From NCBI RefSeq assembly GCF_002775205.1, contig NC_036454.1, positions 1,340,382 to 1,404,381 on the forward strand: a stretch of 64,000 bases of DNA. Direction: 5' to 3'. The notes beneath the pieces were generated by a model. It ran no database searches, was not told the origin of the DNA, and saw only the letters and a program-made list of their open reading frames with translations. Position numbers and translations under genes: made by a program. Positions within the stretch are counted from its first letter, which is position 1, and each line of letters opens with the position of its first letter. This DNA comes from Xiphophorus maculatus. Its lineage: Eukaryota; Chordata; Actinopteri; Cyprinodontiformes; Poeciliidae. This document shows positions 1-64,000 of the stretch, one piece after another.

Positions 1-74
1 AAAAGCGATCAAACTTCTGGTGGGCCGGAAGACCTTCAGATGCTGACAACACACACTCTGTCTGTGTGTTTCAG

Positions 75-3000
75 GATGACAGCTGCTGCAAGCGACTCTC
101 TTCTTCCTCTGCAGACTCTGCAGCCAACACCTCACCAAGTGGTAACCACTACACACACACACACACACTTCCTGCCCACAGCACGGGGTGTGAATGACAT
201 CACATCCTCTCAGCTGACACTTCCTGTATTTGGTGACTGCTGCCCCCTGCTGGCAGTGACTGCAGCAGGAAGGTAAACAAGAACTAGAACCGAGCTGCTG
301 CATTGGATCGGGCTGTGTTAATTAGGTTAGGTTCTTAGGTTATTTGCAGCAAACAGGATGGTGTATCGGTCAGGATACAGGAAGGAGGACATGAGATCAA
401 ACTTGACTTAGATGCGAACTGGTTTATTCGTCGTGATGCTCAGTGTTGCCAGTAGTCTGTAATAACAAATAAATTGCCATTAGGCTAATGTATTACAGGA
501 ATAGAGGTTCCACTAATACAAACTCAAACAAAATATCTAATAAGAATTAAACTCAACCATCCACATTTGCATGTAAATCCACAACATACACAAATAACTC
601 AATTCACGTAAAGGTTACATCATTAGGCGCAATTTCGGTGGAAAAAGACACGAGCACAGACAGCCCTTTGGCTCGATTTAACATAAGAGGCACTTTGGCG
701 CCATCATGTGGCCAGATAAAATCCCTACACAACGGCGGCAGCTGGCAGCGCATGCCTTTAATTACTATATCTGCCGCAATAACTCAATTGAAAGCAATAA
801 CAGTTGCTGGCCGAAATGCAATTACAAATAATAAGATTTAAGGTAAACCTATGAATGCTGAGCAGGCTCAACTGAGTTCCCAGCGCTCAGAACGCCCCAC
901 AACATCGCATACCTGTTCTCCCGTAGTTTAAACATATATATTTAAACATATAACAAACTGAATCTAGCGTAAATAAACAGCACGCTAAATGCGGTAACTT
1001 ACTTTCCGTCATCAACTTAACACTCGGAGCATCACTTCTCAAGACTACAACATGAATGCGGTCTCACATGCTGAGAACGCAGCAAACTGACCCGGAAGTA
1101 TATTAAATTGCTCCCATGAGCAGGGCACAGCACTAAACTCCGACTTACGTCACTTCCTAGGATACTCTCTAAACCAACATTACAAAATAAAATACAGAAA
1201 TGTCAGCGCCTTTTATACAGGCTGGCTGCAACTTGGACCAAGAACCTGGTTCTGGACCAGCCTAGTTCTGTCCTGCAGTCCTCCAGAGACCGACTGGACT
1301 CAGAACCGCCTCAGGGTCTCTTGGTTCTGGTCATGGTGTAGAAACTGTCCGACAGGCTCGACCCAGTTCTGATTCTGTCTTGTTCTCAGAGGATGACCCA
1401 GATTACGACTTCCTCCACACCGACCTGTCGTCCTCGGAGACGCTGCCCCCTGCCCTGCCGGAGAAGAGACGCCGCAGCACCACAGGTGAGGACACACCTG
1501 TCCCTCTGTCTCTCTCTGGACTCTGAGCTGCTGCTGGATTCAGAGAAGCATTTGACACAGTAGACTGTGTCATCCTCTTAGCTCAGTTAGCTCATTTAGC
1601 TTGGCTATCTCTGTTACCTTGGTTAGCTCTGTTAGCTTGGTTTGCTCAGTTAGTTTGGCTAGCTCTGTTAGCTTGGTTTGCTCAGTTAGTTTGGCTAGCT
1701 CTGTTAGCTTGGTTTGCTCATTTAGCTTGGCTAGCTCTGTTACCTCGGTTAGCTCATTTAGCTTGGCTAGCTCTGTTAGCTTGGTTAGCTCATTTAGCTT
1801 GGCTAGCTCTGTTAGCTTGGTTTGCTCAGTTAGTTTGGCTAGCTCTGTTAGCTTGGTTTGCTCAGTTAGTTTGGCTAGCTCTGTTAGCTCAGTTAGCTCA
1901 TTTAGCTTGGCTAGCTCTGTTATCTCGGTTAGCTCATTTAGCTTGGCTAGCTCTGTTAGCTTGGTTTGCTCAGTTAGTTTGGCTAGCTCTGTTAGCTTGG
2001 TTTGCTCAGTTAGTTTGGCTAGCTCTGTTAGCTTGGTTTGCTCATTTAGCTTGGCTAGCTCTGTTACCTCGGTTAGCTCATTTAGCTTGGCTAGCTCTGT
2101 TAGCTTGGTTAGCTCATTTAGCTTGGCTAGCTCTGTTAGCTTGGTTTGCTCAGTTAGTTTGGCTAGCTCTGTTAGCTCAGTTAGCTCATTTAGCTTGGCT
2201 AGCTCTGTTACCTCGGTTAGCTCATTTAGCTTGGCTAGCTCTGTTAGCTTGGTTAGCTCATTTAGCTTGGCTAGCTCTGTTAGCTTGGTTTGCTCATTTA
2301 GCTTGGCTAGCTTTGTTAGCTTGGTTTGCTCAGTTAGTTTGGCTAGCTCTGTTAGCTCAGTTAGCTCATTTAGCTTGGCTAGCTCTGTTACCTTGGTTAG
2401 CTCATTTAGCTTGGCTAGCTCTGTTAGCTTGGTTTGCTCAGTTAGTTTGGCTAGCTCTGTTAGCTTGGTTTGCTCAGTTAGTTTGGCTAGCTCTGTTAGC
2501 TTGGTTTGCTCATTTAGCTTGGCTAGCTCTGTTAGCTTGGTTAGATCATTTAGCTTAGCTAGCTCAGTTAGCTTATTGTAGAAATAATAAAAATGGCTCT
2601 ACAGTCTTAGGCTATTTATGTCAAGTCAAATCATGCACTCAAACTTTCTTCATTTTAGCGAAAATAAAAGTTTTGGACTTTTTTATTAGGACAGAATCAT
2701 TTTTATGCTAGTACTGAAACAGTTGTTGTTAGCCTCCCTCTATTTCACCAGTCAGCTGTAAAAACGTTGCTGTTGGCTCTGACAGCCTTTAAATACACGA
2801 GTTGTTTGAGTTTTTGTATTTAGCTAAGGTTCTGCTTCTGTTCTGTAGGGCTTTATTTGAGGATTTGCTGTTTAATTTCAACTCTTAAACGGTTTCTAGG
2901 TGCTTCTTAAGGTCATTTTTACTCACTGAAGTCTGTGATTCATTGTAATGTTGGAACTTATTTATTTATTTTTTTTAGAAATAGTTTATTTATGGACGTG

Positions 3001-6000
3001 TGTTAAGCACTTTGGTGCAACTTCAGCTTCTAAGTGTCTATAAAGAAATGGGACATTTCCTGTCCCTCTGTCTGTCCTGTCTTCTCCCTGTAGGCGTCAG
3101 CGGCTCTCAGAAGGCGGGCACCTTTGGATTTAACTCCACCCATGTGGACACAAGCCCCGCCCCCAGTGATGATGTCACCGACCCTGAAGCCCCCATGTCC
3201 TCCCCCCTGTCCCCCTGTAAGACGCCCCCCCCCCTCCCTGAGAAGAAGCGACACAGTGAGTAAAATCAGAGCAGCTGATTGGTGGAAGTTTGAAAATCCT
3301 TTAAATCAATCAGACTTTATCTGTAAAGCATAAAATGAAAACAATTGAAACATTTCGCTGAGAGCCGTCGTTAAATTATGTTTCCATAGCAACTCCAACC
3401 AGCTGGTTTAGCCTGAAAGGAGCTCAGGGTTTCAGATGTTTTTCAGTTTTCTGGAAGTTTGTTCCAGATCTGTGGAGCATAGAAGCTGAATGCTGCTTCT
3501 TCATGTTTCGTTCTGGTTCTGATGCAGAACAAAACCACAACCAGAACCAGCAGGTTGATTCAGCAGCAGTGATTTATAAACTACCAATGAAGAACCGGGT
3601 GGTGTAGAACCAGATGGTGTCTCTATCCTCCTGGTTCTAGTCAGAACTCCAGCAGCAGCGTTCTGGACCGTTGGGTTGTCAATCAGACCTGTGAAGACGC
3701 TGCTGCAGGAATCAAAGCCTGGATGAGTTTCTCTGATCTGAGTCTTTAGTCTCTGGTTCTGGAAATGTTCTGGAGCTGGGAGAAGACCCACTTTTATAAT
3801 CGGCTTTATGTGGCTCTGGAGACTCAGGGCAGAGGTCAGAGGTCAGTCTGATCTCTGGAATCCAGGTGGAAGAACTGAAGTTGACTCCAGATCTGTACTT
3901 CTAGATCTATTACTGTATATCCATAAATCTGGGTCTATAACTCTACATCATTCATCTTTAAGTCCAAACATAATGACTGTAGTTTTGACATGCCTGTCCT
4001 CCACCTGTCCTCCACCTGTCCTCAGTCCATCAGTACCTGCAGTTCTGCTCCACGTCCTGCACCGACCCGTCTGCGGTTTCCTTCTACCAGAAATTTAAAG
4101 TCCGACAGCGAGATCAAGACTCCGCCCACCAGCTGGATCACCTGACCACAGGCTCCGCCCCCTCTGGAGGTCCATTTCCTGCCCCTGCTTTACCACCAAA
4201 GAAGAAACAGCAGGTGAGGAAGAAGCAGAACTCCAGGGTTCTGTTTGGGTTCTGTGTGCCAGGTCAGGCCAGAACCTCTTGGTTCTGATGAGAACATCAG
4301 CGGACCAGAACCTGAGCCTGAGGATGACCTTAGCCCTTCATTCAGGGTCAGAGGTCAGAGCAAGCTTTCTGTAAGCAGAACCTCTGCAGAACCGGGCCTA
4401 AGTTCATAGAAACTGTCTGTCTGTAACTGTTAGCATTAGCATGCTAACCTCTCAGCTCGGATGTTTGTCATATTTCCCATCAGGCTCTGGCATTTCAAGA
4501 TGGCTGCCGTTTCTGAGCCAGTCATTGCCATGAAATGTTCCCCATTTTCATGAACTTTCTGTCCCATCAGAAGTTTTCAGCTTCGCTCACGTTCATAAAC
4601 GTTAAAGTAACAAAATGCAGCAGAACCAGAACCTGCCAGAATCTGACAACGTTGCTGTTAGCGGGCCTCAGACCAGTCGTCAACAAAAATGAGATCAGAC
4701 GTAGCGACAGTCATCATATTTTCTAGCATTAGCTTCTGCTCTTCAGTTTAGCAATAATATTCTTGTTTAGTGAATTAGCGGGAAGAGAAGCTAACCTTTT
4801 GGTTAGCTGTGCTCACCACCGCTGCTGATTTTGGTGCAAACACATATTCTGGCGGCCATTTTGAAAAGTGTCCAACAGAGAAAGGAAACACAAGATCTAG
4901 ACCAGGGCTGCCAAACTCCAGGCCTCCAGTCGCTGTCCTGCAGGTTTTAGATGAGCCACAGCTAGAAAACACTGGAATGAAACGGCTTCATCACCTCCTG
5001 TGGATCACCAGAACCTTGATGGCCTCATTATTCTGTCCAGGTGAAGCAGCAGAGGCTCATCTAAACGTTACAGGACTGGAGTTTGACACCTGTGATCTAG
5101 ACCAGTGGTCCCCCCCAGACCCCCCCGGTCCCCAGTAAATATGCGGAGAGTCTCGACCGCGGCACTAAAAAGGTTGGGGACCACTGATCTAGGCAATATA
5201 AATGATTTGTATGGTTCAACATATGCACCCATAATTGGACGCTGGCAAATGGACTGTGCGGCCATCTTGAACAATGTCTGCCACAGGTCATAATGAGTGC
5301 AGGTGAGAGATTTTACTGAAATGTTCAATTATCTGCTGCTTTGTCATCAGAGTTTCTCCAGGTGTAATTTCATTCCTGTGATTTTTTTCATCTCCAGGAC
5401 ACGCAGTCTGAGAACGAGGACAGGTGAGGCACACACACCTGTACACACATCTGTCCTTTAGACACACACACCTGTGCAGACTCTCAGCCTCACTGCTCTG
5501 CAGCTCTGTGGACCACCAGCAGGGGTCAGAGTTCAGCCAGAGAAGCGGAGAGGAAGATGAAGAAGACGAGCTCCTACTGGCTGACCCGAACGAGATCCGT
5601 CACAGAATCACTCTGAAGTCTGAGGTTTGGCCCCGCCCACTCTACTGTGGTCACAAGTCTCACCTGTGCTCTAACCCCGCCCCTCTGACCTCAGGAGGAG
5701 GAGGGGCCAGAGGTGAAGGCTGCGTCTCCTGAGATCCTATTGGTCCAAGCCACACAGCCCGGCAGCAGCGGTACGTCTGCCAGCCAATCACACGAGGCCA
5801 CCTGCCTCTGTGGGGCGAGGGGGGGTCCCCTGGTCAGGCTGACCCGACCAGCAGCAGAGGACAGCTGAGGTTCTGTTAGACAGAACCGGACCGGACCTGA
5901 TGGTGTCCTGTTTGGGTTTTTACAGAACAGAACCAGTACCAGGAGGCCTTCCTCTGCACCTACCGCGGCTTCGCCACACCCAGTGATGTCATCAGCAAGC

Positions 6001-7818
6001 TGCAGCGCAGATATCCTTAAACACCCGAGGGACGCCTCGGTCCTTCTGGCCGGGTCAGAACCACGGTCCGGATCAGTCATGTCCTTAACCAGCAACACGT
6101 ACAGAACCCTGAGGGAAGGCGGCGCCGGTGACCCGACGGCCGCCGGGAACTCTATCCAGCTGCTGGTCAGGGTGGTGGCCGGGCTCAGGTGAGACCGCCG
6201 GGCCCAACCGGACCTCTGGTTCTGGTGGGGAACCGGACCTCTGGTTCTGATCGCTCGGCTCTCTCTTTCTGCAGTTCTGTGGAGCTGGAATCTGATTTGC
6301 TGCTGATGCTGTTTGACCTGGTGTTCTGCCTTCTGATTGGTGGAGAGCTGGGGATGGCCCGCCTCCTGCACGCCAACATCCTGTCCAAGATGGAGGAGAG
6401 GTGGAAGCTGATTGGCTCCCCTCAGTCGCTCCGCCCCCTCGCGGCCAAAGGCGTAGCCGCCAGGTAGCCCCGCCCACCCGACTGCACTAGACTGCCCACG
6501 CTGCGTTCTGATTGGCCGCTGTCTCACCTGTGTGTCTCACCTGGCAGACCAGGAACTCTGCTGGACTTCAGGAGTCAGGACCTGGCTGAACAGCTCACCC
6601 TGCTGGACTCGGACCTGTTCTGCAAGATCCAGGTGCTCACCCGTCTGTCTCACCCGTCTGTCTCACCCGTCTGTCTCACCCGTCTGTCTCACCTGTCTGT
6701 CTCACCTGTCCAGCTCCCAGAGGTGTTGCTTTGGTCCAAGGAGCAGAACGAGGAGAGAAGTCCTCACCTGACAGAGTTCACTCAGCACTTCAACAACGTT
6801 TCCTTCTGGTGAGGAAAACCCAGGTTCAGGTTCTGGTTCTGGTCCAGGTTCTGGTTCTGGTTCTGGTTCTGGTCCAGGTTCTGGTCCTGGTTCTGTTGGG
6901 TCAGTCCAGCTGATCTCTGCTGTGTGTGACCTCTGACCTCCAGGGTGCGCTCTGTGGTCATCCTGCAGGACAAAGCTCAGGACAGAGAGAAACACCTGCT
7001 GAAGTTCCTGAAGGTGATGAAGGTAAGTGGTGAGGATGAGGACGGTGTCCCCGTGTTGTCCAGCTGGTGGACGTGTCCCTCCTGTGTCTCCGCAGCACCT
7101 GAGGAAACTCAACAACTTCAACTCCTACCTGTCCATCCTGTCCGCCCTGGACTCCGCCCCCCTGAGGCGGCTGGACTGGCAGCGGAGCACAGCAGAGGTA
7201 CCTGTCCCACCTGTCCTCACTGTCCCACCTGTCCTCACTGTCCCACCTGTCCCCTCACTGTCCCCTGTGTCTTCCAGAGCTTGGAGGACGTGTCCTCGCT
7301 CATCGACAGCTCGTCGTCCTTCAGGGCGTACCGCGCGGCGCTGGCGGAGGCGGAGCCTCCCTGCATCCCTTACCTGTAGGTTCACTTGCCGAGGGCTGGC
7401 CTAGGCGTTGCCATGACAACGCCTCTAACACCTGTCCCTGTCTGACCCGCTCCACCTGCAGGGGGCTGATCCTGCAGGACCTGACCTTCGTCCACCTGGG
7501 GAACCCCGACACCTTGACAACGTCACAGGGGTCACAGGTCAACTTCTCCAAGTGCTGGCAGCAGTTCAACATCCTGGACACTCTGAGGAGCTTCCAGAGG
7601 GAGTGAGTGCATCCAACCGCCATCCAACATGCATCCAACCGCCATCCATCAGCGTATCAGTGTGTGGTCTGTGTCCCTGCAGGCGGTACTCTCTGGCGCG
7701 GGATGATGACATCATGTCGTTCTTTAATGACTTCAGCGATCACCTGGCAGAGGAAGCTCTGTGGGAACTCTCTCTGAGGATCCGCCCACGGAACGCTCCA
7801 CGAGCCAATCAGAGATGA
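75..7818 (+). CDS. rapgef1: Rap guanine nucleotide exchange factor 1 (C3G), 3' part, 17 exons
   Basis: C3G activates Rap1/R-Ras downstream of Crk adaptors. Exons in phase: 75-141, 1390-1485, 3094-3255, 4026-4213, 5398-5423, 5504-5624, 5695-5770, 5926-6010, 6099-6188, 6275-6463, 6548-6632, 6714-6808, 6944-7022, 7096-7197, 7278-7375, 7462-7602, 7683-7818, giving 611 residues to TGA 7816-7818. The N-terminal part holds Crk-SH3-type proline motifs (PPALPEKRRR, PPPLPEKKRH, PALPPKKKQQ). An acidic linker and the RasGEF N-terminal module follow (ITLKSE, EAFLCTYRGF, LLVRVVAGL). The catalytic RasGEF domain shows GTLLDF, AEQLTLLDSDLF, KLNNFNSYLSILSALDSAP, PCIPYLGLILQDLTF and FNDFSDHLAEEALWELSL, ending like C3G. 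The 5' exons lie outside the window. Exon 75-141 rests on phase only. The 6010/6099 junction needs an AT-AC intron. Recognition is from remembered family sequence. Confidence 0.93.
142..1389 (+). other. Intron with unassigned AT-rich sequence
   Basis: Lies between two in-phase rapgef1 exons. Holds a short CA run near 151-167, then roughly 360-1190 of AT-rich sequence unlike the flanks (poor in AGAACC). This could be an old insertion, but I saw no coding motif, terminal repeat or target duplication. Confidence 0.4.
1565..2578 (+). repeat. 9-bp minisatellite (AGCTTGGTT family) in rapgef1 intron
   Basis: About 1 kb of 9-bp units such as AGCTCTGTT, AGCTTGGTT, TGCTCAGTT and AGTTTGGCT, arranged in recurring 36-bp or longer blocks. 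Because 9 is a multiple of three, a 326-codon open frame of Ser/Leu/Val/Ala runs through it. The frame has no domain and is an artefact of the period. Confidence 0.95.
3340..3990 (-). mobile_element. L2/Maui-like LINE fragment, 3' part
   Basis: Read on the minus strand, broken frames resemble the 3' part of L2/Maui reverse transcriptase proteins (SVFTGLIDNP, VQNAAAGVLTRTRRIE, LVVYKSLLLNQ). The stretch near 3806 (TGTGGCTCTGGAGACTC) recurs in the L2 copies at 30.7 kb (same strand) and 51.5 kb (opposite strand). It sits in a rapgef1 intron and is heavily decayed. Confidence 0.7.
4903..5094. mobile_element. hAT-type MITE copy A with 8-bp target duplication
   Basis: Starts CAGGGCTGCCAAACTCCA and ends GGAGTTTGACACCTGTG, imperfect inverted repeats. 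It is flanked by ATCTAGAC at 4895-4902 and 5095-5102, the 8-bp duplication typical of hAT transposons. Related copies lie at 28.7, 30.9 and 61.1 kb. No coding capacity. Confidence 0.88.
5103..5186. mobile_element. Second short hAT-type MITE abutting copy A
   Basis: 84 bp running from CAGTGGTCCC to GGGGACCACTG. It is flanked by ATCTAGAC (5095-5102) and ATCTAGGC (5187-5194), so it shares its left target with copy A. The interior differs from copy A and includes GGCACTAAAAAGGTTG. It resembles the vertebrate CAGTGGTCCCCAACC class. Confidence 0.8.
6011..6098 (+). other. Probable U12-type AT-AC intron in rapgef1
   Basis: The exon ending AGCGCAG is followed directly by ATATCCTT, the minor-spliceosome 5' splice site. 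TCCTTAAC at 6082-6089 matches the U12 branch site, and the intron closes in AC at 6098, about 10 nt past the branch A. No GT donor is available here, and reading through meets TAA at once inside the splice site. Joining 6010 to 6099 gives arginine then tyrosine in phase, continuing the RasGEF N-module (QRRYRTL), and every later exon stays in phase. The intron is 88 nt. Confidence 0.85.
6640..6712 (+). repeat. 13-bp tandem repeat (CTGTCTCACCCGT) in a short intron
   Basis: About five units of TGTCTCACCCGTC or variants fill the 81-bp rapgef1 intron at 6633-6713, up to its CAG acceptor, and may supply its pyrimidine tract. Confidence 0.8.
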
Positions 7819-9119
7819 GCTGCGGAGGAGCAGCAGCCAACTGGAGTCTGCTGGATACCGCTGGGCTTTGTGGACCTGGTTCTGACCCAGACTGGACCGG
7901 TGCCGGCAGAACCATGTCAGGAGGGGGCGTGGCCCCTTCCGCATCAGAACGTGTTCTCCACTGGTTCCACCTGGAACCACCTGGTTCTGCTCCAGAGTCC
8001 AGTCAGACGAAACCACTTCTCTTATCATCAGCCTGCTGACCTCTGACCTCTGGGCCCGACTGCACCGATGGTTGATCAGCTATTGATCAGTTAGACGATC
8101 AGAGCCAAACGGCAGCTCTGCTAAATCTCAGGTATTAGTTCCTTCAGAGACGATTTTTATTGTTTCAACTCAACCATCAGCGACCCGGTACCGACCCGGT
8201 ACCAGGGGGTTCTGTTTCAGAAACTCCTCAAAGCCAGGCCGATACCGGGTCAGCCCAGAACCTGATAACCTGCTTCCTGAAGCCATCGGTCTGGTCTGGC
8301 TGGACTTCATCAGAACCAGAACGATGGTGACAGATCGATCAGGAGCTGCAGCTCAAGATGGAGGACAGAGATTTACTGAGACACACACACACACCTGGAG
8401 ACACACACACACCTGGAGACACACACACACCTGGAGACACACACACACCTGGAGACACACACACACCTGGAGACACACACACACACACACACACACCTGG
8501 AGACACACACACACCTGGAGACACACACACACCTGGAGACACACACCTGGAGACATACACACACACACATGGAGACACACACCTGGAGACACACACCTGG
8601 AGACATACACACACACACATGGAGACACACACACACCTGGAGACACACACCTGGAGACACACACCTGGAGACATACACACACACACCTGGAGACACACAC
8701 ACACATGGAGACACACACACACATGGAGACACACACCTGGAGACATACACACACACACCTGGAGACATACACACACACACCTGGAGACACACACACACAC
8801 CTGGAGACACACACCTGGAGACATACACACACACACATGGAGACACACACACACCTGGAGACATACACACACACACACCTGGAGACACACACACACATGG
8901 AGACACACACACACATGGAGACACACACACACATGGAGACACACACCTGGAGACACACACACACACACGGAGCGACACATGTGTGTGTGCGTGTGTGGGC
9001 GTGTCTCCAGGTGTGTGAGTCACACACCTGGCCGATGACACACTAAAGGACAGCTGGACGGACGTTCACTAGTGATTTTTCTGAATAAATGATTTGAGCT
9101 GCAGAAGAAGTTCAATAAA
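7819..9119 (+). other. rapgef1 3' UTR with two polyA signals
   Basis: Non-coding sequence after the rapgef1 stop. AATAAA occurs at 9084-9089 and 9114-9119 and would end a UTR of about 1.3 kb. That UTR would contain the whole ACACACCTGGAG array at 8378-8972. The UTR end is inferred from the polyA signals only. Confidence 0.5.
8378..8972 (+). repeat. CA-rich minisatellite (ACACACCTGGAG) downstream of rapgef1 stop
   Basis: About 600 bp of ACACACACCTGGAG, with CATGGAG and ACATACAC variants; unit lengths vary from about 12 to 24 bp. Open frames in all frames and both strands (HTWRHTHT, VCVSPGVC) are by-products. It is probably inside the rapgef1 3' UTR. Confidence 0.95.
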
Positions 9120-10056
9120 GTTCAACCAGATTTAACTTCCGTCCATCAGAGGTCCTGACAGCATATGGAGTGAAAATAGTCTCAAAATATCTGTGTGTGT
9201 GTAATACTGGAGTTGTAACTCGTGGAAGCATCTTTGTGTGTAACTTTGGATAGTTGTGTCTGTGAAACATGATTTGTAAACCGTAGAAATAAAATAAACT
9301 TTCTCCTACACCTACAAATGTTGAGAAAACACAAAACTGCATTTACGCACAGATCTGGTTACGATGCACGAGGATTTTTGAGACTCATTTCACGCTTCCG
9401 GAGCTCCCAGATTTGTGTGTAAATGGTGCGTTTACATGCTAGCAGAAAGCTGGGTCATCTGAGTTTCCCTGAGTCTAGTGTTTTTGTCCTCTGAACGTTT
9501 CTCACTGTGCTTGTGCTGAAGTGGCAAATTCGTTAGTTTGGTGGAAAATGGTAAATCTCACAACTTTCTTATAATATCCTAAAATTATTTATCGACATAT
9601 TGTGCATGTTTGAGCGGTAAAGGAGACCAAGTGGTCTGGAAAACGACCAGTGGGTGGCGGAATGGTTCGCTGGTCGGAACCAAGAAGCAAGACGGAGCGA
9701 CCCGGTGGTTCTGTCCTCGGTATTAGCTAAACCTGCAGGCTTTGCTCTCCGATTATAATGAGACATGGAGTAATTATAAATAATTTCAGATTACGTTTTA
9801 TATGTCTGGTATTGTGATATTCTGCTAATGTTCATGTGAGCTTTGCTACTTTAGCTGTTTGTTGCTAAATCCGTGTATTTTAGTGTCACTCAGCACAGTT
9901 TGTCTTTAATCCATAAAATGATCTCCCAGTGGTTCTTACAGTTTCTGTTTTGCCCAACAGGTTCCAATCAAGTTCCTAAGTCATGTTGCTGACTCATATT
10001 TGTATTTATAGTTTGTGAGATTTTCTTAATTTCCTTTTATTTTATTCACCAAGTTA
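9120..10056. other. Intergenic, nothing recognised
   Basis: Non-coding sequence after rapgef1. Short open frames have no motif or splice context. Parts (about 9120-9430) could be an old MITE, but I could not define ends. Confidence 0.4.
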
Positions 10057-10447
10057 ATATCCAGCCATCCATCCATTTTCTGTTCACCTTTGTCCCTAAT
10101 GGGGTCAGGAGGAGCTGCTGCCTCTCCAGCTACATTCCAGGTGAGAGGCGGGGTCACCTGGACAGGTCGCCAGTCTGTCGCAGGGCAACACAGAGACAGA
10201 CAGGACAAACAACCATTCACACACACACACACACCCACACACACACCCTTAGGGAGAATTTAGAGAGACCAATTAACCTAACAGTCATGTTTTTGGACTG
10301 TGGGAGGAAGCCGGAGTACCCGGAGAGAACCCACGCATGCACAGGGAGAACATGCAGACTCCATGCAGAAAGACCCTGGGGCGGGAATCGAACCCAGGAC
10401 CTTCTTGCTGCAAGGCAACAGCGCTACCAACTGTGCCACTGTGCAGC
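10057..10447 (-). mobile_element. tRNA-derived SINE, near full length
   Basis: On the minus strand it starts GGGCTGCACAGTGGCACAG and carries an A-box-like TGGCACAGTTGGTAGCGCTG and a B-box GGGTTCGATTCCC, the Pol III promoter of tRNA-derived SINEs. A long body follows (CTCTCCGGGTACTCCGGCTT, GCGACAGACTGGCGACCTGT), ending in a GGATGG tail. An internal CA run lies at 10219-10245. A second copy lies at 33.7 kb; 3' fragments lie at 15.14 and 21.11 kb. Confidence 0.85.
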
Positions 10448-10679
10448 CCACCCTAGTGAATATAATTAAGTGAAATAAATTGCCTTTCGATTCTAATTTA
10501 TTGAATTTCTATGTGTATAAATAACATTTTATATTTATCTCTACACAGGACGAAACGGCTGATTGATGGATCGGATCGGGTCTGGTGTTATTTTACTTAC
10601 TGGAGGATCAGAACCTTTCAGATCTCAACACACTGATCCTCAGATCCAGGCATCGATTTCTGGTTTCCTGCAACATTTA

Positions 10680-11515
10680 GATACGTTCTGACTGCGTGTC
10701 CTGGTGGACAAACTGGGGGACCTGGGCCTCCCTCACTCCACCTGCATGTGGATCCTGAGCTTCCTGACCAACCGACAGCAGAGAGTTAGGGTGGGAAAAC
10801 ATACATCCACTGCCCTCAGCCTTAGTACTGGCTCTCCACAGGGCTGTGTGCTGAGCCCCCTGCTCTATTGTCTGTACACATACGACTGCACCTCTGCCCA
10901 CCACAGCAACACCATCATCAAGTTTGCTGATGACACCACAGTGGTGGGGCTCATCTCAGGAGGCGACGAGTCCGCCTACAGGGGAGAGGTGGAGCGGCTG
11001 TTGCAGTGGTGCAGGGAGAACAATCTGCTCCTCAACAACTCAAAGACAAAAGAACTCATAATAGATTACAGGAGGAATGAAACGGACATTACACCACTAA
11101 CCATTGGGGGAAAATGTGTGGAGAGGGTAGCTGATTTCCGTTTCCTGGGGGTCCACATTGAGCAGGGCCTCACATGGAACATGAACACCTTGGAGCTGAT
11201 AAAAAAGGCCCAGCAAAGACTGAACTTCCTGAGGGTTCTCAGGAGGAACAGCATCAAGGAGAAGCTGCTGGTGTCCTTCTGGTGTCCTTGTACTTGAGTG
11301 GAGGGCCGGGACACAGTCGCCCCAGAGGAGAACGAAGTTGATGTTTCTGGGCAGTTGGGCATGGTGGACAGGACCTGAGGAGATGTTGGGGCCAGTGGTG
11401 GCTGGGCTGACAAAGACGTCGGTCAGAAAGAAATGTCTGTAGACTTTGGACAGTGACTGCTCCAGCACTCCATCCGCCTGAACTGGACACCTTTCCTAAA
11501 TAAAACCTAATCATG
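10680..11515 (+). mobile_element. Rex1/Babar-like LINE fragment (reverse transcriptase)
   Basis: An open frame from 10704 to about 11297 encodes reverse transcriptase motifs: SPQGCVLSPLLYCLYTYDC, IIKFADDTTVVGLISGGDE with the catalytic FADD box, NNLLLNNSKTKELIIDYRR, FRFLGVHIEQGLTW and KKAQQRLNFLRVLRR. The pattern fits the CR1-related Rex1 clade. The endonuclease and the first RT motifs are missing (5' truncated). After 11297 the frame is lost but related 3' sequence continues to about 11510. Confidence 0.85.
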
Positions 11516-12183
11516 TCAATGTCAATTTTATCTATGAAGCACTTTTAAAACCAATTTTATTGCACCAAAGGTCTGTGCAGTATTCATGTAGCACAGACAA
11601 AAACACAAATTAAAACAGACAAGAAAATTACAAAGTCAGGCCTGACAAAAAGCCAAAGAATAAAAATGAGTTTTAAGGAGCGATATGAAATGTTCCAGCC
11701 TGTGAGCAGATCAAATGTTAAAAAATTAGAAAGTTGTTCCAAACATTAGGAGCAGTGGCAGCGAACACTGCTGCTCTTCACTGTCACTCAGTCCAAGGAA
11801 TATGTAAGAGCAACTTATTATTTGACCAAAGTGTTCCAGCACTGGGATGGCCGTGAAGATGAGCTGGAGCGAGGCCATGTCAAGTTTCAAAAACCAATGA
11901 AAGACTTCAAATCAATCCGATAACAAACTGGTAACCAATGCAGGGAAGCCGATTCTGGTGTTAAATGCTCTCGTTTCTGGGATCCAGTCAAAAGTCTAGT
12001 TGCGGCATTCTGAAACATTTTGGGGAAAAAAATCAAAAATACCGAGACGACATTGTATGGGATTTGGACTTTACCTGAATATCTAGAGTTGAAATCCAAA
12101 ACACGTAGAGAGTTGCAGATGTTGTTATGCCAGGATCCATAAGTGACTCTCAGCTGGTGTGGATGATGCTGCTTGTTGAACAC
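11516..12183 (-). mobile_element. Decayed LINE (L2/CR1-type) 3' fragment
   Basis: Minus-strand frame 11887-12183 contains FQNAATRLLTGSQKREHLTP and ASLHWLPVCYRIDLKSFIGF, the conserved C-terminal part of L2/CR1-type reverse transcriptase proteins. The rest is interrupted. It abuts the Rex1-like fragment. Confidence 0.7.
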
Positions 12184-12287
12184 TGAATATTTATTTCACT
12201 CGAGTCAAACAAGACCTTAAAAAAGTTGTAATGCAATTTCAGTTACTTAAAAATAAATAAGATAGATTCTCTGAATGAACACATTAC

Positions 12288-13399
12288 CTGAATTGGGTCC
12301 GACACATTGAAAGTTCTCTTCCTGGTGAATCCATTCGGATATTTGAACTTCACCAGCAGTTCACTTGACGGTTCTTTATATGCCGCCAGTCGTTGCTGAC
12401 GTTCTTCAGTTGCCTAAAACATGAGCACTAAAGCCTTTAGTTGATCCATAAACCACTGACATCCTAACAATGTAACAGTTCTTACTTTTATATGTGAGAG
12501 ATTTAACAAACACAGGAAAGACAAGAGAGTTAGATTCTTTTGTCCTCGCGAGGAGAACATCCACAGATGTTTTCAGTCTCACATCTCTTCGTTCTGAAAA
12601 CATCTGTGTCCGTTCTCCCTTTCTATTGCTGTTAGCATCCCTGTTACAGAGAGCGTCTCACAGGGGCGGGGAAAACACTTCAGTCACATGATTGCAAATG
12701 CTAGTCACTAACAAAACACATGGTATCTACACACTAGATTATTCTGCTCCAGACACAGGATAACACAGAGCAAGTTGTACGTCTTCACAGCGACGGTTTT
12801 ATATCTAACAGGTTAAGGATGCAGAGGTTTCTGCTGACCGATAATCTGTTGGAAACGGTTCTCTGCTCTTCCTCAGAGGCCTTCTGAGAAAGGAATCTAA
12901 GTAATTCAACAACACAGAAACTTTCTTTATGCTAAGATGAAACAAATAAAGGCATATAAGACAAGAACATTATAAAGGCACATGAAACAACAAATATTTG
13001 ATAACAATAAATACAATTTGCCTAACATTATGTCTTTCCTCTCAGACCTGGTAAAACTGTCTTCTCCTTTCCTGGTAGAAAACAACATTATGAGCAACAA
13101 CAACAAATGATAACAAAAATGTTAACTCACTTTCTCTTGGTCTGCTAACAAAGACTCTTCGTCTTGCTGGGACCGCAGAGATCGCCAATCTAGAAGTGTC
13201 TATTGTGAATACAGCACAGATTGTTAAAGTTCACATCAGAAATAAGATATAAAACTAAAATGCATATATTGTTCTTGAAACGAATGACCTGCTCTTCCCC
13301 CAGATGTTGTGTGTTGGTCCTCTCAGCCTCTGGAGAGACGTCCTGTACTCCTGCTGCAGTTCTGGAACTGCAGGGTTCTGGAAACAAACTGCTGGACAT
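12288..13399 (-). pseudogene. UBX-domain gene fragment (three in-phase exons)
   Basis: Three minus-strand exons join in phase 0: about 13399-13289 (SPEAERTNTQHLGEEQ, donor GTCATT), 13199-13131 (WRSLRSQQDEESLLADQEK, donor GTGAGT) and 12413-12288 (ERQQRLAAYKEPSSELLVKF then KYPNGFTRKRTFNVSDPIQ, donor GTAATG). The QDEESLLADQEK-ERQQRLA-UBX beta-strand order matches FAF/UBXN-type proteins and multi-copy teleost UBX proteins. The UBX fold is cut before its end. No continuation is visible below 12288, where LINE sequence begins. It may be a gene piece stranded by insertions, or have exons I missed. Confidence 0.55.
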
Positions 13400-13536
13400 T
13401 GCTGAGGTTGAGTAGGTTACCTAGACATGGCCAAGACATTTCAAATTATAGTGGAAGATATTACTCTGGATTTACCATACCACATAAAATTATTTTTGTG
13501 TACAAAACAATCATACCTGTGTCAATATTAGGGCCA

Positions 13537-14716
13537 GAGGTCAATATTAGGGGCAGAGGTCAATATTAGGGGCAGAGGTCAATATTAGGGCCAGAGGTCA
13601 ATATTAGGGGCAGAGGTCAATATTAGGAGCAGAGGTCAATATTAGGGCCAGAGGTCAATATTAGGGGGAGAGGTCAATATTAGGGGGAGAGGTCAATATT
13701 AGGGGCAGACGTCAATATTAGGGCCAGAGGTCAATATTAGGGGCAGAGGTCAATATTAGGGGCAGAGGTCAATATTAGGGGCAGACGTCAATATTAGGGC
13801 CAGAGGTCAATATTAGGGGGAGAGGTCAATATTAGGGCCAGAGGTCAATATTAGGGGCAGACGTCAATATTAGGGCCAGAGGTCAATATTAGGGGGAGAG
13901 GTCAATATTAGGGCCAGAGGTCAATATTAGGGGGAGAGGTCAATATTAGGGCCAGAGGTCAATATTAGGGCCAGAGGTCAATATTAGGGGCAGACGTCAA
14001 TATTAGGGGCACAGGTCAATATTAGGGGCAGAGGTCAATATTAGGGGCAGAGGTCAATATTAGGGCCAGAGGTCAATATTACGGACAGAGGTCAATATTA
14101 GGGGCAGACGTCAATATTAGGGGCAGAGGTCAATATTAGGGCCAGAGGTCAATATTAGGGGGAGAGGTCAATATTAGGGGCAGAGGTCAATATTAGGGGC
14201 AGACGTCAATATTAGGGGCAGAGGTCAATATTAGGGCCAGAGGTCAATATTAGGGGGAGAGGTCAATATTAGGGCCAGAGGTCAATATTAGGGCCAGAGG
14301 TCAATATTAGGGGCAGAGGTCAATATTAGGGGCAGAGGTCAATATTAGGGCCAGAGGTCAATATTACGGACAGAGGTCAATATTAGGGCCAGAGGTCAAT
14401 ATTAGGGGGAGAGGTCAATATTAGGGCCAGAGGTCAATATTACGGACAGAGGTCAATATTAGGGCCAGAGGTCAATATTAGGGCCAGAGGTCAATATTAC
14501 GGACAGAGGTCAATATTAGGGCCAGAGGTCAATATTAGGGCCAGAGGTCAATATTAGGGGCAGAGGTCAATATTAGGGCCAGAGGTCAATATTACGGACA
14601 GAGGTCAATATTAGGGCCAGAGGTCAATATTAGGGCCAGAGGTCAATATTAGGGGCAGAGGTCAATATTAGGGGCAGAGGTCAATATTAGGGGCAGAGGT
14701 CAATATTAGGGGCAGA
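13537..14716 (+). repeat. 19-bp minisatellite with TTAGGG in nearly every unit
   Basis: Roughly 60 units of GTCAATATTAGGGGCAGAG with point variants (GGGCCAGAG, GGGGGAGAG, ACGGACAGAG, GACGTC). The period is a constant 19 bp. Most units contain TTAGGG. No open frame. Confidence 0.95.
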
Positions 14717-15590
14717 AAGGAAGAAAATATTCGTCTTCCATCCGGGACTCGAGCTGCAATGAGCCCAACAGAATCAAACCATTGATCCACCAGATGCTAA
14801 TGATTTTCTATAACATGCTGTGTTGCTAACTGGCGTTTCCACCTTTCATCAGTTTCAATAAGAACCAAAGTCTCATGTAGATTAATGAACCACATTACTT
14901 GTTATGTGTTTTGGTAATGATGTGATGAAGAAAGACATCATTTTTCTTTGGTAATGAAGATCTTACTGAGAGAAACTGCTGGATATGAGCTATAATATAA
15001 CTAAGGCCGCCAGATGTCACTATTTTGAAAAAGCTGCTTATTGAAGTTTTACAAATGAAATTTAAAAAATTGTGTAGATTATGAAAATTGTGAAATGAAA
15101 ATGTGAAAGCCAATAATTAATTTCTCCTAATGAACAAAGACTGCGATGGACTGGCTACCTGTCCAGGTGAACTCCGCCTCTCGCCTGCTGCTGACACAAA
15201 TCAAAAACACAACAAATCTATTCAATATGGGACTAAAATTTACTTGCCAAATGAATGGACTATTCCGTATTTAATAGGGCGAATAGCAACTCCAGTGCTA
15301 ACTAAATAGGCTACTTAAATTTTCCCAATTAATATTTCATTATTCCATTAGCACGAAGCTAACGTAGCCTGGGAAGCTACAGTTCCAGTCTGAACATCCA
15401 CTTACCTTGACATAACGTCGAAAAAGTCTTCTTGTTGCAGAGACTAAATGATCCGTATTTCTTAATTCATGTCAAGCACAAGTTGCAGGTTATATGAATA
15501 TTGTGTTAAAAACCCGTATTTGAGCTGGACTGACCTGACATTGTGGACCAGGAACTGGCACAACGAGCAGCCTGAGGCTAGAAGGCCACG
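14717..15590. other. Intergenic, AT-rich, one SINE 3' fragment
   Basis: Only feature seen: about 15135-15185 (ACTGGCTACCTGTCCAGGTG), a diverged + strand piece of the SINE at 10.1 kb. The remainder is unassigned. Confidence 0.45.
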
Positions 15591-15595
15591 TAAAT

Positions 15596-16168
15596 CTGGG
15601 ATGTTTTGACTAGACAGAAAACATATTCAAGATATCAGTAATGTCAGAATGTCAATTTAAGATATCTTAAAGCTGAATAATTCAAGATATCTCTAATTCA
15701 TTTAGAGAGGAATTTTGACTAATCAAACTTACAATTCAAGATATCTATAATTTAGTTTTGTCTACACTTTATTTGCTTTTAAGATATCTATAATTTAGTT
15801 TTCACTAGTCAAAACTACATTTCTCCTATCCAAAAATACATTTAAGATATCTTGAATTATGTTGTCATTCGATATCTTTAATTAGAATTATGACTAGTTA
15901 AAACTAAAATCGAGATATCTTGAATTAAATGATGACTAGTCATAATTTAATGGTACATATCTGAAATGTGTATTTCAGATAGTCAGTAATTCATTGTAGA
16001 TATCTTGAATTGAAGTCTCCTTACAAGTCAATGGTAAATCTGACGTCATTTCGACTAGTCAAAATGTAATTAGCGATATCTTAAATCGCTAAAACGTCTA
16101 GTCATAAAACAATTTGATATCTGGAATGTAAGGGCGGCAAAACCGAATTTATGTTAAAACGGCTTGCC
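15596..16168 (+). repeat. GATATC/ACTAGT palindrome-rich repeat, copy 1
   Basis: About 570 bp in which AAGATATCTT-like and TGACTAGTCA-like palindromes alternate every 30-60 bp, ending in GGCGGCAAAACCGAATTTAT and ACGGCTTGCCAT at 16168. An inverted copy lies at about 54376-55036. The sharp shared edge at GGCTTGCCAT indicates an interspersed element. I cannot name the family. No coding capacity. Confidence 0.8.
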
Positions 16169-17215
16169 ATAAATCTGTCATATTTACTCGGAAATGAATA
16201 TAAATGAGAGAAGTGGACGTTTTAAAGGATTGGAGTGTTTTAGACAATCAGACATTTATAATAATCACTATGAACAGAGTCGCACATTCAGGTGGAACTA
16301 ATCCGTCTAACTATTTAGAAATGACTATTTCTGTCCTAATCAATACTAGCAAAGACGATTTAAATGAAATGAATTTAAAAAACGACGGACAGTGCAGACG
16401 GGAGGAGACGCCATGTTTAACCTCTGACCCCGGTTTCAAACAATGTGTTTATTCTGCTACTTTGGTCATTTTGATTCAAAATAATGTTTTTATATAATAC
16501 TGTGTTTTATTTCACACAAGTATTATTTCATGTTTGAAATATTTTCATTTTTCACTTTTTTAAGCATTTTAGAACAATTTGTAGAACATTTTTACAATAA
16601 CAGCAATTTTACAACATCAATGATTAAATGTCAATAATGGACGATGTCAACATCCATTATGTGTGTGTGAGTGTGTGTGTGGGCACGAAAGACCATGTTT
16701 CTTGAAACTAGGTGGCTAACCAAGCTAGCTAACATTACTGTCTGTATTCTATTATGCTATGTGTCTTTATTTATCCATCCATCAGGTCTACAGGTAAGGT
16801 CTACCTGAGCAGCTCTGAGCAGCTGCAGCAGGTGTAAACCCAGCTAGCGTCTTAGGCCTCATGTTGCGTTTAAAGGCGGCTCGGAAAAACGGGTTACGAC
16901 GTGTTAATAACGGATTAAACAGATTTAACTGCTGAAAAAGAGGGACATAGGGCACAGATATGGGGAGTGCAGACGCACCTACTGTATCAAACCGATACAG
17001 GAATCACAGAGTCGGCAACTTTAAGGTAAAAACAACAACCAGCTTCCAGTCCGGGGAGGAACGGCTGATGCCCCCAAACCCCCCAATGCGAGAAGGACCT
17101 CGCTGCAGCAAACAGAAAGGGGCGGGGACAGACCTTTCCGTCAGTCCCATACCTTATTTGGAAATGGGACTATTGCATTCCGGAAATGAAGGGGGCGCTA
17201 TTTTCATAATCACTA

Positions 17216-17223
17216 GTATAAAT
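17216..17223 (+). promoter_or_regulatory. TATA box of the cargo gene
   Basis: TATAAATA at 17216-17223 lies just inside the left inverted repeat, about 90 bp before the ATG at 17308 of the split gene. Position and spacing fit a core promoter carried by the element. Confidence 0.5.
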
Positions 17224-17307
17224 ACCTTAAGACGCGAGTTAAGAGGAAAGGAAGAAGAAAGGAAGAAGTTAGAGGTTGTTCCACTGGTGTTCGGCTCACG
17301 ATCAACA

Positions 17308-19660
17308 ATGCAAAACTCACAAAGTCAACAAAAGGTATTTTTACCTTCTTACATTTTTTCACATAGTAAATCAATACGCTTTTCTAGATTAGGTTGAAAA
17401 TACAATTAACAGCTGTAAACTAGTGAAATTCGTAATTCATACAGGGGAAGGCTAATTTTAGCATGTAGCATAGCTAGTTATTATCCCGCAGGGCACCATT
17501 AGATAAAAATAGAAAAGTAGATCCATCCATCCATCCATCCATCTTCTTCCGCTTATCCGAGGTCGGGTCGCGGGGGTAGCAGCTTCAGAAGGGAGGCCCA
17601 GACTTTCCTCTCCCCAGCCACTTCTTCTAGCTCTTCCGGGGGAATCCCGAGGCGTTCCCAGGCCAGCCGAGAGACATAGTCCCTCCAGCGTGTCCTGGGT
17701 CTTCCCCGGGGCCTCCTCCCGGTGGGACGTGCCCGGAACACCTCACCAGGGAGGCGTCCAGGAGGCATCCTGACCAGATGCCAGAGCCACCTCAACTGGC
17801 TCCTCTCGATGTGAAGGAGCAGCGGCTCTACTCTGAGTCCCTCCTGGATGACTGAGCTTCTCACCCTATCTCTAAGGGAGAGCCCAGCCACCCTACGGAG
17901 AAAACCCATTTCGACCGCTTGTATCTGCGATCTCGTTCTTTCGGTCATGACCCAAAGCTCATGACCATAGATGAGGGTGGGAACGTAGATCGACCGGTAA
18001 ATCGAGAGCTTCTCTTTTTGGCTCAGCTCTCTCTTCACCACGACGGACCGGTACAACGCCCGCTTGACAGCAGACGCTGCACCAATCCGCCTGTCGATCT
18101 CCCGCTCCCTTCTTCCCCCATTCGTGAACAAGATCCCGAGATACTTGAACTCCTCCACTTGGGGCAGGACACCCCCCCTGACCCGGAGAAGGCACTCTAC
18201 CCTTTTCCGGCTCAAGACCATGGCCTCGGATTTGGAGGCACTGATCCCCATCCCGGCCGCTTCACACTCGGCTGCGAACCGCTCCAGCGAGAGCTGCAGA
18301 TCACGATCTGATGAAGCCAAAAGGACCACATCGTCTGCGAAAAGCAGAGATGAGATCCTAAGGCCACCAAATCGGATCCCCTCAACACCTTGGCTGCGCC
18401 TAGAAATTCTGTCCATGAAAGTGATGAACAGAATCGGTGACAAAGGGCAGCCCTGGCGGAGTCCAACTCTCATCGGAAACGAGCCCGACTTACTGCCGGC
18501 AATGTGGACCAGACTCTGACACCGGTCATACAGAGACCTGACAGCCCGTATCAAAGGGCCCGGTACCCCATACTCCCGGAGAACCCCCCACAGGGCTCCC
18601 CGAGGGACACGGTCGAACGCCTTCTCCAAGTCCACAAAACACATGTAGACTGGTTGGGCGAACTCCCATGCACCCTCCAGGACCCTGCCGAGGGTGTAGA
18701 GTGGTGTTATACATGTAGATAACATGTATAATTGAGAAATGTGTTTTATGCTCAAACTTTATTTTTTATTTTCATTATACAGATCCACGTATCTATTTGC
18801 AACATGAACATAAATATTTCTGTCCCTTTGCTCATACAAGCTACAGATCCATTTAGCACAAACTGCTATGGTTCAACATAACGGTATGTATAACTACACT
18901 TGAAAAATATAAAATATTTTTTACATACTTATCAGTTTTCTACTGTTTCTCTTTTATTTTTAAAGGTTAATCTTTTTTAAATATGTTGTGTACACCAATG
19001 TTAAATTTCTGGAAAGTCTAATATATTTTATAAACTAACAGCAGCCATTATAGTTGGGTGTAGTACCCAGATGTGATAATATAATGACGAGTAGCACAAC
19101 TTCAGTATAGTTTTAGTAAGTAACTGCAATAAACTACACTAGTAAGAGTAACAAAGTATTTGGTGAAATGGCTATTATTAACTACCGTTTTACTGATCAT
19201 AATGTGCAATGTGATTTTTTATTTTGTTTTTTTCAGATGCCTCTGAATGTTCTTGAAGCTGTTCTCCAGGAGGTGGCGCTAGCACAGGGAGACTCAGCCT
19301 ACCTCACCTTGGCATCGACCTGCAGGTGCTTTGAAGCCGTTGAGTCTGAGCCAGTTTTCAGGAAGAAGACTCACTTTGCTTGGCTGGATGGTAAGGACCT
19401 TTGACTTTTTTTACCTAAAACATGTGAAATTAGATTTCAACTACATGAAATTGATTTTTCATTAACAGGTGAGATCAACTGGGGAAAATTTTCAGAAACA
19501 TTCAAGGCAGAAAACCGGATTCCTTTTGCGGTTGTAACGTGTTCCTCCTGCCACCGGTAATATAAAGACTGTGGGCTTCACCGGCGATGGAAGACGAGGA
19601 GAGTACCCTGGTAACTACTGTGATGGCCAACCTGGACACTGCACTGGCTGTCAATACTGA
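17308..19660 (+). pseudogene. F-box-like/Cys-rich gene carried in the TIR unit, late frame break
   Basis: Exons: 17308-17334 (MQNSQSQQK, donor GTATTT), 19237-19390 (MPLNVLEAVLQEVALAQGDS, LASTCRCFEAVESEPVFRK) and 19469 onward (NWGKFSETFKAENRIPF, VVTCSSCHR). Phases agree. The second exon resembles an F-box-like helix (PLNVLEAVL..YLTLASTCRCF). In the third exon the frame meets TAA at 19558. A +1 shift reopens a frame encoding GFTGDGRRGEYPGNYCDGQ and GHCTGCQY, stop 19658-19660, suggesting a Cys-rich tail broken by one indel. The first intron contains Rex3. I do not know the family's function. Confidence 0.55.
17521..18716 (-). mobile_element. Rex3 (RTE-clade) LINE, 5'-truncated
   Basis: A minus-strand open frame (18755-17553) encodes RT with FVDLEKAFDRVPRGALWGVL, GLRQGCPLSPILFITFMDRI and the FADD box in LLFADDVVLLASSDRD, then LSIYRSIYVPTLIYGHELWV and GRPRTRWRDYVSRLAWERLG. 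The + strand near 18436 reads CGGTGACAAAGGGCAGCCCT, which I recall as the conserved site used to amplify teleost Rex3. The 3' end is a GGATGGATGG tail at 17521. There is no endonuclease. A short possible duplication, GTAGAT, flanks it. The intact frame suggests a young insertion. Confidence 0.9.
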
Positions 19661-21552
19661 ATGCAAGGAGAATATTAGTTGCTTTCCACAGTCTTTCACA
19701 CATTTCAGTTGTCACACATTGTTAGTTTTTTTTGTGACAGGCCATTTTAAATCATTTCTGCTGAAGAATATTTGCCTTTTGACGTGTGCAGTCATCCTTT
19801 TTAATAATGTGTTCTTTCAATATTATTTACATTTTTGAATGTTCCTTTTCTTGTAGCTCAGTTGATTTACATTATTTAGTTTTCATAGAAATGGTGCCGT
19901 TTCCACACAAAGTTACATTGTGGCTGTAATTTGTTGGAGAGAGTAGAACCAATAAAGTAGTTGTAAATATATTGTAACAGCGTTGTTTAACAATAGGATA
20001 ACCTTGTTTTAAAAAGTTTAAATGCAAGCAAAGCTAATAACTTGCAATATTTCATATGTGTAAATACAATGTTTCCTATACTTTTGGAACAATGACTGGA
20101 ATCAAATTTTCTTTACAAACCTGACATACAGCTAAGTTTATGTTTTAACAGAATCAACTGTTGGGCTTTTTGTAATAAAGTAGCACATACAGAAACATAT
20201 TGTTCAGTTACAAAGTCATAATACAAACATAAGATTAAAGGTATCCTGACTTTATGAAGAGAGATGAGCCCGGCGCCGTTAGGCTGGGATGGAGACACCT
20301 GATCAGGTGATTGGCTGAGCAGGTGAGATGAAGACAGTTATAGTTAGAAATTACACATTGGTTTAATTTATGTAACCAGTGACTTTATTCAAAAAGGTTT
20401 TCATATAGAAAAAAGATCATTCTCTCTGGCAGTTACCAGCGCAGTGTCTACTGCCGGGGTCCGAGCCCCAAAGATTATTTCTTGTCAAATAAACTTTCTA
20501 AAACTTTCTCTCTGTGTGAGTCTTTCCAGGCTGAAGCTACATTTAAAGTTTTAATTAATCTCTTTGGGTTTTGCAACAATTGGATATTTAAGGTCTTTAT
20601 TTTATGAATCGATTGCAATTGATAGAATTGATATGGAATTTATAAATGGAATAGTGGGACACCAGTCAGTTTACTGGTTGAACTGGAGTCCTTATAGCAA
20701 AAGTTTCCAATGAGACATTATGGTAAACAATGATAATAACTGAGCCAGGTCAGCTATTAGTTTATATGGCTATGGTTTATAGAATCAACCAAAAATATTC
20801 TAGTTTTCTGAGTGGCACTTGTTAGAAGTTCAGAAGTCTTTTGGTTTGTTTGTAAATTATATTCACAATGTGAATAATAAGAAAAATATTTGGCAAATAA
20901 ACAACAAAAGTGCTCTGTGAATGGACGTACTAAGTTGGCCAAAATTGTTGACTAAATGTTTTACTGACCAAACCTCTTTTCCATCTAGTTCTTATTTAAT
21001 AAGCCAGAGGCTATTATATTTTAGATTGTAACTTATTTATTTTAAGAGTACCATTCACAACATCAAAATATATTATTTGAACTTCATTTGTTTTTATCTG
21101 TTTTCTTAATCTGTGACGGACAGGCGATCTGTCCAGGGTCAGCAGCCCTCATGACCCACTATAGGGATAATTCATGATAATTAATGGATGGATAAATGTG
21201 CTCTTAATGTAATGTACATTTGTCTCCAAAATATTGATTTGATTCATGTTTTATTACTTTTGTTTGAGATAGATAGGGTGTAAGGATAGATAAATACATC
21301 TCCATAATGTTTCCTTATTGTTGCTTATTCTAGATTGTTTGTTACTAATATCATTTTAAATAAAGATTTAATAAAGATTTAAAAATAAAAAGGGACTTAC
21401 CACGTGACAGACATACCACGTGACATATCACGTTATGTAGCCATTTCTTTACTATTTAATTTGTATTTTAATGTTGAAAGTCTTCTTGGGTTTTAAAAGG
21501 CGTTGTCAAATAAAATACGTTATTATTAGTATAATTATTATAACACGGTCGG
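19661..21552. other. AT-rich interior of the TIR unit, no gene seen
   Basis: A polyA signal AATAAAG near 19951 may end the cargo gene transcript. A diverged SINE 3' piece (GACAGGCGATCTGTCCAGGG, GGATGGATAA) lies at about 21113-21195. Nothing else recognised. Confidence 0.45.
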
Positions 21553-21689
21553 TACAGGAAATAGTGTCACTAGCGCCCCCTTCATTTCCGGAATGAAATA
21601 GTCCCATTTCCATATAAGGTATGAGACTGACAGCGGTCCGGCCCCGCCCCTCTCTGTTTGCTGCAGCAGGTGGACTTGTCCAATGCTGC

Positions 21690-21790
21690 CGGGCCTGGAC
21701 CAGATCTGGACCAGATCTGGACCAGATCTGGATCAGATCTGGACCAGATCTGGATCAGATCTGGACCAGATCTGGATCAGATCTGGATTC
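21690..21790 (+). repeat. 12-bp tandem repeat (CTGGACCAGATC)
   Basis: About eight units of GGACCAGATCT/GGATCAGATCT just outside the right inverted repeat. Confidence 0.85.
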
Positions 21791-21980
21791 AGTTCACATC
21801 TACTGTAGAACCAGCTTATTAAAATAAAGAAAACTTCTGCAAAACGAAGAGGAATAAATTCTACAGGAAGTTTCTATTGAAAACGTAAAAATAGCCAATT
21901 ATTTCCAATCTATTGATGAAAAATCAATATCGCCAGGTGGCGGTAATGAGCCGTTGTCTTGGTTACCATCCACTACCAAA

Positions 21981-22002
21981 CAGGAAGAAGAAGAAGAAGA
22001 AG

Positions 22003-22034
<32 letters not shown>
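21981..22034 (+). repeat. (GAA)n microsatellite
   Basis: Pure GAA/AAG run of about 17 units, roughly 55 bp upstream of the CRE-like site before pomt1. Confidence 0.95.
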
Positions 22035-22086
22035 GTGGCCGGTCTGCAGCTGCTAAGAGACGGGACCAGCCGAACCGGTACCTGGA

Positions 22087-22144
22087 TGACGTCAGCAGGG
22101 GACCCGCAGAGCCGCGAGCAGGATTAAAGGCAAGTCTCGCGAGA
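22087..22144 (+). promoter_or_regulatory. Probable pomt1 core promoter: CRE and TCTCGCGAGA
   Basis: A full palindromic CRE TGACGTCA lies at 22087-22094 and the palindrome TCTCGCGAGA at 22135-22144. The second is known from TATA-less housekeeping promoters. They sit 465-520 bp before the pomt1 ATG in GC-rich sequence. Assignment to pomt1 is by position. Confidence 0.5.
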
Positions 22145-22608
22145 GTAGAAAGTTGACCCGGCAGAACCGAACCGTACCGAATCGCTGCTGGTCCAGACAG
22201 GATCTGATCCTGGTGGACGGAATGGTTCGGTTCATCATGAAGAACCGGTCCAGTTCAGAGAGCACAGCACTGATCCGGCTCAGAACGGAACCGGGTTCTA
22301 AAGTTCAGTTTTCATTCCGGAGTTCAAACTGGATCCTCTTCAGAAAGTTCGGTTCTGAACCTCCTCCAGAGCCCCTTGGGCCGTTTGAAAAGTCAGAACC
22401 GTCCATCTTGGTTCTGGTGCCGGTCCGACAAGAGGACGATCTGTTCTGAACTTCAGAATCTGAAGAGTTCTGCTACTGCCGGACCTCCAGCCCGGTCCAG
22501 AAGTTCTGAGCCCTCCGAGCTCTTTGGAGCCATGAAGTTCTGGTTCTGTTTCAGCAACTGGTTCTGCTAGGTTGACGGTTCTGGTTCTGACCCATTTAGG
22601 CGCCAGCC

Positions 22609-30329
<7,721 letters not shown>

Positions 30330-30560
30330 GACACTGACACTGGTCTTTACGAGCCAATCCCGAATGCACCATCAGCTTTAGTCATGTGACCTGATGATGT
30401 AACAGTAATTGCTGATAAAGCAGTAAGAGCTGAGTATTAAAACATTGTGCTTTTATTTTGAAAGAGACACACTTCCTGTCGGTCAACAGACTGGAGTGTC
30501 TGAGTCTGCTCAGTAAGGACAGATCATCCATCCATCATCCATCCATCAGTTCATCATCCA
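30330..30560 (+). other. pomt1 3' UTR
   Basis: Follows the stop. ATTAAA at 30436-30441 is the likely polyA signal. Ends before the L2 tail. Confidence 0.5.
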
Positions 30561-30564
30561 TCAG

Positions 30565-30614
<50 letters not shown>

Positions 30615-33060
30615 TAATCAATCAATCAAATGTTATTTGTATAGCACATTTCAGCAGCAAGACATTTCAAAGAGCTTTACATCATAACAAACTGACTTTG
30701 TAACTGTCTTTATGTGGCTCTGGAGGTTCAGGTCAGAGTCCATCACTACTCCCAGGTTTCGGGCTGATCGCTGGTTTTTAGTTGTAATAACTGAAGCTGT
30801 GCATTGACTCTAGATCTATAGCTCTAGATCTATGACTATATATCTTTAACTCTAGATCTATGACTCTATATTTATAACTCTAGATCTATGACTCTAGATC
30901 ACAGGTCTCAAACTCCAGGCCTCGAGGGCCGCTGTCCTGCAGTTTTTAGATGTGCCACAAGTACAAACCACTGGAATGAAATGACTTAATGACCTCCTCC
31001 TTGTGTAGATCAGTTCTCCAGAGCCTTAATGACCTAATTATTCTGTTCAGGTGGTGCAGCAGAGGCTCATCTAAAAGTTGCAGGACAGCGGCCCTTGAGG
31101 ACTGGAGTTCGACACCCCTGCGATAGATGTTCCTCTTTAGGTCCAACAATAATAACTTCAGTTTTGTTTCTGTTCAGCTGGAGAAAGTTTTGGCACATCC
31201 ACACATTTATCTGTTCTAAGCATCTGTTCAGTGATTGGATGGGGTCAAAGGTCACCTGGTGACATCGTAATGTAGAGCTGTGTGTCATCTGCATAGTTAT
31301 GGTAGCTAATATTATTTCCTGTTATAACCTGAGCTAGTGGGAGCATATAAATATTGAATAAGAGGGGTCCTAGGATTGAACCTTGGGGTACCCCACATGT
31401 GACCTTTGACCTCTTTGATGAGAAGAGGTCAAACTCTCCAGTCGATTCAGTAATATGTCATGGTCAACACTGAGGTCCAACAGAACCAGCACTGTGGTTC
31501 TGCCACAGTCCGTATTTATATGGATGTCATTGAACACTTTGACTAGGCCAGTCTCTGTGCTGTGGTAACCATGGAAACCAGACTGGAAGGAGTCAAAGCG
31601 GTTGGTTATAGTTAGGAAGCTAGTTAATTGTTTACACAGCTTTTTCAATAACTTTGCTGATGAATGGGAGGTCAGAGGTCAGAGGTCGGCCTGTAATTCT
31701 GCAGTAGTGATTTGTCCAGATTGTTCTTTTTTATCAGTGGTTTGATTACTGCTGTTTTCAAAGCCTGGGGGAAAACGCCTGATGAGAGCGATGAGTTACT
31801 ATCTGGATCAGATCAGCAGCAATAACAGGCAGGACTTTCTTAAAGAAATGTTCTAGAGTTATAGATCTAGGACATCCAGACAGCAGGAACTGGAGCTTAT
31901 TGACTTATAATTTCCTGTAGGGTTTTATAATTAAGTAGTTGAAATTGGGTCATTTTTCCTGTATTTGTTTTGTTTGGGTTCAGCATTGGTTCTGACTTTA
32001 TAGTGGATGTTCAGATTAATAATCCTATTTTATTAATTTTCTCTGAGAAGAAGCTGGAAAACTGGTTGCAGGCGGCAAAACATTGGAAATCAGGCGGTAA
32101 CGTCACAGGAGGGTTTGTGATTCTGTCAACTGTTGCAAATAAAGCTGGAGCATTGTTAATGTTTTTGTTTATGACATCTGCAAAGAAAGTCTCTCTTGCA
32201 TGTTTTAGTGTTAAATGATAGTTACGTAGACTTTCCTTATAGATGTCACAATGAACGTGAAGTTGAGTTTTACGCCATTTTCGTTCTGCCCTACGGCAGA
32301 GTTGTCTTGCAGATCTACTGTAACTGTTTGTGTATTTCTCCATGGAGATTTCTTTTTACCAGACACAACCTTCATTTTAATGGAATCAATAATATCTGAG
32401 ACTTTAGACTGAAAATCTTTTACCAACTTATCTACATCATTACAGCTTAAGGGTGAGGAAGAAGAGTAGATTTGATTAAAAGTTTCTGCTGTGTTTTCAG
32501 TGAGAGAACGTTTTGTGATGGTTGCTGTTTGTCCAAGTGGGTTAAAAGATAAAGAACTTTCAAAGATAACAGGAAGTGATGCGACAGGCGACATCAGTTA
32601 CAGAGACATTGGAAATATTCACAGCCTTACTGATAACCAGGTCCAGTGTGTGTCCTTGAGTGTGTGTTGCTTGTTTGACATGTTGTGTTAAACCAAAAGT
32701 CTCTAAAATATTAGCGAGCTTTTTTGCCCCTCTGTCTTGGGGGTTGTCAACATGAATGTTGAAATCACAGACAATTATTAAACAATCATAATCAATAGAT
32801 ATAAGAGATAGAAGTTCATTCAAGTCAGTAAAGAAATTTTCCACAAAAGTTGGAGTTTTGTATAGAGTTACAGTCAAAGTTCGTTTGTGGCCTTTAACCT
32901 CAATTCCAAGATACTCAAAGAGGTGAAGTGACCCAAAGAGATTTTACTACAGTTTATGGTATTCTTAAATATTGAAGCCACGCCTCCTCCTTTTTTATGT
33001 TTTCTATTCTCACTGAAGAAATTGTAGTTAGGAGGCGCAGATTCAATTAGTACGATCGAT
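30561..33060 (-). mobile_element. Decayed L2/Maui-like LINE, (CAAT)n-tailed
   Basis: The minus strand reads endonuclease remnants (CDFNIHVDNPQDRGAKKLAN, FGLTQHVKQATH, GHTLDLVISKAVNIS), then RT remnants (DSFQSGFHGYHSTETGLVKV, INTDCGRTTVLVLLDLS) and the 3' RT part ([31 protein letters not shown]). Many stops and deletions separate these. The + strand CAATCAAT run at 30567-30626 is its 3' tail (TGAT)n. MITE copy D sits inside. L2 clade by motif memory. Confidence 0.82.
30899..31123. mobile_element. hAT-type MITE copy D inside the L2 LINE
   Basis: ACAGGTCTCAAACTCCAGGC to GACTGGAGTTCGACACCCCTG, the same family as copies A and C. It interrupts the LINE 3' coding region, so it is younger than the LINE. 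Confidence 0.8.
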
Positions 33061-33265
33061 TCATTCATCCATCCATCCATCCATCCATCAGTTCATCATC
33101 CATCCATCCATCAGTTCATCATCCATCCATCCATCCATCCATCCATCCATCCATCCATCCATCCATCAGTTCATCATCCATCCATCCATCCATCCATCCA
33201 TCAGTTCATCATCCATCCATCCATCCATCCATCCATCCATCCATCCATCCATCCATCCATCCATC
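33061..33265 (+). repeat. (CATC)n microsatellite with CAGTTCATCAT interruptions
   Basis: About 200 bp of CATC runs separated by periodic CAGTTCATCATC, abutting the L2 5' remnant. Confidence 0.95.
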
Positions 33266-33654
33266 AGCACCTTTGGGTGAATGTAAACCTGAATCTATGG
33301 ACTCTGGACTTGCTGAGCGTTTTGCAGGTACTGGACATTCAACCAGCCCGGTTCTGAACTCTACAACATGTTCAAGCTTTTCTAAGGGAGTTGCTATGAA
33401 TCGGATCAGAACCAATGCTGAGACATAACAAAACCAGAACCCTGTCTTTATCCGTGGCCAAGATAATATTTTGCTTAAGTTTCTGAAGCCTGACTGAAAC
33501 TCAGACAGCTCACTCACCTGTTCAGGTGTGTTCCAGTCCCAATAATGTTCCAGGAAGCACAACAGACAAAAACTAAGAGACAAACAGTTACATTTCTGAG
33601 AATGAGGAAGATTATCATCAAATAGAAACACTGTGGACTGTGTACGAGTATTAA

Positions 33655-33966
33655 ATAAATCCATCCATCCATTTTCTAACCCCTGGTCCCCAGTGGGGTC
33701 AGGAGGAGCTGCTGCCTCTCCAGCTACGTTCCGGGCGAGAGGCGGGGTCACCTGGACAGGTCGCCAGTCTGTCGCAGGGCAACACAGAGACAGACAGGAC
33801 ACACAACGAGACCAATTAACCTAACCGTCATGTTTCTGGACTGTGGGAGGAAGCCGGAGAACCGGAGAGAACCCACCATGCACAGGGAGAACATGCAGAC
33901 TCACCCCGGGCCGGGAATCGAACCCAGAACCTTCTTGCTGCAAGGCAACAGCGCCACTGTGCAGCC
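33655..33966 (-). mobile_element. tRNA-derived SINE, second copy
   Basis: Matches the 10.1-kb SINE over most of its length (GGAGGAAGCCGGAGAACCGG, CGACCTGTCCAGGTGACCCC on the sense strand). Internal CA segment absent and tRNA head partly deleted. B-box GGGTTCGATTCCC retained. Tail GGATGGATGG at 33655. Confidence 0.85.
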
Positions 33967-35394
33967 CCTTAAATGTAACTAATTTAAGTTTTATTTCCAA
34001 TATTTATCTTGTCGGTATAATTATGGATGATTTGATGATGAGAATATTTGATAAATCCTTGGACAAAGAGAAGCTGATGAAACAAACTGCTTCCTGTTTA
34101 CAAGTTTTAACCAGTCGTTTCTGAGCAGGACAGGTCAGTCCCAGATGGTTAACCTCATCCAGATGATTTATAGATCAGTCTGCTGATGAACACGAACAGG
34201 TTAGTCAAGGTTAACCAGGCTAAACTACTCGCTAATTAACCAGGCTCCTGATTGGCTAGCGGCTGCACGTGACCTGAGTTAAAACTCTCCAATTTATCTA
34301 ATTTATTAAATCCATCCAACCATAATTTACTGCTGTAATTTTGAAGTGAATATTCAGACATGTTGGGGGGAGTATTGATAAAATTAAATAGCGTTATAAT
34401 GGACCTTACCAAGCTCCGCCCACAACCGACCCACGTGACCCCAAGTCTCACAAACAAAGCCTGGTTGTTTCTCTGTAAACATGACTGATTACTGAATCAT
34501 TTCTAGCGGATTTTCACAATAAATCAGCTACTAAATGGACAGAGGAACTAACAAGTTCATGTCATCATCTGGGAGGAGGTTACTGGTTTCTCAGTCACAA
34601 GCTGGTTGCAAACCTGAGGCCAGCAGGTGTCAGTCAGTTATGGTAGATCTGAACTTTGACCTCAGTATGAGAAGCTACAGACTGATGGGAACCAAAGAGC
34701 TCTGTAAAGGTAAAGGCAAATCTTCTGAAGCTGGGATATAATTAATTTAATTTCACATAATTACCGCGGTAGAAGCCATTTGTTTGTTAAATTTTATGAA
34801 ATATATTTGTTCTATTTGATGTTTGTTGTGAATGACGTAAACTCACAAACAACGAGGTAATTAGTCCAACGTTTAGAAACTACAGCAGCTGTAATGAGCC
34901 ACAGCAAAGGGAAACAAAGGTAAAATAACCTGAACAGGTGATCAACTCAAAACCACTCCTACCTTTTTACTCTCTCTCTTTGTATTTTAAGCACACCTGT
35001 TACCGTGGCAACCGCCTGCGCCCCGCAAGACGAGCAAAGATTATGTTAAAAACAACATTCAGTCCGTTACTGTATCAAGTTTCCAGGTTTGATATTTATT
35101 TCTCGATTATTAATCAGCTCTTCCCTGAACACAGCGATGGTTGACTGACTAGCTGTACTTGGGGTTCCGAGAAGATGGCGGACAGGGCAGTCATGTTTCT
35201 CTGAGCTCCCGACTCTAAACTACGTTATGAAGTAAAACTACTAGTAAATATTTGTAAAAATCAGTTCTCAGCTTGAAGTTTGAAGAAAAGCAATAAGTTT
35301 CTGCCACCTGCAGTCAAGACTTCGCATTCTAAAAGTGATCACGACTATTCTGGGCCAATGGAATCAGCTGCAGCTGGCAAACGGAAAGGGAAGC

Positions 35395-35757
35395 CAGAAC
35401 CCCGACCAGTACCCTGACCAGTACCCAGACCAGTACCCCGACCAGAACCCCGACCAGAGCCCCGACCAGAGCCCCGACCAGAACCCAGACCAGTACCCAG
35501 ACCAGTACCCCGACCAGAACCCCGACCAGAGCCCCGACCAGAACCCAGACCAGTACCCAGACCAGTACCCCGACCAGAACCCCGACCAGAGCCCCGACCA
35601 GAACCCAGACCAGTACCCAGACCAGAACCCTGACCAGAACCCAGACCAGTACCCAGACCAGAACCCTGACCAGTACCCAGACCAGTACCCAGACCAGAAC
35701 CCTGACCAGAACCCAGACCAGTACCCAGACCAGAACCCTGACCAGAACCCGCACCAG
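35395..35757 (+). repeat. 12-bp minisatellite (CAGTACCCAGAC) inside the LINE 5' region
   Basis: About 30 units of GACCAGTACCCA/GACCAGAACCCC. Period 12 leaves open frames in several frames on both strands ([17 protein letters not shown]). It lies after the LINE's GATGGCGG start, near where ORF1 would begin. Confidence 0.93.
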
Positions 35758-37062
35758 CACTCCGGAAAAAAACACACACATGGAAAAAAGAACCAAAGGT
35801 TCGTCCCAGGATCAAATGAACACTGAGGCTATTTTAAGAGCTATAAGTTCCTTAGGACAGAAATTAAATGACCGCATGGAGGAAGTTGGCATGTAAATGA
35901 AGCAGCACAGTGCTATGCTAGCGGCTATTGCTAAATCGGTTCAGCTCAACTCAGAGGAGCTAAACGATTGCAAAAAGAAAATAATAGAACTGGAGAAACA
36001 AGTGGATACACTCTCCAAAGAGAACATGAAGGAGACCTGAACAGTGAAAGATATAAAAGACGGTGGAGCCTCGGCATAAAGGGAAAAAGGAAAAGTCTGG
36101 TGAGAACATCTGAGATGAAGTTGTGGCGCTTCTGGGCAAAATTACACCTGATTTGGCTTCAAAGATGGATGAAGAGGTTGATGTTGTCCAGAGTGGGTCA
36201 AAAGATGCATAACAGGGACAGACAGATCATCATTCTGTTTGTGAGACGAGCCTTGAGAGACGACATCTGGAAGAAAACTAAAACTTCTCCAGTTTGCAAA
36301 GAAGAAGGAGTTCGCTTCTCTGAAGATTTGACACCAGAAGACTGGAAAGCAAGACAAGAACTGTGGCCAAAAATTGAAAAAGCAAGAAAAGAAGGCAAAG
36401 CTGCAGATTTCAGGGCCCGTTTGGGTTCATTGAAGGAAAACGCATCATGGATATTTCTTCAGCTGAGAAGTGAGATGCAGCAGAAATGAACATGGAAAGG
36501 TAGAGGACAGTCCTGTTAATGGGACCTTTTCACTCTCCTAAACCGTTTGTTCATCTATTCATGTGTTCATGTGTTCATGTGTTCATGTGTTCATCTGCTC
36601 TACTGTTCAGATAAAAACCGATTTTTCTTTTGTTTCTTTTAACACAAATGGACTAAAAGACTCACTTAAACGGAAAGCAGTTTTTTGTTTTGTAAAGGAC
36701 AACAAGCACACTGCAGCTTTTTACAGGAAACTCATTCTGATGCATCTGACGTGAAGTTCTGGTCGCAGCAATGGGAGATAAAATTCTCTTCAGGGACAAA
36801 TGGACCTGCTGGAGTCGCCATCTGCTTTCTCAGGTGTCCAGTAAGATTTTGAGTGAGAAAGCAGATAAGGATGGACATTCCTGTGTTTTAAAGTTGATAA
36901 TGTCCCAATAATTTTGTTAAACATTTATGGATATAATAATGATCAATACAACAGGAATCTGTTACATCAAATAACAAGGGTTATTGTGGAGCTCACTGCT
37001 GATTTTCCTACTGATCATATCGTAGTTGGAGGGGATTTCAACTTTTAACTCCAGATGAATGT

Positions 37063-37411
37063 TTGGATCGATGGATCAATGGATCGATGGATCGGTGGAT
37101 CGGTGGATCGATGGATCGGTGGATCGGTGGATCGATGGATCAATGGATCGATGGATCGATGGATCGGTGGATCGATGGATCGGTGGATCGATGGATCGGT
37201 GGATCGATGGATCGGTGGATCGATGGATCGATGGATCGGTGGATCGATGGATCGGTGGATCGGTGGATCGATGGATCGGTGGATCGGTGGATCGATGGAT
37301 CGGTGGATCGGTGGATCGATGGATCGGTGGATCGGTGGATCGGTGGATCGATGGATCGGTGGATCGGTGGATCGGTGGATTGATGGATCGATGGATCGGT
37401 GGATCGATGGC
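37063..37411 (+). repeat. 8/16-bp satellite (GGATCGATGGATCGGT) in the LINE endonuclease
   Basis: About 350 bp of GGATCGAT and GGATCGGT octamers in mixed order, just after GTAGTTGGAGGGGATTTCAA, which encodes VGGDFN-like endonuclease residues. All six frames are open ([16 protein letters not shown]). An expansion within the LINE, not a gene. Confidence 0.93.
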
Positions 37412-40400
37412 CTTCACTGCTGGTCAAAGAAACTCCAAATCCTATTCTTAAAGAATTTGTTAGTAACACAAATGAACAGACGTCTGCAGAGCGCTACACA
37501 GTGGAGTCAATCAGTTCACCTGGCACAAATCTAATGGTTATAGTAGATCAGGTATTGATTATTGGCTGGTATCTGCTGCAGTCCTAGAGTGTATTAAAGA
37601 AACAGAGATAGCAAACTGTCCTTTAAGTGATCACTGCATTATCAATTTAAAACTACAAAAACTGGATAAAAGTTCTAAACCCAATAATTACTGGAAATTG
37701 AATTCAAACCTTCTTATAAACTTAGAGTTTTGTCAATTTATTAAGGAACTTATTCTAAATATATCAAGTGACAATTCTATTGAAACACCAATTATTAAAT
37801 GGGAATACTTGAAATATAGTATTAGAAAATATTCAATTAAATTTGGTCAAGAGTTACATAGAAAAATAAAAGCAGAAGAGACAATGGTGATTAAAGATCT
37901 TATGTCACTTTACAGAAAATTAAGTTGGACTGATGAGGATAAAGAAATAATAAATAAATTGCAATCTAAATTAGATGAGATTTACATAAATAGGGCAAAA
38001 GGTGCTTAAGGTCCAGAGCCAGAAAAAAATAGTGCTTTTTTTTGTAACTTAGAAAAACATAGACAGGAATATAATTATTAATAGTCTTATAATTGATGAA
38101 GTGGAATGTTCTGAGAATAAGAGAATAACTGAAGAAGTATTTAAGTTTTATAGTAATCTTTATAAATCTTCACATACAGAACAAATTACTTCATCCTTTT
38201 TTGATAAAATAAATAATCTAGTTCCTGTTATTGATGAAAACTTCACAGAAGTCTGTGATGAAGAGCCAAGAATCTCTGAATTTGACATTTCTATAAGAAA
38301 TATGGCTTCTGACCGCCAGACGGCCTCACAGCTAATCTTTAGAAACATTTCTGGGAGGATTTAAAACTTTTGTTGTTTCAGGCTGTAGAAGAATGTGTTA
38401 GTAGGAAGGAACTCATGGAAACTATAAAACAAGGTGTAATTAAACTAATCCCAAAACCTGGTAAAGATAAGAAAAATGTAAATAATTTAAGGCCTATCAC
38501 GCTGTTGATCACTGACTACAAGATCTTAACTAAAGTTTTGGCAATGAGGTTAAAAACTGGTTTACCTAAAATAATTAGTCAAACCCAATCCGGCTTTCTG
38601 AAAGGCAGATCCATCATAACAACATGCGCCTGGTTCTGGACCTTATTGATTATAGTCATTAATAAAAGATGATGGTTTTATGTTGTTTTTAGATTTACAC
38701 AAAGCATTTGATTCTGTGGAACATCAATTTATTGTTAACACATTGAGACATTTTGGTTTTGGAAATAGTTTTCTTAATATGATTACCATGTTAAACACCA
38801 ATATTAACACTTATATATATATATATATATTAATATTAAGCTGTGTGTCTTTGTCACATGCCCCAGATTCAAAGTAGAAAGGAGAATCAGACCAGGCTGC
38901 AGTATCTCGCCTCTCTTATTTATTTTAGTCACAGAACTTCCAGCAATAACAATTAAAAACTCTAATATTGAAGGTCTGGAAATAAATAACCAGAAAATAA
39001 TCATTAGCCAATTGGCAGATGATACAACCCTCTTCCTAAAAAACGAAGAACAAATTCCTCCAGCTCTACAGGAAATAAAGTTGTTCTCTCAGCCTCAGGG
39101 CTGCAGATAAATGTAAATAAATGTGAAATTATGAGTATCCATAATTGTTCTGATTCTTCAATTTCCAATATTCCAGTTAAAAATGAAGTTAAATACTTAG
39201 GCATGTGGATTACTAAGTGTAGAGCTACCAGTGTTAGAAAAGATTTACTAGACAACATTGATAAATGTGGCAAGACCTTAAATATTTGGCTTCAAAGAGA
39301 CTTGATGTTGTTTGGTAGAACTTTATTAACAAAAACTGAATCCTTATACAGGCTGACGTTTCCTGCATATTCCTTAGCCGTCCCTCCAAATATCATAAAA
39401 CAGATTAAATTTTAATTTTATTTTGAAAAACAAGCACCATTACATCAGAAAAAGTGATTTGCTAAAACATTTGAGGAAGGTGGTATCAAGGCAATCGATT
39501 TTTAAATTATGAATGGTACTTTAAAAATTAGATGGCTTCAGTCCTTTTTAAAAAACGATGATTTTATTTGGTTTGTTAAACCGTCGTTCGTATTTCAAAA
39601 AGTTGGAGCTATTGAGCTGTTATTGAAATGTGATTTTGAATTATCTAAACTTCCTACAACTCTCTAATTTCCACCAACAGGTTTTGTTACAGAGGAAGTT
39701 TATGTTTAAATAACTTCAGCCTCATAATGTTCCACTGTGGAACAACAGAGCCATTCTATGTGTAGAAGATCTATGTTTCTAGAAGATTGGTGGAATAAAC
39801 AAATCTGGTCAATTACTCATTTACTGGATGGAAATGGTGATATTCTAAGTTTGGAGGAATTTAACAGGAAATATGGAGCTGATTGTTCACTAACAATTTA
39901 TTAAAAAGTTTTATATAGTTTCACTAATGTCCTCATTCAGTCAGTTAAAATCTATTTACCTAATTTCTTTATTCCAAGACTCCATAAGATTCAAATTGAG
40001 CTTGTGGACATTAGAGATAATAAATGCAATAACAGGTTTTTGAATCAGTATCTATAAATATTATGTACCCAGGAAGAACAAAAAGCACAGTTCTCTTACA
40101 AAATGTTAACAAATCTATGATAGTCAAAATTAGGACAAATTATTTGAAATTCCCAATTCCTCCTAAATATAAAGAATTACATTTTAAAATAATAAATAAC
40201 ATTTATCCTTCAAATGAGTTCTGAAGAGAGAGATTTAAGTTTAATGTTGAGAATTGTGGTTTTTGTAAAACTCAGTTGGAAACAACTAAACATTTGTTTT
40301 ATGAATGTAAAGAAATATTAAACTTTTGGGATCAACTTCGAAACTTTCTGTCTTCTAAAACAATAAATGTGGATTTTATTTCCTTACAAAACATTAAATT

Positions 40401-41583
40401 CGGTTTATCTATCAAAGAAAAAATATTTTAATTTTTAGTCAATGTTCTAATGATTATAACCAAATATTATATCCATAAATGTCGCTGTGCAAAATGCTGC
40501 CTGTCATTCTCTGCTGTAAAAAATGATCTTTCCTTTTTTAAAAATGTCTGAGAAAGATGCAGAATTTAAACGCAATTAAAATGTTTGAGTTTATGGAAGA
40601 ATTTCAGTTAGTAGTCCCCTCTGATCAAATTATTTTATTTTATTATTATTTTTTATTATTATTATTTTATCTAATTTTATTTTATTTTTTCTTTTTTTTC
40701 ATTATTTTAATACTTGTTTTAGCCTTGCATCTAATTGGTTTTGTTAACAGCAGGAGTTGTGACATTAGTTTTTTTCTGTAATGTCTGTTATTGTCATGTT
40801 GTTTGAGGTTGTTATTGTTATTTTTGCAATAAAAAACAAAAGACTAGCTGTACTTGGTGCTAACGTGGCTAACAGAGTAACAGTTTAGTCCAAAGCCTTT
40901 TCTGCTAAAATAAAATCTTTAGTGTATGTCAGATACAGACACGTTGCATATTGATCTGTTTAGCTAACGTCAGACTGTGTAGCAGACAGGCTGCAAGGTG
41001 TACAAGTTGTATCAGTTCTGCCATTATGCTGTACTTAGCTAACGGGAAGCTAAGTGTGTTTGAGAGACGGCCACGCACGTGACCACGTAGAATGGGCATC
41101 AGCCAATGAAAAGCGGCCTCTGTGATAAGGTGCATGGCCATGAGACGCGATTCTGACGTATTTCCGCTTATTAGAGACACGGAAGTGCTGTGTTTGTCCT
41201 GATGTTGCTAATAAAGTTAAGGTTGAAAATACAAGTAGTAACAGGAAGTAATTCTCACAGACGGTTTCGTTTCTGGTTCCGAAGTTTCTGACAGTAGCGC
41301 TCCGCTCTACCGGACCCTTACCCGTCGGGCCCACTGCTGACGGTACCGATGAACCAGAACCGAGTCCGAACCACGAAACGTTGATACATCGTTGTTTTTG
41401 CCGCACAGCCTGATGGGTAAAATGGTAACAGCGCAGCGGCGGTGATTGGTGGAGACAGCTGGTCAAGGTGAGCGGCGGCAGGTTCGACCAAGCCCGGTTC
41501 TGCATCCGCTCCCGTAGAACCTGAAGGTCCAGTTCAGAACAACGGCTAAGGAGGAGGGCTCAGACTGGAATCATCAGAACCAG

Positions 41584-42825
41584 GTAAGTTCGGAAAGACG
41601 ATAATCCTACCCCATCGTCGGAGGACAAAGACTGATGGGTTCTAGCAGGTTCTGATCCTTTCGGGCCAGAACAAACCCTCCGTTCAGATAAAACCGGAGC
41701 CAGCAGAACCATAAAGAACCCGAGGCCCATTTGGACTGCTCCAGGCAGGTTCAGAACCAAGTCCAGCACCAGGTTCTGTTTGTCGCACTCAGGGCCAGCC
41801 CAAAGCATAAGCAAACTAAGCAGCCGCTTAGGGCCCCCAGGGCCACTAAGGGGCCCCTCAGTGGAGCTGATTGTTTTGTTTTTTTGGTAATAATTTCTGT
41901 CATTATAATATCAAAAGTTCACAATTTCCCCATGAAGTGATTTGTTTTTACAATTATTGATCATGTATGTAGAAATCATAATTTTATTGATAAATTGCTC
42001 TTGGGGCCCCTGGTGGGACCCATGCATGCTAATATCACAACTGCTGCTGTTGACAAAACCAATTAGATACAAGGCTAGAACAAAGTATTCAAATAATGAA
42101 AAAAATAAATAAATAAAAATAGATAAAATAAAAAATATAATAATAATAATAAAATAAAATAATTTGATCAGAGGGGACTACTAACTGAAATTCTTCCATA
42201 AACTCAAACATTTTAATTGTGTTTAAATTCTGCATCTTTCTCAGACATTTTTAAAAAAGGAAAGATCATTTTTTACAGCAGAGAATGACAGGCAGCATTT
42301 TGCACAGCGACATTTATGGATATAATATTTGGTTATAATCATCAGAACATTGACTGAAAATTCAAAAGTTTTTTCTTTGATAGATAAACCGAATTTAATG
42401 TTTTGTAAGGAAATAAAATCCACATTTATTGTTTTAGAAGACAGAAAGTTCTGAAGTTGATCCCAAAAGTTTAATATTTCTTTACATTCATAAAACAAAT
42501 GTTTAGTTGTTTCCAGTTGAGTTTTACAAAAACCACAATTCTCAACATTAAACTTAAATCTCTCTCTTCAGAACTCATTTGAAGGATAAACGTTATTTAT
42601 TACTTTAAAATGTAATTCTTTATATTTAGGGGAAAATGGTTCTGATGGACTTTAGACTGAAGAACCAACAGAACCGGCCGGATCCACATCCGTAGGTCCT
42701 GGACGGGCCGGTTCTGTTGGTATCACCAACCGAGTCCGAACCAGGTTTGGTTCATTTCTTGCATAAATTTAACCGGGCCGAGCCAGAACCAGAACTCTAC
42801 AGACAGTACTCTCTCTGTCCCGCAG
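41584..42825 (+). other. Inferred snapc4 5' UTR intron
   Basis: A consensus donor CAG|GTAAGT at 41581-41589 and the acceptor CTCTCTGTCCCGCAG at 42825, two bases before the snapc4 ATG, suggest a non-coding first exon ending at 41583. The intron contains a possible CAGGGCCAGCCC hAT-like repeat (about 41791-42055) and the truncated LINE. Confidence 0.55.
42060..42635 (-). mobile_element. 5'-truncated, inverted second copy of the L1-like 3' end
   Basis: The minus strand (42498-42241) encodes FYECKEILNFWDQLQNFLSS and SLQNIKFGLSIKEKTFEFSV, nearly identical in DNA to the + strand at about 40300-40550. It ends on the left in a T/A-rich tail. It sits in the inferred snapc4 5' UTR intron. Confidence 0.85.
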
Positions 42826-42827
42826 AC

Positions 42828-44378
42828 ATGTCCCTGTCGGCCCAGAGGGACCGGGTCCAGAGGCAGGTGGAGGAGCTGGAGCGCAGCCTGGCTGTGACCC
42901 GGGACGAGCTGGACCTGCTGAGCAGTGAGACAGGTACGGTCCAGGCCCGGTTCCAGGCCCGGTTCCAGGCCCGGTTCCAGGCCCGGTTCCGGCCCGGTAT
43001 TAAATCCAATCTCAACAGCTGAACAATCAGAACCACATTATAAATGATGAGAATCAGATCAAACCAGGAAGCATTTCTGAGTTACAGGCAGAACTTCACG
43101 ACCAGAACCAGAACCTGCTGGAACTTTGAGTCCAACTGGAAACTTTAGTTCAGTTTCCACATTCAGCCCCGAGCGACCACCCTGACTGGATCGACCAGAA
43201 CCACAGGAACCAGGTTCATCTGACCCGGTTTAATCTGACCCTGCTGAGCTGGTGAAGTCGACCCAGATCTGTTTTTTCTAGAATTGACTCGGAGCTGTTA
43301 GAACTGGTGGCTACATGTTAAAATAATCTGGTTCTTTCTGCCCCACTGGGTCAGCAGAACTTTAACAAACCGTTTTCAGTGAATGTTAGCTCACCTTGTT
43401 AGCCTCAGCTAGCTTGACAGAAACATGGCCACTGGTGGCACAATAAAAGCCCAACAGGAAGTCATGATTACCACAATAAAAGCCCAACAGGAAGTCATGA
43501 TTACCACAATAAAAGCCCAACAGGAAGTCGTAGAGAATAAAAGTGATGATTACAGGCTGGAAAGTGAAGCTGCTTCTGAAAGGAGGGTCGATGGTTCGGG
43601 GTGGGATCAGGGATCTGGGATCAGGGATTTGGGACGTCTCACTGTGTGTCTCTGACTTTCAGATGATGGATCAGAAAGTCAGGATGAGGAGGGACAGGAG
43701 GGACAGGTGAGACAGAGGACCTGGTACATATGTTGGTCCGATTCCCCACAGAACCACTAACAGGCTTGTGTGTGTGTGTCTCTGTGTGTGTGTGTGTGTT
43801 CAGAGCCCAGCTGACCTGTTGGCCCAGAAGCAGAAGATCCAGTCGGAGATCCAGAACCTGGAGGACATGCTGGGTCCCCGCAGCGCGTCCCTTGACGTAT
43901 CCAGCGAGGACAGCAGTGACTCCAGTGACAGGGTCGGTACCGTTTGGGGTCAGGGGTCGCATGTGTCGCTTTAGGTGCGAGTGTCTTCTCGGCGTTCATG
44001 TCCCCAGAGTGAGCCGGACCTGTCTCCGAGTGCGTCCTCGTGTCTCCAGCTGAACCTGGTCTACCAGCAGGTGGTCCAGGAGACGCTGGACCAGCTGGAG
44101 GCGCTGCTGGCCCACAACCGCAGGCAGCAGGTGAGGACCCGGTTCCGACCCGGTTCAGGCCTTGTCGTGACCCTGTGTGGCTCCGGACCCAGATCCAGAA
44201 CCGATCCAAACTGTAGTGCAACGTTTCTGCCTGCAGAGGGAGCTCACAGCCCAGATGAACGGACCAATCAGAGAGTCCACCAGAGAAGGTCCCGCCTCGT
44301 CCAATCAGCATCCAGCTAAGATGTTCCTGGGAAGCTTCCTGAAACCGTACTTCAAGGACCGTCTGACGGGCCTGGTAC

Positions 44379-44425
<47 letters not shown>

Positions 44426-47400
44426 AAACACACAGAAGGAAACGGACCAATGGGACGCTGCGTTGTTTCTGTCCAGGGCCCTCCAGCCAATCAGGAGGTG
44501 AAGCTGAAGGCTCAGAGGATGATGGGATGTCCAGAAGACAAGAAGCTGAAATTGAAAAGATGTAAGTTCTGTTGTGACCCGGTTCATCAGCTGGTTCTGT
44601 TCTGACCCAGTTCTCTGTGTTCAGGGGAGAGCTGGCAGAAGACGCTGCTGGTCCACTCAGTGACTAGAGACCACCTGAAGAGACTGATGCTGCCCAAACT
44701 GTCCAGGTACCAGAACCCGACCTGCTGCTGGGGGGGACGCGTCCTGACGTGTCTCTATGTGTTTCTACGTGTCCCTACGTGTCTCTATGTGTCCCTACGT
44801 GTTTCTACGTGTCCCTACGTGTTTCTACGTGTCTCTACGTGTTTCTACGTGTCCCTACGTGTCTCTACGTGTCTCTTGTCCCTCCAGGCTGGACTTCCTG
44901 ACCTCCAAGTTTTCCTCGGCTCAGGGAGCCGACAGACAGCAGCTGACTGAGCAGATCAATGACCTGGAGAAAGACCTGCAGCTGCTGAGGTCAGACGGGT
45001 TCTGGACCGGGTTCTGGACTGGGTCGGGTTGACAGCCTGATGGATCTGGCTCTGTGTTCTGATTGGTTAGGATGAAGAGAGAGGAGGAGCTTACTGGTGA
45101 TCGCTACGAAGAACACGACTGGCAGAAGATCTCCAACATCGACGTCAGTAAATAACCTGATGGATCGACTGATCTATTGATCTATTGATCGATTGATCGA
45201 TTGATCAGCCCTGCTCCTCTTCCTCAGTTTGAAGGGACGAAGGACGCAGAGGACATCCGTCTGTTCTGGCAGAACGTCCTCCACCCGTCCATCAACAAGA
45301 CGGCCTGGAGCAGCGAGGAGGTCCAGAGACTGAGCGCCACCTGCAGGAGACACGAGGACAGACACTGGGACTCGATCGCCCAGGAGCTGGGGGTGAGGGA
45401 GGGAACGGGGCGGATGGCGTCTGTCTCTGACCCGTCTCTCTGACCCGTCTGTCTGTCTGTCCTCAGACGGGCAGGACGGCCTTCATGTGTCTCCAGATGT
45501 TCCAGCGTTTCGTCTCCGACTCTCTGAAACGCAGCAGCTGGACGGCGGAGGAAGACGAGCAGCTGAGAGAGCTGGTCCAGAAGATGAGGATCGGGAACTT
45601 CATCCCGTACACGCAGAGTAATGACATCACTGTGACATCACGCTGTGACATCACGCCCCGTCTCTGATGGACTCTTCTTCTCTGCTTCCAGTCAGTTACT
45701 TCATGGAGGGTCGTGATCCGACTCAACTCGTCTACAGGTGGAACCAGGTTCTGGACCCGAGCCTGAAGAGAGGCTCGTGGACCGAGCAGGAGGACCGGGT
45801 ACGCCTCCCACCCAGATGGACCCACCCTGGTCCCGGAGCGCTCGGTCCGGTCTCAGACTGATCTGTCCGTCCGCCTGTCTGTCCGTCCAGCTCCTGCTGC
45901 AGGCTGTGGCTCGTCACGGTGAGAAGTGTTGGTGGAAGGTCCGGTTGGAAGTTCCTGGACGCACCGATGGAGCCTGCAGAGACAGGTGAGGACCAGCAGG
46001 AGGCAGCGTTCTGGGTTTGCCTCAGTGAGCCCAGTCCGTCCGTCTGTCCGTCTGTCCGTAGGTATCTGGACTGTCTGAAGAAGAACATAAAGAAAGGTCC
46101 GTTTGAGAGACATGAGGTGGAGCTGCTGGAGCAACTGGTGAAGAAACATGGAGTTGGTGAGGTTCTGATGATGATGATGATGATGATGATGAATCACCTG
46201 CTGTTTGGTTCTGAACTGACCGTCTGTGTTTCAGGTCGCTGGGCCAAGATCGCCGCAGAGATCCCTCATCGCCTCGATGCTCAGTGTCTGAGAGAGTGGA
46301 GGAAGCTGGTGCGAGAACCTGCTCAGGTAAATCAGGGGTCACTCAGGGGTCACTCAGGGGTCAGGAGGCTGTCAGGAGTGCAGGTTCATTAGCTGCTGTG
46401 TTTAGGAACTGATGGGAAATCAGAGTTTCTGAAAGCAGAAGGCTGATCGTCTGTTTCTCTCACAGGACAGAAGGAAAATCAGGAAGACCTGCAAGAAGGG
46501 AGGAAGAGGAGGAAGAGGAAGAGGGCGGGGTGCTGGAGGTTTCAATGTTAGCATCAGGAGAGGAATATTGAAGATGAAGGAGGAAGAGGAGGTGCAGGTA
46601 ACTGAGGAGGAGGATGAGGATGAGGTGGTGCAGTACATGGACAGTGATGAAGACTGTAATAAAAAGAGGAAGAGGAGCATGGAGGAGGAGGAAGAGGAGG
46701 AGGAGTACATCCTGCCGCCGATGGAGGAGTGGCTTCCAGCTGAGGTGAAGCAAAGCTCCACCTCCCTGAGCTTCACGCTGGTGGAACTCCCTTCCTCCGG
46801 CGAGGCTCCGGACCGAACCGCGGTCCGCTCCACCGTGCTGGGTCGGCCCCGGCCCTCCGTCGTCATCGGGGCTCCGCCCAGAGAGCTGTCCTGGGAGGAG
46901 CGCCGCAGCTCCTCCGCCGTGCCGATGGTGTCCCGGGAGGCACTGCGTCTCCACCTGAGCGCCCTGAAGCAGAAGGTCGGCTCCGCCCCCCAGCCAGGGC
47001 GGCGGCCGCGCCCGCAGGCCCAGGAGCTGAGGTACGAGCTGCAGGTCGCCGTCACGCCGTGGATCGGGAACCTGCTGATCCCAAAGAGCCAGAAACGGAG
47101 CGCCGCAGATGCGCTGAGGGAGGCAGGAGAGAGGAGCGGCATCTCCACCTCCTCCGCCTTCACGCTGCTCCTCCAGGCCATGAACGTAGACACGCTGGGC
47201 TGCCGGCAGATGATCGAGGAGAGGAAGAGCAAGGCGGACCTGCAGGCCCCGCCCCACGCCCGGGGGCCCAAACGGGTCTCAGAGCTCCTCGCCAACAGGA
47301 AGAGGAGGAGCCAAGAGGAGGAGGAGGACCAGTGGCGAGTCCTGCTGCAGGAGAAACGCATCCTGCAGGCTCCGCCCATCCTGCAGGCTCCGCCCATCCT

Positions 47401-50226
47401 GCAGGCTCCGCCCATCCTGCAGGCTCCGCCCATCCTGCAGGCTCCACCCCAGCACCCTTCTAGCAGATATCCTCAGATGTTTCCTCGTAGTCTCCTAGTC
47501 CCTGCTGCCTCCATCTACTTTGTTCCTTCTGGAGCTCCACCTGCTCCACCTGCTCCACCTGCTCCTGTGCTCCCAAACCCCGAACCATCCTGCACCTCCT
47601 CCTCAGTGGTTCCAGTTGGCTCCAGTCTGACCAGTAGCCTTGCTCGAGGAAGTCCAACAGAGCTGAAGGATGTGGGCGGAGCCAGTGATGGAGCAGCTGA
47701 GTCTCGTAGTGATGTGGGCGGAGCTAAAGCAGGTGTGGCGCGGACAGGTGATGAAGGAGCAAAGAACGGAGCGGATCTGGAGGTAAAGTTCTGCTGACAG
47801 CAGCAGGTTGTCCCACATGCTAACGCGCTAAGCTAACTGTGAAAACATGTAGCACAGTTAGCTTCCCAACATCTAAGTTTTCAAGACAGACATGAAAGTG
47901 ATGATTTACTTTTTGACTTGTAAAGTTTCAGGTGAGTAAATTTTGCGTTTTGGGTAATAAAACCTCTAGTAGTTTATATTTATATCCATGCTCTTATTTT
48001 GAAGAGGACAGTTTACTCTCCTAACTTGATGCTAAGCTGCTTTGACGCAGAATGTTTTCTGTAGCGTTTAGCATTAGCTTATGCTAACTACCCACTGTTT
48101 CTCTGGACCAATCAGGAGTCTCTCTGGTTACCTGAGCAACTGACTGCTCTGTGGTTCTGCTTTCAGTCTGGACCCATGGATTCAGCAGGTTCTCCAGAAC
48201 CGGACCGGACCCAGAACTCAGACGGTCCTGCAGCAGTTAGCTCCTCCTCCTCACCTCTGACCTCTGCTCCACCTTCTTGCCCCGTTCAGACCCCGCCCAC
48301 CTCCACAGACGCCGCCGTCCGTCAGAGTGGGGGCAGGAAGAGGGGGCTGGCGGAGGCGGGCGGCGCCGGGCCGGTCCAGGAGGGGAAGAGAACCAGGAGG
48401 CCGACCCTGAAGATCCGGGAGTCCAAGGAGCTCCAGGTGAGGGAGGTGACCTCAGAGTCTCGTCCTGCTGAAGGAACCGGGCCGGACCGGCAGAACCAAA
48501 GGAACCTGGTTCTGGTTGGTCGGTCTGGACCTCAGGCTCTTCTGGTTCTGTTTCCAGGCTACAAAGAAGAGAAGCTCCGCCTCCTCTAAGCAGAAACGTG
48601 TTGGCAGGGCCCAATCAAAGGGAAGCAGTGCCATGCAGGCCCCGCCCCACTCTCAGGCCCCGCCCCTCTCTCAGGTCACTGGTCTCCATTTCCTTCCTAA
48701 CCGGTCCATTTGGGTCATGACCCCTGGTTCGGTCCCTGTGGCTCAGGCTCCGCCCCCAGCCCTGCAGGTGGGGCTCTTACCCAGAGGTCCTCCCCTAACG
48801 TCTGAAGCCCCGCCCCCTCTGACGGCAGGACTGTCCTCGGTGACCCCAGCTGACCCTCGTGACCTCCAGCTCTTACCTGTTCCCACCTGTAGATTTAAGC
48901 CCCTCCTCCCAGCCGTCATCCAGTCACCTGATCTGAGGCCGACCGGCTGGCCCCGCCCCCACTTACTGCTGGCCTATCAGGGAGCGGCGGGGAGGCAGAC
49001 GGTGGGCCCGACCGGCCCCCCCCTCCCGACGGCGGGCCTGCACTTTGACCCCACCCTGATGTTTCTGGAGCCCCTGGAGGAGGTTCACGATTGGCTGAGA
49101 GGGAGAGGGGGCGTGGTCGTACCTGGAGCGAGGTGCGCCCTCCCCTACCTGCCGCCATCTGTCAGCAGTCTGAGCGCGCTCAGTGGCCTCCTGCGGGCGA
49201 AGGCGTCAGTGACGGCGTCGGCTCTGCAGCTGATGGCGGACGGCCGCCGCCCCAATGACCACACCTACTGCGCCTCAGGCGAGCTGCCAGGTAAGCCCTC
49301 GGCCCGCCTCACACCTGGCAGGCATTAAAACCCCAAGATTTATGATTTTAATATTTTAGTGTTTAAACGATTTATCCTCAGACAATAAGCTAACACACAC
49401 ACACACACACACACACAGAATAAAGAAAATAGAAATAGAGGATCTGAATGTAAATAATCATGTTGCTCAGTTTGTGTCTCATAAAGATGAAACTCATCGT
49501 CTGAATGCATCTATTTATTCTGACTAGAGAGAAACCAGGGCTGATCAAACAGTTTGATTATTGAAGGTGATCAGGTGTGGAGACAATCCCAGGTATATCA
49601 GTAGCTGCATCAAGGTGAGCCGCTACCTGAGGAGCTTTGGCTCTGATGGAGAACATGGAGCCATTGATCAGAGATCAGATTGATCTGCTGGTTTCTGATC
49701 ATTTAGATTCATCCAGACTGATCATCCTGGAGCTCTGAGCAGAACTTAAAGCAGGTACCGGTACCGGTACCGGTCCAAAAACTGAGGAAAATTATTTACA
49801 TTGGAGTTTTACTGCCACATATTTTCACAGCAGGTCAAAAGTTTGCATATATTTACACAAACTTTGACGCCACGTTGGTTTTCAGACTTGCTGACTTGTG
49901 TGTAAAATATGGCGCCTCATATTTTTGTGGTATTTTCGACACGAGGCGTCTGGTTTCTGTCTGCAGGGCGGCAGGAGGAGCTGCAGGCCGTCCGCCAGCT
50001 GGTGGCGCAGCGCTTCTCCACAAACCCCGCCCACCAGCTGCTGAAGGCCCGCTTCCTGTCCCTGTTCACGCTGCCGGCACTGCTGGCCACCGTGCAGCCA
50101 ATCAGCAGGAAGAAGCCATCCTGTCCGACCAATCAGGAGGAGGAAGAGGAGGAGGAGGAGGAGCTGAAACAAATCCAGGAGAGACAAAGGAGGAGGAGAG
50201 TCCTGACCGGAGCTGCTGTTCCCTAA
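42828..50226 (+). CDS. snapc4: snRNA-activating protein complex subunit 4 (SNAP190), 19 coding exons
   Basis: DNA-binding scaffold of SNAPc, which binds the proximal sequence element of snRNA genes for Pol II and III. Exons: 42828-42933, 43663-43706, 43804-43932, 44008-44130, 44237-44374, 44477-44561, 44625-44706, 44888-44989, 45071-45143, 45228-45392, 45467-45617, 45692-45798, 45891-45985, 46062-46156, 46235-46326, 46466-47782, 48167-48436, 48558-49290, 49967-50226. Total 4167 nt, 1388 residues. N-terminus coiled coil (RQVEELERSL); then LQLNLVYQQVVQETLDQLEA and SFLKPYFKDRLTG. Myb-type repeats span about residues 290-529 (HDWQKISNID, SSWTAEEDEQLRELV, GSWTEQEDR, PGRTDGACRDRYL, GRWAKIAAEIPHRLDAQCL). 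The long C-terminus ends in LLKARFLSLFTLPALLATV, which fits the human SNAPC2-binding region. An LQAPPI repeat lies near residues 829-858. Confidence 0.94.
43430..43525 (+). repeat. 30-bp tandem repeat in snapc4 intron
   Basis: Three units of ACAATAAAAGCCCAACAGGA followed by AGTCATGATT, each with an AATAAA core. Confidence 0.85.
44383..44422 (+). repeat. (CA)n in snapc4 intron
   Basis: CA run of about 19 units following the donor at 44375. Confidence 0.95.
44745..44880 (+). repeat. 10-bp tandem repeat (GTGTCTCTAC/GTGTTTCTAC)
   Basis: About 13 units of CTACGTGTCT/CTACGTGTTT/CTACGTGTCC fill the snapc4 intron up to the CCTCCAG acceptor. Confidence 0.9.
47363..47452 (+). repeat. In-frame 18-bp coding repeat in snapc4 (LQAPPI x5)
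   Basis: Five near-identical CTGCAGGCTCCGCCCATC units (the last varies to CTGCAGGCTCCACCCCAG) inside exon 46466-47782, encoding LQAPPI. Eighteen bases preserve frame. Confidence 0.92.
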
Positions 50227-50720
50227 GCTCCGTTCCGGATTGGAACCGGAATGAGAACCGGAACCAGAACCGGTTCTGACCTCATCTCGTTTGTCCTGCT
50301 GGCTGTCGACTCCGCAGCTTCGGCCAATCACCTCTCAGGGATCCAGTGCCAACCCAGACCCGGTTCTACGGAACCAGTTCATGCAAGCTGACCCAAACCA
50401 GACGGTCAAACCAAAGCCAGTCTGAAACCGGTTCAGATCCAAGTCCAGCGGTCCAGAACCAGTTCATGGAGACTGGAGCAGATGGACAGTTAGTTCGAGA
50501 CGATCAGAACCAGGAAACGACTGAGAGACGAAACTGAACTTTATTAGTTACTTTACTAGTACAACGTGGTGCGTTCAGGGGCCGCGGTGCGTTCAGGGGC
50601 CGCGGTGCGTTCAGGGGCCGCGGTGCGTTCAGGAACGATGGCTACAATGTTGCACTAAAACATGTTTTGAAGTTGCTGCTTGTAAATGTTTTTGTTTTTG
50701 TAAAATAATTTCCTAATAAA
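50227..50720 (+). other. snapc4 3' UTR
   Basis: Runs from the stop to AATAAA at 50715-50720. Contains four GTGCGTTCAGGGGCCGCG units at about 50569-50632. Confidence 0.5.
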
Positions 50721-51360
50721 AAATGTTTCTGATTTCATGGCGACTCACTGAGGAACATTTTGGATTCAGGGAAACGAAAACATTCAGAGGATTAAGAGAG
50801 AAATAAACCGAAACGGGAAGAAGACGGGACCGTCCAGACCGCTGACACCGTCAGGGAGGGAGTCCCACCCTGACCCCTCCTGACCCCTTCAGAGTCTCTC
50901 TCAGAGCAAAGCACCGACTCATTTTGACAATAAATTTTTCCTACTTGTCTTTAAAAGCTCCTTCTGAAGCTCCGCCTCCAGGAAGTCGTCCCAACATGGC
51001 TTCTTTATTAACCCTTTAATGTTTTTACCAGCAGCTCCTAAAGAGCTCAACAGCTGGTTGCTAATTGCTGCTGGCTAGTCTGAAGGAGCTGACAGGGGGA
51101 GGAGCTGCACCTCGAAGGCGGGGCTAGGTCCACCCAGGTGTTTTAACAAGCAGCAGCGCCGAATTCATTTTCAGTTGGGGATCATGGGGTGTTTCATCAC
51201 CTCTGTTACACACCTGGAGGCTGGTTCATTGATATGAGGGAACCTGCCAATCAGGTCAGTGGGTTTGTAGGTAAACAGTCAACATCTCTGACCAGGAGGA
51301 CGATGTTTGGGTCGACCATGCGCTGCGGTCTGGCTGGACTTGATGATTGTTATTATTTTT
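50721..51360. other. Intergenic, nothing recognised
   Basis: Between the snapc4 polyA signal and an L2 fragment. No coding or repeat signal that I can support. Confidence 0.4.
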
Positions 51361-52235
51361 GGACCTAAAGAGAAACGAGCTAGAGTTGTAGATCTAGAGC
51401 TATAGATCTAGAGCTATAGATCTAGAGTCAATGCACAGCTTCAGTTATTACAACTGAAAACCAGCGATCAGGCTAAAACCTGGGAGTAGTGATGGACTCT
51501 GACCTGAACCTCCAGAGCCACATAAAGACAGTTACAAAGTCGGCCTTCTATCACCTGAAGAACATTTCCAGGATTAAAGGACTAATGTCTCAGCCAGATC
51601 TAGAGAAACTCATCCATGCCTTCATCTTCAGTCGTATTGATTATTGCAACAGCGTCTTCACAGGTCTGTCCAACAAATCAATCAAACAGCTGCAGCTGAT
51701 CCAGATGCTGCTGCTGGCGTTCTGACTAGAACCAGGAAGATAGAGCACATAACACCAGTTTTAAAGTCCCTCCACTGGCTCCCTGTAGCTCAAAGAATAG
51801 ACTTTAAAATCCTGTTGTTAGTTTATAAATCACTGAACGGCTTAGCACCACAATACATTAAAGATCTGCTGTTGTTGTATCAACCTTCCAGACCTCTCAG
51901 GTTCTGGTTCTGGTTCTGCTCTGCATCCCCAGAACCAAACGAGGAGAAGCAGCTTTCAGCATCTATGCACCACAAATTTGGAACAAACTTCCAGAAAACT
52001 GTAAAACAGCTGAAACACTGACTTCTTTTAAATCTCAACTAAAAACCCACCTGGTTAGGATTGTATTTGAAATGTAATCAATTACAAATTTATTGATGGA
52101 ACTTGACTTAATGATTGATTCTATGTTGCTTTGTGATTCTGTGTTTGTTATGATGTAAAGCACTTTGAAATGCCTTGCTGCTGAAATGTGCTATACTAAT
52201 AACATTTGATTGATTGATTAATTGATTAATTGATT
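51361..52235 (+). mobile_element. L2/Maui-like LINE 3' fragment
   Basis: Frames encode VMDSDLNLQSHIKTVTKSAF, YHLKNISRIKGLMSQPDLEK and LIHAFIFSRIDYCNSVFTGL, then, one frame over, LKSLHWLPVAQRIDFKILLL and VYKSLNGLAPQYIKDLLL. The 3' end is (TGAT)n at about 52206-52235. One frameshift near 51720 splits the frame. It is better preserved than the 3.3 and 30.6 kb copies. Confidence 0.88.
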
Positions 52236-52569
52236 GCTATTAAATGGTCGTAGAGATTTGGTGGAAAATAATCAGAAGAAAATGTTGTCAGTGGGAACAA
52301 GCAGAAAGCAGCTTTACTCAGAGCATTTAGATGGAGGAATGGACTTTATTCCATTTCTGGAAAAATGTAAAGGAGGAAAAATGCCGCCGACCCGAGAACA
52401 GCTGAATGCAGACGGACGATTTTAAAACACAAAATGTCTGGATGAAGGTTTTGTCATCATTACATCGTTGTTGTCAACGCACCAGCAGCAGGTTAAACAG
52501 TTGTCTAACCAGGTGATCTCCTGATTCTGGTTCCGGTCCGGTCAGGCTCCAGTTCCAGTCTGGCGCCCT

Positions 52570-53990
<1,421 letters not shown>

Positions 53991-53992
53991 CT

Positions 53993-54000
53993 ATAAATAC
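53993..54000 (-). promoter_or_regulatory. TATA/MEF2-like box upstream of plpp7
   Basis: Reading on the minus strand, GTATTTATAG lies about 70 bp before the plpp7 ATG. It fits an AT-rich TATA-like box and differs by one base from a MEF2 site. Function is inference from position. Confidence 0.3.
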
Positions 54001-54032
54001 ATTTGCTGGCCTCTTTCTACTGCCGTCAGCTG

Positions 54033-54036
<4 letters not shown>

Positions 54037-54075
<39 letters not shown>

Positions 54076-54086
54076 TGTGTGTGTGA
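54037..54086 (+). repeat. (TG)n microsatellite upstream of plpp7
   Basis: TG run with one GGG interruption, about 110-160 bp upstream of the plpp7 ATG. Confidence 0.93.
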
Positions 54087-54375
54087 AACCAGAGCTCAGA
54101 CCCTCTAAAGTCGTTTCCCGCTCATCAGCGGACTTCACACTTTATAAAAGTAGCATTTCTACATTGGTTTTGTTTTTTTATTTATTTGCACATTAAACCA
54201 GATTTATGATCAATAATTTTCTCATTTTTCTCATTTGTTGCTCATTCAGAAAACGTTTTGTGACCAAATAGTGCTTGAATGCAACATGACACCCATTTTC
54301 CGATTTCCTCAAATGCACCACATTTCTAAAACAACCAATGAAAACAGTTTTTGCCAATGTGCTGGCGGTGAGGAA

Positions 54376-55036
54376 ACTATGGCAAGCCGTTTTAACATAA
54401 ATTCGGTTTTGCCGCCCTTACATTCCAGATATCAAATTGTTTTATGACTAGACGTTTTAGCGATTTAAGATATCGCTAATTACATTTTGACTAGTCGAAA
54501 TGACGTCAGATTTACCATTGACTTGTAAGGAGACTTCAATTCAAGATATCTACAATGAATTACTGACTATCTGAAATACACATTTCAGATATGTACCATT
54601 AAATTATGACTAGTCATCATTTAATTCAAGATATCTCGATTTTAGTTTTAACTAGTCATAATTCTAATTAAAGATATCGAATGACAACATAATTCAAGAT
54701 ATCTTAAATGTATTTTTGGATAGGAGAAATGTAGTTTTGACTAGTGAAAACTAAATTATAGATATCTTAAAAGCAAATAATGACTAGACAAAACTAAATT
54801 ATAGATATCTTGAATTGTAAGTTTGATTAGTCAAAATTCCTCTCTAAATGAATTAGAGATATCTTGAATTGTCAATACGGATGTTTCCCGTCAAATGACG
54901 GATCCAGCGTCGTAATTTGAGATATCTTGAAAGGAATTTTGACTCGTCAAAATGTAATTGAAGATGTCTTAAATTATTATTCTTCCTAGTCATAATGTAA
55001 ATACAGATATCTTAAATTACCATTCCAGATAGTCAA
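54376..55036 (-). repeat. GATATC/ACTAGT palindrome-rich repeat, copy 2 (inverted)
   Basis: Starts ATGGCAAGCCGTTTTAACAT and matches copy 1 (15596-16168) in reverse for over 450 bp, including CCATTGACTTGTAAGGAGAC. It extends about 150 bp further at the distal end with more GATATC/GACTAGTC units. The flanks beyond GGCTTGCCAT differ between copies. Confidence 0.8.
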
Positions 55037-55039
55037 AAT

Positions 55040-57760
55040 TAGTTAGCTCCACCTGTTAGCTCCGCCTATTAGCTAGACCTGTTAGCTTCACCTGTTAGCT
55101 CCGTCTGTTAGCTAAACCTGTTAGCTCCGCCTGTTAGCTCCACCTGTTAGCTAAACCTGTTTGCTTTGCCTGTTAGCTAAACCCATTAGCTCCGTCTGTT
55201 AGCTAAACCTGTTAGCTCCACCTGTTAGCTCCGCCTGTTAGCTAAACCTGTTAGCTAGACCTGTTAGCTAAACCTGTTTGCTCTGCCTGTTAGCTAAACC
55301 CGTTAGCTTCGCCTGTTAGCTAAACCTGTTAGCTCCGCTTGTTAGCTCCACCTGTTAGCTCCGCCTATTAGCTAGACCTGTTAGCTTCACCTGTTAGCTC
55401 CGTCTGTTAGCTAAACCTGTTAGCTCCGCCTGTTAGCTCCACCTGTTAGCTAAACCTGTTTGCTTTGCCTGTTAGCTAAACCCATTAGCTCCGTCTGTTA
55501 GCTAAACCTGTTAGCTCCACCTGTTAGCTCCGCCTGTTAGCTAAACCTGTTAGCTAGACCTGTTAGCCCCGTCTGTTAGCTAAACCTGTTAGCTCCACCT
55601 GTTAGCTAAACCTGTTAGCTCCGTCTGTTAGCTAAACCTATTAGCTCCACCTGTTAGCTCCGCCTGTTAGCTAAACCTGTTAGCTCCGCCTGTTAGCTAA
55701 ACCTGTTAGCTCGGCCTGTTAGCTCCACCTGTTAGCTAAAACTGTTAGCCCCGTCTGTTAGCTACACCTGTTAGCTCCGTCTGTTAGCTAAACCTGTTAG
55801 CTCTGCCTGTTAGCTCCGTCTGTTAGCTAAACCTGTTAGCTCCGCCTGTTAGCTCGGCCTGTTAGCTCCGCCTGTTAGCTAAACCTGTTAGTCCCATCTG
55901 TTAGCTAAACCTGTTAGCTCCACCTGTTAGCTCCGCCTGTTAGCCCCGTCTGTTAGCTAAACCTGTTAGCTCCGCCTGTTAGCCCCGTCTGTTAGCTAAA
56001 CCTGTTAGCTCCGCCTGTTAGCCCCGTCTGTTAGCTAAACCTGTTAGCTCCGCTTGTTAGCTACGCCTATTAGCTAGACCTGTTAGCGTCACCTGTTAGC
56101 TCCGTCTGTTAGCTAAACCTGTTAGCTCCGCCTGTTAGCTCCACCTGTTAGCTAAACCTGTTTGCTTTGCCTGTTAGCTAAACCCATTAGCTCCGTCTGT
56201 TAGCTAAACCTGTTAGCTCCACCTGTTAGCTAAACCTGTTAGCTATACCTGTTAGCTCCGCCTGTTAGCTAAACCTGTTAGCTAAACCTGTTAGCTAAAC
56301 CTGTTAGCTAAACCTGTTAGCTAAACCTGTTAGCTAAAACTGTTAGCCCCATCTGTTAGCTTAACCTGTTAGCTCCGCCTGTTAGCTCCATCTGTTAGCT
56401 AAACCTGTTAGCTCCACCTTTTAGCTCCGCCTGTTAGCTAAACCTGTTAGCTCGGCCTGTTAGCTCCGTCTGTTAGCTAAACCTGTTAGCTCCGCCTGTT
56501 AGCTAAACCTGTTAGCTCGGCCTGTTAGCTCCGCCTGTTATCTCCACCTGTTAGCTCCACCGTTAGCTAAAACTGTTAGCCCCGTCTGTTAGCTCCACCT
56601 GTTAGCTCCGTCTGTTAGCTAAACCTGTTAGCTCCGCCTGTTAGCTAAACCTGTTAGCTCCACCTGTTAGCTAAAACTGTTAGCCCCGTCTGTTAGCTAA
56701 ACCTGTTAGCTCCACCTGTTAGCTCCGTCTGTTAGCTAAACCTGTTAGCTCCACTTGTTTGCTAAACCTGTTAGCTAAACCTGTTAGCTCCGCCTGTTAG
56801 CTAAACCTGTTAGCTAAACCTGCTAGCTCCACCTGTTAGCTAAACCTGTTTGCTCTGCCTGTTAGCTAAACCTGTTAGCTCCGCCTGTTAGCTAAACTTG
56901 TTAGCTAAACCTGTTAGCTACGCCTGTTAGCTAAACCTGTTAGCTCGCCCTGTTAGCTCCACCTGTTAGCTCCACCTGTTAGCTAAAACTGTTAGCCCCG
57001 TCTGTTAGCTAAACCTGTTAGCTCCACCTGTTAGCTAAACCTGTTAGCTAAACCTGTTAGCTCCGCCTGTTAGCTAAACCTGTTAGCTAAACCTGTTAGC
57101 TCGGCCTGTTAGCTCCGCCTGTTAGCTAAAACTGTTAGCCCCGTCTGTTAGCTAAACCTGTTAGCTCCACCTGTTAGCTCCGTCTGTTAGCTAAACCTGT
57201 TAGCTCCGCCTGTTAGCTCCGCCTGTTAGCTTCACCTGTTAGCTCGGCCTGTTAGCTCCGCCTGTTAGCTAAACCTGTTTGCTCCACCTGTTAGCTAAAC
57301 CTGTTAGCTCCGCCTGTTAGCTAAACCTGTTAGCTCCGCCTGTTAGCCCCGTCTGTTAGCTAAACCTGTTAGCTCCGCTTGTTAGCTCCACCTGTTAGTT
57401 CCGCCTGTTAGCTAAACCTGTTAGCTCCGTCTGTTAGCTAAACCTGTTAGCTCCGCCTGTTAGCTCCGTCTGTTACCTAAACCTGTTAGCTCTGCTTGTT
57501 AGCTCCATCTGTTAGCTCCGGCTATTAGCTAAACCTGTTAGCTCCACCTGTTAGCTCGGCCTGTTAGCTCCGCCTGTTAGCTAAACCTGTTAGCTCCGCC
57601 TGTTAGCCCCGTCTGTTAGCTAAACCTGTTAGCTCCGCTTGTTAGCTCCACCTGTTAGTTCCGCCTGTTAGCTAAACCTGTTAGCTAAACCTGTTTGCTC
57701 CGCCTGTTAGCTCCGTCTGTTACCTAAACCTGTTAGCTCTGCTTGTTAGCTCCATCTGCG
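55040..57760 (+). repeat. 13-bp GTTAGCT minisatellite, 2.7 kb
   Basis: About 200 units of CTGTTAGCTAAAC, CTGTTAGCTCCGC, CTGTTAGCTCCAC, CTGTTAGCTCCGT and others. The first nine bases are nearly constant and the last four or five switch among a few states. Blocks of the same state order recur (e.g. near 55040 and 55350), showing higher-order duplication. Confidence 0.96.
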
Positions 57761-58300
57761 CAGCAAGGCAGTTCATTAGCATTAGCATTTTAGCTTTAAT
57801 AAGCTATTAGCTTTTTATTTTACTTTTTAGCCATGTTTAGTATACTGAATGGAGTAAGTCCATTATAGAAAACATCCTAGTGATGTCCCACATGCTACTG
57901 ACAGCAATCACGCTAACATTAGCATTTTTGCTAATTTTAGCTGATACACTTACTTTATCATACTGAATGGTGCAAGTCCATGTTAGTAAACATTCTTGTC
58001 AATCTCCACATGCTATTGATTACGTTGCAGCTTTCTTTAGCATTGATGCTAATTTCTAGCATCAGAACGCTGGGTCCAAACCAACGGGCACACTTTGGCA
58101 GGCCCCGGTTAAATTTCTTCAGGAATTTTCTAGTTACTTTATGAAACTCTAATTATTCATGTAATTAGAGGCTGAGTACAGAGAGCCGGTGGATCGCTTT
58201 GTGTTATGGAGGGAACAGTCAAATCATCTGAAATGTGAACAAAAGGAGATGATTGATGGTTTCAGGAGGAACAGGGTCAAAGGTCAAACCGTACTTCCAT
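57761..58300. other. Intergenic, nothing recognised
   Basis: AT-rich, with scattered TTAGCATTAGC motifs that look like decayed flank of the minisatellite. No gene signal. Confidence 0.4.
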
Positions 58301-58301
58301 C

Positions 58302-58559
58302 ATGGGAGAAGAAGTGGAGGAGGAAGATAAAAACCTGGATGTTCATCTGGACATCCAGAGAAAATCCTTCAGGGATTGGATCTGCTGTCAGAACCACCAG
58401 AACTATCAGAACCAGGAGCTAAAGAGGCTCAACAGCCTGATAAAGAAGGCTGGTTCTAGTTCAGTTCTGGTTCAAAGAATGCAAAGAAGAACTCTTCATA
58501 CAATCGATGAAGTTCTGGCAGAGCGTCTTCAGTCAGAGGCGTCTTCAGAGTCACTGTAG
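58302..58559 (+). CDS. Unrecognised 85-codon open frame
   Basis: Begins MGEEVEEEDKNLDVHLDIQR after CATC, runs through NQELKRLNSLIKKAG and RRTLHTIDEVLAERL, and stops at TAG-flanked TCACTGTAG. The middle could form an amphipathic helix or coiled coil. I do not recognise it, and no splice site or promoter decides for it. It lies about 700 bp upstream of the 97-codon CaaX-type gene. It could be a last exon or chance. Confidence 0.25.
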   Translation: MGEEVEEEDKNLDVHLDIQRKSFRDWICCQNHQNYQNQELKRLNSLIKKAGSSSVLVQRMQRRTLHTIDEVLAERLQSEASSESL

Positions 58560-58689
58560 CACAGACTGCTGCAGGAGACAGCATCAGCAGCTACAATAAC
58601 TGAAGAATCTGAATTAATGATTCATTAAATTAGATTCACTAAATTAACAATTCAGAATTTTTTTATTTTTAATTAAAATTGTACTCTCT

Positions 58690-59160
58690 CTGGATGACGT
58701 CACAGAGAGCTCAAACCTCGGCTACTCCTCCGGCGGAACCTTTGTTCCTGTCCTCCGTTGCTACCCGGAACATAATGCAGACGGAGGGTTGCTATGGGCA
58801 GCCGACGCTGTGTGGCGGCTCGGGGCTAACCGTTTGCTGCTAACGGAGCTAAAAGCCGTTTCAACGGAGGAAAAACGTCATTAAAACGTCATAGTTCGTT
58901 TGCTTGATCGGATTAGTTACGTCAGCGCTGCGGTACGTCACATGTGACGTATGCACGGTGGAAGATTAGCCGCCAAAACCCGAAGCTCAGCGTTTTAACG
59001 GTACGGCAGCCGGGAGGGACCTACGGCAGAACCATCAGGGTTCTGTTGGACTTTGGGTCTCTGGGAGGAGCTGCAGGTCAGTCAGAGTTCTCAGGTTCGG
59101 TTCCAGTTCCTGTCTGGACCAGAACCTATAGAAAGTTTTGTCTGCTCCTCCCTCAGGTCG
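58690..59160 (+). promoter_or_regulatory. CpG-rich promoter/5' UTR region of brd3os
   Basis: Dense CpG (CTCCGGCGGAACC, GGCGGCTCGGGGC, TGACGTATGC, TTACGTCAGCGCTGCGG) between an AT-rich upstream and the coding exon. A probable acceptor CCCTCAG at 59151-59157 leads to the exon with the ATG at 59231. Confidence 0.45.
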
Positions 59161-59230
59161 CTGATGGGTCGGAACCGAGCCACTGGGCTCCAGAACAGTC
59201 CGTGTCCTTCATGGCGGTCCAGGAGTCAGC

Positions 59231-59524
59231 ATGTCGGACCGTGAGCCCGCTGTAGAGGAACCGGGTCCGACCGGTACCGCGACACGGCCCGCTCTGGCGA
59301 CAAAGGCCCTGTCGGAACCGTTTGGCCGGCTCCGGTACCGGGACACGTCGCTGCTGATCTGGCAGCAGCAGCAGCTGGAGCTCCGAACCGGACCGCCCGC
59401 CTCCTACTTGACCCGGAGCCAGTCCGCCTGGTACAGCAGCTACGGAAACCAGGCGGTACTGGTCCGGAACCGCACGGCCCAGCAGGGTTCCGAGGGCCAG
59501 TCCAGGATTTGCAGCATCATGTAG
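59231..59524 (+). CDS. brd3os: Small protein with C-terminal CaaX-like motif, probably BRD3 opposite-strand protein
   Basis: 97 codons from [15 protein letters not shown] to the stop at 59522-59524. The core [48 protein letters not shown] matches my memory of the small vertebrate BRD3OS protein, which likewise ends in a CxIM-type tetrapeptide. Here the end is CSIM, a possible prenylation (CaaX) site. It lies about 3.4 kb from the brd3 stop on the opposite strand, converging with it as in human. The function is unknown to me. Start chosen as first ATG after the acceptor at 59157. AATAAA at 59741-59746. Confidence 0.7.
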
Positions 59525-60332
59525 AGCAGACTCAGAGCCCGCTTCGGCCCAAACCATCAGAACCAGACCGGGGTTGGTCTGACAGAACCGGACAGGTGAT
59601 ATACCCGAACCTCAGCTCCCTGACCCGGTTTACAGGTTCTGATCCGGGTTACAGAGGGTTCTGTGGGTTCAGACTGGGCCTATGTGGATCAGCTGGTGAA
59701 GACCGGACCAGAACCTACCGTGACCTCTGACCTTCTGTCTAATAAATCTCGTTTCAGCAGCTGTTGTCGTTTCTCTCTGAAGCCAGCAGGGGGCAGCATC
59801 ACGGTGCTGCTGGTTCTGGATGACGGAGGTCCAATCAGGGCTCGTCTGTCTGCTGAGACCAGAATGCATTGCGGCCCCAGGTTCTGATTCTCGATTCTCA
59901 CGGGGAACCAGTTCAGAACCGGTTCTGGTTCTCTGAATTATTTGGTCCAACTGGACTCAATCTGTTTGTTCCGATTATCAGAACCAAGAAGTATTTGGAC
60001 CTCCATCACTTCAAAACACGTCCAGCAGGGCGCGCTTCCGGTTCAGTTTACATAAGGTGAAGTCTGAAGGAAACTACGGCGGGCGAAGAGGGACAAATCA
60101 CCATAGTAACGACCTAAGCGTCATTAATGAACCAGAAATATTTTTATATCACACTTCAAATGTTATGATTTTATCAACTGTTAATGACTTTATAAATTAA
60201 ACTTCACCTGTCAGTGGGCGGGGCTAGCAGACTGAGACCGTCACTTCCTGATTGAAGCAGCCAATCAGTCACCAGGATCTGTTCTAGCCACGCCCACTGG
60301 GTCTGATGGTCGAGTTTGAGTTTTCATGTAAT
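59525..60332 (+). other. brd3os 3' UTR and spacer
   Basis: AATAAA at 59741-59746 likely ends the transcript. Frames after it have no recognisable content and read as AGAACC-rich spacer. Confidence 0.45.
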
Positions 60333-61075
60333 GGACCTTATGACGTTTCATTGGCTGATGCCCATTCTACGTGGTCACGTGCGTGGCCGTCTCTCAAACA
60401 CACTTAGCTTCCCGTTAGCTAAGTACAGCATAATGGCAGAACTGATACAACTTGTACACCTTGAAGCCTGTCTGCTACACAGTCTGACGTTAGCTAAACA
60501 GATCAATATGCAACGTGTCTGTATCTGACATACACTAAAGATTTTATTTTAGCAGAAAAGGCTTTGGACTAAACTGTTACTCCTGTTAGCCACGTTAGCA
60601 CCAAGTACAGTGTATCAGGCCTAGACACACTCAAACATTTCAACAAACCACAGGAATCACCCACTGATTTCAAAATGCCCGACTTACCCAGCCTGGCAAG
60701 AACAACAGGCATCAGTGATCTTGTCCACAGCTATACTGATGTAGAGGGTGTGTGGATCTGCCGTTTTCCTCATGGAGCAAAAGCATTTTGCTGTGACATG
60801 AACAATGTTGGAGGCGTCGCGAGGCTCAAACACCTTGATCTCATCCAACAAGGATGACATGAACTTGTTAGTTCCTCTGTATTGTAGCAGCTGATATATT
60901 GTGAAGATCCTGTAGAAATGATGCACTAATGGAGTCAGAAATTCACTGCAGAGAATCAGTCCAAGTGGAAGACGCCATGTTTACATAGAAACAACGCGCC
61001 GCCAGGTTTTGTTTGTGAGACTTGAGGCCACGTGGGATTTTCTGGGTCGGTTGTGGGCGGAGCTTGGTAAGGTCC
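60333..61075 (+). mobile_element. TIR element (GGACCTTA), uninterrupted copy
   Basis: 743 bp from GGACCTTATGACG to GCTTGGTAAGGTCC. Extended TIR TGGACCTTA/TAAGGTCCA is flanked by TAA on both sides, compatible with a 3-bp duplication as in PIF/Harbinger. It matches the split copy at 34401-41133 in inverse orientation. A short frame (GVWICRFPHGAKAFCCDMNN) is not a known transposase. Confidence 0.8.
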
Positions 61076-61115
61076 ATAAATCATGAGTTTTATCTTGCTA
61101 TATTGTATTAAAGCA

Positions 61116-61296
61116 GGTGTCAAACTCCAGTCCAGGAGCCTCTGCTGCTTCACCTGAACAGAATAATGAGGTCATTAAGGTTCTGGAGAACCTTAAGGTT
61201 CTGGTGATCCACACCAGGAGGTAATGAAGCCGTTTGATTCCAGTGTTTTGTAGCTGTGGCTCATTTAAAACTGCAGGACAGAGACTGGAGGCATTA
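61116..61296. mobile_element. hAT-type MITE copy E, right end deleted
   Basis: CAGGTGTCAAACTCCAGTCC at the left, then the family interior (CAGAGGCTC, AATAATGAGGTCATTAAGGT). Flanked by TATTAAAG and CATTAAAG, a near-8-bp duplication. The right terminal repeat is shortened. Confidence 0.65.
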
Positions 61297-61438
61297 AAGT
61301 ATTTCTGAATCTGCAGTGTTGATGACTAACGAGTCATTTTTTGTAATTTGGCCCTCTTCGCTCTCTGTAGGAAAGGGGGCGGGGCCAGCTGCTGCTCTGC
61401 CAGCCAATGAGAGTCGAGTCTGTTGGTCAGTTTATGTG

Positions 61439-62869
61439 TTTATTTATGAAAACAAATGAAGTCAGAAAATAAGGATCCTGTTTGAGTAATTACATCAATT
61501 ATTAATCCACTTGATGGTTTTAGTCGGTTCCTCCTCTGCGCTGGGTTCTCCTCCGACCCGGTTCTGGTCTCTGTCTATCACACAGCTACTTACAGCTACT
61601 ATACAGTGCTCAAACATACAGAAGTAACGTACGGCCGGAGTGCATGCAGATACATAAAATCACTTTTTTCTTCCTTTTTCTTATAAAATACAAAAATTAA
61701 CTATCAGCATCGAAGCTCCACCATCAACTAAAAACAAAGGGGGGGGGAGGGTTACTGTGGCAACGGGCTGTCCGGTGGGGGCGCCGCTGCTGATCCGTCT
61801 CCATGACGACCACACTGCCAAGGAAGGCTGCGAACTTTGGTTCAATATTTTAAAAAATAAAAACAATAAAAATCCAACTGAACTGTACACAGACGGGCTG
61901 CAGGGGGCGCTGCAGGGCTCAGCCAATCAGAGACTCAGGGCCCACAGAAACTCCTGCCCATCTCCTTCCTGATTGGCTGTTACTCTACATGATCAGTTCC
62001 GTCACATGTGCAGCAGAAGGCGGCGTTCTCCTTCCTGTGACCTGGCGCCGACCCAGAGTCCGGTTCATGAGCCACCGACGCCAGAACCAGAACCGACCGC
62101 TGAGGCCCGATTCTGGTGGAACTGGTGGTACCGCCTCCCGTCTGATCCTTAAAAAACATTGAGAAGCTCCTCGGGTCGGATCAGAACCTTTAGTCTCCGG
62201 GGCAGGGACCGGGCCTCCTGCGGTTCTGGACTCGGACGGAGAGGGTTCAGAGTTCGGACCGGACAGCGGCAAAAACATCATATACTGAGAACTTTAGAAG
62301 ACACAAACGGGTCAGCACACGACCGGAAAACCCAAACAGAAGAAAAAAGGAAATGTAGTGTTAGGAATCTGCCTTGTTGGGTTACCGTGGCGACGGCGGC
62401 GCCCGGACCCACAGGGTTCTGGTGAGAGGCCCGGCGGAGAACCAACTGGATCTGGTTCTGTTCAGGAGAACCGTGGAGCCCGAGGACCAGAAGGGTTGGA
62501 GAGAGATGAGCTTCTCCTGCGGCGCTGCCTGCTGGCCGCGCCCAGAACCGCTGCTGCACCAACAGTCCTTCAGAACCATGGGGTTCTGCTGGCCCGGCCC
62601 GCTGCCCAGCCAATCAGATCGCTGCTCTTCTTCCTCTGGTAGCCCCGCCCCCTTCCCATCCATATCTCCCATGATGCTTGACGGATGACTCTGGAATGTG
62701 TTCTGAGGTCAGGGGTCACTGCCGGCCACCCTGGAGGAAGAGGAGGAGGAAGATGATGCCCAGGTGTCCTCCACTCTTCGTCCTCCTCTTCCTCGGCCTG
62801 TCCGTGTTTCTCCAACGAAAACAGGAACACTAGGAGCTAAAAAACATGTCGGCCTATTTACATACAGTC

Positions 62870-62907
<38 letters not shown>

Positions 62908-62940
62908 AGCAGTCCTGTCTGTGTGAACTGAACCGTGTTC
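61439..62940 (-). other. brd3 3' UTR
   Basis: Non-coding after the brd3 stop. AATAAA on the minus strand at 61444-61439 may end it. A TG run at 62874-62905 sits near its start. No coding signal. Confidence 0.4.
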
Positions 62941-64000
62941 TCAGTCTGTGTCGGAGGAAGAGGAGGAGCCCGTCGAGGAGCTGTCATCAGACGAGGAAGA
63001 GGAGCTGCCACTCAGGCGACTGGCCCCGCCCCCAGAGGCTCCGCCCCCAGCTGCCTTTTCTGGAAGAGAGAGAGAGGGAGGGAGTTAAAGATGGCGTCCT
63101 GATCATGTGACCTTTGACCTCCCCCTACAGCGACCGGTTGATTTGCAGGGCAGGGTGTGTTTGGGGTTTCCAGAGGGCAAAGGGCGTTTCCCTGGAGACT
63201 CATCAGGACTTTTTATTTTAACAACAGAACAGGTTTCAGCCCAGCGGGTCATCCCGAGCGTTTATGAAAGGTCACTGCCGGGCCTTGACCCGGCGACCTT
63301 AGAGGTCAGAGCAATCAGAGCTCCCTTGGCTGGAGCTGACTGACGTGGACAGAGCCTGAGCGCTCACTGCGGTCTGAACCTGGCCTGCCGGGCCGATGCT
63401 TCGCTCACCGATCAGGGAGAAGGAAACCGCTTGACGACCACGCTGCTGGCCGCCGCCTTACGCTCCTGTTGTCCAGTGAGGGCGGGGCTTTGAGAAACCA
63501 AAGTGTTTCCCATGATGCCCTGGGAAGGCTTTAGTAGGAGGTGGTGAGCAACGGCCAGTTGGTCCCCAGACCGCTACAGGACTTGGTGGAGCGAGTGGAG
63601 CTGGCGCCCCCTGGTGGAGTATTAAGTCTCTGCTTCCATCTTTTTTTTTCTCGAATCGCGTGGCTCAGCCTCATTTTAAAAAACCTACAGTTGACGTAAT
63701 TTTCCTCAGCAGGTTTCACTGACTAACTAGTTTCTCTGTGTAAACAGCCCGTTGCTATGGCGACAAGCGCAGTACTCACGCAGCAGCTTCCTCTGCTTCT
63801 TCTGCAGGCAGGACTTGACGTAGCGCTCCAGCTCGCGCAGCGTGGAGGGTTTGAGCGTCTCGAAGTCGATCTCGATCTCGTCGGGGTTCGAGTCCCTCAG
63901 CGACGGCTCCCTGGACTGGATGATGTGGACGACCCGGCCCAGCTTCTCCCCCGGCAGCCGGTTGATGTCCAGGCTCAGCTGCCGCTTCTCGTCGTACGAC
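62941..64000 (-). CDS. brd3: BET bromodomain protein BRD3, last two exons (partial)
   Basis: BET proteins bind acetylated histones and promote transcription. The minus strand exon from the window edge to 63780 encodes most of the NET (extraterminal) domain: [73 protein letters not shown], donor GTGAGT. The last exon 63059-62941 joins in phase (CAA) and encodes a Gly/Ser tail ([23 protein letters not shown]), stop TGA at 62943-62941. The choice of BRD3 over BRD2/BRD4 rests on the 9q34-type neighbours and the adjacent brd3os. The 5' part with both bromodomains is outside. Confidence 0.88.

Follow-up and report, generated by a model that had tools for sequence, protein, structure and literature searches.

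The window analysed here, a stretch of 64,000 nucleotides from Xiphophorus maculatus, begins with a rapgef1-like gene on the + strand (75-7818) whose 5' part lies beyond it. We placed 17 exons by hand; once these are joined and positions 6011-6098 are removed, a single frame of 611 codons runs without a stop to the TGA at 7816-7818, as expected from an earlier claim that all 17 exons are in phase. The model has 16 introns, 15 of them with GT-AG termini and one, 6011-6098, with AT-AC termini. Exon 5 is a microexon of 26 nt (5398-5423) whose GT donor is good and whose acceptor is CAG, and intron 2 harbors a long minisatellite (1588-2574, 36 bp x 27) in which about 340 codons are open in three of the six frames.

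Comparison of the predicted product with Pfam revealed a RasGEF_N domain (39.9 bits, residues 226-278 of 611 aa) and, C-terminal to it, a RasGEF (CDC25) domain (178.6 bits, residues 378-552). Exons 2-4, upstream of the catalytic part, encode the proline-rich basic motifs LPPALPEKRRR, TPPPLPEKKRH and PALPPKKKQQ, read by eye, which are similar to the motifs by which C3G binds Crk; that protein carries several SH3-binding motifs, proline-rich and basic, ahead of its catalytic part. The solved relatives of the product amount to 28 distinct PDB sequences at E 0.001, including SOS1, SOS2, Rap GEF 4 and RasGRP1, 2 and 4, and a RAPGEF1 chain is absent among these 28. Further downstream, the open frames 22726-23064 and 25313-25669 matched protein O-mannosyltransferases (PMT) with 32.2 and 31.3 bits, together with a weak PDB match, and are compatible with POMT1, a neighbour of RAPGEF1 in human 9q34, where UCK1 lies nearby as well. 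The name rapgef1 (C3G) is thus well supported by the two domains and the proline-rich motifs, and the POMT1-like gene downstream fits it. By eye, this POMT1-like gene may extend over 22609-30329 on the + strand, from what may be its ATG (22609) to what may be its stop codon (30327-30329).

Exon 8 (5926-6010, + strand) encodes the first half of RasGEF_N, is in frame, scores highest by codons in the frame that the model gives it and ends in phase 2 at position 6010 with ...CTGCAGCGCAG, also given as ...AAGCTGCAGCGCAG. Directly adjoining this end is the putative U12-type 5' splice site ATATCCTT (6011-6018), an 8/8 match and the sole RTATCCTT of the window on both strands; an in-frame TAA (6018-6020) overlaps it and would be read if the intron were retained. 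The candidate branch point TCCTTAAC (6082-6089) is likewise an 8/8 match, the only exact one on the plus strand of the window, with A 6087 or A 6088 as the candidate branch nucleotide, and the predicted 3' splice site is the terminal AC at 6097-6098. The 88-nt segment so delimited, whose first and last bases are ATATCCTTAA and TGTCCTTAACCAGCAACAC, is followed by exon 9 (6099-6188), which starts with GTACAGAACC and leads into a GT-AG intron with the donor GTGAGA. Counted from A 6087, the last base of the intron is 11 nt and the first of the exon 12 nt away; counted from A 6088, these distances are 10 and 11 nt. The spacing is thus at or adjoining the optimum branch-to-acceptor spacing of 11-13 nt given in an excerpt of PMC3584512. 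A preliminary description of this DNA had proposed an AT-AC U12-type intron at this place in the RasGEF N-terminal module of rapgef1, with the donor immediately after the exon, the branch point 10 nt before a terminal AC and a TAA arising inside the 5' splice site; our analysis bears out each of these points, RasGEF_N spanning the junction and the frame being kept.

The consensus of U12-type AT-AC introns, as stated in a passage of PMC2831892, comprises the donor ATATCCTT, the branch point TCCTTAAC and an AC end; correspondingly, 6011-6098 combines the donor RTATCCTT, the branch point TCCTTRAC and AT...AC termini, one of the two kinds of ends (AT-AC or GT-AG) that U12-type introns have. Like such introns, it has no distinct polypyrimidine tract: at 0.58, the pyrimidine fraction ahead of its acceptor is the smallest among the 16 model introns, the other 15 ranging from 0.63 to 0.84. 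When those 15, all GT-AG, were searched for the same signals, the best donor match to RTATCCTT was 5/8 and the best correctly placed branch match was 6/8.

Taken singly, neither motif is enriched in the window, RTATCCTT occurring once in 64 kb (3.66 expected) and TCCTTRAC three times (5.06 expected); what is unusual is their pairing and their position at an exon boundary. When the whole window was shuffled 300 times with its dinucleotides preserved, a perfect donor with a perfect branch point and an AC at the right distance, making an intron of 50-300 nt, turned up in one shuffle, both strands included, and among 200,000 random 88-mers drawn from a first-order model of positions 1-8300 the 8/8 donor appeared in two, the branch point with AC in five and both together in none; these two tests take account neither of the exon next to the donor nor of a length by which the frame is restored. 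A second exact U12-type donor of either subtype was not found in the window. With one mismatch allowed per motif, we obtained 87 pairs of a donor and an acceptor no more than 3 kb apart (both strands, both subtypes), some of which share the present donor or branch point; taken together rather than singly, they were treated as chance. Neither a known RNA family (at the gathering threshold) nor a tRNA was found in this DNA.

Codon scores provided modest support for the predicted splice. Read in the frame that the splice imposes, exon 9 reaches 0.18 bits per codon, whereas its two other frames give -0.71 and -0.45; the predicted frame is the best one in 16 of the 17 exons, the exception being exon 1. 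The three frames of 6011-6098 itself score -0.55, -0.50 and -0.12; the support is modest because the last of these frames is free of stops and lies near the score of the poorest model exon (-0.02).

The preliminary description had also held that the frame is lost with every GT-AG alternative, and this has to be corrected. The region 5926-6188 admits 60 frame-keeping, stop-free splices including the proposed one, namely 11 GT-AG, 34 GC-AG and 15 AT-AC, so that there are 45 options by which the major spliceosome could remove an intron here, with the U12-like motifs as a coincidence. We regard such a GT-AG or GC-AG intron as very improbable. The donors of the 11 GT-AG options score -2.05 at best, against -0.53 to 8.44 for the GT donors of the 15 other introns, by a simple frequency table in which the second base of the intron is not counted. 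One GC-AG donor, at 5995, scores 0.0 on this table and so falls between the lowest and the highest of those GT donors, but the splice that it would start (5995-6058) retains only 27.0 bits of RasGEF_N; conversely, the GC-AG splice best by domain (6005-6092) retains 37.1 bits but has a donor score of -5.71. Moreover, a coincidence would have to produce the exact donor and the exact branch point together, which happened in the single shuffle mentioned above without an exon boundary even being required.

We then compared the RasGEF_N scores of the proposed splice and of 18 hand-chosen alternatives out of 59 (5 of 11 GT-AG, 8 of 34 GC-AG and 5 of 14 other AT-AC). With 6010 joined to 6099 the domain scored 40.8 bits, the highest value among the full-length options scored. 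The five GT-AG alternatives gave 29.7, 23.7, 23.6 and 23.0 bits and, in one case, no match; besides the two already named, the GC-AG alternatives gave 33.0, 32.7, 32.6, 32.1, 31.7 and 31.6 bits. Closer values came from the other AT-AC combinations, with 38.5 (6013-6064), 35.9, 35.3, 33.7 (6011-6107) and 33.5 bits (6011-6089). The lead over the closest competitor, 6013-6064, which is without the extended U12 donor, is therefore 2.3 bits only, so that it is the splice signals that carry the argument. The truncated read-through peptide reached 40.6 bits and thus did as well as the spliced one. The match starts in exon 8 and stops 4-5 residues beyond the codon at the 6010/6099 junction, so its score says little on where exon 9 starts: it rules out the tested GT-AG choices and, alone, leaves the acceptor unfixed. 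Exons 9-10 alone matched no Pfam family, and for the module as a whole (148 residues) the PDB held no match at E 10. Exon skipping was considered as well and rejected: loss of exon 8, or of exons 8 and 9, breaks the frame according to the exon phases, whereas loss of exon 9 is in frame but would require that an AT donor be joined to an AG acceptor of the major type, and RasGEF_N then drops to 33.1 bits.

As to the acceptor, an intron of U12 type could use the present donor and end mainly at the AG of 6104, as AT-AG, or at the AC of 6107, making the protein shorter by two or three residues, respectively. Both sites are in phase and lie 16 nt and 19 nt beyond the second branch A; their RasGEF_N scores are lower (34.9 bits for 6104 and the 33.7 bits given above for 6107), AT-AG combinations are disfavoured and the spacing optimum is the one cited above, according to the portion of PMC3584512 that deals with them, and we give either site as the main acceptor a very slight chance. 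Least likely of all is that 6011-6098 is an exonic insertion, a sequencing or assembly error or part of a decayed gene copy: although a stop breaks the frame if the segment is not removed, both exact U12 signals are in place within it and the remaining model, with its 15 GT-AG introns, is open over 611 codons. The motifs, their spacing, the frame, the fit of the domain and the contrast with the other 15 introns, all of which this analysis demonstrates, point to 6011-6098 as an 88-nt U12-type AT-AC intron in phase 2, located in the RasGEF N-terminal (REM) module of rapgef1 (C3G), a reading to which we assign a probability of about 0.95.

In minor introns the donor is read by U11 and U6atac and the branch point by U12, after which the minor spliceosome excises the intron. 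The splicing of 6011-6098, and the machinery that would carry it out, are predicted on this model: U11 and then U6atac would recognise ATATCCTT, U12 would pair with TCCTTAAC leaving one branch A bulged out, and the minor spliceosome would join 6010 to 6099, restoring ...SKLQRRYRTLRE... in the transcript. Retention of the intron would let the TAA in the donor stop translation ahead of the RasGEF catalytic domain, and nonsense-mediated decay of the retained transcript is to be expected because this TAA has eight exon junctions downstream. In this regard, a section of PMC6717393 reports greater retention for shorter minor introns, with decay among its outcomes, and in an excerpt of the zebrafish zrsr2 paper the introns retained in the mutants appeared smaller. 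It is conceivable, though we think it improbable, that the intron works as a regulated switch of Rap1 signalling, with retention and decay when minor splicing is weak and with a choice among the acceptors 6098, 6104 and 6107 that varies two or three residues of RasGEF_N. If so, a very short intron with a stop codon built into its donor would regulate Rap1 signalling in this animal.

That rapgef1 should contain a U12-type intron of the AT-AC subtype is to be expected and not strange, since the Rap-GEF and RASGRP families are rich in minor introns, RAPGEF3 offers an AT-AC precedent and the AT-AC subtype makes up a share of 22-24% of such introns. According to a passage of PMC6865273 in which RAPGEF1 is not named, minor introns occur in 71% of the genes of the Rap-GEF family and in 100% of those of the RASGRP family; both are families of RasGEF-domain genes, and the present gene is of that kind. 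The preliminary description, which stressed how rare AT-AC introns are, overstated this point, minor introns being common in the Rap-GEF family as that same passage indicates. The AT-AC share of minor introns is about 22% in human and 24% in mouse, as reported in part of PMC6717393. The closest precedent is the AT-AC U12 intron of fly Epac, listed in an excerpt of PMC2831892 with a U12 partner in human RAPGEF3; it shares with the rapgef1 intron the Rap exchange-factor group and the AT-AC U12 subtype and is U12-type in both fly and human, whereas the gene is a paralogue of rapgef1. RAPGEF3 is named in a table of a paper on a Drosophila U12 mutant. In a different gene, the AT-AC U12-type intron of SMYD2 described in a section of PMC7367187 has the same ATATCCTT donor and AC end, while its branch point is TCCTTGAC instead of TCCTTAAC and its phase is 1 instead of 2.

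In open-licence papers (supplementary tables and U12 databases being outside this scope) we found no report of a U12 or minor intron in RAPGEF1, nor one that brings an AT-AC intron together with Ras guanine nucleotide factors. A term search in the main text of the zebrafish zrsr2 paper and of the rnpc3 paper gave no mention of rapgef genes. The intron is a clean but ordinary example at the sequence level, added to a Rap-GEF family already noted for minor introns; it leaves knowledge of minor splicing unchanged, and its use is mainly in annotation, where a gene finder restricted to GT-AG introns would damage the RasGEF_N module or insert a false frameshift. The 6010/6099 junction is a precise prediction and a cheap one.

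Elsewhere in the window, the open frame 45862-46389 contains a Myb-like DNA-binding domain (26.6 bits, cut-off 24.4) and may belong to a TTF1-like gene, a name that we take from human 9q34. Four segments seem to be remains of retroelements, probably of LINE type: 10692-11294 (+) and 17556-18758 (-), which match reverse transcriptase with 50.8 and 91.2 bits, respectively; 32563-32943 (-), with an endonuclease-reverse transcriptase match of 29.4 bits; and 39023-39412 (+), where a weak reverse transcriptase match (17.0 bits) is under the cut-off. Two more long minisatellites, in addition to that of intron 2, are located at 13521-14716 (19 bp x 63) and at 55042-57758, the latter extending over 2.7 kb with periods of 26, 39 and 65 bp.
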